The position numbers and the translations under genes are program-made. Source: Brachycybe producta (taxonomy: Eukaryota; Arthropoda; Diplopoda; Playtdesmida; Andrognathidae). Taken from it: a DNA stretch of 64,000 nucleotides. This document shows, piece by piece, positions 1 to 64,000 of the stretch. Within the stretch, counting starts at the first letter, position 1. Each line of letters begins with the position of its first letter. The DNA is taken from contig JAUPFP010000008.1 of NCBI GenBank assembly GCA_036925085.1, positions 7,130,777 to 7,194,776 on the forward strand, written 5' to 3'. The notes under the pieces are model-generated. The model was given only the letters and a program-made list of their open reading frames with translations. It was not told the DNA's origin and ran no database searches.

Positions 1-1240
1 TACTAATATATAAAAGCTTCTTTATGGCAAAATAATGAAAAGTAGTTGTTGTGAGGAGGAGGAGGAGGAGTAGTTGTCAATTCCGAGAATTGTTACTTTG
101 GCTTATGTACTCAATTCTTCTTGTTCTTTAAGATTATCGTTAGACATTTATTTTAATAACATTTTAAAATGTCTATTCTAAGTGAGTTTTCATTTTATTT
201 ATTAAATGTCCAGTAAATAGCTTTTTAGAAAAAACGTCATGTTTAAAATAAAATAACTTTTGTAATTTCTTACGTTCCAATTTTTGTAGAAATAGATTTT
301 ATAATGTTTTTACACAGTTGTATCCTAAATATTAAATGTGTAGCTTTAAGGACTGTATTCTTAATGATTGCTAAGTCAAAGCTAATGCTAAACTCATTAT
401 GAATATATATAGTTTTTAAGCTACGGTTTATCATCCTTGAACTGAATGCGAATTACTTGCGCCACTTTGTGAATACATTGAAGTTGCGTTGAAACTGAAT
501 TCATGAGAGACACACATTGGCTATAGTCTTAAAAATGTTATGGGCTCTTTTTTTTTTGTCATGATGATGAGTCTCTTTGTTTTTTATGTAAGGGAATTTA
601 TAGTAAAATATTAGTGGTTTCTTTTTTTGTTTTGTTTTTTCTCTCTGAGATCTCTGATGATCAATGGCCAATGGAAGTTACACATATGGAGAATATCTCA
701 CGTTTGTATTTTTATTTGTGTCTGTGTGTTGAGTGGTGGTGAACAGCCAGCCACCTTGAGAAATAACATTAGTTTTACATAGAATGAATGGGTTTTTCTA
801 ACTTTATTATTATTATTCTTTTGCAATGAATAATATTTATATACAGTATATATAAAGCTACGTGTTTTTATATCTGGTTTGAGGTTGAGTTATATTTTAT
901 CTAAATCCACACTTTGATAATGATTGACATAAGTACTGAGCTTAGAATATAAATAAACTGACAAGACACATTGTGAAGGGAGCTCAGGAGGTCAACTTAT
1001 ACACCTTTATCTTACACTTGGTGGCACTGGGCCACACACACACTGACGTCAATCCCTATTATAGATTTATAATGCAATATATAAACCCCAGGTTTAGTGG
1101 TTGCCATGTTTAAATGAGAAAAAAAAAATCAAAATAGTTGTGACATTTGAATAAAAAACAATTTGAAAATCCTTTAAAAACACTTTTGATTGTTAATGAA
1201 TATTTTAAGCTGTCTTAATACTTTTAGGAGTAAAAAAAAA

Positions 1241-1310
1241 GAAACTAGAAGATTAGTTTAATCACTTAAGGGTATTTTCATATTGATATCTTTCAAAATA
1301 AACTTTTTTT
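1241..1310 (+). repeat. Fragment of the CTAGAAGGGTAGC inverted-repeat family
   Basis: The sequence GAAACTAGAAGATTAG followed by CACTTAAGGGTATTTTCAT and a TATCTTTCAAA tail matches the terminal repeat of the complete copy at 21091-21284. I see only one end here. Confidence 0.6.
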
Positions 1311-1718
1311 ATAGATAAATCATGCGAGTTTTAGTTTTCAATTTGTTCTGAAGTTAATAAAGTCAATTTTATTTGGATCGCGTCCTTAACTGAACTCCGT
1401 ATAATTCAACTAAACGCATTTAACTTGAATTCACTTAAACGGTTTCTACTGTTGTGTTATTTGATAATTTTTAATAGTGGTGTCGTCATGCAAAATTATA
1501 ATTTGTTTTTTCGCTAATATTTATTTTATCAAAAAAAAAAAAAACATTAAAATAGCCTTTCTAGTGATCGAACAAGCATTTTAGTTTTATTAAAAAGCAC
1601 TTTGAGAATTGTCTTATAAATTAATATCTGTATTAACATATATAAAGAGTTTCATTTCATTTAGGAAAATCAATTTAGGCTTAGCTTTAAAAAATGTCTG
1701 TCTCTTTTTTTTGCACAC

Positions 1719-1751
1719 AACTTCGTTAGTTTCGATTTTCCTAACGAAGTT
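1719..1751. repeat. Short perfect inverted repeat
   Basis: Eleven-base arms, AACTTCGTTAG at 1719-1729 and CTAACGAAGTT at 1741-1751, enclose an 11-base loop. Weak pairing continues outside (GCACAC against GTGT). It is probably a decayed end of a small inverted-repeat element. No function is assigned. Confidence 0.6.
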
Positions 1752-2149
1752 ATGCGTGTATTTACTATTTTTTTTAAAAAAAATTTAACATTTTGAGTTT
1801 TTTTTTTTTTGTTTTTAGCGTTGAAAAATTATGATTTTGTTTGTGGGTTTTGTGACATGTGTATGATGACGATGATGAGCAGTTGGATAAAAATGGTCGG
1901 GAGAAAAATAATATACAAAAATAGAAACTTCTTGTTTCAAGAGTTTGTCTGGTGTTTCTAATGATTTTAGTTACTGCTTAACAGTAGTTACTCGTGCTGT
2001 AAATGAAAAAAAAAAAACGAATGTTATGCTTTCTAAGGTAGGGTCACATTACTCAACAAATTATAGTACAATGCTGCACAACCTTTAATGTGCAAATCTG
2101 ATTTGATATACTTATGTCATCAAAACTAATGAATGAAATTGTTCTAAGT

Positions 2150-2760
2150 AACCTCGAGAGTTGGTACAGAAAGTTAATAAGAATGTTATATGACATCGTA
2201 TTTTCCCTAAAAAATCATCCCTAATAATATTCACAATAGCCACCTCAACCTGGCCACTTAGGTGCAAGTCTTCGTAAATTATTTTTGAAAACCTTGAAAA
2301 CCTCCAGGCTTCAACTGCCTCTCGTAAATGTCATTTTAACTGATGTACAATAATGGAATTTCAACATTATGTCTGTTTGTGTTGGAAATGCTTGTAAACG
2401 TCATGCATGCTTGCTTAGTTTGCTGTGAATAGCAAAACACAGGCCAGAATGGAAATAAGACTGTCGTTGGACAGTAAATTGTCATACCTTGTATCAATCA
2501 CAAATGCAAATTACAAAATAGTCTTAAGACAAATATTGTCACATGCCTGCCATTGACAACAATATCAGTCATCAAATAATAGCACACAAGCATCAACATT
2601 GTAATTTATGATTGTGATAATATTATAATTGTTTCTGTAATGAGGCTCCAGAAAGTGAAACTTGTAGAACCAAACCTTAAGGTTGTGTTTGTTGCAACAA
2701 CTTTTGCTCAACAACAAAATAGGATTCTCTCCTGTTCTCCACGAAACACAGACACACATA
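2150..2760. repeat. Dispersed repeat related to 41250-42060
   Basis: Shared phrases appear in the same order in both places: a 'cagaaag..taagaatgt.atat' phrase, 'acagtaaattgtcatacct', 'gcaaattacaaaata' and 'tgtaatgaggcnccag'. The 41 kb locus carries two such blocks (about 41290-41400 and 41760-41880). No coding potential is seen. Element boundaries are approximate. Confidence 0.5.
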
Positions 2761-2785
2761 ATGTCTCTTGTAAATAGTGTCCTGA

Positions 2786-2872
2786 ATACACTGTGAACGG
2801 AAAAAAAACGAACCTCTTCATATGTTATTGTAGTATTTATAGAGGTTCGTTTTTTTTTCGTTCACAGTGTAT
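2786..2872. mobile_element. MITE-like 32 bp inverted repeat
   Basis: Arm 2786-2817 and arm 2841-2872 are reverse complements with a single mismatch, around a 23-base loop. Pairing continues outward after a 2-base bulge (TGAAT on the left against ATTCA on the right). Length and structure fit a miniature inverted-repeat element or a recent snap-back insertion. An RNA hairpin is a less likely alternative because half of each arm is a simple A or T run. Confidence 0.65.
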
Positions 2873-5800
2873 ATTCACCTTTAAAAGATCAATGCCTTGT
2901 GTACATTTTGCAACAATTTGTTGAGTAATGTGACCTTCCCCCGCCACCCGGCTTTAAACTGCAAACTTGCAGAATATATCATGTTTTTGATCTTTACATG
3001 TAAAGTAGTCAATTTTATTTTTAGGGTAATGGTTCCAAAAACCATTTTTGAGTGGACTTTTTTTCTTCTTCTTCTTTTTCTTCACGGATATTTCTAAAAA
3101 ATAAAAACAATTTGCATGGTTGTATCATTTTGAATGAGAAAATGATGATGGCGGGAAGGAGGAAGGGAGGGGGATGAAGAAGGAGGTTGTTGGTTTTTTT
3201 GAGGACAAGATGACAGATGAAAATAAGTAACAGAAAAAGATGCTAAAACAAAACAAGAGAACAACTTTAAAATGATGAGATGTATTTTAAGTTTGAAAAA
3301 CCTTTTTTTTTTTTCTTTTTTAAAAGTTCCGAAAAAGAAAAGTAAAAAAAATATATTCTAAGATGGAGGAGGAAGCTTAAAAAGTTTTCTTCTTATTTTA
3401 AAGAATTTTTTTTAAAAAAAATAAATTCTCATTCTCAATCTTAATTCAAGTTAACCAAAATATATAGACTAGACTTAGAAAATGGAAGGATGTTTACAAA
3501 AAAAAAAACTTTGAAGTTTTAGAATTTTGTAATCTTGTGTTTTAAAAGTTAAAAAAAAAGTAATTCTAGAATGCTGCTCTTTCGAACTTTTTTTTTATAT
3601 GTTCTTCTTCCACAGTGAATAAACTACTAAGAGATAAGTTCACATAACATGCTTTTTTTTAAAAAAAGGGAGAGTTAGTTGTGTATTTATAGCTCTCTCC
3701 ATTTGAAAGTTTGACCAGATTTTTCTTTTTCTGACTTATTTTTCTCTTTAAATTCAAACTTCTCATGAGGGACACAAGAGTGGAGGAGGGAGGAGGAGGT
3801 TATATAATTTTGTATGATTCAATGATGTCGAAATAAAAGTTACAAAGAAGTTGAAATTTTTTTGTTTGATTTGCATTCAGATTCCCAGGTGACCGTTTTA
3901 TTTGCATTTTTATGTTCCTATTGCTCTCTAAAGAATGACGATTTTTCAGTGGTCATAACGTCATGTCCGTCAAAGTGTAGAAATAAGTCATTCTGTAAAT
4001 TCACATGTCGATCTGCGAAACTCGCCAATTCCAATGTAAACTATGCACATTTGACTGTAGTCAATGTGAAAAATGTCTACATTGCTTTAAGGCATTGTTT
4101 TGTTGTTTTAGATATTTTGCAAATTATTGTAAAACATTAGTCAATGTGCAGATTTCCTTGTGAGTTGATGATTTTGCAAATTGGCTATTGAATTTGCAGA
4201 ATGACTCATTTTTCACTTTGAAAGGTAAAGGCATATGTAAAGGATATTTTTTTTTTTTTCCTTTTCTGAAAATATTGAAATATTCCGTGTTATGAGAATA
4301 GAAGGTGATGTCGATGATGAGTTTCAAAAGAAGATGATGGTGGAAGGTAGTTTTTAGTGCTTTTGTCGTAAACTTCAATTCCTATGGTCCTTTTTTTTTT
4401 GGGTTTTGAATGTCTTTTTTTTTTTTTTTTAGAAATGTGCGTTACGATGAGTTTGTACAGTGTGTGACCACAATTGTATAAATTTTTTAATTTATTTTAA
4501 TGTAATTTGCTTTAATTTAATTTTAAAATATTCTTTTAAATATTTAAATGACTTGAAAAACAAAATATAGGGGGGGGGGCGAATTCCCCCTTGCCCTTTG
4601 ACCTTCCCAAATGTCGCCACTGTAATAAACCCCTCCCTTTAGTATATGTGACGTTTGTTATCCGTTGTTATCAGTAACAACGTGGGTATTAAACTTTACC
4701 TACAATACATGTCATACTGGAACACAGTTACTAAGATTGGTTGTTCGTACAGTCAATCTGAGTAACTCACAACCTTGTAATGTGGATGCTTTTGGCAAAT
4801 TTGCTGTTAAATAGTTATGTCCTAGAACTAACACCTCAGTCTTATTATCAAAGTATATTTTGAATTTTTGGTGTTACGATATGTCTTGTTTAAACTTGAA
4901 TATTTTGGAAAATATTAAGGCTACAGATTTAAAAAAGAAAAAGAAAAACATATCAAAATGTAATGATACAAAAAAAAAATGAAATAAATTTATTTAATTA
5001 AAACAAAGTTTGTTTGCAACCACTTTTTAAGTTTTAAATGTGCAGCTTTTAATTGTTTCTGAGATATTTAATACTTAGTTATGGGGACATACTGTGTTTC
5101 TGAATATCTAATACAAATGACTTATAACATGTAAAATATAGAGAGAAATTTCATCTTTTTAAATAGTGAATTGTTGCTCATCCTGTATTTTTTAAATCTT
5201 CAAACCTAAATAGCATCCTCATGTGATGCTGATTTCCTTCGATGACCTTGTTAGAGAATGTTCTCTTAATTTTCTTCTGTATAATAAATTGTTTTATTGT
5301 GTCCATCATCATCACCACCAAACCCCTTTTTTATGTTTATTGTCATTGTTGTGAGTCATCTCTTGTGATTTGTCTTATTTGTTTCTATGAATGTCTATTT
5401 TTCTTTTTTTTTTTGTCTGTCTCTGTACAAAAACAGTTAAAACACATGGAGGGGGGTGGACACAGTGTAGTCCATTGTCCATTTTTCGGACACTCTTCCT
5501 TTTTCCTTTTCCATTGCAAACACTCTACTTAAAAAAGATGTGTTTATTTTTATGTTCCAGTTTCAAAGTACATTTATTATTGACAAACTCGACATGTACA
5601 TTAAATGCAATTATAAAATACATTAAGATTTATATATCTTCTAATGAGAAGCTGTTGAACTTTTTTTTTTATCTTTAAAAAAAAAAGTTAATTTACACCC
5701 GTTAACAACATTTTAAAAAACGTTTCATTTATTAATATTAATAAACAAAAAAAAATTATTAAAAGCTTTCTCTCTTACCTGTGCTGACATTTGTGATGAA

Positions 5801-7861
5801 ATAAGTCGTAGACACAATAAAAAAGAGGAAGAAAACAGGTGAAACTAATCTTGAAAGCTTCATTATGTTTGTTTTTATCTTTTTTTGTAAAAAATTACTT
5901 ATTAATTCATTGAATAATTTTAAGATTTGTCATGATGATGATAATGATGAACTCCAGGTGCCTCAAAGCAGCTTAAAAACTGGATTTAATCCTCCAGACT
6001 TGTCTGGAAAACAAAAAACTTATTTTTTTTTTATCACTTTGAAGAGAACAAAAAAAAAAGTTTGTGGCAAAACTTGCGTTTAGTGGCAACAAAGTTGGTT
6101 CAAGAAGGGGTTTTTTTTAAACTATCTTTTCTGTTCATAAATAGACACAGAAGTATGTAAAGTGGGGGAACAACACCAGCTGTTGCTCCTTCTTCTTCTC
6201 CTTCTATTCCAAGAATGGAAACAGTGTGTGAAGAAGAAGAAGAAGAGTTTTTGTATGACTATTTCTCTGTCTGTCCCCCATCCCATCTGAGTCTATTTGA
6301 GCCACAACAGAGGAGGAGCACCATTGCATGCCAAACCCAGCTACCATGCGTGCAATGTCAATGATACATTTATTGCAATCTTCCAATAACCTCCCCTTCT
6401 TTCTCTCTCTCTCTTTTCCTTCCTTCATCATCATTCACTACTAGAGGCATTTAAATTATAGGAACAGTTCTTTTAGTGCCACCTAGTGTGCATGAGGCTA
6501 AGCTGTTGGTTTTCAGTACACGATATATAAATACAGGTAGTTTAACTCCATGTTAGAGAGAGGTATAACGTTGTGTGTGTGAGTGAACTTTAGTAAGGCA
6601 ATATGCTATGTGTGTGTAATTATTGAATCATGGTGTAATTACTAATTAAAAAGAACTTTAGCTCTAAGTCAAAGTGGTTCCATCCATTGACCACAGTCGG
6701 CTATAGCATTCAATGCACTATATGCATAGCTTCTTTTTTTTTTAATTATTTCTAACCTTTAGCAGGGTCTGTGCATTGGATTAAGAGGTGTCACAAACAG
6801 ACACAAATGCAATATGTGACACACAAACATATACATACATTGTGAGATAAACACGAATGTAAATTTCATCTTTCATATTGTTGACTTACAACAGCATATT
6901 CGCAACAAAGAATGAACTATTGATAATGTTTTTATTTTTACTTGATGTTGAGTTTCTTGGTTTAACCAGAGTATTCAGCAGAACTTCATGTTTTGGCTTA
7001 GGGCCTATTCATTTGGTGGTTGTGAAGAAGCCTATTGGTGTATGGGTCCTAGTTATATACATGTATAACATTGACTTAAACACACATGTGGCTTGAATGA
7101 TTTCAGTCTTAATGTCCATATTATTTATTTTTGTCTTATTCATTGCCAATGCTTAATAATAGTAATTAATGATTAGCAAGCATTTATTTCTTAATTTTCA
7201 AGTAAGGTCTTTAACTTGAATACAGTGTAAATTCTTAATAAGGTCTAGGACTTTAACAAAATTCATAATTTTACATTTCATTCTGGAAATTGTGTCAGCA
7301 AAACACGTTGAGTTTACTTTTAAACGTGAATAATCAAAAAGTACATATATAATTTTTACGATTAAGGTCATTAAAAAAATAATTGTTTTATGGCAGTTTG
7401 AAATTGTCGAATTTTTATTAATATTGTTATAAAGCACCAACAAAATATCGAAAGTTAGTTTCATAATTTCAGTCGTAAAATAAGATTAAATGTTTAATTT
7501 TACGGTTATATATATTTTTTTACAAATTAGTTACAATTTTATATAGATTTTATCTGAAAATACAAAAAAAATGTATTAAATAATTAATTAAAGATTTTAA
7601 TATATTTTACAACATTATAAGAAAAACAAAACACCTGTTTTGAGAGTTCAGTTGACTTCATGAATGAGAAGGGAATATTATCATTATCATCATTTAATGA
7701 TCGAAAATCTATTAAAAAGAAAATTCTTAAGACGCTAGATACATCGTTTAGTTCAAAATTTCTCCGAATGTAGGCGCTGCGATCGTTGTTGATTGAAAAA
7801 CGGTTTTTTTAACGTTTTTTCTCCCGGTTCGAAGTCACATAATAATTAATTGAAAAATAAT

Positions 7862-8460
7862 TTCGCGTGCTAACCTTATAAAAAGAAAACATTGTGAAGC
7901 CAGTAGATTAATGCACGTAATAATTATTTTGTTATTGTTCTGAGTTGTTTTTAATGGGAGTTCTTCAAATGTTTGGGTGATGGTTTTTTGCTCCTATGGG
8001 ACTTAACATGGAGTTAAAAAAACCTAAGATTTTAAATGTTATTTAAAAATAGAAATCCCTTTTCAAATTTAGAAAAAGGAATAATCCTGAAGGCAATAAA
8101 CACATGTAAGTACGTGCTAATTTTTCTGATTGCTATAAATCATTTTTAATCAGAGTTCTCTTAACTTTTGTTGGACGGTGTTTTAGTCCTATGGGACTTA
8201 ACATGGAGTTTAAAAACGTACGATTTTAAACGTTATTAAAAATAGGAGGACCTTTTCAAAATTTATAAAAAGGAAACATCGTGAAGCCAATACATGAATG
8301 TATGTGCTAATTATTTTGTTATTGTTCTAAATCAGTTTTAACGAGAGTTTTTCAAATGTTTGTGGGACGGTTTTTGATCCTATGGGATTTAACATGGGGT
8401 TGAAAAAACGAACGACTTTGAACCTTGTTTAAAAATAGAAGGACCTTTTCAAAAATTATA
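7862..8460 (+). repeat. Three tandem copies of a ~190 bp unit
   Basis: The marker CCTATGGGAYTTAACATG starts at 7993, 8188 and 8379, giving spacings of 195 and 191 bases. Flanking text repeats in each unit: 'aaggaaacat.gtgaagcca', 'gtgctaattattttgttattgttct', 'gagagtt.ttcaaatgtttg' and 'aaaaatagaaggaccttttc'. A fourth, isolated marker occurs at 8939. The copies have diverged, so the array is old. Confidence 0.8.
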
Positions 8461-9389
8461 TAAATCGAGCACGTGAAGAACAATACTTTTTATTGCATTT
8501 TGCGCTTTACTGTATTTTAATTGAGCGATTGTGAGGCGATTTCTTGCAGTTTTAGTAACACCATATAAGAACACTCATTTGTCTCGTTGTCGTCTGCTCA
8601 AAACAACAAGATGGACGTGGGAAAAAAACTTAAAAAAATCTTCGCATGTAGGCGCTTCTGTAGCTGTGACGTCAACATGTGGCAAAAAAAAATCAATTTT
8701 GATACACTTTTGTCCGCCATTTTCTCTCTTATTGATGGATAAAAGTGGGTATATTTTAATAACGACTCTTTTTTGCGTAAATATGCACTACTGAAAAAAG
8801 GAAGAGCAACTTTTGATCTATAATGGTGAGTAATTTGAGTCGTATACAATTAGTGGTCAAATTTTAGGGTATCATGAAACTTATGGTTAGTGGGAAATTT
8901 AGATCCTATAAAATGTATAAACGGAGGAGCGTTTGTCGCCTATGGGATTTAACATGAGCTAGAAAAATAGGAGATTTTAAAATGAAATTAAAAATAGAAA
9001 AACTAATTATAAACTTGTACCAACGTATCACTAGATGAGCAATATTGTTATGTACATATTGCAATTTGAATTTTGAAAATAACAATTTTCGTTGCAGAAA
9101 ACAAAACATTTGCCTGAACCATGTATTTTTAAAATAGGAATTTCTCTTTCTCATTGGTTTCAATGGCTTAGCTGTGGAGCGCCACTAAACGGCGAAAAGT
9201 GGAACTATAATTGTCATCTGCTAATATTCAAAATGGCGTCACACATATAGGCTCTTAAACCCTTATTTAAGTTTTACCGCATAGTATTATTGTTAGCAGT
9301 GATTGCCTCATTTTAGGAGTTGCTGGTGATGTTTGATTACATTACCGCTCAATAGATGGCGTTGTTAGTTTTTGAATCTTGAAGTAAAA
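8461..9389. promoter_or_regulatory. Upstream region of NDUFS4
   Basis: No exon is seen. It holds the isolated fourth copy of the 190 bp repeat marker (8939), a TGACGTCA site at about 8669, and an AAAATGGCGTC motif at about 9231. That motif recurs at the NDUFS4 start codon and resembles the YY1-type initiator common in mitochondrial gene promoters. The promoter position itself is inferred. Confidence 0.4.
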
Positions 9390-10307
9390 ATGGCGTCGGT
9401 TCTTGGACGTGGATGTAAATTTGGGCTTATTTACAAGCAATGTTTTCTAGGAAACACGTAAGAAACCGAATTTTTTAATTACATTTCATTATATTTATCT
9501 GTTATTTAATATTTATTCGAGTCTTTTAACAGTTGTAATTTGCTTAGAAATGAATGAACAGAAGAAAGTTGATCGTGTTTTTTGTTTTCATTTCCAGAAG
9601 GTCGATCAGTATTTTATCGCCTTTGAATCAAAAAGGAGTCGAAATTCAAGACGTTGCTGACTATCTTTTGGATCCTAAAGAAGTAGAACATCGAGAACAA
9701 CTAAAAGGACTCATTACAACAACAGAAGCGGTCATTTTTACAATCGAAATCATTGCAATTGTTTTGTTTTTTTCTAACAATGGCGGTCGCTTTTCGTTTC
9801 AGGAGGATATTAGTCCGATTACTGGCGTTCCTGAGGAACACATCAAGAACCGTCGTGTCCGTATTTTCAGTCCGGCTCGTAATGCGATGCAGTCCGGATC
9901 CAACAACACTCACAAGTGGATGATGGAATTCGAGACTAGAGAACGATGGGAGAATCCTCTTATGGGATGGGCTTCAACGTACTTATTATTACGTTTTTCA
10001 CCATCCGAACTAGTTTTCTTACTGCTTTGTTGTTTTTGTTCTTTTCAGTGGAGATCCGCTCTCAAATATGCAACTCGAGTTTGTCGATAAGGAAGACGCA
10101 ATCGCATTCTGCGAGAAGAACGGTTCTCGTTTACGAACTTAAGCTTAATAACATCTCCATGCCTGTTTTCATGTGTGTTTTTTTTGTATTTTATGTCTTT
10201 AAGGTTGGGAATGTTATGTTCAAGAACAACAAGCCCAAATTCCGAAGAAGAAATCGTACGGAGATAATTTCTCGTGGAATAAACGGACTAGAGTTTCGAC
10301 AAAGTGA
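9390..10307 (+). CDS. NDUFS4: NADH:ubiquinone oxidoreductase subunit S4 (complex I, 18 kDa)
   Basis: NDUFS4 is an accessory subunit of respiratory complex I on the matrix side of the inner mitochondrial membrane, at the N module. Five exons join in frame: 9390-9457, 9598-9730, 9803-9978, 10049-10122, 10204-10307, giving 184 residues (human 175). The basic, Ser-rich N-terminus is the import signal. The conserved core is clear: [28 protein letters not shown]-like then [21 protein letters not shown], and the C-terminus [17 protein letters not shown]. Intron 2 (9731-9802) is 72 bp with an unusual donor, GTCATT, and no stop in the coding frame, so it could be read through; I removed it because the family has no such insertion. 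The gene faces YTHDC2 tail to tail. Identity is certain; the first intron is inferred from phase and consensus. Confidence 0.95.
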
Positions 10308-11270
10308 AAACTTAACGTCACCGTTCTCAGAAAGGATTTAGGGAAGTAATTATGTAAATTTTCTTTTTTTTTGTCTGCTATTTTCAAGAGTCTTATTACG
10401 AGTAGTAAAGTTTTACGATTGTAAAATTATAATGTCTGGTTATTTAACCCCGATATCAAATGCAGTGATACTTTGAAGTTGCAGTTTTAGTTGTTTCTTA
10501 TCGTTAATTCTCGGTTTAACTTAGAAATTTGCTTGTCTTGTGAAAGTTGAACATGTTGTGTTAAGGAGACTAGAGAAAGACAAGTTGAAAACATCTTTTA
10601 TTCTTCATAAATAAAGTTTAGACAATTCGGATGACATGAAAAAAAACCGTTTAATGCCATCTTTAGCAGTGACACAAATAAACAATGAAATTCATCGTTA
10701 GAGATATGCTAACCCTGTTTATCAGAAGTGATTTTAAAAGAAATCTGTACTTTGTTAAAATTCGAAGAGAAACTGTAATTTTTTTTAACTACATGTTGTA
10801 AAAATACAACAACTTATTTCAGTTTGAAAATCGTTTGCTTCGTCTTTTACCCGAATGTATTGAAAGAGAAAGTACATCATTTTATGTCACAAGTTCATTT
10901 TGTATGATATTGTCTTAAAATTACTTCTCGACTCCTCTAGGTTCTAGTATACTTTTAATTTCTTCAAAAAGTAAAACATTTCAGATGAGCAGGAAAACAA
11001 TTAAGTAAGGGTTAAATTTAAAACGAGTTTAAACCAAATGCAATTCATTTCTCGCAAAACAAAAAAACCAGCCCTTAAATCAATAATTAAATATACATAA
11101 AATTACTGAGATTATTTTTCTAGAAAATACAGAAAATATACATTAACAATAATTAATTTTGGATTGTGAATAAACGAACAAACGGTTAATAAAGCCACAA
11201 TTTCAATTAAGCATAAATTAATTTACAAATAGATGAATAATTAAATCGATTCCAGCTAAAGGAAAAAAAA
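10308..11270. other. Convergent 3' region of NDUFS4 and YTHDC2
   Basis: This 963-base gap between two stop codons must hold both 3' UTRs. A plus-strand AATAAA lies at 10609-10614, about 300 bases after the NDUFS4 stop. TTTATT at about 10587 is a possible minus-strand signal for YTHDC2, which would make the two transcripts overlap. No other gene is seen. Confidence 0.5.
10609..10614 (+). terminator. NDUFS4: Probable NDUFS4 polyadenylation signal
   Basis: A canonical AATAAA lies about 300 bases after the stop codon. It is the first clear one downstream on this strand. Confidence 0.5.
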
Positions 11271-14200
11271 TTATTTGTTGTGACTAGAAGAAGATTGAAG
11301 TTGGCTTTGATTGGACCAAGCGGCCAACGGAGACGCCGATCCTCTAGTTGCTTGGCGAGCAATCGCACTATTGAAGGAACCGGCCGAAATACTCGGTGCA
11401 GAGATAGACATCCCGGCAGTAGCTCCTCCACCGTGATGTTGATATCCACGTATAGGACGTCCCATGAAATGCTGCTGCTGCTGTACATTCGGATGAAAAC
11501 TCTGGCTTCTTCCTCCTCCTCCTCCTTCGGCGCCACCGCCGTACGATGGATCATCGACGGATCGCGAATGGCCGCCTCTAAAGAAATTTGGTTTTGGAAC
11601 AAAAGCAGGAACTTTCTCCCATAATTTACAAAGGGCCTCTCCTGTTGTTGGCTCCAACTCCTACACAAATAAGAAGATTTTTAGTCTGAAACGACGATTT
11701 AACTTGAAAAACCTGAAATGAAGGAAGACCTGTCCATCTCTACTGATTTGAACTTTCTGACATTCGTTCCACGGATTCTGCAAGTGACGTGTGCTCTGAA
11801 ACGGAATGTTAGCCCTGCAAAAACACAAATATACTCTTTTAGATTTTGATATTCTAGAAGAAGAAGAAAAACGTTTTGCAAAATAAATGACCATTTGATC
11901 CATTCAATTTTGTAAGCATGGCCGGAGTTCGGCAGTGAAAAGTCTGGCATCTTTTCTTGAACGATTTCGGCAGTGAGACGAGCGTAACCCTGAAAGTGAC
12001 CGCTACCCTGAACGGAAAATATAAGGTACACATTTCTTCCATCCTGAATGACGAAAAACAATTAAGTTAGTTCTCTTTTTTGCCATGTATCATCAGATCA
12101 ACTTTTCAACCGACCTGCAAACACTTCTGAAGCTTGCGTTCTGTCGACGTCGAGAACATCCAAATACCACGATTTAGAGACGCCTCGATCGTCTTCTGAC
12201 TGTTTCCTTTGATGACAAAATACTTGGTCGCGTGCCTGGACGTGTTATGAGAGTGACCGTCTTTCTCGGAACTAGAAGCGGATAGCGTCGGACTGTGACA
12301 CGGACTGATGGGAGAACTACCGCAAATGCTGCTCGTAGAACGAACAGAACTCGAATCGGAACGTTCGTCCAAACATTTATTATTGCCGTCTTTGCTTCTG
12401 GGTGAAACCGTTGGAGTAACCTTTCGCTTCACTCTCGGAGCAAAATGCGTGACTTCGCCTCCGAACAAAACGTCGTCCGAATTGTCCACGTCGACAGAAT
12501 TATTGTTGCGGACGACGACAGGCATGCAAGATAAGTAATCGGTTGCTAATGTAATAACGAGAGAAACAATACGTTAAGAAAAAGGAAAAGAAGAGTCGGT
12601 GGTGACTTTTTGTTTTACGCACCGACTGGTCTCGGTCGCTGTCCGACACCAGACGGTTGCTGCAATCCGAGCACCTGTTCCTCGCAACTGATTACGTTGA
12701 TTATGGTTCTGACGACCGCTTCGTCCACTTGAGACCACGGTTTGGCCGGAGCTCTGATTCTTCGTAAGAACAACGAATACCACTTTTGACGCAACTGAAG
12801 AGCCAAGTTGGCTGCCTATTAGAACCGGTTTTTATAGTTAAGACTTTGATGCCAAAAAAAGGATCTGAAATTCATCGTAGGTCTTTAAAAAGAACTTCAA
12901 AATTTGTTTAAAAACTAGAAAAGTAAACAATACTAATTTTAAAAACACTTCTAAAACAAGTCCTGGGCTGTTTACTATTAAAACAATAGTAAACAGCTTA
13001 GGGCGTTCCCCAATTTCGAACGTTTTCAGTAAATACCGAAAAACAAAGAACGCTATTTTCAAAAGATACGTGAAAAATTAATTGTGCGATTCCTTTGCCC
13101 TTCTAGTTTCTAATGTTTGAAAACTGCATTCCTTCGTGTATAATGTCTTACTTCCGAGTCGACTCTAAACGACACCCAATCGTCAAGTTTGAGCATCGCC
13201 CTCTGTCCATCATCGCGTTCCTCGAACTCGCTGTCACTGTTTTCTTCTTGGTAAACGTCTGGGTGTACATCTAAATTACAAAAACACTGAACTCGTTCAG
13301 ATCTGTTCATTCTTTTTCGTCGTCGTCTTCCTTGAACCGATACTTACTTATCTCTCCGTCAGAAATGGCGTCGAGCGGTAATCGAGAGGGACCAGCAAAA
13401 AGAGCCACCGTGATTGGAGAAACGAGAGTACAACATCGCGCATAAGCGAGGTGTTCCGTACGTGACATCTCTTCGTAGATGAGCCAATCGGAAGGAAGAT
13501 TCTCTACGACACGTGAGTGGGCAGCTGCAATGGTCATCTTTGTCGAGTCGGGCATCTCTGCCATGACGGACGATGGATGAAATCGAACTTTACTCTCTTT
13601 TCTAACACAAGATGATATGAAAAAAAAAGAATATGACAACTGAAAACGAAAGCAGATTTGGAATTGAGAACGTAATAATGCTAACTGTGTTATGAGTTGC
13701 ATTCTATCTCGATCTACGCGAATAAGATTGGGATAAGTTCCGGCCACGAGAGCCGCTTTAACGACGGCCCAGTTCTCGGAGTTAGAATTGAGATCGCGAA
13801 TGTCTCCGGCTCCTCGAGCTCTAACGAACCCAGATGCTCTCAGTTGACCCAAAAGCTGTGACCTGTACAAACCAAAAGCTACTTAGAAAAACGACGTCAA
13901 ACGCGCGCTCTTCGTTTGTCCGACCGTGTGCCAACAATCATTTCCATAGCCGAAGAAGATAGAAAGTTTTTCGCACAGAAACTCTTTTCGCAACCATCGC
14001 TACAAGCTTTCTGCCAAGCTTGAAACGCTCTTAATAAAGTCATATGATCGCTGAACGTGAAAGCTCCAAGTTTCTTTCGTATCATTACTGCGATTTTTTT
14101 ATCGGACACCCTCGTCGGCAGAATGACTGAAATCGAACAAACGGAAGAAAAAATGGAAGTGAGATTGGAAATTTGCAATATGATATCACTTGCATTTACG

Positions 14201-17200
14201 TCTTACATGGATCTTTGAAAGCGAGACAACAAGCGATGGTTAGTATCGGATCGAGGCACTTGAGGATGACCGAATAGAGGACCATTTTGCCGAGTCTCGG
14301 ATCAATTGGAAGATCCAACAGGTGGTGTCCCAACTCGGTAAGTCCTTCCCAAGGATCCAGAGAATCGATTGTCTGAAATAATGTTAACAAATCGTGAAAA
14401 ACGGAAGGAATTGGACGGAACTTCAAATTAATTTAAACCTTTAGTAGTTGGACTGCGTTTCTTGTGGCCATGAATGCCGGTGGATCGGGAGCTCTAGCCA
14501 AAAAGTCCGCAATCGGAGTATTCGGAGAAGCCAACAACTTCGTGTGGAGACAGAGATCCTTAACAGAAAACATTTCGATTAGTACGACCATCTTTCGACG
14601 TGACATGCACGTTAGTGTATGTATTATGTAAGGACCTGCAGTGGAACCCTTAATATTTCAGGCTGCTGAAACTCTTGCATGTTTTTGTAGCGTATTCGAC
14701 TGAAGAGATGGTAGCAAACTCCAGGACGACAACGACCCGCTCGCCCTTTACGCTGCATGCAACTTGTCTTAGATATCCAAACAGACCGTAACGACGTTGT
14801 TCCCGAAATGGCATCGAATGATTTCTGCGAGCATTTTAAACCAAACAATTTGATCGACTGAGAAATTTAGAGTATTAAAAAAAGCTCAAAGCAGAAATAT
14901 CGATTTTTTGTAAGTTTTCCGTCAAAAAGATTTAATTCCACACTTGAACTTGAGAAAGAAACGAAATGAGACCTCTTTGACTTTTCCGGAGTCGATCACA
15001 AAAACGACATCGTTAAACGTTATGCTCGTTTCGGCAATATTCGTTGCAAGAATCTTAGAGAACAGAAAAAGGAGTGAAAAGAATTTCAGAAAACATGATC
15101 ATAATTTTGTTTTACAATTTTGCGGACGCCATGAGAAACCGGTCGAAACACTCGTTTCTGATCAAACGAATGCATGCTCGAATGCAACGTGAACAACAGA
15201 TATCTTTTAACACAAAAGAAACACAAATTATAACACGTTAAATACAGACATGAACAGTAATTCAATCCATACTTGCTAGAATCCGCAAAACGTCTGTCTT
15301 CACCTACGATCAGGTCTCTCAGCTTAACGATCTCGTCGTAGCCGGGTAAGAAGACGAGAATTCCGCCTTCTTCGCTACAACAACAGATCTTGTGTATTAG
15401 GCTCAGAACGAGTTCGATATCGACTTTTTCGTCGTCAAAACTGTGATGATATAAGTCCAGAAGATATTTATCCTCTTCGTCCATATCTTTGCCTTCGGCC
15501 TTGTTTAGAAGATCAGACATGTTGCTGTACACCGTCTCGCAAGCAGCTCTGTGGAGAAAAACACGATATATTCAAAGATTCTTTTAAAACGGGAAAATAA
15601 AATCATACATGTGAGCTTCGAGGATCTCGACGACGTCGTTTCTGTTGTATTCTCGAGCCCAGTCGAGTGCAGTGTAATCGTTAGATGCACGTACGTCAAT
15701 ATTGGCTCCGAGGTTCAGCAATTGCTCAACCGTCGCAGGATATCCTCTACTAGCTGCCGCCATTAAAATAGTTACTCCGGTGTCACAATGACGATGATCC
15801 ACTGTTTTGAAATGAAAAACACGATTGATTCTCACTGATCTGTCATAACTAAGGCCAAACAAAGGCAATAAAAATGAACAATTTAAAAATAAAACAATTT
15901 CCAATTTCCTCAATTTTTATCTGCACAATAAAAGTTTTGGCCTTAGTGTATCTAGTTATTCTAACCGGACACATTCTCGTTAACAATCAATGTTAGAACG
16001 TTCGCGAATGCATCCTCCTTGCCGTTAAGCCACGCTTCGCTTATCTCTCTGTCCATCTCGACTGCTAAATTGGAATCGGTCTTCGATGGCGACAAGGATG
16101 AGGCGGCGGTGGGAGTCATGTTCTCCTCAGATTTTGTCTCGCAAAAGGCAGCCGAATTCAAGGTCGGAGAACCGCTCACTTTGGAACACCAGTCGTTTAA
16201 CTTTGCTTTCTGTTTCTGTTTCTTGTGTAGTTCTGATTTGTACTTAGCCATTGCTTTACTCATGTAACCAGTACTGATAAATAACATCGAGTTATGAAAT
16301 ATTTACAATCTGTTACCGGATATTCCTCTCGTCCGGCTACAAACCATTTGAGAACGTCTTCGAGAAAAAGTTCCTGAACGTCAAACATCTTACCGGGAAC
16401 TACAAAAAAAAAAAGAAATTTCCATTTAACTTCGAACGAAGACTCGTATATATAAACAAACTGACCGGTGATGACTGGACAGCCATTGAAGTATTTCAGA
16501 AAAAGCTGAATGTCGATTGCAGCGCTCATTAAAATCAATTTCAGATTTCTGAACTTTGCCATCGCATCTCGAAGGATAATCAAAAGGAAATCGCTAAATC
16601 TATCCCGTTCGTGGATCTCATCCTGGTAACAAAATTCGATACAATACATTTGGAAATAAAATAATTTCAAACTTAGGATGGACAAGACTACAGACCACAA
16701 TGATGTGTGTGACCGTCGCCAAAGCGGCATCTCCTCCCATCAGCGTTCGAAGAAGGACGCCATTCGTGCAGAACGTCACCAGAGTCTTTGGAGAAACTCT
16801 ATTCGAAGAAACGGGAGAACTAGCTTAGTAATAGAAACCAGAAGAATAAAAGGTGTGCACCAAAAGAAACTATAAAACTCATATTTTAAAATATACTTTG
16901 AACCATTTTCTATTCAAATTATTTTTAAAAATCTATTTTAAACATATAACGTTATAATCATATTTTCTCCTATTTTACTCTTCTAGTTTCTAGTTGAAAT
17001 TCTTCGATTTCAACCTGAAACAATGTGAACAGCCTCAAAGATGATTTTGAAATTGAACAAACTAACCTGCTCTCCAGTCGTATCTGATATCCGACAGTGA
17101 TACCGATCTTTTCATCTCGTTCTGCGACGACTCTCTCGGCCACCGTCAGAGCAGCGATACGTCTCGGTTGCGCACAAATGATACGAATGGGTTTCTTTTT

Positions 17201-18093
17201 AGCGTGGAAACTATCCAAGAGAAATTGTGGCACCTATTTAAACAAGAAATGTAACTAAAAACTACGACGACGACGACGCAAAATTTAGATCGTTTTAAAT
17301 AACCTGCGTTGTCTTTCCAGATCCAGTTTCACCCGCAATCAACACGACTTGGTGTTGTGCTACGACCGAGACGATCTCTTCTCTCATCGACCAGATCGGA
17401 AGAGATTCTCTGAAAGCCAAATACTCGGAATTTCCTCTTGCAGGTGGCACCTGAGGAATCCCATTACTGAGTTTTCCCGTCGAACGGCTCGATTCACGAC
17501 CTGATCGAACGTGAACTTATACTTGAAAAGCACTTTCTTAGTCAAAACCACAATCAATGCAAGATTTACTTTCGTCGGATACTAATCTGTCTCTTTCGGA
17601 CAACGGAACAAGGTCCTGCCTCTCTTTGTTCGTCACTGGAAATCTTTGAAGAAGAGTGACAACCTGTTGCCTCGATGCACGAGCCAACTTGAAGACTGCA
17701 TCGGCCTGAACGATTGTCGAACCTTCCTTCTTGTAGACAGTTAGAAACCGACCAGCTCCCTTCCTACATAAAACACGTTTCTTTCTTGCGTATGTTTTAT
17801 TTTACAACCTTATTTATACCCTCTGCTCTTTGACTTTAATCCCAGAGAATGAGCCAACTGATGAACGAACGCTCTCTCGGCCGACACGAACGACGACGGA
17901 AACTCCAATTCTGTGCTCGGCAAAAAGCAATTCAAGTATTAAAGCGTTTTCTCTTTATCACCGTCCTCGGTTTTAAGTATGCACGTATTATACCCTTTTG
18001 CTCTTCATTGGATCTAAACTTTTGCAGAGTGAGTGAAACGGCGATCTTGACCTCTTCCCCGATGCAAACGTTTTTCGATCTCTTTCCCGTCAT
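11271..18093 (-). CDS. YTHDC2: YTH domain RNA helicase, m6A reader
   Basis: YTHDC2 is a 3'-5' DExH RNA helicase that binds N6-methyladenosine; in mammals it drives the meiotic programme with MEIOC. 25 exons give 1495 residues (human 1430): 17994-18093, 17820-17910, 17570-17763, 17304-17500, 17067-17233, 16696-16798, 16466-16622, 16345-16399, 15966-16273, 15609-15801, 15273-15548, 15116-15203, 14973-15053, 14636-14824, 14439-14558, 14207-14372, 13925-14126, 13686-13862, 13348-13601, 13152-13270, 12623-12815, 12115-12545, 11892-12043, 11730-11814, 11271-11660. Order: R3H (about 8-75), Walker A GETGSGKT (185-192), DEIH (285-288), ankyrin insert (about 458-525), [17 protein letters not shown] (694-701), HA2/OB, YTH (1252 to about 1385) with cage Trp at GIW (1272) and IEW (1335). 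The tail after YTH is long, Gly/Gln/Ser-rich. Most introns are 56-84 bp. A TGA-ending upstream ORF overlaps the start codon. Confidence 0.96.
12816..13151 (-). repeat. Repeat-bearing long intron of YTHDC2
   Basis: At 336 bp this intron is four times longer than its neighbours. It contains AAACTAGAAAAGTAAAC near 12910 and the reverse-oriented CCCTTCTAGTTTCTAA near 13100, the two ends of the dispersed CTAGAAGGGTAGC family. Between them is a perfect 12 bp hairpin (12968-12979 with 12985-12996, loop AAAAC). Confidence 0.55.
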
Positions 18094-18146
18094 TCTCCAC
18101 CTGCTCCTTCTACACGTCGTTTTTCGTCTACTTTGACGTCACTCAT
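18090..18146 (-). promoter_or_regulatory. YTHDC2: Upstream ORF overlapping the YTHDC2 start codon (ATGA)
   Basis: An ATG at 18146 opens an 18-codon frame whose TGA (18092-18090) overlaps the YTHDC2 ATG (18093-18091) as ATGA. If the mRNA includes it, ribosomes would have to leak past or reinitiate right at the stop, a known way of damping translation. It also contains a TGACGTCA (18134-18141). Whether transcription begins upstream of it cannot be seen. Confidence 0.5.
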
Positions 18147-18621
18147 TGATTCACTTGCACCTCTAACATGAGATCCAGAAAAAAGTAAACAAAAACAAGT
18201 GAGGAAAGAAACTTCACGGGGGGGGTCTTTGTAAACAAAAGCACGTGTCATGCTGCGGAGGAGCTGATCACGTGAACGGAGTTCTTGACAGACTGATTGG
18301 CAAGTAGGAGAGTTATGACGTCACTCATATGTAAGCTGAAGCACTATCACCACACACACCCCCCCCCCCCCCCCGGCTAGTAACTTCTACGATTGTGACG
18401 TCATTGATATGCGGGGGTGGTGAGTTTTATTGTCAATTTGTGTTATTTATGATTCGCTCCCCTTTCCAAAAATAAACACCGTCTGTTTTGACCACTTGTG
18501 CACAAACACACACACACATGTATGATCAAGACACGTCATTATACCCTACACATAAATGCTACAGACCAGTAAGAAACAGCTGTTTAGTTTGAGAAATATT
18601 TTAGAAATAAGAGGTGAAATA
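18147..18621. promoter_or_regulatory. Bidirectional promoter region, YTHDC2 and PMVK
   Basis: The two start codons are 528 bases apart and divergent. Perfect CRE palindromes TGACGTCA lie at 18316-18323 and 18396-18403, plus one at 18134-18141 in the YTHDC2 leader. CACGTG E-boxes lie at 18242-18247 and 18269-18274. A run of about 18 C lies near 18359-18374. CREs and E-boxes are bound by CREB/ATF and bHLH-zip factors in animals. Use of these sites here is inferred. Confidence 0.6.
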
Positions 18622-20931
18622 ATGGCGTCAAATAATAATAATAAAGGAGACGAAAATACAACAAAGGAGGCGGATAAACAGGCAAAACCTCGATTCGTTT
18701 TCGTTTTGAGTGGAAAAAGGAAGTGTGGAAAGGATTACGTCGCTGAACAAATGGTGAAAAGGTAAGCGAATTATTCCTTATTAAATGCACATTCTTGGAA
18801 TGTTAAACTTACAGATTAGATGCAAACTAGATTGACAATTTCACACACAGATGCTAAACATACTAGAAAACAATATCAGGGTGCAAGGACGCAGACAAGT
18901 TAACAAAACCAGTCACTTTGTGGCGCCACTGTTTACGGTGCGTGAAAGGGGGACGACATAGAAGAAAAAGTATATGTAGAGTCTTCAAGATTCACTGAAG
19001 ACTCGCGTAACGACGCGTAGAGAGTATGTTTGGCCATAGCCTCCTATAATCCTATTATAGGAGGCTATCGTTTGGCAAGCCGTTTTAGTTTTTATTTGCG
19101 TTTTATTGGATACCCAGAATAGAATAGAAGTCTGGAACTCCAGTATAAATGCAGGTAAAAAACGGTTTATCATCCAGTACGAGATTCACCACCGTGTGAC
19201 GTCCCTCTTGAGACGTATAGAAATGGCCACTAAACACAGTGACATGACGTCACATTGGAGATAAATTTCGAGCCTTTCGTTTTTAAAGATATAAAGAAGA
19301 GGCCTGAATTTTATATAAAGCGACTGTGAGCTATTTGTTTGATCTGTGATAAGTATACTAAAAAGTAACAGACAGTAACGAAAAGTCGAAGGCCAGGTTT
19401 TAAAAAAATGAATAGTGTAAACAAATATGGCGTGCAATCTGTTGACTTGTATAGCATTACGCCATCTTAAGTCACCCTCTCTCGGTCGTTATGTTCAATT
19501 CTAAACCATGAAGTTCTGCTTCAAAAATTAACTATGTGTTGTATTAAAGCGATATTCGTGTGACCTTCCTCTTTTTTCTCTTATCATCCGGTGGTCAGCG
19601 TCATGTTGCTATGGCAACGCGCTTGCATCTTCGAGGCTCTTAAATTTAACATGTGTGTAGTTAATTTTTCAATGCCAGCTAATTTATTAGAAACTAGAAT
19701 AGTAGGTGTTGATCCTAAAAGTATTTTTATGACGTTATATTTAATAATAAATATTTTATTACATTTTGGAACACAGTTTTATTTTTCTATCCGTTTAGTG
19801 GCTACTATTTTCAAAGTGCCACAAAACGCGTTTATATTTTTTAAGATATCGTCATGAAAATACTTTTATTGCATTCCACATACTTTTGAATAATCTTTGG
19901 GGAATATTTCTTCATTTTGTTCTTGTCAAAATTTTGAGTGAATTATAATTTGAACTGCCAGAGACAGATTGTTGAGGTTATCCCCTTATCATGGGCAACC
20001 GTTCAACATGAAAAATCGGATAACACGAATTAGAAGAAACCAGGATATTTTTTCGTGTTAAAAGAAAGAATGTCTATGCTATTCTAAAAGACCAGACAGA
20101 ACGTATATTTCGTGTTATCCGAGTTTTCGTGCTAAACGATATTGTCGGTCTGATGCCATAAAATAGCATTATTTTTTTCTTTTAACACGAAAAAGTATTG
20201 CCGTTCCTTCCATTTTGCGTTAAATATCTTTCACTGTATATATGTAACTATTCACAATATATAGGCTTATATTAATGATTGAAATAATAATAATAAAGTC
20301 ATTTTCATCTCAGATTAGGTGAAGATAAGTCAGTAATTATAAGGTTGTCAGGACCATTGAAATACCAGTATGCATTGGTTTGTATATTAAAATATTAGCT
20401 CTTTCTTATAATATTTAGAATTTTGAAAATGACATTTTAAAATGTTTCTTACAAATATATTTACAAAAGGAACATGACTTGGATTATGAGAAGTTGTTGG
20501 ACGCGAGCAGTTACAAGGAAAAGTATCGAGAGGATATGATTATTTGGGGTGAGAAACAAAGGAACCGGGATCCAGGATACTTCTGTAGACATGCCATCAA
20601 AGGAATCAAAGAGGTCAAGGGTGAAATTGAGAAGGAGGGGGTGGTGGGCCAGAAGAGTACGAAAGAGGTGTGGATTGTGAGTGATGCAAGGAGAATCACC
20701 GACGTCGCCTTCTTTATTGATCACTATGGAGACAGGGTTAAAACGGTTAGAGTTCAAGCTGATGATGACGTCAGAAAGGTCAGAGGATGGAAATTCACGG
20801 CCGGAGTGGATGATGCTGAGTCCGAATGTGGATTAGATGATTATCAAAAATGGGATTTTCTTATTCAGAATGATGGAAATGATAATGAAAATATCGAGAA
20901 TTTTTTTAAACAAATCCACTCTCTAATTTGA
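18622..20931 (+). CDS. PMVK: Phosphomevalonate kinase
   Basis: PMVK converts mevalonate 5-phosphate plus ATP to mevalonate 5-diphosphate, in the isoprenoid and sterol pathway. Three exons, 18622-18761, 20314-20377 and 20470-20931, give 221 residues (human 192). The P-loop-like LSGKRKCGKDYVAE (about residues 30-43) marks the animal, NMP-kinase-fold enzyme, not the bacterial GHMP type. Further matches are LSGPLK.QYA, the W.VSD.RR motif, and GVDDAESECGLD. Differences: a charged N-terminal extension of about 20 residues and an insertion of about 17 residues (KEVKGEIEKEGVVGQKSTKE region) before the WIVSDARR strand. An in-frame ATG at 18556 would add 22 residues with several Lys and Arg; I prefer 18622 because of its better context (G at +4) and the family length. 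Intron 1 (1552 bp) is repeat-rich. Confidence 0.95.
19036..19068. repeat. Perfect 15 bp palindrome with 3-base loop
   Basis: ATAGCCTCCTATAAT (19036-19050), CCT, then its exact reverse complement (19054-19068). It lies in PMVK intron 1. No function is assigned; it could be the relic of a small inverted-repeat element. Confidence 0.7.
20045..20198. mobile_element. MITE-like element in PMVK intron 1
   Basis: Left arm 20045-20083 and right arm 20161-20198 form imperfect inverted repeats around the phrase ATANTTTTTCGTGTTAAAAG. Related TAACACGAA phrases occur just outside (about 20022) and inside (about 20108). Size is about 155 bp and it is non-coding. Confidence 0.6.
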
Positions 20932-20964
20932 AAACAATGGAAAAATTGTATATTTTATTTGCAA

Positions 20965-20970
20965 AATAAA
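20965..20970 (+). terminator. PMVK: PMVK polyadenylation signal
   Basis: AATAAA lies 34 bases after the PMVK stop codon and is followed by T-rich DNA. Confidence 0.75.
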
Positions 20971-21090
20971 GTCTTATTTTTTGAAACCTAATTTCCATAT
21001 TCACTGACCTTGAGTACTTATATTTCAAATTCAACAATAAGTAAACTTAAAATAGTTATGAACAGTTGAGTAATATAATTAAGAGCAACT

Positions 21091-21284
21091 GGAAAGTGTT
21101 TTATAAACTAGAAGGGTAGCTCAATCATATCAAGGTATATTCATGTTGAAATCTTTCAAATGAAACTTTTTTTAAAAAAAAGTATCATCTGCTTAAAAGT
21201 TGGGTTAGATTTGAAAAAATATGAACATGAAAATACCCTTACATGGTTGAGCTACCCTTCTAGTATCTAAAACTCCTTCAAGTT
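21091..21284. mobile_element. Complete MITE, CTAGAAGGGTAGC family
   Basis: The left end GGAAAGTGTTTTATAAACTA and onward through GGGTAGCTCAATCA to about 21150 is matched in reverse at the right end (TTCATGTT down to CTAGAAGGGTAGCTCAACCA) to about 21284. The terminal repeats are about 58 bp. Fragments of this element occur at about 1241, 12900, 16980, 23100, 26150, 33399, 39505, 48200, 48490, 52620, 57920 and 59780. No transposase is present, so it would have moved by one encoded elsewhere. Confidence 0.8.
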
Positions 21285-22169
21285 TCTCTTCATTTTGCAC
21301 CTAAAAGACAGAAGAATTAAGAGTCTGAGCGATGTTTTGAACTTGAAAACCATCTTATATAAAACAAGGGTTTTCTATGTTGAAATCTTGTTGATCTCCG
21401 GTTTCAAGTTGAAGGTTTTCTTCATAAATTTGGACCTTAGTTTAAAAGAAGGAGAAAAAATGTTTAATTTATATTTTTAATATAAACTATTTCCTTGTTT
21501 ATGTTTTGTTTGTTTGATATTTTTTTTGTCATTTTTACATTTGACTTACGACAATTGTTGTTTTTGTATTTCATTTTGTATTCATCGGTTTCTATGTAGC
21601 CTAATTATATGTGTGTGTGTTCATTGGGTTTCTATGGCAGCCAAAATTACAAATAAGAATCGAAGAAATAATAATATTACGTAGTCATGATGCAGGTGGG
21701 CGCCCTTGAATATGTTTAAAACTACCTTCATTTTATAATCGAAGGTTAAATAGAAGAGTTTCGTGTACATTTTTCTTTATAAATTAATTAATTATGTAAA
21801 TTTTTGTCGATAGCTTTCAGATGTCGTGCTTTAATGAAATATGAAGTCATTTTTTGGAACTTCACATACAACATAATTGTGTGTATTTAAATGTCATCTT
21901 GTTGGACGTTCTGTTCATTGACCTTTATTGTGACCCCTTATCTTCATTTTGTTTTACATATGAAAACTATAATTTTAAGGTGTGTTAGCTATTTTTTTAT
22001 ATTAACAAATATATTCATTTATGGGTGAATGGTGGACTGAATGATAGTGGTGAAGCAAACAAAAAAAAGGGAGGGAATAAAAGAATGGGTTCAGTTATTC
22101 AACAAAGTATAAGTTTTATTTTTGGACTTGATTCATGAATATAATATAATCTATAGACCTTTATAGTTT

Positions 22170-22360
22170 TATAAGGTCCAAATTCAAGAAGATTGAATTT
22201 CAACTTTGAACCCTCTTTGCAAGCGATTTCAATACAGAAACCCCTTGTTTTTATTGAGTATAGTATTTTTAACATGGATTTTTATGTTAGAACCCTGCTT
22301 AGAAGGTCCAGTTTTTAAGTTCAGATGTCACGTTTCGTTCTTGAATTTGGATTTTTTTAA
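22170..22360. mobile_element. MITE fragment, GGGTTC-hairpin family
   Basis: Contains AATTCAAGAAG, TTTGAACCCTCT and AACCCTGCTTAGAAGGTCC in the same order as the copies at 41021-41210 and 59284-59401. The ends are approximate. Confidence 0.5.
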
Positions 22361-25300
22361 GAAAAAGGTGGGTTAGGTTCATCCATCCGAAATGAAGGCG
22401 AATTGAAGTGGGTTAACTTTGAAGAAGAAAAAAGGTGGGTGTTTCTATATTTTTTTTTTTCATTTAACACGACGTCATCATTCATTTCAGCACAAAATTC
22501 AGCGATTGTGGATATTTTTCTTTTAAATGGACAAGTCTAGTTGTTTCATCAGAGAAACAACACACTTGGAAAGAAATGTTCAGTGAGCAACCTCATTTGA
22601 AAAAATATCTCAGGAGGGATTACATGCATGCTTTATTGGCGTATAGTAAGAAAAAGAAAAGGCTAAGCGTGGAGGCTAAACATGGTAAACAAATGACAAA
22701 ATGACTGCTAAATTTTAACCGACGTGCTAATACCTGGGAAATATCATTGCTATCATTATAATTGATTTAAGAGTGGGAGGCAACATTTCCTTTCAAAAAA
22801 ATCTATGAAACCTGTCAATTGCAAATTGTATTCATTTTAGCATAGTAGTCAGTGGTTATGGTAATTTTTAGGTAATATATTTTCCATTCATTAGCAATTC
22901 TAAGTTTTTATTTCAATAATTGCTATCTGTGCAATACTTTGATATAGCTATATAATTAATTTGCAAACTGCAAAAGTGGTAAGTCGCTTTAAATTCACAT
23001 TTAAGTACGGTTTTAATTGCTGAAATTTAACTAGAATTTTTTTGTTACACTGCAGTTTGAAAACAACTTTTTTATAAAAAAACAACTTGTAAATGTTTTA
23101 AAAACTAGAAGAGTAACTTGAATTTAAGTAAGGATATTTTCATCTTTAAAAAATGTTTATTGCATTTTACTGCCATAAAAAGTTTATTTTAAAATATATT
23201 TACATAAATACTGTACACTTTAGTAATTAAGAGTTCAAAAAACACCTGATAAAATCTAAAATGTGCTAGCATTAAATTTAACAGTTCGTATTTAGATGTT
23301 CTTTGGTGTTTTATATTTAGGCCAATATTTAAGTATATAATTAATTATTAATAATTAGAACTACAGTTTTTCGTTATGTTTTTTTAATTTATTTGACATT
23401 ACAGAAGAATAAAAAAATGTGACAATTTGAATGGACAATTGAGGACTTTGTGACACGCCAAGTTGGATTGTGTACTACAATTGTGAATTTTGCAATGTGA
23501 TTTTGCAAATAGTTTTCGCGTTTTTTTGTTTTGTCATTGGATTTTATTTCACCTTGGATGAAATGAAGGTATGCCTATTTAATTTTTTACTCCTTTTTTT
23601 TATCTACTTTCTCAATTTGTGGTCTATAAAAAGCCATGTTTAAACTTTCTTTTTCTGTTTTTTTTAAATACTACTTGTATTTTAAAACCGGTCTTTTTAA
23701 AAGTATTGCACTGTGACCTGATAAAAAAGACCACTTTTTTGTACTTAGTGATTTTTTTGTTTTATTTTTTCATCAAGCAAACAAACTTTTAATTTAAAAT
23801 TTTAAAACGTTGAAATGAAAATAATAATAATTAAAAGTAAAAGTCATTACCGCGTTTTTAAATCCATGTGAAGAAAAGAGAGAACAAATAAAAATGTTGT
23901 AGGTGTTTCGAATGGAGTTTTATGTAAAATGTGAGTAAGCAAAATTGGGCGGAACGTGTCAAAAGAGGTCACAAGCAGGCCCCTACCTATTATGAGGGCG
24001 AACTTCGGGTTGGCCCAATTTTAAGTCTTGATTCATGATTCATGATTAAATTATTGGGTACTTTAAGTACGGAATAAGCTAATAAGTTTAAAGAATAAAA
24101 AAACGCTAAACGAGCACAAGTAAAATAACTTTTTAGGGTTCATTTTTGGACCTTTTTTTTCTTCCATTGTTCAATTCAATACTTGTATTTATATTGTCTT
24201 TTATGTAACGTGCAAGTGTGTTCTTGTAAACTGGTGATATGTAACAAATGAAAAAAAATATGTAAAAGGTTTTATACAAGAAATCATACAATTTGAATGT
24301 ATGAAATATCTTACATTTTCTCATTTGTCCTAAGGCGAAAACGAGTGTACACGGATGTAACAGTAGGTTAAATGAGCTAATTTCTTTGAATCAGTCACGG
24401 AGATTATTTGAATTTAGTTCTTATTTAGCTCTTCTTTGCAACCTTTGATATATTTTATTAATTATAATAATTTTCTCTAACAATAACTGAAAAAAGGCAA
24501 TTTTATCTTCCTCAAATGAAAAATAATGTTGTTGCTTTTGCTTTTTTTTATTATAAGCAATTCTGAAAGTGACAGCTGATTAAATAAACTGGACACAGTT
24601 AAATATTACAGCATGCTTTTATTTAGAAAAAAAAAATAACAACTATGTCAAGGAATTCAACCTCGTTCAGGAAAAGCCACAATCAAAAGAGAGAAAAACC
24701 CTTTTTAAATTCATATTTCCAAGAATATTATTCTCGAAAAAGGTTTTTTTAAAAATATTTCTTACTTTCAAAACGCGTTATTGTTTTATTTTTAAATGGT
24801 AATTTTTGTAGTGTGTCCAAATTGATTTATTTCATAATGTCTTTGTGCATACTTGTAGTGTGATACATGTTACAAGCAATGACAATAATAATTATAGTGG
24901 CAATGGCACCGATTGATACAATATTAGATTTCAGTCTGCATAACTTAAGAATTTAATATTGACTCTGACGTCGCACCTACATATGTTAGTAATGTACAGA
25001 AAATGCCATACGTGTGTGTTTGTGTGCGTATGTGTTTATGAAAATGTCTTAAAATTTAAAATGTAACATATGTGAGCATGTTTTTGACATATGGTCTTTT
25101 TCATTGTTAGAGACATTACCATCATAATTTGAAAAATGAAACATCTTTGTATACAGTATTTATGTAGTTTGTGTGTTATGGAAAAGCATGACATAGGGCC
25201 TACCTGGAATGTTTGATGGAGATGTTGTCTGTTTGTTTTAGTATCAGGTGGACAATAGTGTCTTGTGACTGTATAGTGCGATGTTTATATAAATTTAATT

Positions 25301-26147
25301 GTGATTATGTTGTATGGAGTGTGTGTACTAATCTCCTTTTTTTTATCTGTTTTTGTTTTGTTTTCAAGAAAGTTGAAAGTTGAAATGTTGCACCTGTGTA
25401 TGGAATGCTCGTCATCTGTTTCATTTCAGTGTTAAAAACATGCAATACATATTTTTTGTACTCTCTATATATAGCTAATTTATTATTATCATTATATGTA
25501 ATGTTGGTGTGTATGTGCAATAATTAATTATTAATGGTTTAGTTGAAACGGTGCTTGTGTAAGATTGGAGTCTTAGTGTGTTTGTAAGTATTACAGGGTT
25601 TTTATTTATTGTGTTGTAATATAAGAGATTCTCATCACTCTAAGAAAAATCTTCAATGGACTTTCTTTTTTAACATAAGAAATTCTAAAAAAAAAGTTAG
25701 AAAAAATAAACTCTTATCATTTTGTGTTCTTCAGTATTATTTTTTATGGTTTGGATTTCAAGTTGTGTTGATTTCAAATTGGAACTAATGAACGCCTGGT
25801 TAATCAAGTTCAACCGATTTGTTTCTTTGGATATAATTTTATGCATCGACTGTTAAAGAATTTCTCAAATTACTTCAAAATGTTCTTTTTCTTTTCCTTT
25901 TTTTTTGTTAGATTTCAAATAATAGTAACCTAACCTTTTAACACAAAAACCAGATAACATCAAGAATAATTTAATTTTTTTTAAACGAAAAACTGGTTTA
26001 TTTTTTAAAAAAATATTTAGAATGAAGGACGACATTTGGGCGAATTTATTGAACATTATTAATACTACTTATAAGTAGTTATTGCAAAATTTGCAAATGA
26101 ATCGCAACAATGGAATACAATTCTAAGCAACATTAAAAAGGAATTTT

Positions 26148-26390
26148 AAGTATTTTAGGAACAAGAAAAGTAAATGAACCAAGTAAGGGGATTTTTCATA
26201 TCTTTAAAAAAAAAATAAATATTTAATTGCAATTTGAAATTCTTCTGTTTTGAATTTCACTTCAAGGGGGGTCAATATTTAGCAATCTACAACAACTAAA
26301 ATTTGGCCATTTTCAAATTAAAATTCTTAAATTTATTAACATGAAAATATTTGTTGTGATTCAGTTTTTCTTCTAGTTTCTAACTTAAAG
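26148..26390. mobile_element. Diverged MITE, CTAGAAGGGTAGC family
   Basis: The left end AAGAAAAGTAAATGAACCAA with AAGGGGATTTTTCATATCTT is matched by the inverted right end ACATGAAAATAT and TTCTTCTAGTTTCTAA. It is about 240 bp and non-coding. Confidence 0.55.
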
Positions 26391-28200
26391 TTGGATTCAA
26401 AATGCACGGTACTGTGGCACAGTCTGTCGTTTAAAATTCAATATCTTTGAAACTTTATATTGTTAGCAACATATCAAAATATAATAGTTATAAAAAAAAT
26501 TGATAAATAATTAACAAAGTTATTTAATTTTTTTAAAGAAAAGTTGAAAAAAATTGTTTTTTTTAGAAAAAATATCGCGATTTAAACTTTAGTTTTAAGA
26601 AAGCAATAACTTTGTTAAAGTTTCACACATTTGTTTAATATTTTGTAAAATTTATATTTCGACAGGTTCCTAACCATCAACTGAAATTTTCAATTTTTAG
26701 TATTTATAATTTTTGAGATATTTAATATTAAACGATTTGTTCTGAGACATATTGTAATTTATTTCTTAGTTATAATTTGGCTCGAGAGCCACACATTGCT
26801 GATGTTTGTTTGTGTTAATCTTTAGAAGTATTGTACTGTGTAGTATAAATACCCACAACACAGTTGATAGAAATTGTTATAATTGAGCATAATGGTGGGC
26901 CACATTTCTTTATATGATGATAATTTGTATGTTTCGTAATTCGTAGTTGTGTGTGAATTTAATTGATGGATGTATTAACTTATTTCGTTTTTTTTTACTT
27001 TTATTGTATTTTATAGTTACTTAAATGTCAGAAATATGGATGTCATCATCCTTTTCCTCATAACTCAATGGATGAAAATTATTTCACTCAAGACATAAAT
27101 TGAAATGAGACACAACTGAATGAGAAACGGAATCAGAAGAAAAGAAAAATTTAAGAAAAGAAAAACTTTCAAGTCATGTTTCAATGTGGACATCATCATC
27201 ATCATCATCATCATGTGAACAGAAAACTTTACTTTGTTTTCTTTCTCCTTTTTTTTTCTGGTGAGAAGAATTTATAACAAATTTCTTTTAAAAAACAAAA
27301 ACAATTTTTGGTTGAATTTCAGGTGGGTTTTTTTTTCAATTTTCAGACAGAAAAAATGAACTATTTCTTCACTTTTTGAACATTGTGCATAAATAACATG
27401 TAAACGCTTTTTAAATAGATAAAAATGGATTTATCTGATTTAAATAAAATTGTTTTAATGTTTTTTCGATTTTTATTTTAATTTTGAAATTCAATAATTA
27501 TATTTAAAATTAATTATGGGATATTATCATTAAGATAAAAATTTTAAATGTATATTATTTAGCAAAAAACATAATTAAATTAATTATCTGAAGTAATTAA
27601 TAGCTGCAATCATCAGATGCAATAGCAGAAAATGCAAAATCTAAACGATTTGGTTTAAGAAATTATTTGAAGAATTTCTTTTCTAACCAAAAACGTATTT
27701 TTTTAATTACCGGGTGTGTTAAATTATTCAACTTTATGCAAATTTTCAAAAATTATGAATTTTTATGCAAATTTTCAAATGCATTTTTATTTTTCAATTA
27801 AGGCAAATATGCAAGAGAAAAACTTGGCACTTCCTCTTTGTTTGCTCTGACTAGTTGGAAATAAATCTTAATTTCTTCTAAAAAAAAAGAAAGCTAGTTC
27901 CTTTCTGTGTTTCTGTTTTCGTAATTTTTTTTTTGCACCATGTCGTAAAATGGAAAAAAATTAGACCAGTTTTCTGACACACTAATAATAATTTTAATAA
28001 TGAATAAGAAATTTCAGTTCAAAATTGTTCTGTCACAATTTGTTCTGAGAACTTTTTTTTATAATCTGCTTCAACTTTTAAACAAAAGAAAAAAAGATCA
28101 TCGACCACTTCCTTGTGAAATTCAATTGTGAAAACCTTATTGTGTGACTTATTTAATATATATATATTTTTTAAAACATTTTTATTTAAAAAGGTTTTAG

Positions 28201-31200
28201 GTTTGAATATGTGTCCTGTACTGAGAAACAGGTTGATACCGAAGTGGTTCAAAGTGGAGTAGCCATTAATGACCCTGCCGAAGTGCCCCACGAACTCGAA
28301 GCGCCTCCTTCATCGTCCGAAGACAGAAAAGACATTTCAGTAGAACACAACGAACAACCCGTAATTTTATCCGATGAAAAGACAAAACTTACTAAACGTC
28401 TTCGTGACGAAGTTCAAGATGTTACTCCTGATTTGTTTGATTCCAACTATACAGTAGACATCAGTTCCACGACCGTTAATCTAGATGACGATCGGAGGTC
28501 GTCGAAAGGACCGCGAAGAAAATTGACGACAACGACGACGACGACGACGGAACTTGACAATGTCGAGTATGCCGCTGAAAGTGAAGTATCCAATTGGAAT
28601 CCGACCAAATTTCCTGCTGCAAAAAGCACGTCACAAATTTCAACATCATCCGAAGTTACGAATGTCGAAGGACACTTTGATGGACGTCGACATCAGCAGT
28701 CGTCGATGTCACCTACCACACAGCCGGCCACTTCAACAGAAGAGAGTTCTGTGGATTTCGAAGAACCTTCCGAAGTTCTGTACACTGTAACTGAAAAAAG
28801 TCTGGAGGTTATTTCGACGGTTGACGAGAGTTTGACCCGATCAGAAACACCTACTGAGAGTTCGTCATTATCGTTGGACGAAAGTTCTTCATTATCAGTA
28901 GACGAGAGTCCTTCGTCGTCGGTGGAGGAGAGTTCTTCATCATCAGTAGACGAGAGTCCTTCGTCGTCGGTGGCCGAGAGTCCTTCATCATCAGTAGACG
29001 AGAGTCCTTCGTCGTCGGTGGCCGAGAGTCCTTCGTCGTCGGTGGCCGAGAGTCCTTCGTCGTCGGTGGCCGAGAGTCCTTCGTCGTCGGTGGACGAGAG
29101 TTCTTCATCATCAGTAGACGAGAGTCCTTCGTCATCGGTGAATGATATTTCGGCTGACGATGCAGATACTGAGAAGTTGAAAAGTCCTCCGAACAATACG
29201 GCTTTTTTGGAGGTGTCCACAGAAAACCCGTTAGTTGGAAACACTTCTTTACTCATTGAACATCAGAAAGACAAATCAGGTGGCCGGTCACTACAAGAAC
29301 ATGAGCCTGTGACGAACAGTACTCGAGGCTTTAATGGAAGTGCCATTGGTCTGCTCTCATCCAGTACACTTCAAAATATATCCACAAATACCTTACAAAC
29401 AAACACAGGTGTCCAGTTTTTGGCTTCCTCTACGGTGTCATTTAATGAATCGACATCAAATGAGGACGGTGACCACCTGATTTCATCTTTTGAAATCTCT
29501 TCGAAACTGTTTACTGTAGAACAACTCATAACTAGTGCCATAGAGCTACAGAGCGTTGCTGTTTCTAGTCAAATTTCTTATACGCCATCATCACTTTCAA
29601 GTTCTTACTCAAGTGTCTTTGACTTCGATGTGGACCAAACATCATCGATGCAACCGCGGATGTCTTCGTCATTCGCGGTGTTGTTCACCTCTAATGGGAG
29701 CACTACTGTGCCTTCTGTGACCACTGATCAACAGTATGGCAACGAAGTGCAACACGAATCGTCCATAACAACAACCAAACATTCCATGGAAGAAGATTCC
29801 GCAGTGATTTTCGGTCAAATTGAAGTCGAACCTACAAAAACGGATGACAAACAAGAAGAATCTTTACCAGAAGAAGTAGAAAACAACGATGGAGGAACAG
29901 GAGTAGCAGCAGCAGATGAACAAAACTTTCCAGTGGATGAGGACGAAGTTCCTTCAAAAGAATCTAAACCTCGTGAAGATCCAAAACTCGAAGATGGATC
30001 TCCAAAAGAGGAATCCGTACCGAAGATCGTGGCAGGACCTGCCAACGAGACTGTTAAAGAGTTGCTCGGTGGTGTTTCTGTGGTGCTATCATCGACAGCT
30101 GCCACTGTTTACAACAGGACGTCAGTGACACTCTATTCTTCGAAGTTTTTTGATAGCACCGCTTCCGGCATACCGGTGTTAATGTCTAGTATGGGATTAA
30201 GTTCGTCATCTTCAGTGTATATGGAAAAAATGACGTCTCCTGCGTTTGATGTCTCAACATCATCTTACGTCAATACGTCTTCTGAGCTTCAACAACAGAT
30301 GGACATCTTAAACTCCACCTCAAGTGAACGGTCTACAGGATTTGTTCCCATTGTGGCCACGAAAGCTACGAGCTTAATGGATAGAAGGACAAAATACAAC
30401 AGGCTTCCGACGGAGCGGAATACGGATGGTATGAGTATATTCCTAGTGCAGAATGGTCATTTCATAACAAAATTTAAGTGTACATTTAGGTACATTAAGT
30501 GTACATTCAAGAAGAAAATCTGGATCTTGAATTTCAACTGGAGCCCTCTGAACAGGGTTCCAACATTCCATTCAAAATCTTGTAAATTGTAATGTCACAC
30601 AATTGAAAGGACCCACTCTGTACAAGTAATAAAACATATTTTTAAAAAAACAAAAATGGGGATTTTGTTTTTCAGATAAAGATGACCACGATGTCGTCAC
30701 CGATCTCAGTTACAACAACCCGGACATTGTCCTTCCTACAATCAGAGTGCCGGTTGCGTATTTGTCAATAACTCTCAAGTGTTCGTGGACTTATTTTTGT
30801 ACAAAAAGGCTAGAATTTCAGAAAGAATTTGCTCGTCAGTTAAAGAGTGCCGTGAAGATGAATATCGACCAGTCTCAGGTTGTGTTCTTCAATGTTCAAA
30901 TTTGCCAACACGCCGTTTTTCCTAGAAATGTGTCGGTGCCGATAGAGACGTTGAATGTTGCTACAGCAGTCATCACGGTGCCGTTGTACGTTTCAGACGA
31001 ATGGGGTGTCTACAGTAAATCTCTAACCGAACTTCTCGGAATACTCATCATACGTAATCGGCATCGAGGAACGGGATCGGTTAACGGTACCAATGTCACG
31101 GTACCGAATGTGGTTCTTGCTGTTCAGTTGCATCGTAAGGAAGAGAGCACGTCGAGTTACGCTCAAAACAACACAAACCTAGATGGAGATGTCGGAATCA

Positions 31201-33175
31201 TTGCAGTTATAACTATTTCTTGTATTGCTGCCATTTGCTTGGTTTTACTCTTTATTTTACTCGTTAGTTTCTTTCGTTGTTACCAAAATCTAAAAATTAA
31301 AATTAAGTTTTTAAACATAATTATTTCACGGTGCAGATGAAATTTGTTAATTATTTTGTGTTTTGTTTTGTAATTTTAAAGTATGTACTGAAGAGACGCA
31401 ATGGACTGAAAGAGAAGACTCGACGTTGCCGTCCCGTTGGCGATGCCTACAGTTTGGATTCCGTGTCCTCCATTCATTCGAGTTTCAGAAGACGCAAAAG
31501 TAGAGCATCGAAAAGATCGTATCTCAATCAAGGATTTGATGATCCTGTAAGCTAATTTTGCTTCGGAGAAAAAAAATAAATGTTTATGATCACTTTTGTT
31601 TGAGATGTGTTAGAAAATTTACATGAATTTAATTAAAAAAAAATTTAAAAAATCCACATATTTTTACACCAATTGGCAAAAAGGCTTCAGAAATAATAGA
31701 TTACTCATTTTTTTAGCATGCCACAACCAATAAGCTAAATTTTCCTGGACTTGCGAATGCTTCCATTGACGATGAAGCACTTGCCGAAGAATACAAGGTC
31801 TACCTGAAACACATCTAGTTGCCACAATTTCACGTATTATGTTCTCCTTGTTTTTTTTTCTAATAGCAAATTTCAATGCAAATGGCAAGATATGAAGAAT
31901 TGCCAGTTGGAGCGGAAGTGAAGAACCGATATGCCAACATTATACCTTGTAGAATTTTCGTTCAATTTTCTTTTGATCACATGACTTTGCTAGAAGTTGA
32001 ATTTCAATTATTTTTATTTATGCATTTGATAGTTCCAGAGACGAGGGTCGTTCTCATTTCAAAAACGGACGAAAGTGGTTCTGATTATATCAATGCAAAT
32101 TACGTTCGAGTAAGTTAAAATTATTTTTGAAAACTCGGATATTTTAATAATTTTATATGACGTGTGTCATGTAGGGATATCGTGGCGAACAGAAACGTTA
32201 CATAGCATGCCAAGCACCGCTTGCAAATACAATAATTGATTTCTGGCAAATGGTCTGGGAGAACCAGTGCAAAGTTATAGTCATGTTGACGGCCATTGAG
32301 GAAGATGGAGTGGTATACTAAATGGCAAATTATTTAAAAAGCCAAACCTAGACTCTCTATTTTTACAAAGATAGTCTTCTCGTTGTTGTTTTTAAGAATA
32401 AATGTGCTCCATACTTTTCTGAAACTGACACGTTGGATTGTCACCGTCTTTATGGCGATTATCAGGTGACGACGAAGAAAAAGGATGTGCGGGAATCGTA
32501 CACAGTGTCTGCGTTGCAGCTCAAAAACTTGGAGGTGTTAAATTATTTTTCATATTTTTTTTACGAGAATTTGATTTGATGGACTGTAATTGTAGAAAAA
32601 TTTGATGCGTGACGTGATCCATTTTTGGTATACGTCTTGGCCCCCTCAAAACGTTCCGATCGATCGTAATTCGATCACCGAACTTCTAGTCGAAACGAGA
32701 CCTTACACGAAGTCTAATTCTGGACCCATGGTTGTCCATTGCAGGTATCTTTTGTTTTTGTTCTTTTTGTGTGGTTAATTTGCTTTATTTATTTTTTTTT
32801 GTTTCGTTGTTGTTTAGTCCTGGAACGGGAAGAACCGGAACTGTGATTGCAATAGACATTTGTATGCACGAATTCGAATTCACTCGTACGGTGGACATTC
32901 CTCGTTGTGTGCACAGGATAAGACAGGACAGAGGTGGTTCTGTACAAACGTCGGAACAATACATTTTTATATACGAGGTATTCATCGAAGTCATAAAAGT
33001 ATTTTGTTTACTAATAATGAAACATTTGAACATTAATTTTTAGTTTTTTTTAACCATTTTGTTTTATTTTGAATTTAACTGAGAAAAATATATCACTTGT
33101 TTGTAGGTTCTTGGTGAATATGCATCAAAATTAATGAATCACTCAGGAAGGTCATCAGTAAGGTCTACAAGATGA
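28201..33175 (+). CDS. Receptor-type protein tyrosine phosphatase, mucin-like ectodomain (5' end missing)
   Basis: A single-pass membrane phosphatase. Visible exons: 28201-30428, 30676-31262, 31382-31546, 31717-31797, 31867-31948, 32033-32109, 32175-32312, 32397-32534, 32596-32744, 32818-32977, 33107-33175, 1290 residues from the first visible codon. The acceptor at 28199-28200 shows that signal-peptide exon(s) lie upstream; I could not find them. Residues 1-740 are Ser/Thr/Glu-rich with an 8-residue repeat array, followed by a globular juxtamembrane domain with N-glycosylation sites (possibly SEA-like), a transmembrane helix (about 917-940), an Arg-rich stretch and one PTP domain: [20 protein letters not shown] (usually QGPL), [18 protein letters not shown] (Cys 1214), QTSEQY. 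The general-acid loop reads WPP (1180-1182), not [11 protein letters not shown] and VIVMLT..EDGV recall IA-2/PTPRN, but the ectodomain does not, so no orthologue is named. Confidence 0.85.
28852..29142 (+). repeat. 24 bp coding minisatellite
   Basis: About 12 head-to-tail units encode the octapeptide (D/A/E)ES(P/S)SSSV. Central units are nearly identical at the DNA level (GAGAGTCCTTCGTCGTCGGTGG), while outer units drift. The array stays in frame, so copy-number change would alter only the stalk length of the receptor. Ser-dense repeats are expected to be O-glycosylated. Confidence 0.9.
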
Positions 33176-33398
33176 CTTAATTCAATAATTATGAGTCATA
33201 TATGTAACCCTGGTGAGTGGTTACTATTACTACAATCTCACCAATTTCCAAAAGAAAATGTACTTTTTTTTATGATTGTTAAATTGTTTTTCGTTCTATA
33301 TTTTATTGTATTTATATCTAAGCTAATTTACTAAAATTGACTTTTTTATTTCCGAGATTATTCCATTAAGTTATTTCGGATACGTAAATTACTTACTT

Positions 33399-33481
33399 GA
33401 AAGTGTTTTGGAAACTACTTGAATACGTTTTTATATATTGATTTAAAACGAAAATTCTTCTCTAGTTTCTAAAACACTTTC
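33399..33481. mobile_element. Short solo copy of the CTAGAAGGGTAGC family ends
   Basis: TGAAAGTGTTTTGGAAACTA at the left is the inverted match of TAGTTTCTAAAACACTTTC at the right, about 83 bp overall. It appears to be two terminal repeats with almost all of the interior deleted. It lies in the phosphatase 3' UTR. Confidence 0.6.
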
Positions 33482-33518
33482 TTGTTTTGTTTTTCTTAAT
33501 GTTGCTTCTGAAATGCAG

Positions 33519-33524
33519 AATAAA
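33519..33524 (+). terminator. Candidate phosphatase polyadenylation signal
   Basis: AATAAA lies about 345 bases after the stop codon at 33175. A second candidate (ATAATAAAAG) lies near 33598. Confidence 0.45.
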
Positions 33525-35439
33525 AAGAGTTCTATTCTAATGTTTTTCTTAATTGGCATATTTTGCAATATATGTCTATTTATAAAGCACCAGAAATATA
33601 ATAAAAGTTGCAGAAAAACTTTTTTTTTATTCACACGAGTTTTATATTATTTATTGTAGCTATTTAATTCGAATTTAACTTATTCATTATTATGGCAATC
33701 AAAAACATATGGAGGTTTTTTTTTCTTCCTGTAAATTACACAGGGTATAATGTTATATTATGACATACTTATAAATTATAAATTATAATATGTGCAATGT
33801 TATGAAATACAGTCGCCATATTATTACTTGAAACTTGTGACGACAGAGAAGGTGACCAAAAAGCAAAGAGACATAGCAGCTGCTCGGGTCATATTAGCTT
33901 CAAATCTATGACGCAATGTCTCAATCATTTATCAGTTTCCGAAATATTTCCCGCCAATTTGTTCACCACGTTTATTGGTTGTAATTGTAATAACGGCCAT
34001 TTTAGGTCACCGTCTGTTTTTTTTATTACATTCGACTTTAGCCTACAGGAGGGCGCTGCATCTGTATAAAAAATAATTTGAAATCATGTTACTATTATTA
34101 ACTTTACAAATCTTGACTATTAATGGCATCATAGCAGACGACACAATGAAACCAAGATGGACGATTTTCTACCCACAATGCACCATGATATAAAAAAAGC
34201 CTTGCGTAATATAAAAAAACAACGAAAAAAAACAAAACAATTGTATTAGTTTTGTCAATGGTGGCGCCACTTGAGTTAAAGAGCGCGATCGATAGTTGTA
34301 AATCTAAAAATATCTTTTGTGTAAATTTTAACTAAGCGCGCGCGGTATTTTGGGTGTTTAGAATCTTTCTATAAACTTCCGTGTGTTCTACGGGTGATGA
34401 TGATGATGATGAGGATGAGGATGAGAATTTATCCCGACATGTAAACAAAAAACTAATCAATGTAGCCCCCCCCCCCCTGCCTCTTTTTGTTAATGATCAT
34501 GTAAACAAACACCTTCTCATTGGAATTTCAATGCAAAAAAATCCTAATGTTAATATATTTATTTTAAAAAAATATTTTGTATGAATTATTAACGTACGCA
34601 GAAATGGTTTCATGTCTAAAAAAATGTTGTTGTTGTTTTTTGACAGAAAAACCATTTAATCCACCCTTGAAACCCTTTTTTAGCTTGAAGGTATCGATTT
34701 AAATATAAAAAAACCGCCACGTAAATAAATTTGGGAGTTCATTTTGCGTTTTTATTTGCATTTCGTGCAAAAAATATATATATATCTGTAATTTAACCAG
34801 AGAGTTTATCAGCTAGCCGACCTAATCCCTTATACTTAACGTATCATGTAAATTTTTTGTGTAAATTGTGTGTTTTTTTATAAATGTAATTAAACAAAAG
34901 TATTTCATTTTTGTAAAATAATTTATACAAGAGATGCAATGTATTGCAGGGAAGTTTCACTTTAAGGCAATTTAAAATAAAAGAACAACTGAACATCAAC
35001 ATATATCTGAGTGTTTACATTTCGAAGAATAAGGCGTGTCTTATTATGATTAAATTATAGATAAACCAAAATGGCGTCTGTTTTATACTGTATTATGTTC
35101 AACATACGCCATATTAGTTCATTCATGAACCCCAAGATCTTCAATAATAATACGTCATATTACCGTCTTGTTCTTTTTTATAAGTAACTCCACCTTTTCT
35201 TATGAAAGCGGAGAGAGCTTTTTTCCGCTCTTTAGTTCTTCATTTTAATTCACTCGGAGTACTCAGATTTCTTGCTTTACCATAGACTCTCATGTTAATT
35301 GTATTATTAATTTTACTCCTTGCGATCTATTTTATTAAGCGCTCTGAATGCATGGTCAGGTGATCTTCGTATCGTTTCTTATTGGCTGAGTTAACGATTG
35401 GACCCCCTGCATTGCTGAACCATAACAAGCTCAGCCATC

Positions 35440-38400
35440 ATGGCGAGTCCTAGGAAATTTAGCGAAAAGATAGCACTTCACAACCAAAAACAGGCTGAAG
35501 AGACGGCCGCCTTTGAACAAATTATGAGGGAAGTGGGCTGTGCTACAAGGGTGAGTTTTTTTTCATATGTCATCTGTTGTCTTTCGCTTCGTTTTGGGGT
35601 TATATTAAGGGGGTAAAACGGAATGACCTTGCACTAGCGCCCATTCTATCATAGTCCTATGTATATCTGTCCCCCCTTACCCTTTCAAATAGAGAGCCGT
35701 TTGCTCGCTCTTTAGCTATATTTACAATTAAAACGCTCTTAGAACTCAAACGAAGCATTAGCATGTACTCGACTGACATAAGTACATCCTTCCATTTGAT
35801 ATTCTGTCATGTTAATCCTCAGAATTCACTGTCGTTAATTGGTTTTTACACCTTAAAACATGTTGCTTTCTCATTTCTATATTAACCAATCATTTTATAT
35901 TTCATAGGTATTTTAGACAGATACAGAGTCGAACATGACTCAATTTCAAGCCCTTTTAAGAGGAAAATAAGTAGTCGATGTGTAAATTACAATTATGTTT
36001 CACTGTGTGAATTGTTCACGTTTATTTGTTAGGGCAAACATTTTTGTTTTTTATTAGAAATTTGAGTGTTTCAGGAGGGAAAAGTGAAAAAAAAAATTGT
36101 CACATAACACACATGGTTGATAGTGTTTCCATTTTGTGGCTACAGGTGGCGCCCTATTCCAAGAATCAACTTGGATCTTTAGCCCTGAAAGATTAACGGA
36201 ATGAGAGGGTAGGGCATGAGCTGATCGCTTTCAGTTGAATTTTGAGGCATATTTAGTGGACCAATAAGCCATTGAGACATGTTTTAGGGCGAACGAATAT
36301 GACATTTTTTCATGTACAAGGTAGATGTGAATTACCATGTTAGTTCACCCTTATTATTGCGTGTTGTGGCTTCAAAAGTGTGTCATTGTGTCGCTGCCGT
36401 CACTTTTTCTGAAAGGAAGGGTTCAATAGGGTTAAAATGAAGGGGTGGTTGTGTGATGGTGGTGGTTTATAAGGTGGCCAAACATCACCTGTTTACTTTT
36501 CATGAATCTATGCAAATGAGTTAGGTTTAGTGTTAATAAATGAAGGAGGGCGCTGCCTTCTGATTGAAGAATGAGAAATGAATCTCTTCTGTGTACTTAG
36601 TCTTTCAAGGACATTTGAGCCTCCCCCCCCCTCTTCTCTTCATTTTCCGCCTTGTTTCTGTTTATTAATGGCGGACGTTCATCTGTTTACACGCAAACAA
36701 ATATATAGCCACTATAATAACATTTTAATTTATTCAATCTAGAATGCAGGCAAAACTATTCTCGCATTTTGTGTCTCTTGTTCTGTCTACAGTTGGTGGT
36801 TGTTTTTTAGCCCTCTTTCATGCTTATCACGTGGTCCACATTGGGCCCCCGCTTTTTAAATGGCTTTTTAAGTTCCGGGTTTCTCTATAGTTAAATACAT
36901 GTATTCGGTTCGTGTCAGTTTTGAATTTGGTTAATTTATCAGTTGATTGCTATAGAAAGTCTGTGGAGCCACTGTTTCAGTGTGACAGGGTTAATTAATA
37001 TACTTTCCTTCGTCGTAAGAAGAAGCTTGTGACGTCAGAGGGGTTGACGTAAAATTAAGTTTTTTTTTATAAAAACGGAGGGCATTAAACGTTTTAAACA
37101 GTCTAAAACAAAAGGGGGGTTTGTTATTAGTCTTATTGCCCTTTTTTAATCAGATAAAATGATGCAATTTCAAAATTTTTGTCAACCCCTATGACGTCAC
37201 AAGCTTCTTATGATGAGTCACGTATACTTGGGGCGTGTTAACAACTGTCATAAGAAACTACTAGTATATAAATTGCTATAGGAATCCAATGCTACGTCTA
37301 ACCATAGGTCATTATTTAGACTATTATTTATTAATATATCATTCCGCAATACTTTTAAATTACATTCATCGACATTTTCTAGGAAAATACAGTAGACAGC
37401 TCAGTTGTTAGTAGCTTAATCAGGTCAATGATAACTGAATAATTAAAGTTCAATTATCTTTTATTTTTAATGAAAGTATATTTGACTTATATTTGTTTTC
37501 TATTTCTACGCCATTACATTGTGAATTAAAATAATATTCATGGGGCGCACAGTTGTTGTCTTCTTCATAATTAGTTAATTATTTTATTTGTCATATTATG
37601 TCGAAATTTTTGTGTTCCTCCTTCATGTCGATCGAGGCTCTAAAACGTTTTGTGTTCTGTATATTAGACTCATTTCTTCATCCAATTGACCTCCGAACTC
37701 CATAAATGAACATGGCCACACATTTCTAAATTTAAAAATTGCTAACGGGCAACGTTCGAGGCTTATTGTACATTACTTTAAAAAAAACGGTGCTGTATTT
37801 AGGAACAATTTTATAAATAACCATCATCTCTACACAATGGCGATAATCAGTGTCGGCAACTTGGCCCTGTTGCATCGAATTACACATATATTTTGAATTG
37901 TATTCATTCCTCTTATCTGGAGACCTAAATAAAGCCCATGGACTGGACTGGGCTGGCAGTTTTATAAAAACAGGCTATGAACTTTGTAGGGCCTGTTGGA
38001 CTTTTTGGGCTTTGTGGGATGGGCTCAAAATGGGCCATTAAACTCACTAGATTTGTTTAATTCCATTGTTTAAAGAAGAATGGCCACATTACTAAATCCC
38101 AAATTTGAATTTAGAAACGAGGCAAACAACATAGGGACAATGCCACCCTGTTGTCATGCTCAAATTGTATGTCAATGGGCGCGGCCATCTTTAATAAAAT
38201 CTCAACATCTTTGAAGCAGGGGTGAATGGGGACCCCCCTCCCCAAACATACAATCTTTATATAAAATGTAAATGTTACCGCCAACATAAAAAAATGGTAA
38301 TTTTTCTCTGCTATTAAGCAATGTGGAACACTACCAATTTAGTACATCTGTAAAATGACTTAATATTTTATGCATTGTGCAATACGTCTAAAACTGGCCA

Positions 38401-41400
38401 ATGTGCAAAATGTCATTAAATCTAGCGGCGTAATAGCCGCCGTAATATGACGGTAAATGACTACACAGAAAACCGTTTTCATAGATGTAAATGGATGTGG
38501 TTTTCTCGAGAACAACGATAAGCACCACAGCTTTTGAGAAAACCACATCGATTTATATCTATGAAAACGTTTTTTGTGTCGTCATTTACCGTCATATTAG
38601 GGCTGCTATTTTGCGGTACCACCATCTTAGGAAACCCTAGCTTAAGGCGTTTTGTACTGTTGGCTTGTTGATATGGTCATTCTGCACAATATCTAAAATC
38701 ATAGTCAATGTGCAGATTTAATACCAAACTGGTTATTTTGCTTAATTACTATGCAATCTTCAAATTTACTGACTTTCAAGGGGTGTGCATTTGGTGATAA
38801 ATGCTAGATTACAAGATGGGTTTAGCAAAACGTCACCAAATAATCAAGTGAGATTAGGCATTTTTACGAATAGGTTCACGTTTTTTGTCCAAGCGTTGCT
38901 TACATTGCAATTCGTTAGCTAACTATTTGTGTTGTAGAATGTGGACCATATCATGTGTGTATGTTAAGACTGTATGTGACATGCTGTGGCCCGGGGGGGG
39001 TTCATTAATGCCACTGTTATCATTTCATGTATGTTAAATGTGTGTGTTCGTACGTATATGTGGTTCATTTTGCACAATCATATCATACATGAACAAGTGC
39101 TGTTTCCCATTGTTGTTAGGGTGAACCAGTGATACAGAAACATCATCTTCATATCAATCAGTGTTTGGTGTCTTCTTTTCGAGGTGGTTCTTTGCCGAAC
39201 GTCAATCAAATCGGCAACAACTCCATTGACTTGCAGGTAAGAAGGCTAAAAAAAAAGTCCTTCCTTCCTCTGTTAAGAACTGCCACAAGTGATCTACTTT
39301 GTTAAAAAGATGCTTCTTAGTAGAAATGCAACTTGCTAGGCAAATTTGCATCATTGGCTGGCTGGAGTGCGGGGGTGGTTGGAATTAGTTTTCATTCATT
39401 AATTAGTTCTCATCACATTTTGAATTATTTACTCCTTCATGAACTTCAATTGAAATTGATTCCTAATCATTTGCTGCAACAACAAAAAAGTGCAGTAGCA
39501 TAGAAACTAGAAGAGTTAAATGAATGACTAGAAAGTATATTTGTTGTTTAATATCTATATATTGACAATTTCACTTAACACCTTATTCGTTTTTTCACTT
39601 TAAGCTTGAACAAAAAGCTTCTCTTCTGGTGGTGTACGAAAACTTAAAATTTGGCCATTTTCAGATAATTCATAATTTGAGTAACATTTTAGCTTATCCG
39701 TATGTAAATGTTGTTCATAATGTTAAAGTTAAACCTTTCGTTAATTGCAATACATCTAATGCAATTTTTGAACAAATTTGGACGAATTATCTGTTTGATT
39801 AATTATATATTTGCGTGGGGGTTTCTTGGAGAACTTTTTTTGTGAATTTTAACAGTTTTAACTGTTATTGAAGTGGTGGCACTTTAAAAAACTTCAACGT
39901 ATATTGTGTTCTTAGTTATATTGGTGAACGAACACTTCAGACTTCTAGAATCCTTGGATTGAAGTACAACCGGGGGATCGTCTTTGTAACTGATCAGTGA
40001 TCACAGTCAGTCTGCCCTAAGTGTTTTTTTCCCCCTTTAGCTATTGTAATTACTTTGTTGCATGATGATAATCAAGATAAATACATGATGGTAGCACAAC
40101 TAAGAACACTTTATCCCTAGATGGGAATGTTTCCTGCCGGCGCAACTGAATAAGCGCCAAATTGAACAAACGCCAAACTGAATAACCGCCAAATTGAACA
40201 AACGCCAAACTGAATAACCGCCAAATTTTTGGCTTTTATTCAGTTTGGCGTTTCTTCCATTTGGCGTTTGTTCCATTTGGCGTTTATTCAGTTTGGCGGT
40301 TATTCAGGTTTTTTGTAAATTCTGATGGTCCAAATATTGTGAGCTTTTATAGACGTCAGACTGTGCAGATTTACAAACAGAACATCCTAACCTAACCAAT
40401 CCTAACCTAACCAATCCTAACCTAACCAATCCTAACCTAACCAATCCTAACCTAACCTAACCTAACCAATCCTAACCTAACCAATCCTAACCTAACCAAT
40501 CCTAACCTAACCAATCCTAACCTAACCAATCCTAACCTAACCAATCCTAACCTAACCAATCCTAACCGGTTATTCAGTTTGGCGTTTGTTCCATTTGGCG
40601 TTTATTCAGTTTGGCGTTAGTTCAGATTGGCGTTAGTTCAATTTTGCGCTTGATCAGCGCCACCTTCCTGCCATATTAGAGTAAGTTTATCGTGAACGAC
40701 GTTTTTTCTGATCAAATGGAGTTGAAGTACCTCTAAGTTTATCTCTTTATAATTACATTTTTGTAGTCCTTGGGTTTCTTTTGGAGGTCGCTTCTCCCTC
40801 TTCACGTGTGCTAATTCATTTTTGTGTTTTGACACCTTGTTTGGAACTTCTATTCTACTTATTATTCACGGTCCGTCCGTACATTTTGTCCCTGAACACT
40901 GTATTTGAACTCTCTCTCGTCTTTAGTACATTATTAGGTTCTTTATTAAAAAAAAAAAGAAGGAAATCATGATGTAGTGAAATTGGCGTAGAGACTCTGG
41001 TGGAATGTTTTTATTAAAGGGACACCTTAATAGAATAGGACCCAATTCAAGAAGGAAATTTCAAACTTGGAACTTTGAACTTTTAATAATAAAAACCCTC
41101 TAATCAGGATCCCAAAAGTAGAAGTCGATTTTGTTTATTGAGTTTTATTGACACCCTGCTCAGAGGGTTCAAATCGAAGTTCAGGTGCCAAGAGCACTCT
41201 TAAGGTGTAGATTGAATGATTGGTTCCCATTTCTGACTTACAGGTTACATTCTAATTTTAATTGCACTTCTCACTTGCCTCATGGAGGAGGGCATTTCAG
41301 AAAGATAAGAAGACAGTTAATTGTCATATCGTGCTCATAACTTTATAATAATAGTCATAAAAGCAAATTACAAAATACTACTATCATATGTGTATCATAT

Positions 41401-44400
41401 CTTTGTGATTGTCACTGACTATTGTGCAGCAAATGAGACTATTGTAAAATAATTATAAGCAGTGACATCCTAAAGTATAGGTTGTCTTATTTTTGTTTGT
41501 GGCAATTTTTGAGATTTAGCGAGGGTAAAATGTTTTTGTCAGTGAATGCATTGCAAGTAACACCTTTTTGGTAGGTGGTTTTTAAAAGTCTTAAGATTGT
41601 ACTAACAAGTTATTAACATTCAGACCTAAACATAAAGTGACCTAAAGACCAACAGAATAAGCTGTCTTGTAAATAGAACAAGTCATCTTAGGCGTTTTGA
41701 GAATGCTTCTTGAGAACTGTGATGATAGAATAAGTAAACTTAGGTAGGTAATATCTAGGGGTGTCATTACAGAAAGACAATAAGAATGTCATATAGCAGT
41801 AAATTATCATATCTAGCTCATAACCATAACCTTGTAACAATTACAAAAGAAGGTTATAAAATATCATGACGAATATGATATTATGCATAAGAAGTGACAT
41901 TTGAATTTGAAAAATTATTCTGCAAGCAGCAAAAAAAAGGCCTGTGGCAGCGGGACAAAAGTGAGAATGCAGCATACGAAATGCATTGTTAAAACCCAAA
42001 GATATAAACATTAGGACGTTTTTGTAATGAGGCCCCAGGTTATTTAGGTAGTGGAAAGAAACAAGAAATATTTTAATTATGTCTTAACAACCCTAATGAA
42101 TTTCTGATTGGTGAGGATTTGTTTCAGGAAAACTGTCGTGACCACGGGTTACAAACTCATTCGTTTGCGTTGCTCATGACACCCATATCGGTTTCTTTTT
42201 CGTTAACAGAGTGCTCTTACAAGTCTGGAAGACATGAAACAGGGTCGTGATGGTTTGGTTGATCGAGTGTATCGAGACAGCAGGCCACGGCACGTTGGAC
42301 CTCACAGACGACAGTTCGACAAACGAATATCCTTTTTTACTTTAAAATATTATCGTGTTTGTGTGACCACGGTTGTGGTTCCTTAACGGAGGTGTTGATC
42401 TTTCTCGTTCTTCACGTGGACTGTTCTCCGTATAGTTCTCCGTACCTTTCTCCTCCTCCAGACACCAGCTGGAGAAGGACGAACAGTGATTCGGCTCTAC
42501 ATCAAAGTGCGATGAATCCGGCAGATAACTATCACGGTTCCACGACACCTCCTGCAAATAGGAGAAGTGAGTCTCTCTTGTCTTTTAACGCTGTTTTGGG
42601 ATTTTTTTGATAATTTGCATGCCATCATCACTTTTGTCTCTTTTTTTGTTTCTCTTTTTCTCTCTCTTTCTCTCTTTTCTTTTCTTTTTTCCTTTTTATC
42701 CGTCTCTCTTTATGTACAATATAAACAAAACAAAAAACGACCAACGTGTTCAGTGTTGGCATTTCCTCTCCTAGCTCACGAGGACGGTCTCGTCGTCACC
42801 GATGGGATGCAGATGAAGGGGTACTGGGATCCAAAGAAGTTAGTTCCTCCTCCTCACTCTCGACCCAAATCTTGTGAAGTGCCGGGAATAAAGTGGGATT
42901 CACCGTTTTTTTAAATTTTAATTTTACAAACTTAAATTTTGTTTGTTTCTTTGTGTTTTTTTTTTTTGTGTAGCATTTATCCAATGGAACAAGATCCGAA
43001 TCTTGTTCATCTTTCCATTGCCAACAACACAGGTTCGTTACCTGATTTAACGAACCTTCAGTTCCAATCTCCGTTGGCCACTCCCATCGACACAGAGGAT
43101 CAGACGGGATCTCCTTACAGCAACGTACGTTTTGGTTACTTTTTTTAAAGTTTTTATTCTGTCTTTGTTATTTTTGGATCAAAATATGAACACATTTTAG
43201 CTCGAGCTTTTTCATCTTGTTGCTGGTTCTCTTCCCCCTTTTATTCTGTTTCTCTCCTACCTAACTTCCGTCCTGTTTTGCTTGAGCCAAAATATAACCA
43301 CTTCTTGTGATGCTACTTAATGCAGAGCCCCCAACAACAGCTTAGTCCTTCAACTTTGTCCCCAACGTCTTTCACTGCTGCCATGACGGTGTCGCGAGAC
43401 GGTTCCATTGTACAACCTTCTACTGTCAGTGGGGGATCGGGTCCCAATCATCATCATCATCAACAACAACAACAACCGCAACAACCCCCACCTCCTCTTT
43501 CCAGTTCGGGAGCTCCTCAAGCTCAACGGCGGCGATCCCATCACCCAATGCTGACTAATTTAATCATTGGTGGAAGTGCTTTGCAGCAGGCAAGGCTCTT
43601 TATTTATTGGCTCTTATTTTCTACTTGTCTTTAAAAGCGTTCTCTCTCTCTCACTCTCTCGTCTTGGTGTTTGGTGTCGTTTAATACCTTTCTCGTATTC
43701 TTAGCATTGACTACCGCTTGATTTTAGGTTTTAACAGCTTTGATTGTATACTTAAATAGCTAACTAACTGAACAAACGATCAATCTGCTTGTAAAAACGC
43801 CTGATTTGATGTAGTTATCATCTTTTAGTGCAAGTAGTCGTAAGTAGAAGTGCCAATGAATTACTGGGCGGTTTTTCTTTAGAGCTAAGCGTGTATTACG
43901 AGTCAGTTGACATTGCTCTCGTTCTTTCCAAATAAAGGGTCGCTAAAGAAGTAAATTTAGACCCAAATTCAAGAATCTTTTGAACTGGAACCCTTGGAGA
44001 AAAGGCAATACCACAGAGCAGAGCAACTCATTAATTTTTATTTTCGTACGTCGATATTTTTTTAACCCTGCTCGAAGTTGATATTGTATCTTAATAATCA
44101 AGTGTGAATGGAACTACTACTGGAAAGGGTGGAAGAAAACGCAATTGAAATGTTTGCACCGTCTGTAATTTTCAAAGAATTGTTTGGGACACTGTTCATT
44201 ATTGGATTTGATCGGATTAAGCCGTCAAATGCGTTTTGAGCGCCTTTTACAGTAATTACTGTTATTTGATTTTAACGGAAAGGACTTATGGTTATTAGTG
44301 AAATGCTTGTTTGGCTTTTTAACATTGTATTTTAAGGAAATATATAAGTTATGATACTGGAGGAGCTCGAGCTTTCAGGAGAGAGAGACGTAATTCATTG

Positions 44401-47285
44401 GCACTTTTATTCCGTTGTGGCGGCATGGTTGTTCGGGGACTGTTTTATCCAGCATCTACATTATGTCGTATTAGTTAGGATTGTTAGAGTAACTGGATTT
44501 AGTGTGCATTTGTAACAGTGATTTATTTTGTGTGTCATTAATGTAGATAATCATTAATCGCTATTACTAATTAGTAGTATTCTAGGTTTATGTTTTGTGT
44601 TATTTATATATACAGTATAGTAGTGATTCCTCATAGATTTTTGTGTTGCCTGCAATTTGTTCCAGAATTGCCTGCGGGTTCCCCCTTTGCACACCCGATT
44701 TTTACACACATGTAAGGTTGGTTGATAAATCGCGTTATTTTTTTCCATCATTTATTGTTTTTATTTTTTTACGATTTTATCTCTTCTTAATTCAATTTTT
44801 TTATTTTTTCATCTATAAATACGTTTTAAATTCTAAACACTTTCAAAATTAAATCTTTTTCTCCTCGTATCTTGTAATAATTATCTTTTTCAATCTTCTA
44901 AAAGTTTCTTCTGTAGCAGTTCTGCGTTTCATATTTATCACTATTAATTAACGAACCTTTTTACTTTAGGTTTTTAATGTTTATGTTTCTATATCTTATG
45001 CAAAGTCGAAGTTATTGGTTGAGGTATTTAAATAAGTCACTTTACTTTCGTTTTTTCGTTGGGTTTTGGGGCATTGTGATTTTTCGTAGTTTAAAGTGGT
45101 AAGTAAAATTGCCCGTACTGTTTTTTCGGGAGGAACAGTCAAAAATTAAAGTTTGGTAGAAACTAGAGCTTTTATGGGTGTGTTTCGTATTTCTAAATTT
45201 ATGATTGTTTGAAATTTTCATTTTCAAACTGCTATAAACAGTTTATTATTAAACATGGCAATATTTAAAATAAATTTAATCTGATCAGTGATGATCAAAT
45301 TATTTTATTTTAAAATTTGTTTGAATTTTTTTCTAAATGATTCGTTCCAAAAACGTTTGTCTTAAATTTAAACACCCGATAATTACTTTTTTGGCCATCT
45401 TAATTAAGTAGAACCCAACTAGTAATGTCGACTTCGCATTGGAGTATTTTACTTCTAGCGCATGAGTTTTAACCATTTCCTGTTCATTTAACTAGTATTT
45501 AATTCTCCATATTAGTTTGTCAGTTTGTTGTTGTGTTATGCACTTAAGTTTTGGCACTCTTGTGTACTGTTTGCACTTTTGCAAGTTCTTTTTATGGATA
45601 ATGTTGTGTTATTTTTTGGGATTTTCGAAAAATACTTAATTGTTTTATATGTAGGGTATGGCAACTGATTCGACGAGAATTCCAATTGATTCGTACACAC
45701 AACAACAACAACAACAACAACAGCAGCAACAACAGCAGCAGCAACAACATCGTCATCATCACCAGCAACAACAACAACAACAACATCAGGCATCACAGTA
45801 TCAGCAACATCACATGTATCAGCAACAATCTCAACAGCAGCAATTAGGTTTAACTTCCACATCAGATGGATCAACGGTTTGTTTGAAATTGTTTTAAATT
45901 TCTCGCAAGACACGAATTTGGAAAGTGAAGTTTTGTTTGTCGTACCTTTTCAGACTCACATGACTTACCGAAGTAGTAGTCCGGCCGATACGTCATACAG
46001 CGCCCCACAGTCTCCCGTCTCTCAGACGTTATCACCTGTAAGCTCACCTGGCCTTGGTCCTCCACCAAAAGATCCATTTACAGATCAAAGCGTGTATTAT
46101 TTGCAATCGAATGCACAAACGAATGCTTTACAGGAACATTTCCAGCATTTCAATATGGTACTTGTCTCCATATGCTTTATTTATTTTTAAATTTTAACGA
46201 GACAAACTTCAATGTAATTTTTTTATAGGTTGACACTCCGCCAGCATCATCGGTCAGCAATATCTTCCTTTCAGATATCAACAGTTTACAGTATTCCCAA
46301 GTATGTTTGTGGCCTAAATATACTCAATGGCTATGACTAAAATATGGCAAAAGAACTCTGTCCACCTTGCGTTTTGAAAACAACTTTGGTGCCTACGAAA
46401 ATGTTTTAAATTGAAAAAACTGCATATAACTATTTTTTGAAATTCATGAATAATAACAAATTCCAGAGTCATAATATTTTATTTAGCACATTGGGAGCCA
46501 ACGAAGACATTCAATATGTTACATAGTACTTAACGTGCATTCGACTTAGTGGAAACCTACGGAACAAATTAACCACATAAGTTGAGGACTTAACAGTATT
46601 TTAAGAAAACAATAATGGTGGGAAATAAACTTTATGTGATTGCCAACATGGTTGAAAGGTTCCGAGTCACTTTAAGTTGCTTCTTAAATGCAAAATATTC
46701 CGAGTTTGCTTCCGTTATTCTCTTCTATTGTATTTTGCCTCGATATAACCTATTTGATTGCTTCTCGACTGATTTTGGCCTTTGTAATTGTGGGCTTTTC
46801 AGGTTCAGAATGCCGGTTTAGTAGACAGCAGGGATATTCTGGATGGAGGTGGAGGATATTATAGTGTGCTTGACCAGTATTCTCACAATGGTCACTCTAC
46901 GGGACTTTCGTCTCCGGGAGGCAATCAAAACCATCACACGGCACCTCAGACGCCACAAACTCCGAGCAGCATACCGAATATTATTCTGACGGGTTACAAA
47001 TATATGAACATTTTATTTAAAAAAATTTAATTTATCTTAAATTGTTTTATTTTGTCAGATTTCTCATCTGGTGCTGAAGATCCAATGAGTAGGCAAGATT
47101 TTGCAAAGGATCTTGGGTCTGCTATGGTTGGAATAAGTGGTGTTTTTGACTCTGATCTGTTTGTAACGGACGATTTGAAAGCGGGATTGGATCCAATAGA
47201 TTTTGATGGACTTCAGATGTTGACTGATCCCGACATTGTTGCCGATCCGGCAACGGAAGATTCCTTCCGACTGGACAGACTGTAA
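35440..47285 (+). CDS. CRTC: CREB-regulated transcription coactivator
   Basis: CRTC (TORC) shuttles to the nucleus on dephosphorylation and boosts CREB at cAMP-response elements. Twelve exons: 35440-35550, 39120-39236, 42210-42326, 42416-42566, 42775-42892, 42974-43124, 43326-43589, 45655-45876, 45954-46157, 46229-46300, 46803-46992, 47059-47285; 647 residues. The CREB-binding domain opens with [32 protein letters not shown] holds the SIK/AMPK and 14-3-3 serine (Ser139). [22 protein letters not shown] and the acidic C-terminal activation domain ending [13 protein letters not shown] are all conserved. Exon 8 encodes poly-Gln (about residues 359-374) and further Gln/His runs. Intron 3 is a U12-type AT-AC intron and intron 7 has a GC donor. 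Introns 1 (3.6 kb), 2 (3.0 kb) and 7 (2.1 kb) hold mobile-element copies. Vertebrates have three paralogues, so no number is given. Confidence 0.96.
37014..37213. mobile_element. MITE with CRE-containing terminal repeats, copy A
   Basis: The left end GTAAGAAGAAGCTTGTGACG continuing TCAGAGGGGTTGAC (37015-37048) is inverted at the right end 37181-37213 (GTCAACCCCTATGACGTCAC then AAGCTTCTTATG). Each arm carries a perfect TGACGTCA. The interior is AT-rich and non-coding. It lies in CRTC intron 1. A second copy is at 62473-62690. Confidence 0.8.
38432..38610. mobile_element. MITE-like 79 bp inverted repeat
   Basis: Arms 38432-38510 and 38532-38610 are about 90 percent identical as reverse complements, around a 21-base centre. 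It lies in CRTC intron 1. DNA just downstream (near 38703, TAGTCAATGTGCAGATTT) matches 4137-4155, so the surrounding text is itself a dispersed repeat. Confidence 0.75.
40139..40664. mobile_element. hAT-like non-autonomous element with 8 bp target duplication
   Basis: Perfect 8-base direct repeats TTCCTGCC flank it (40131-40138 and 40665-40672). The imperfect terminal inverted repeats begin GGCGC and GGTGGCGC and are built from alternating 15-16-mers of the type GCCAAAYTGAAYAAMC, running right on the left side and inverted on the right. The centre is a CCTAACCTAACCAAT tandem array. Eight-base duplications are typical of the hAT superfamily. No transposase frame exists inside. Confidence 0.8.
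40386..40567 (+). repeat. Tandem array of CCTAACCTAACCAAT
   Basis: About 12 nearly perfect 15 bp units, with one 20 bp variant containing an extra CCTAA near 40446. It forms the core of the element at 40139-40664. It resembles telomeric CCTAA repeats but is interstitial and interrupted by CCAAT in every unit. Confidence 0.9.
41021..41210. mobile_element. MITE, GGGTTC-hairpin family
   Basis: Starts ACACCTTAATAG and ends CTCTTAAGGTGT (inverted). The inside contains AAACTTGGAACTTTGAAC, ACCCTGCTCAGAGGGTTC and CAGGTGCCAAG in the order seen at 59284-59401 and 62305-62440. Confidence 0.65.
42327..42415 (+). other. CRTC: U12-type AT-AC intron of CRTC
   Basis: The intron opens ATATCCTTTT and contains a perfect U12 branch-point consensus TTCCTTAAC at 42379-42387. 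It ends CTTCAC, 29-30 bases after the branch adenosine. Removal joins two phase-0 codons (CGA, GTG) and restores the family alignment QFDKR-VDCSPY leading into [10 protein letters not shown]. No GT-AG alternative keeps the frame. AT-AC introns of this class are spliced by the minor spliceosome (U11/U12, U4atac/U6atac). Confidence 0.92.
43590..45654 (+). other. CRTC: GC-AG intron of CRTC
   Basis: Exon 7 ends CAGCAG and the intron starts GCAAGG, a good GC-donor consensus. It ends TATGTAG before GGT ATG GCA. The join is phase 0 on both sides and no GT donor lies before the in-frame stop at about 43633. It contains a fragment of the GGGTTC-hairpin family near 43935-44100. Confidence 0.75.
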
Positions 47286-48090
47286 TTCAAGAGGGGTAGA
47301 GATTGATGAATTTCAAACCCCTTTTTTGCGTCTGTATGATTGAAAATCTTGAAAAGAAAAAAACGATGCTGTCGACCATCGATTCCGAGCAGCCTCGAGA
47401 CGTCGAGGTCGTAATTTTTTTTATATATATAAGTGATTTCGCCAACTAAAAAAATATAGGTGGGTACAAAAATAACGGGTGCGGTGTCGCTGCTGCTGCG
47501 GTTACCCTCCCTTTTCCTCCATCTTATGTGTGTGTGTTGTGTGATCAAGTTTTCAATTCTCACCAAAAATACATACAGAAAACAATTCCTTTTCTTATCA
47601 ATGTAAATGTCTGTACATATATTTTTCATTATTAACTTTTAGCTCCTTTTTGCTGATGTACCTAATTCCAAGTCATTCAATGATTTCAGTCGTTTATTTT
47701 TTTTTTCTATTACCTTGGTGGTGTTTTCTAAAATTCTTTGTTGTTAGTTGCAAGTCGGGTGGGTGAATGGGTGGGGTACGTGGTACCGTTCGTATATATG
47801 GGTGCTTGTGGTGTTTTTTTTTCAAAAGTGCAATGGATACACCGATTGGCTGTGGCGCCTCTACGTGCCACAGTAAAAGAAAAAAAAATTAATGGAGAGC
47901 TTGTTTTTCTTAAATGTTTTCATGCAACGACAAAAAGCTCATATTAAGACGATTCGATGTTTTTGGGTTACACAAAAACAGTGGCCACCAAAGACAAAAA
48001 CCAGAAAAGAATGGACCTTGGATACCATAAAAGCTAGAAATTTCTCATTGAAATCGTGACTTATCAAAGGATTGTCAAAATGATGTTTAA

Positions 48091-48096
48091 AATAAA
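48091..48096 (+). terminator. CRTC: Candidate CRTC polyadenylation signal
   Basis: First clear AATAAA after the CRTC stop, implying a 3' UTR of about 0.8 kb. Confidence 0.45.
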
Positions 48097-51000
48097 AGGA
48101 ACTCATTGATAGAATTAAAAAAAAACTTCAAAATTAAGTGACTTCTCATGAAAACTACTTTCAAAATTGGCATAAAAAGATTTGTTTTTAAAAACAAGTA
48201 CATGAAAATTCAGCAGTTACTTTCCTAGTTTGAAACATCTAAAAGACTGACGTTGTTTTTGATATTTATAGTGATTATTTCGCAATCAATTCTTTCCAGA
48301 TTTTTATTCAAAATGTATACGAATCGTGAAATACCAGCTATAAACGCGAGATTAAATTTGTTCTGGAGACCTCTTTAAAACAACCTCTTTAATGCTGCGT
48401 TTGTAGTTGAATATAAATCTGGAATGGTGAAATGGTCACTTGTCTATAAATGTCATATGACGAGTTCAAAGTGCTTTTAGAATCTTCAAACTAGAAAAGT
48501 AACTGCATGAAGTACAGAGTATTTTCATGTTCATGTGTTTAAAAATACACTTTTTATGACATTTTGTAATTAAACATTTAATTCCGTTTTTTTTTTCCAA
48601 TCAAAATAAATAAAAACTGTCAAAATGTTTAGTCTTTTTGAAACAGTTAAAAGTTCAATTGAAAAGTTATCATCAAGAAAATATCCATTATTGATTCATT
48701 AAAATGTGCTCTTCTATTGTTTCTTCTAAGAATACTTTAAATTTTGTTTTCAAAATAGAAAATTTCAGATTTCATTCAGAATTCTGATGCAGAGTTTTAG
48801 TTATTAAAACAAAAAGTTAAATAGTAATTAAATTATGAGCCACATCTCTACTTTGTCCATTCGAGAGATCTCTAACACTATCGCTGCTATGTTGTATTAT
48901 TGGCAGCATTTAGTAGTGCAACAAAGTCTCGAATTGTTCGAGACATGTTACAATGGTTGTTTCGAAAACTTTATTTACTCCTGAAGATGTCGAGTCGTTT
49001 TCATGCGGGCTTTTTATTTTCTCCGTGTATGCATAAGCAATTTACGTACAAAAAAGGTTTTAGTCGTTAATCATGTTTCATACTTTCTTCTTTTCTCTTT
49101 GTCCTCGTGTTATCTCGAGCGCGCATTTTACATGTTACTACATAGTTTTAACACTTGCATACTGGAATGGGCTTTTTTCTTCTTGAGGTGTGTGATATCA
49201 TTACATTTATTTTCTTGTGGATTGGGGATAATAAGTCTGCTGGCAGATTGAAAAGGTTCACTTTTTTATTTTTCACCATTTTGACGAGGTGTAAAAAAAT
49301 GCACTAACCTGCCACAAATTGTTTTTTATTATTATTGAATTATGTATATTATGAATTTATTTTGTTTTTCTCGTTTTAATTTCTTGATAAACTGCAGTGC
49401 AGTAGAGACTCTAGTATCTTTTATTTCTACACACAGACGTTATTTTATCCCTTGTTATTCTTTTAAATTGTACATTATTTTAATTATATAAAGTTAATAA
49501 TCATAATTCTATTATTCTAATTTTTTTATATAGAAAAAAATACATTTTAACTATAATCTTCTATTCAGCTGGTTTGATAATATTTTTATTTTGTCCTTTT
49601 GTACAAATTTCAATTTGTTTTTATTGGCTTTCTCATATTGAACGTGTGTGTCTGTCAGCAAAAATAAACTCAAGATGCAATTTGAGCAAGTTAGTGCAAA
49701 AACACCTCGAAAGGCCCATTTAGCAAATCCTTCTAATAGTTCTATGCCTGCCCCCTAACAATTCGAATTTATAATTGCATACCGAGAGCAGGTAGTGATA
49801 TACATTTACAGTACGTCATTGTCCTGTCCATGATGTCATTATCGGGGGGGGGGAGGGTTTCGAAGGTGAATATACTTACGGACTTAAGAGATAAAATTAA
49901 AAAAAGTAATTTAGATTTGATACGTGTTTGTAAATTGGCATTTTTGACCAAGAAATGGATAATTTGTTTATTGATTGTATGTCTCCGAAAATGTAAATTC
50001 TTACTATTAATCTCCCCTTCAAAAACCAAGCGCTTTTGTTGTGTCCTTCCACCTCTTCCTCAATCCTCACCTGTCTTAACTGTTGTCCCTCTTTTTTTCT
50101 CACTTTTTGAACTTTTTCTTGTATACTTTTTTGTCTGTGTTCATCATACTTCATCAGAAATTTTTTTAAAAAATTGTGTGCTGTTCAGTACATCATTTGA
50201 CTAAAGATGTCTGTATGTGTCACAAATACTTTTTTTTTTTTTTAAAAAAAAATCTTGCTCGCAATTGTTATTTTTTGTTTTCTATTTTGCTGTGCAAGTA
50301 ACAATTATTACATTTGCGATTTTATGAGGATGGGACGACATGTTTTGTCTTGGTCCTATCCCAATTTTTATTGACCACTTTTAAAAGAAAATTTATGTTA
50401 TAATTCAGTCACGTCTTTCCATTTAACTTTTTTCTATTCTTTTTATATAACCTTCAAATAATCCGTGTGCTTCTTATTTTCAACAAAAACAAAAAAGAAA
50501 CTTTAAAAACTTCCGATTTTAAGCCGCAAGAAAATGATTGTTAAATTTTTTTATATTAGAATTTGTTGGTTTTTAAATGGCTGTAAAAGAAAATTCTTAA
50601 AACTTAAAATCATAAAATAAGGATTGCAATAGAGAGAGAGAGAGAGAACCTCAGCATTGATTCTCAAGTTATATCGGGATAAAATGCCGAGTCGTTTTCA
50701 CAAAAAGTCTCGCAAAAAAAGTTTTTAACTCTTATACAGTAATTTGTTGTGTATAGTTAACATAAATTAATTACGTTAAATTTGTTTATATATATATATA
50801 TATTTGTGTGTTTTGCGTGACAAAAGCATGGCATGTTTTTATTAAAAAATAAGTTTAAAGTAACCCATTTTTTAATTGTGATTTTGGGCATGTGCAGCAA
50901 AATACAACAATGCTGAGGTTTTTTCATTAACGCACACTTTGTGTTTCAAAGAAAAAATTCAACAGATCAAATGTGGTTAAATTTCTTTTCAATCAACATC

Positions 51001-51439
51001 TTTTTGACATTGTTACATTTGAGTTAATATTAGTTATGTATTTTTTTTTTAATCCGCCTGCCCCTTTCCCTCCCTCCCTCAATTTTTAATGGTTACCAAT
51101 GACTGAAATGCAGTACTTCTTGCAATGAAAATAAAAACAAGTGCAATACAAGTATTTTACGTTCAGATTGATCTCTTGGTATGCAAGTAATTTCCAAATA
51201 ACATAAAAGTATTAATTGCACGATGCTCGTTAATTGTTTCGCAAGAAGTACTGCTATTATGTTAACCCCCCATTCTCTGGTCTTCCCTGTTAGAACCGAT
51301 TGTTTTTTTAGGAGACCTTTTCATTTGTAAACGTGAACAAATCAACTCGATTTCAGAATACTGTTTAAAATTTCCCCTGAACCTCCAACCAAACTTGTTA
51401 TCAAGTTTTAACTTCATAACGGTAACATTTTGCAACAGA

Positions 51440-51445
51440 TTTATT
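51440..51445 (-). terminator. UBQLN: Candidate ubiquilin polyadenylation signal
   Basis: TTTATT on the plus strand reads AATAAA on the gene strand, about 90 bases after the stop codon. Confidence 0.55.
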
Positions 51446-51533
51446 TATCAGTTTAGGACATTGACATTTGTTGGGTGGTGGCTTCTTCTTTTTCTTCGTA
51501 TTCCTGTCTTGGATTTGGTGCGAAATGGACTTT

Positions 51534-54500
51534 TTAACTTTGTCCGGACTGTAGCAACCTTTCCACGGCCGCATTCACATCTCCAAGTGTAGCGATCAGT
51601 GCTATGTATTAATAAGAAGGACTATGGTAGTGGGCATAAAATATCGTCTATGATTTTTTTTTTCTCAACAATACCTTGAAGATTTGCGTCTCGATTCAAG
51701 AAACCCATTGCAGTAAGCTGCTCCAATTGCATTCGATAACGTTCTTCAGGTGGTTGCTGAGGCTGCGACTAATGAAAAAAACATAAGTTCAAGTAGGATT
51801 GAAACTGCAACAAAATGCCACGAAAAAGGGAGAAAGATCAGTTACTTGCTGCTGCTGTCCCTGCTGCCCCAACGCCGACATCATCTGAGATATAAATTGG
51901 CTGAAGGCATCGGGGTTTCCTCCAGGACTACCTGTCACTGGTGCCGAGGTCGAACTATTTGTCGTAGGAGTAGTAGCGGCAACATCTGTCGTAGTTGGTA
52001 TTGATGCAGCAGTCGTTGTGCTGGTTGGCGATTGGACATTGGTGGGGGCCAGTGATCCAGTCTCGCCCACAGAACCGGGCAAATTGAATCCCATTCTAGA
52101 AAACACATTTGCAAATGAGCCGGTTTGTATAACACAAATGCAGAACTGAAAACCTATTGGAAAATCCAGGAGCGACACGTTGCAACTGTTCCATTCCCTG
52201 CTGGATTTGAGCAATTGCTGACAAGGCTTGTGGATTAGTTATAACATTTTGAACGTCTGGATTTTGCATCTATAACAAGAAGAGAGACAACAAGAATTAT
52301 AAAAAAATTATAAATCGATACCTACGAAAGCTACAAAATATACCTGTTGCATGAAAGTTGGAATCATGGATCTCATTTGCTCTTGAAGCTGTGGATGATT
52401 GGCAAACATCGGATTGTGGCGAATGGCCTACCAAAAAAAAAACATAACCAGAGGCTAAGAAAATCTTTTTCCTTTAAGCTGAAATCTGTTCATTTATTTT
52501 CAATTTGACAGGATGCAGAAATGAAAATGTTTTAATGCAGTGTTTGAAGGTGACTTTAAAGTACAAACGTCACTCGAACTCTTGCTGTTTTGTCTTTCAG
52601 AAGCAAAATTTAGATAAACTTGAAAGTGTTTTAGAAACTATAAGGGGTTATTATCCATGTTGCTATCTTTAAAAAAAAGCTTTTTTATGTCAGTTTGAAA
52701 ATGATATTTGATTTAATTTTTATCTGTAAAAACATTTTCAATTTCTCAATTGCTTTTATGCAACTGCTGAGAATAACCAACCCACAATGACAAAATGAGC
52801 TGTTTACAAAAATGTTAATATAATTTCAAGATTTAATTCAGAGTAGATGAAAACATTAAAAATACGAAAACAATCGAAATTTTACAGTAAAAACAGTGAA
52901 AATTATAAAAAAAATGACTTCAAACTGTCATAAAAAAGATAATTTTTAAAGATAAAATTGATCTTAAAAATTTTTTTTTAGTATTTTCTATCAAATAAAT
53001 CTTGAAATTATGTCAATAGTTTCCATCCGTTCTCATCGTTTTTCTGCATCTTGCAGTAAAATGGATATGAGTGAGAAACGCACATCAGCCAACATATTCG
53101 GATTGGACGCCATCGTCTGAAGCATATTCTGCATGTAAGGTGCACTCATCATGTTCTGTATAAGTTGTGGGTTATCAGCCATCTGCTGCATTAGGGATTG
53201 CATTCCCGGTGTTTGAAACATTCCTCCACCTAATCCAGGAGCCGTTGTAGTCGTGTTGGTTGTTGTACCGGTCGACGAATCGGTCGTCGACTGTGGACCC
53301 CATGGATTCGGAAGAGGCTCACGGTTCTCGACGCCTCGCTGCAGTCCAGCATTTCCTTGAAACAGTATCTTAACCGTTAACTTTTAATGCTCTACTCATC
53401 ATCACAATCCTTTATAATGTTTAAAAAACCATTTTCAGAGTTGACCAGAGCAGAGAACGGATTTCCACCGAGTTGTTCCTGTGCAGCATTCATCATCGGT
53501 TCCTGGATCTCCGTGTACATTCGTCTTAGTGCGTTATATCCTCCTGGCAAACTCTACAAGATGAAATTTAAAAGATTAATCGTCATTCACATTTTTTCTT
53601 AAAAGTTTCTGATTGTATAATTAAAACCTCCAAGTTGCTGATCGCTCTATCGTGAGCTCTCATCAATTCTTGCATCATGGTCGGATTACGAGCAACGGTC
53701 AATGTCTCTCTCAACAACTCGGGATTGTTTAACATGTGAGTTATCTCTGGGTTTCTCTGTTAATATTTGTTTTTAGCGATATAATAAAGGCTTCAACGAG
53801 AATCGAGAGAATTTCTGTCTCTCATCCTCACCTCCATCAACTGCTGCATCTGCGGATTTCCCATGATGAGTTGCCTCAAATGTTCAGGATTATTCATCAG
53901 CATTTGAACCATCGGATTATCCATCAGTTGTCTCAACAAATCAGGATTGCTAACGATCTTTGAAACAAGACAAAAACAATGAAAATCGATTTTTTTATAC
54001 TGAGAAAAGATACTTTAGTTAGCGTTTTTACTTCTCTTTGCATTCTCTGTTGCAATTCCATAAAGTTCGTCGACCCCATTCCTAAGTTTCCAAGTCCAGC
54101 TAGACCACCGATTCCACCAAGACCGAAAGGAGTCGCTCCGATGTTCGCCGGTTGAGAAGGCGTTGTTTCGGGCTTCAAAGAGAACAAACATCGTTTTACC
54201 CTTCGAGAATTCGTAACGAGTCTTGAGAAGTCGTTATATTTACCGGTCTCGGTGTGTCTTGAGCTCTGTTCGCCGATTTAACGACGAGGTGTACAGTGAG
54301 ACCATCCTTGATACCTAAAACAAAACAAATCTACATTTTAACAACACTTGATGCGGATTCTTCTTTATCCACGTCCGTATTTGATCACCATGTCCAGCCA
54401 ATGTTTCGTGGTCCTTGAGGATTTTACCAGCAAAAATCAAACATAATTGTTCAACTGGTGATCCAAACTTCTTGGCAATTTCCTCCTTAAACTTTGATTT

Positions 54501-54873
54501 TAAAAAAACGAACAATTTTTTGTAGTATTTATTAAAAATATGTTTTGCTCATTTAATTTTAACATTCTGACGCCTTAAAAACAAGGAACTGAATTAAAAC
54601 AATACTTTCAACTTGATTTGGGACCGTTTTACTAGTAATTGAGGTCAGTTACATGTTGGTAAATGGTTTGACTCAGCAAAATTGACCAACTTTAAGCCTC
54701 TTTTTTCAGATTGTTGTTTTTTTTTTTCATCTCTTCTTTAAGTGACGTTATTAATGTTTATTTTCAATTACCTCTTTTACGGTAGCATCTAACTGCGTCT
54801 CCACTGTTTGTTTTTCTTTTGGAGTTTTTACGTTAATTGTGATTTTCTTCGAAGAATCGTTGCTTTCCGCCAT
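51534..54873 (-). CDS. UBQLN: Ubiquilin (UBL-UBA proteasome shuttle)
   Basis: Ubiquilin brings ubiquitinated and misfolded membrane proteins to the proteasome: its UBL binds the proteasome and its UBA binds ubiquitin. Thirteen exons give 559 residues (human UBQLN1 589): 54772-54873, 54389-54491, 54244-54314, 54032-54172, 53832-53957, 53628-53756, 53430-53553, 53084-53355, 52344-52427, 52154-52269, 51846-52095, 51675-51768, 51534-51601. Order: UBL (about 11-80, with [10 protein letters not shown] and [10 protein letters not shown]), Gly-rich linker [19 protein letters not shown]1-type NP repeats (about 130-225), the [19 protein letters not shown] segment, the LPNPWGPQ motif, a second STI1 block (about 300-420), a Thr/Ser/Gln linker, and UBA (about 515-556, MGF at 527-529). 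It lacks the long PXX repeats of UBQLN2. Intron 8 (52428-53083) is far longer than the others and carries a dispersed repeat. Confidence 0.95.
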
Positions 54874-55693
54874 CGTTATAACGATAAAAAAATAAGAGGA
54901 AACGTAACAAACAACGTCCACTTATGTAATGATACGCTAAAAGGCCTATTTGATTACATTACGTTACCGGAAGTGCCGACTTTGGCGCCAACACCGCATC
55001 CACTTCCGAGTTATCGACTCGTTATGTCAGTCTGTTAAACGCCGGCAATCGGTGGTTAGGCAACTTTTATTTCATGCATAGTTATTTATTTGTATTTTAA
55101 TTTTAGTTTGCTGGTTGTTACTTAGTTATTTGAAAACTACAAGTCTAATCACAATGTAAAACTGGAGGAAAAAGTATGAAAGAATTGTGAAAGAAACAAT
55201 TTGAAGCATGGGGGCGTGGCCTAAGTGGCTGTACTTTTTTATGGAAATATGGTGAACAAACATGGCAACTTTACCGAGAAATACTATGGTTTATAAGTCT
55301 GCTTTTTAGTGTTTTATTAGCTCCAGAGTGAGGTACATCATGTCAGTGACTTGATCAGCCGCCGCCGACACTCAAAAGTAGTTAAGTGGCTAAACGTTCA
55401 TTTAGCGACTATTAGCCATTTTATGTTTTTCCGGAATCCATTGGACGGTGAGTTGTTTCATTTTTCTCATTTGAATCTATTATAATCCTTTAATTTTATG
55501 GGTTATTTGTTGATTGTTATTGATTTGCGTTGTAGGTAATTGATTAAACTTTTACCGTATATGTTTATTTTTGGTTTATTTTGATTGTTTTATTAGAAAT
55601 GTGATATTCTTAACATGAGACAAATCCTCCCTTTAAAAATTTTGTTTTCTTACGTTAAAATTCTGTATTTTCTTATTCACAGACTAAATTACA
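54874..55693. promoter_or_regulatory. Divergent ubiquilin and RPL17 promoter region, with RPL17 5' UTR exon
   Basis: The two genes diverge across 820 bases. A donor GTGAGT at 55448 after TTGGACG, and an acceptor TTATTCACAG just before 55683, suggest that RPL17 has a short non-coding first exon near 55425-55447. Its start TTTTTCCGG is pyrimidine-rich, as in the TOP motif of ribosomal-protein mRNAs. The transcription start is inferred. Confidence 0.5.
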
Positions 55694-56673
55694 ATGGGTC
55701 GTTACGCGAGGGAACCAGAAAATAATGCAAAATGTACGTACTTTACTACTTTTATGAATCCTCGTTTAATATTTATATATGTTTAAGCCTGGTCAATATA
55801 AAACTTGGATGAAATCGAGCGCCATCTGGTTACGACCACGATCCGTAGCAGACGATGTTATAGTCTTGCTTAAAGATGGTGCTTGATATTGCATATTTTA
55901 GATTGGCGAGCTTTACAGTTATCTACAGTTTCCTTATAGGCAGTTTGTGTGTTTTATTGTTCATCTCGTATTTTCGTTTTGTTTGTTTTTTTTTATAAAA
56001 AAAAAATAGCTTGCAAAGCCAGAGGTTCGAACCTAAGAGTTCATTTCAAGGTAAATTACTTCCCGTTTTTGTATATTTTCTACCGTATTTTCAGAACGTC
56101 GTTTTGTTTATTTTTAATGTTAGAATACGAGAGAGACAGCTTGTGCGATTAGAAAAATGCCGTTGAAGAGAGCTCAGCGTTTTCTGAAAAACGTCATCGC
56201 GAAGAAAGAGTGTGTACCGTTCAGACGTTACAACGGTGGCGTCGGTCGTTGCGCTCAGGCAAAGCAATGGAACGCAACTCAAGGACGTTGGCCAAAAAAG
56301 AGTGCCGACTTTTTGCTTCAACTTCTGAAGAATGCTGAGAGTAATGCAGACCTCAAGGGTTTAGATGTTGATCATTTGGTCATCGATCACATCCAGGTTA
56401 ATCGTGCGCCTCACATGAGGAGGAGAACGTACAGAGCTCACGGAAGAATCAATCGTTAGTCTCTCTTTTAAAGTTCACAGTGGGTTTAGTGTTTTTTGAA
56501 TTTATTAATCGATTCGTATCTGTCCGGTAGCTTACATGAGCAGCCCCTGTCACATAGAACTGATCTTGACGGAAAAGGAAAAGGTTGTTGCTAAGCCATC
56601 GGATAATGAACCGACCAAGAAAAAGATGTCCAAGAAGAAGTTGGCTAAACAGAAGATGATGCAGAGGGACTAA
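55694..56673 (+). CDS. RPL17: 60S ribosomal protein L17 (uL22)
   Basis: RPL17 lines the large-subunit exit tunnel. Four coding exons, 55694-55733, 56010-56050, 56124-56454 and 56531-56673, give 184 residues, the same as human. Near-invariant stretches are [64 protein letters not shown] and YMSSPCHIE, followed by a basic Lys-rich tail. The start is fixed by [10 protein letters not shown]-type family length. The short introns 2 and 3 are 73 and 76 bp. I looked for C/D or H/ACA snoRNAs, which often sit in ribosomal-protein introns, and could not support one. Confidence 0.98.
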
Positions 56674-56734
56674 TTATAATGAAGAAGATGAGAAACGGAA
56701 TGTCGAAATGATGTTCAGCTTCATTCGAATTGTC

Positions 56735-56740
56735 AATAAA
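56735..56740 (+). terminator. RPL17: RPL17 polyadenylation signal
   Basis: AATAAA lies 62 bases after the stop codon and is followed by a T-rich stretch from 56765. Confidence 0.8.
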
Positions 56741-56770
56741 TGAATATTTCTCGAACTTTTAAGGTGTTTT

Positions 56771-56776
56771 TTTATT
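56771..56776 (-). terminator. ANO8: Candidate ANO8 polyadenylation signal
   Basis: TTTATT on the plus strand reads AATAAA on the minus strand, about 220 bases after the ANO8 stop. It faces the RPL17 signal at a distance of only 30 bases. Confidence 0.6.
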
Positions 56777-56993
56777 CGGATTGAAAATTACTGTCAAGAA
56801 ATATGAAATGATGAAAATACAAGAAGCGCATTTTGCTTTTGGGTTATTAAAAAGGGTGGGTGGAAGGAGGGAACGAAAAGAGATCAAACGAAGGGGAAAA
56901 TGTTTCATTTAGCAACATAGCAGCTTTACAACAACATAAAATAGGAACTTACATATATATGTATAAAAAAAACTGAAAGTTGTTGCTGACATC

Positions 56994-59900
56994 TTATTTT
57001 CCGTGTTTTCCACGTAAAAATAACGAGAATCGTCTTCCACCTTCGCTCGTTTTTAATAGCGGTTCTTCCTCCTGTTCCGTCTCTTCTATTTTTTCGTCTT
57101 TAACTTCCGAAGGTGAGTTGCCTCCGGTCGATTTCCTTCTGACCAATTTTAGTGGTGACGGGATCTTTAAGTGGTGCTTCTGTAGACCGAAAAACGGCAA
57201 TGAGATTTTTGTACTTGAGTTCTGTACTGTGTCCGTTTTTCTGTGCCGCAGTTCAGTTTCGGACGTTGCGGTGTCGATTTGTTGTGTATCGGTAAATAAG
57301 TTTGATGCGAAGTTATCGTTCGGACCGATGACTTCGAAGGACGGCGCTTGTGTCGTTTCTTTTAGGGTTTTTGTATTCTGGTGATTGACGTCAATTTCGG
57401 AACTTGAACTGTCCTTTTGTTCTTCAAACACTGGTTCGGAATCTTGGCTTACATCATCCGGAAACGATTCTCCGTCTGTTCCATCTCTGGAATCTGGTTC
57501 GGTAACGTGGAGATCTATGTCGGCTGGTATGTTTCTACCTTCTGCAAATTTTCTGGACCTTTCATGGTCACTGAATGGATCTAACTCCTAAATCAATTCA
57601 ATAATTAAGTTTTGAAAAAATACACTCTTCTGGGTGATACAAGGTAAAGAATAATGTTGCTCACTCTTAAAGCCTCTCTTCTTTTATATTCCACTTTCGC
57701 CATCTCGATTGCGACCCATGCCGGAACGTCTGGTATCGCATGAGAAAGTCCGTATTTGATTGCTAGCATCAGGTGCTGTCAATGAGAAGTGTTACTTGTT
57801 ATATGTCAAGACAATATGAATAACTTGGTTTGACTGTTTGATGCGGTGTCAAAAAATAAAACAATGGAACCTTTTTTCAAAGCAACTTATGAACACATTT
57901 TGTGAGATTAACATGAAAATATTAAGTGATTGAGCTACCCTTCTAGTTTCTAAAACACTTTCAGATTTCTCTTAATTTTGCTCGTGGGCGCATCATTTCC
58001 ACTTTAAACCCACCACATCCAGTTTATCCTTGTTTTTGATGTTTTAACTCAGTAAACCCTGATTAAACAAGTAAAACCTGGCCCTAAACACGTAAAACCC
58101 GGGTTTTTGCCTCTTATTTGATTTTGTGTATTTTTGCTTCAATAATCGTTCTTGTCATTCAAACGTTAACAACTTCCATAAAGCCACGCTTAACTTCAGT
58201 TTATATTTTGACTTTTGAAATTCTAATTTGTTAATGCATGCAAATTATTTTTAAACTTAATATGATTATCTTTGTGAGTTCGATTGCTATTGAAATTGAA
58301 ACCTCCAAAGCAATGATGAGAATGATTGTTCCGGTGGTTGACATTTCTGGAAAGATTCTTTGTACTTGTCCGGACATCCCGATGAGAGCACAATTGACCG
58401 TGATAGCAATTACTCCCATGACCTCCATCATTGTCTGCCATGCTCCGATGTTAGCAACTCGAACTCCAAATGGTCGCTGTAAACTGCAACACAGTTTGAA
58501 TGCGTCGCTCCTGATTTCAATCAAATTGTTTAGAAGAGCGCAAGCTGCTGCCATCGGAAATGCGGACGAAAACAGCATCACGTAACCAAATTGGATGAAC
58601 ATTTCCAGGTAATCTTCGAAAGTGCCTTCGTACTGAAATAGAACGACGTCAGATAATGAGTTTTTGTTAACCTCATCCATACAGTTCCAATTAAGTGTTC
58701 TCACTGGAAACATTCCGCTCTCGAGTTCTGCTTGCGATACGTTAATTTTGTCCGAGTCTGACGAACGCTTTTCGGATTTCTTGTTTGTGTTATCAAAGTT
58801 CGGTGGACGTCCAGCGTCCACCGGTGACGAAACAGGTGTTTCTAATACTTGTAGATTTATTAGAAGAAGTTTGAGGTGTCCAGCAATAAAAGGCACAAAG
58901 GACTCCTTAATGTTTCCCACCACTTGTCTCGTGATGAGAAGAGTGGCCAAAAGCTGCGAGAAAGAAAAAAATCCTTATAATCAATCATTACGTAAATATT
59001 TGCTTTTCTAAGTTGGATCTACACGAACGTATCGTAACTTTTCCATATCTTGAAGGTAAAAGGCGATGTAAAATAGGGATACAAAAGCACTAACAAACTG
59101 GAACTGGAAATTTTTTTAATTTCAAAACGAAAATTTTTAATGTGGGGAAAATAATATAATGTTAAAAATACGAACCACTCCCATTTTAATTGTTAGGTGG
59201 TTTTCGTAGGCTTCTTCCAGTCGATAGTTTTCTATAATCGAATCAAATTTTAGGAGTGAAATTGAAATAAACGTTCAATATGGAAACTTGGCACTTTTGA
59301 ACCCTCTGAACAGGGTTACAACATAGAGAAAAAAAACTGGTCAAGATTACAGAATTAAACCATGTTATGAGGATTCAAATTGAATTTCAAGTGCCAAGTT
59401 TTAGGCCTGGAAATTACAACAGTTCGAAACGGTCGTCATAATTATATCTTGCCCATATTATTCAGATGACTGGCAATCCAGTGGTAAGTTTCGTCCATCG
59501 CACAAATGGCAAGTGCCATTAGTATCTTTGGCATATACATTAACCATGATGGGTAATCCAGTTTCTCCATTCTTCTGATCCACCACAACTTGTTTTTTTT
59601 TAATAAAATATGCAAACCAAAGAGGGAAACATGATGTAAAGAAAATAAATGAAACATCTTTCGAAAGAATTTAAAGATTTGCACTTATTTTTATTACACT
59701 ATCTTTGAAATTGAACTTTTTTTTGCAAGATCTATTGTTCAATCATTTAAAGCATAAAAATAATATGTATGAATGTTTGTCTACTCTTCTAGTTTGAACT
59801 TTAAAGTAAATCTTGAAATCCTTTCATAAGTTGCTTCAAATAGATTTTCTCTTTTTTTTTCTGCACCATGAAAAATAAAGCGAGCGAGGAATCACCTCTA

Positions 59901-62823
59901 ATTCAAATATACTAAAAATAGTGATACAGGCTAATCCTAAACATAACATCATGACTGGTACGCTAACGCAGTAACGAAAGACGTTGCGTTTCCAGTTCGG
60001 ATAAGTTGGTTCCAGGAGGCCTGTTATTGGACTTTTTACGTACGGACCCTACAAAATACAAGCATTTAAAAGGGAACTGTTGCAATTAGTTTAGTTAGAG
60101 CTGGTATTTCTACTCTGAAAAGGGGTCGTGGTTCCTGAAGGAGTTCACTGGAACGGTCCAGTGTGCCCCAACGATAAGCCAGTTCGGCCTGTCGTCTCTT
60201 CCATGACTCGAGGTAAAGAGTTGTCCAGATGACATTGAAGAAAGCGAACAGGACAAAACAGATGTCCTCTGCAGCCTATTTGTATTTCAATTTTATTACG
60301 AATGCGCGTTCATTTTAACAGCCTATTTTTGTTCGCTTGTAAGTTGTACCTGATTTTCGTAGAAACAAATCCAGAGTATGAATCCAAAAACTGCAGGAAT
60401 TGTTAGAGCCGTGGTGTAATGTCCAAGCCAAGCGAAATACATTGCTATTTTTACTCCGTAGTAGTCGCAAATTGTATCTAAAAATGGACTTTCACTTCAC
60501 GAAACTCGTATTCTGCAAATTTGTAAAAATCTTACCCAACGGTTGTGGCTTTAAAAATGCCTGTACCCAGATTTGTCTTAAATATTGGAGACAGTCGTTA
60601 TTGTGCAGTGGAAACACTTGAGAAATGATTCCTTCGGACAAACACTTTGGAACTAAAAGATAACGAGTACGAAATAAATAAATCGAGTTTTTTCATACAG
60701 CGTTCGTGGCTCGTGTTCGGCACATACTGACCTATGGCTTGTCCGTCTACAAATTTAACGCCGTTAAGTTCCTCTTCTTCAGTTGCTCGTAGGCTGTAGA
60801 GCATGTTTAGGACAATACTTTGTCGTTCTTGACTGCTGAGGAATGTGTCGAGGTCTGCGATTCCTTCGTAGCGATGAGCTCGTTCGAAAATGAATTCTTG
60901 GAGTCCACCACCGTACTCTGCTTCTAGTCTTTTGCGAATTCTCAAAGATTCTGCCTCTCTCAGTATCCTATGTAAACACATTTTTAATAATTTTTGTTAA
61001 TTTTTTTTTTTAGAAAGTCGTGTGTTTTTTCATGTGTTTTTTTATTTTTAGATTGCCTGTCGTAAGTTGAAGTAATGTAAAGTCCGAAAACATCAGTCAT
61101 TTTTAGTTTTCTCAAGTGAACTTCAAGATCCGGTAATCTGGTTCTAAGTCTCGTTAGAATCCACATGACAGTGTACTCATTTGTGTTCGGTGGGAATGTT
61201 ACGACAATATCACAGTTTTTGCTTGGTGTCGTGTGAAGCCAAAAATCGGTTGATTTTAATATTTCAGCTGCTGATGAGAAGCGCTTCTTTAACATTCGGC
61301 TTGCTGAAAATACATTTTAAATTATTAATATTGTTACTGTTGGCATTCAATTTAATAAATGAAAGGAAAAGGATTAAATAAAAATGCTAAGTCATCAATC
61401 CATTGATGGACATTAACAAAAACGGATACATCAACTTGAATATTTAATAAGGTTGACAACCTCTTTTTTGTTGTTACATCTTATTTATCGATTTATAATT
61501 TAGAGTAAAACATTTGAAGAAAAAAAAACAAAACAAATTAAAGTAATAACATCATCACTATAAATATTTAACATGCATTTTACAATTATATCAAATATAA
61601 GAAGAAAATAATTACTCAATATTTGATCCATTTCTTTTGAATTATTTTAGTCACATTACAAGGTTTTCTTTTTTTTAAAACACGATTTATGAACACACCT
61701 TAGTATTTTTTTTTTCTTTCTTATGTTAGATACTCTCAAAATAACAACAATGTATTATTATTGTTACATACACACCCCTGGAAGTTCACTTTTGAAGGTT
61801 GTTTTTTAAGTTTTTTTTTTCTTTCTTCCTCTTCAAAATCGGAAATCGTAAAAAAAAGAAAATTTAAATAGTCATAGAAGAAATTTCCTCCCACGTTAGA
61901 AAATAATTTCTAATTAAAAACACTTCAAAAGAAGATATTTAACTTATTTTACAACTCAGTTTTCATTCATATACATTAGATATGTTGTTTTGTGTTTTTC
62001 TTATGTAACTTGAAATATTTCATCACATTGGATTTGTTCCCAAACGGAGAATTTTAAAAATAGAAGAAACAGGAACTTCTTTTCCTCCTCCTCCTCCTCC
62101 TGTATTTCATTTTGTTTTATTTTACATAAACATTTATTATTTTTACTAAAGGGAAAAACTTCATTATTTTCTTCTATTCCTTCTTATTCTAAATCGATCA
62201 CAATCAATTTGATTGCATTTCAGCATTGATTGTGTTTTAAAATTAGATGATATGGATAAGATGAATTAAAAATGCTAAGACTCACCACGATTAAGAAAAA
62301 AAATTGAAACTTAAGGTTCGTTCTTTGAACCCTTTGAAAAGAGTTTCCTAAAACATGATTTTTTTTTTCTCTACAATATGTTGGAGAACCCTATTCAGAA
62401 GATTTAAGTTGGAGGTCAAGTGCCAAGTTTTCTTCTTGATTATGGAATGAAGGAGGAATATACTTGCCTCACCTTAAGAAGAAACATGTGACGTCAGAAG
62501 GGTTAAAGAAAAACTTAGGATTTTGTGTCATTCTTTCTGATTAAAAAGGAGGTAATAACAAAAGAATGCAAGAGAACCGTTTTGTTTAAACTGTTGATAA
62601 CGTTTGATATCATCCATTTTTCTATCAGACTGAATGACACAATTCTTAATTTGTTGTCAACCCTTCTGACGTCATAATCTCTCTTCTTACGTTTGAAACA
62701 AAATATAGATTGGATTTTACCTGCAAATACAGGCAATCTCAGTCTTCCTGGACTTCTGCCAGTTGTTGTTGTAGCAACGTTGTTCATCATTGGTGATGAA
62801 GATTTTCGTTTCGATGACAACAT
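56994..62823 (-). CDS. ANO8: Anoctamin-8-like TMEM16 protein
   Basis: TMEM16 family; ANO8 in mammals tethers ER and plasma membrane and has been tied to scrambling. Fourteen exons give 898 residues (human ANO8 1232): 62721-62823, 61057-61303, 60732-60967, 60536-60652, 60350-60477, 60114-60275, 59896-60048, 59453-59588, 59176-59231, 59029-59103, 58705-58953, 58303-58632, 57665-57775, 56994-57587. ANO8-type matches are SSQERQSI, ICDYYGVKIAMYFAWLG, FFNVIWTTLYLE.WKRR, MENYRLE.AYE, LLATLLITRQ, and the TM6-8 block QFGY.MLFSSAFPMAA then NNLIEIRSDAFKL with the conserved Glu/Asp, QRPFG.RV, and the C-terminal AIPDVPAWVA. The acidic spacer before YEGTFEDY is much shorter than in human. Introns 2 and 8 have GC donors; intron 11 is 72 bp and stop-free. 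An acceptor-like TATTATAG lies 3 bases before the ATG, so a 5' UTR intron is likely. Confidence 0.93.
58633..58704 (-). other. ANO8: 72 bp stop-free intron of ANO8
   Basis: Donor GTGAGA after AGCGGAATGTTTCCA, acceptor CTATTTCAG before TACGAAGGC. It is 3n long with no stop in frame. Removing it gives AELESGMFP-YEGTFEDY, which has exactly the same length as the human segment. Confidence 0.75.
59232..59452 (-). other. ANO8: GC-AG intron of ANO8 (intron 8) with a MITE inside
   Basis: Exon 8 ends ATGG and the intron starts GCAAGA. An in-frame stop follows within a few codons and no GT donor precedes it. The acceptor ATTATAG leads to AAAACTATCG, restoring NNMENYRLE as in ANO8. The intron houses the element at 59284-59401. 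Confidence 0.75.
59284..59401. mobile_element. MITE, GGGTTC-hairpin family, clear copy
   Basis: Terminal AAACTTGGCACTT (59284-59296) is exactly inverted as AAGTGCCAAGTTT (59389-59401). Inside is AACCCTCTGAACAGGGTT, a small palindrome. Related copies or fragments lie at 22170-22360, 30535-30580, 41021-41210, 43935-44100 and 62305-62440. Confidence 0.75.
60968..61056 (-). other. ANO8: GC-AG intron of ANO8 (intron 2)
   Basis: Exon 2 ends GACAG and the intron begins GCAATC. There is no GT anywhere between this point and the in-frame stop about 60 bases later. The acceptor TTTACATAG leads into GATACTGAGAG and keeps the frame. Confidence 0.7.
62305..62440. mobile_element. MITE fragment, GGGTTC-hairpin family
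   Basis: Contains TTTGAACCCTTTGAAAAGAG, AGAACCCTATTCAGAAG and GTCAAGTGCCAAGTTTTC in family order. It lies in ANO8 intron 1. Confidence 0.55.
62473..62690. mobile_element. MITE with CRE-containing terminal repeats, copy B
   Basis: Left TTAAGAAGAAACATGTGACG then TCAGAAGGGTT (from 62473); right GTCAACCCTTCTGACGTCAT then AATCTCTCTTCTTAC (62656-62690). Both arms keep TGACGTCA. Ends and part of the interior (CAGA..GAATGACACAATT) match copy A at 37014-37213. It lies in ANO8 intron 1. Confidence 0.8.
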
Positions 62824-64000
62824 TTTCTATAATACAATTAGTTTTTTTTTTTTTTCCTTGTGTTATTTTTGTTGGCAAGTGAATGTGGTTTTTTTTTTCT
62901 CTCCTTCGTTCTTTCGTCTGTTTGAATGAAATAGATAGAAAGAGAGATCAGTGACTTTAAAGTATGAAATCGATATATATCTAGCTGAATATGATGCGTA
63001 TGTTAGTGTATTTTGTTTGTTTTTCTCATCTTCTTTTTACCCCTTTTTTTTCTTATTTCTTCTCCACTTGCATCATTCTGGTTGTCGATTGATCGCTTCA
63101 AAATTGAAATCTAATAAAAGATAAAAATTCTTGGACGGATTTTGTTTAAAAAAAAATTGTTTCACAACATGCTTTTTTTTTGTTTAAAAAAATGTGTATG
63201 CATCTAATCCAGGATTTTTTTTTTTGTTCGTTAGCTTTTTGCTTTTTGTTCTTGTTGGTCGAATGTACTGTATAGCGACTTAATACAGTAATATAATACT
63301 GATGTTACAGTTGCATCGTCGTGATGAACATCCTAGAAGGTTGCTATGGAATCTAAAATGTGATGATGTCAGTCAGAGTTGATCGTGTTTGGGCGTGGTC
63401 TCTCTCATTGGGATACTAAAGTAAACTGAAAAACTAGGACCCACATCAATCACCCCTCCCCCCTTTTTATTTTAATCTATTCTATGAGAACTACAACGTA
63501 TTAGGAGAGCCTGGGAAGGGGAAGGTGGGCTAATGTTAAGCCTCATCACCTGATGAAGATTGAAAACACGGTTGCATGTGTCTCCCCTTCATATGTTGTT
63601 ATTTTCTCTCTCATCCATATTTTATTAATTTCATAAATTATGTAAGATGAAGTTAGATTTGCCTGTTGAATGGCAATCACTACAAGCATCCATGCAATGC
63701 GCATGTTCGCCCTCTATTTATTATACACTTCATATAATTTCTTATTATTTTGGGAAAATAATTTTTAAAAATAACGTACAAAATAACAAAATTTGGAGCA
63801 TTTTAGCTATTAATCAGCATAAAAATGTTTTTTTTTTCGGTTATTAAATTATAAATATATATATTATATTCTCCTATGTTTATGAGATCTTAGCCCGGAT
63901 GTGGTTTAAAGGGGTTAGATGTGTTTTTTTTTTTCGGTATGTTACTCGTAACATATGTTATTTTAAAGTAAAATGTATATTGATGTTAGAAATTATTACA
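62824..64000. promoter_or_regulatory. Upstream region of ANO8
   Basis: No exon is recognised. The stretch holds long T and pyrimidine runs and must contain the ANO8 leader and promoter. An acceptor-like TATTATAG (minus strand) next to the start codon hints that the first exon is non-coding and lies further right. Confidence 0.4.

Follow-up and report, generated by a model that had tools for sequence, protein, structure and literature searches.

A predicted U12-type AT-AC intron in the CRTC gene of Brachycybe producta

The window analyzed here, a 64 kb stretch of the Brachycybe producta genome, carries a CRTC gene whose third intron appears to begin with AT and end with AC, and the locus raises the question of whether this is a genuine U12-type intron or a coincidental arrangement of short motifs. 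Judging from sequence, intron 3 of CRTC is very probably an ordinary and functional AT-AC intron of the U12-dependent class, one that would be removed by the minor spliceosome and is a likely counterpart of the minor introns reported in human CRTC genes. By every sequence signal tested intron 3 is a real U12-type AT-AC intron, with its spacing constituting the unusual part. Support for this reading comes from a donor, a branch site and an AC that match exactly at an exon junction, coupled with a 647-residue CRTC frame upon removal of the intron and a stop upon its retention. Additionally, the genome harbors four minor-spliceosome snRNA genes that score above the Rfam cut-offs, with none in 14 control genomes, as well as similar AT-AC introns in ZDHHC17-, PPME1- and IPO11-like genes, and CRTC is described as a human family of three minor-intron genes (PMC6865273). 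Counting against this reading are the 29-30 nt spacing from branch site to acceptor, a pyrimidine-rich stretch and the noise-like appearance of four of the eight loose pattern matches in the genome.

In the mechanism that we propose, U11 would pair with ATATCCTTT at the donor, U12 would pair with TTCCTTAAC leaving one A bulged, and the first AC past the branch site (42415) would be used as the acceptor. The intron would most likely have been inherited from an ancestral CRTC gene shared with the human CRTC family. Its slow removal could limit the amount of CRTC mRNA, as has been proposed for other minor-intron genes.

The CRTC gene and the signals of its third intron

The gene model (Table 1) was built from splice sites and reading frames read by eye. 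Once the introns are removed the 12 exons join into an open frame of 647 residues, and the glutamine-rich product scores 76.8 bits against TORC_N, 90.4 bits against TORC_M and 76.8 bits against TORC_C. All three scores exceed the Pfam cut-offs, which places the product in the CRTC/TORC family and confirms the host gene named in the initial annotation; in the PDB, CRTC2 chains likewise match the N-terminus of the product. TORC_N extends over residues 4-63 and TORC_M begins at residue 136, with the intron 3 junction falling between them at residues 115/116. Since the Pfam matches flank this junction and none spans it, they prove the gene but not the exact splice. The 11 introns comprise nine of the GT-AG class, one GC-AG (intron 7) and one AT-AC (intron 3), and five of the 11 are 66-89 nt long. 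Intron 7 (43590-45654) is a GC-AG intron by virtue of a GC donor (CAG/GCAAGG) and an AG acceptor. As expected for an animal gene, no relative of exon 4 was confirmed among 40 pattern matches in viral contigs or among 460 in prokaryote contigs.

Table 1. Coordinates of the CRTC gene, the elements of its third intron and related candidate introns
Feature	Coordinates	Strand	Remarks
CRTC gene model	35440..47285	+	12 exons, 647 aa; TORC_N, TORC_M, TORC_C; exon bounds predicted by reading
CRTC exon 3	42210..42326	+	Open frame that continues through the other 11 exons; preceded by AG acceptor TTAACAG; ends in phase 0
Predicted U12-type AT-AC intron 3 of CRTC	42327..42415	+	Length 89 nt; follows codon 115 in phase 0
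5' splice site ATATCCTTT	42327..42335	+	UCCUUU complementary (one G-U) to AAAGGG of the genome's U11
Branch-point sequence TTCCTTAAC	42379..42387	+	TTCCTTRAY match 9/9; either A (42385 or 42386) may be the branch point
TAA in branch site	42384..42386	+	First in-frame stop upon intron retention
Alternative in-frame AG acceptor, unlikely	42390..42391	+	If used, VLIFLVLH would be added; lies 5 nt 3' of the second branch A
AC acceptor	42414..42415	+	First AC 3' of the branch site
CRTC exon 4	42416..42566	+	Bears the putative SIK/14-3-3-type site Ser139
Candidate AT-AC U12 introns L007, L008, L010			ZDHHC17-, PPME1- and IPO11-like genes

The initial annotation had described a donor, a perfect branch point and an AC acceptor occurring together in an 89 bp intron, and upon re-reading both the letters and the coordinates proved exact, with ATATCCTTTT beginning at 42327. 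The donor ATATCCTTT at this position fits the ATATCCTT pattern of AT-AC introns, TTCCTTAAC provides the TTCCTTRAY branch sequence near the 3' end, and the AC acceptor restores the reading frame and, as judged against human CRTC sequences, would restore the family alignment as well. The distance from the branch A to the final base of the intron is 29 bases for the second A and 30 for the first. Introns of the U12-type AT-AC class typically have no distinct polypyrimidine tract. The stretch before the AC is pyrimidine-rich, seemingly unlike this class description, with pyrimidines making up 66% of the bases after the branch A in the CRTC intron as compared to 50%, 67% and 78% in three other AT-AC introns of this genome, two of which are as pyrimidine-rich. 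Folding of the 89-nt intron was no better than that of shuffled sequences (z 0.21), and RNA structure that would shorten the 29-nt spacing was unsupported in the four stretches that were folded (z 0.21, -0.12, 0.61 and -0.76).

Each motif taken singly occurs at approximately chance level, as RTATCCTTT was found twice in the 64 kb window versus 1.80 expected and TTCCTTRAY was found twice versus 4.66 expected. The pair of motifs on one strand, 20-600 bases apart, occurs once in the window and arises in 10 of 200 Markov-1 simulations, which makes the pair by itself no more than mildly unusual. A strict form of the pair, ATATCCTTT N25-55 TTCCTTAAC, has two matches in the 295,300,729 bases of the genome (one in the reversed control), and one of these two is the CRTC intron, where the pair sits at a codon boundary and is followed by an AC that restores the frame. 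Given this genome-wide rarity in conjunction with the codon-boundary position, the AC and the restored frame, a chance origin of the combination at the CRTC junction is very unlikely.

Minor-spliceosome snRNAs and other AT-AC introns in the genome

The initial annotation called for a search for the minor-spliceosome snRNAs, and a profile search of the same genome (442 contigs) recovered all four. The matches to U12 (119.8 bits), U11 (79.4 bits), U4atac (84.8 bits) and U6atac (116 bits) are each above the Rfam cut-off and each span the whole Rfam model, with a second U6atac match (20.3 bits) falling below the cut-off. The host thus encodes the U11, U12, U4atac and U6atac snRNAs that are expected alongside an intron of this class. 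Among the 14 control genomes none had a match at cut-off, and sub-cut-off matches were present in none for U12, one for U11, one for U4atac and eight for U6atac. Within the 64 kb window itself all Rfam families, snRNAs included, stayed below their cut-offs. As read from the sequences, U12 carries GUAAGGAA, which is complementary to the branch site with one A bulged, and the 5' start of U11, AUAAAGGG, shows complementarity to the donor's UCCUUU that includes one G-U pair.

A looser pattern, ATATCCTT N25-55 TTCCTTRAY, matched eight times genome-wide and five times in the reversed control. Half of the eight lie, by eye, between coding exons, and these are located in CRTC and in the ZDHHC17-, PPME1- and IPO11-like genes. 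The remaining matches (L009, L011, L012 and L013) have no coding exons that could be recognized by eye; they look like noise and were not counted as introns. Acceptors of the three comparison introns were inferred from the reading frame. For the first of these genes a DHHC domain was confirmed in a later exon, and we take the gene to be ZDHHC17; its spliced peptide had no match in the PDB. The PPME1-like peptide matches PME-1 in the PDB with gaps near the junction, so that the acceptor there is placed solely by frame, and the IPO11-like peptide matches yeast KAP120, presumably the yeast counterpart of IPO11, without gaps over 63 residues. A pattern for short GT-type U12 introns, with spacing as for AT-AC, gave no match in the genome and two in the reversed control.

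Counted from the second branch A, the intron ends after 12 nt in the IPO11-like gene, 18 nt in both the PPME1-like and ZDHHC17-like genes and 29 nt in CRTC, making the CRTC intron the spacing outlier among the four and agreeing with the earlier remark that its branch-to-acceptor distance is long. U12-type AT-AC introns in general share with this intron the ATATCCTT donor, the TCCTTAAC branch site, the AC end and the dedicated snRNAs (PMC2831892, PMC3584512). However, the CRTC intron differs from them in its spacing of 29-30 nt, as the optimum is reported to be 11-13 nt (PMC3584512), and perhaps in its pyrimidine-rich stretch before the AC. The spacing of 18 nt in two other introns of this genome is likewise above this optimum. 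The CRTC intron may constitute a natural long-spacing AT-AC substrate for studying acceptor choice by the minor spliceosome.

Acceptor choice and the consequences of retention

Candidate splices of the GT-AG, GC-AG, AT-AG and AT-AC types were enumerated, using donors in 42268-42399 and acceptors up to 42489. There are 52 pairs that leave the frame open, including 13 GT-AG pairs, so frame alone cannot single out 42415. The initial annotation had claimed that only the AT-AC splice keeps both the frame and the family alignment; the part concerning frame is overstated, and as to alignment 42415 scores best against human CRTC sequences by modest margins. Donor 42327 alone gives eight open pairs that include AC 42415, AG 42391 and AC 42421, with the AT-AC splice to 42421 dropping VD from the product. 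The alignment across the junction uses the N-terminal sequences of human CRTC1 and CRTC2, and acceptors 42415, 42391 and 42421 give scores of 507, 498 and 499 against CRTC1 and 491, 484 and 471 against CRTC2, which are modest differences. Together the spacing and these human sequences favor 42415 as the predicted acceptor.

The same U12 intron could instead end at a different acceptor, with AT-AG at 42391 or AT-AC at 42421 used alone or alternating with 42415. The frame does stay open with either site and the spacing to 42415 is unusually long. However, just 5 nt separate AG 42391 from the branch A, the literature describes AT-AG combinations as disfavored (PMC3584512), and the PPME1-like intron holds its frame only if an AC located 4 nt beyond its branch A is skipped. 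With the 42415 product also aligning best to both human proteins, albeit by modest margins, use of another acceptor is highly improbable. Even harder to credit is that the stretch is removed as a U2-type GT-AG intron using nearby sites with the AT-AC motifs being coincidental. This would draw on the 13 open GT-AG pairs among the 52, such as 42355-42461 which has a pyrimidine tract before its AG, but all 13 cut into either a 10-residue or a 16-residue peptide stretch, the latter largely common to the human CRTCs. The GT-AG donors are moreover poor by eye, and the motif pair occurs at such spacing only twice in 295 Mb.

Ser139, which lies 23 codons beyond the intron, belongs to RRTNSDS, and Ser198 belongs to RPKSCE. 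Based on alignment to human sequence we read these as corresponding to S171 and S275 of CRTC2, respectively, and Ser139 of exon 4 as the SIK/14-3-3 site, which on this assignment upholds the earlier statement that the intron lies just before that site. If the intron were retained, translation would end at the TAA after 134 residues, giving a product that would keep the N-terminal domain but lose Ser139, Ser198 and the C-terminal domain. In CRTC proteins the N-terminal domain is the CREB-binding domain. Two SIK/14-3-3 sites, S171 and S275 of CRTC2, are reported as conserved across all CRTCs (PMC6317279). The consensus branch site TTCCTTAAC itself supplies the TAA, and the same holds for any U12 intron that has this branch site in such a frame.

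These features permit the view that the intron acts as a regulated switch, in which retention would yield a CREB-binding N-terminal fragment or a decayed mRNA and the level of the minor spliceosome would tune cAMP output. We regard this as unlikely. In its favor the TAA is in frame, the long spacing may weaken splicing, the level of U6atac switches other minor-intron genes (PMC3728624), and shorter minor introns are more often retained in mouse and human (PMC6717393). Against it, the intron folds no better than its shuffles, chance alone would be expected to place a stop in a retained intron, and among mouse minor introns 467 were without retention as compared to 150 retained in all replicates and 105 in some (PMC6717393). 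Switching controlled by U6atac has been proposed for minor introns generally and the main text of PMC3728624 does not name CRTC, so the gating idea is a published model applied to this gene and not evidence for it. A more elaborate version, in which the long spacing makes the intron deliberately slow, the retained fragment opposes full-length CRTC and the minor-spliceosome level sets cAMP responsiveness, is quite improbable.

Relation to known minor introns and other features of the window

The three human CRTC genes with minor introns are taken here to be CRTC1-3. Minor introns are already reported in the human CRTC family (PMC6865273), so that an ordinary U12-dependent intron in B. producta CRTC adds nothing new to the family and is mostly expected. 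That study places CRTC among families rich in minor introns that cannot be traced back to the last common ancestor of eukaryotes and counts the CRTC family as one candidate minor-intron gain after that ancestor, with a dating method that applies to genes and not to introns. The B. producta intron shares with the human ones the gene family and the minor class, the two points on which they were compared, and is probably their ortholog. If it lies at the same codon as in human, the intron would predate the vertebrate CRTC duplications.

In Drosophila the AT-AC subtype, to which the B. producta CRTC intron also belongs, is common among U12 introns, but the 2010 list of 19 fly U12 introns includes none in Crtc (PMC2831892). 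If ancestral, the intron was thus likely lost or converted in flies. The method of PMC7367187 yields additional putative U12 introns in the fly, so the list of 19 may be incomplete. CRTC is unnamed in the main text of PMC6717393, PMC3728624, PMC10639083, PMC2831892, PMC13216214, PMC2952598 and PMC8034651. A text search of the literature found nothing joining CRTC2 with a minor intron or CRTC1 with a U12-type intron, a broader search gave no minor-intron term among the matches listed, and CRTC peptide strings had no match in literature text.

Several other features are present in the window. Positions 40146-40640 hold, by eye, an array of CCTAACCTAACCAAT units bounded on its two sides by a GCCAAACTGAATAACCGCC-type repeat in opposite orientations, with sub-threshold matches to miRNA models that probably reflect the palindrome. 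A long palindrome at 38470-38590, possibly a small inverted-repeat element by eye, also has a sub-threshold miRNA-model match. The region 28190-33043 contains an 800-residue serine-rich open frame with tandem 12-residue units and, after it, a protein-tyrosine phosphatase exon (Y_phosphatase) at 32690-33043 that perhaps belongs to the same gene. On the minus strand, open frames in 12106-17801 contain a YTH start, an OB_NTP_bind fold and ankyrin repeats, and together resemble YTHDC2. Lastly, neighboring exons at 9554-10090, 54315-54548 and 58231-58974 match NDUS4, the ubiquitin family and Anoctamin.
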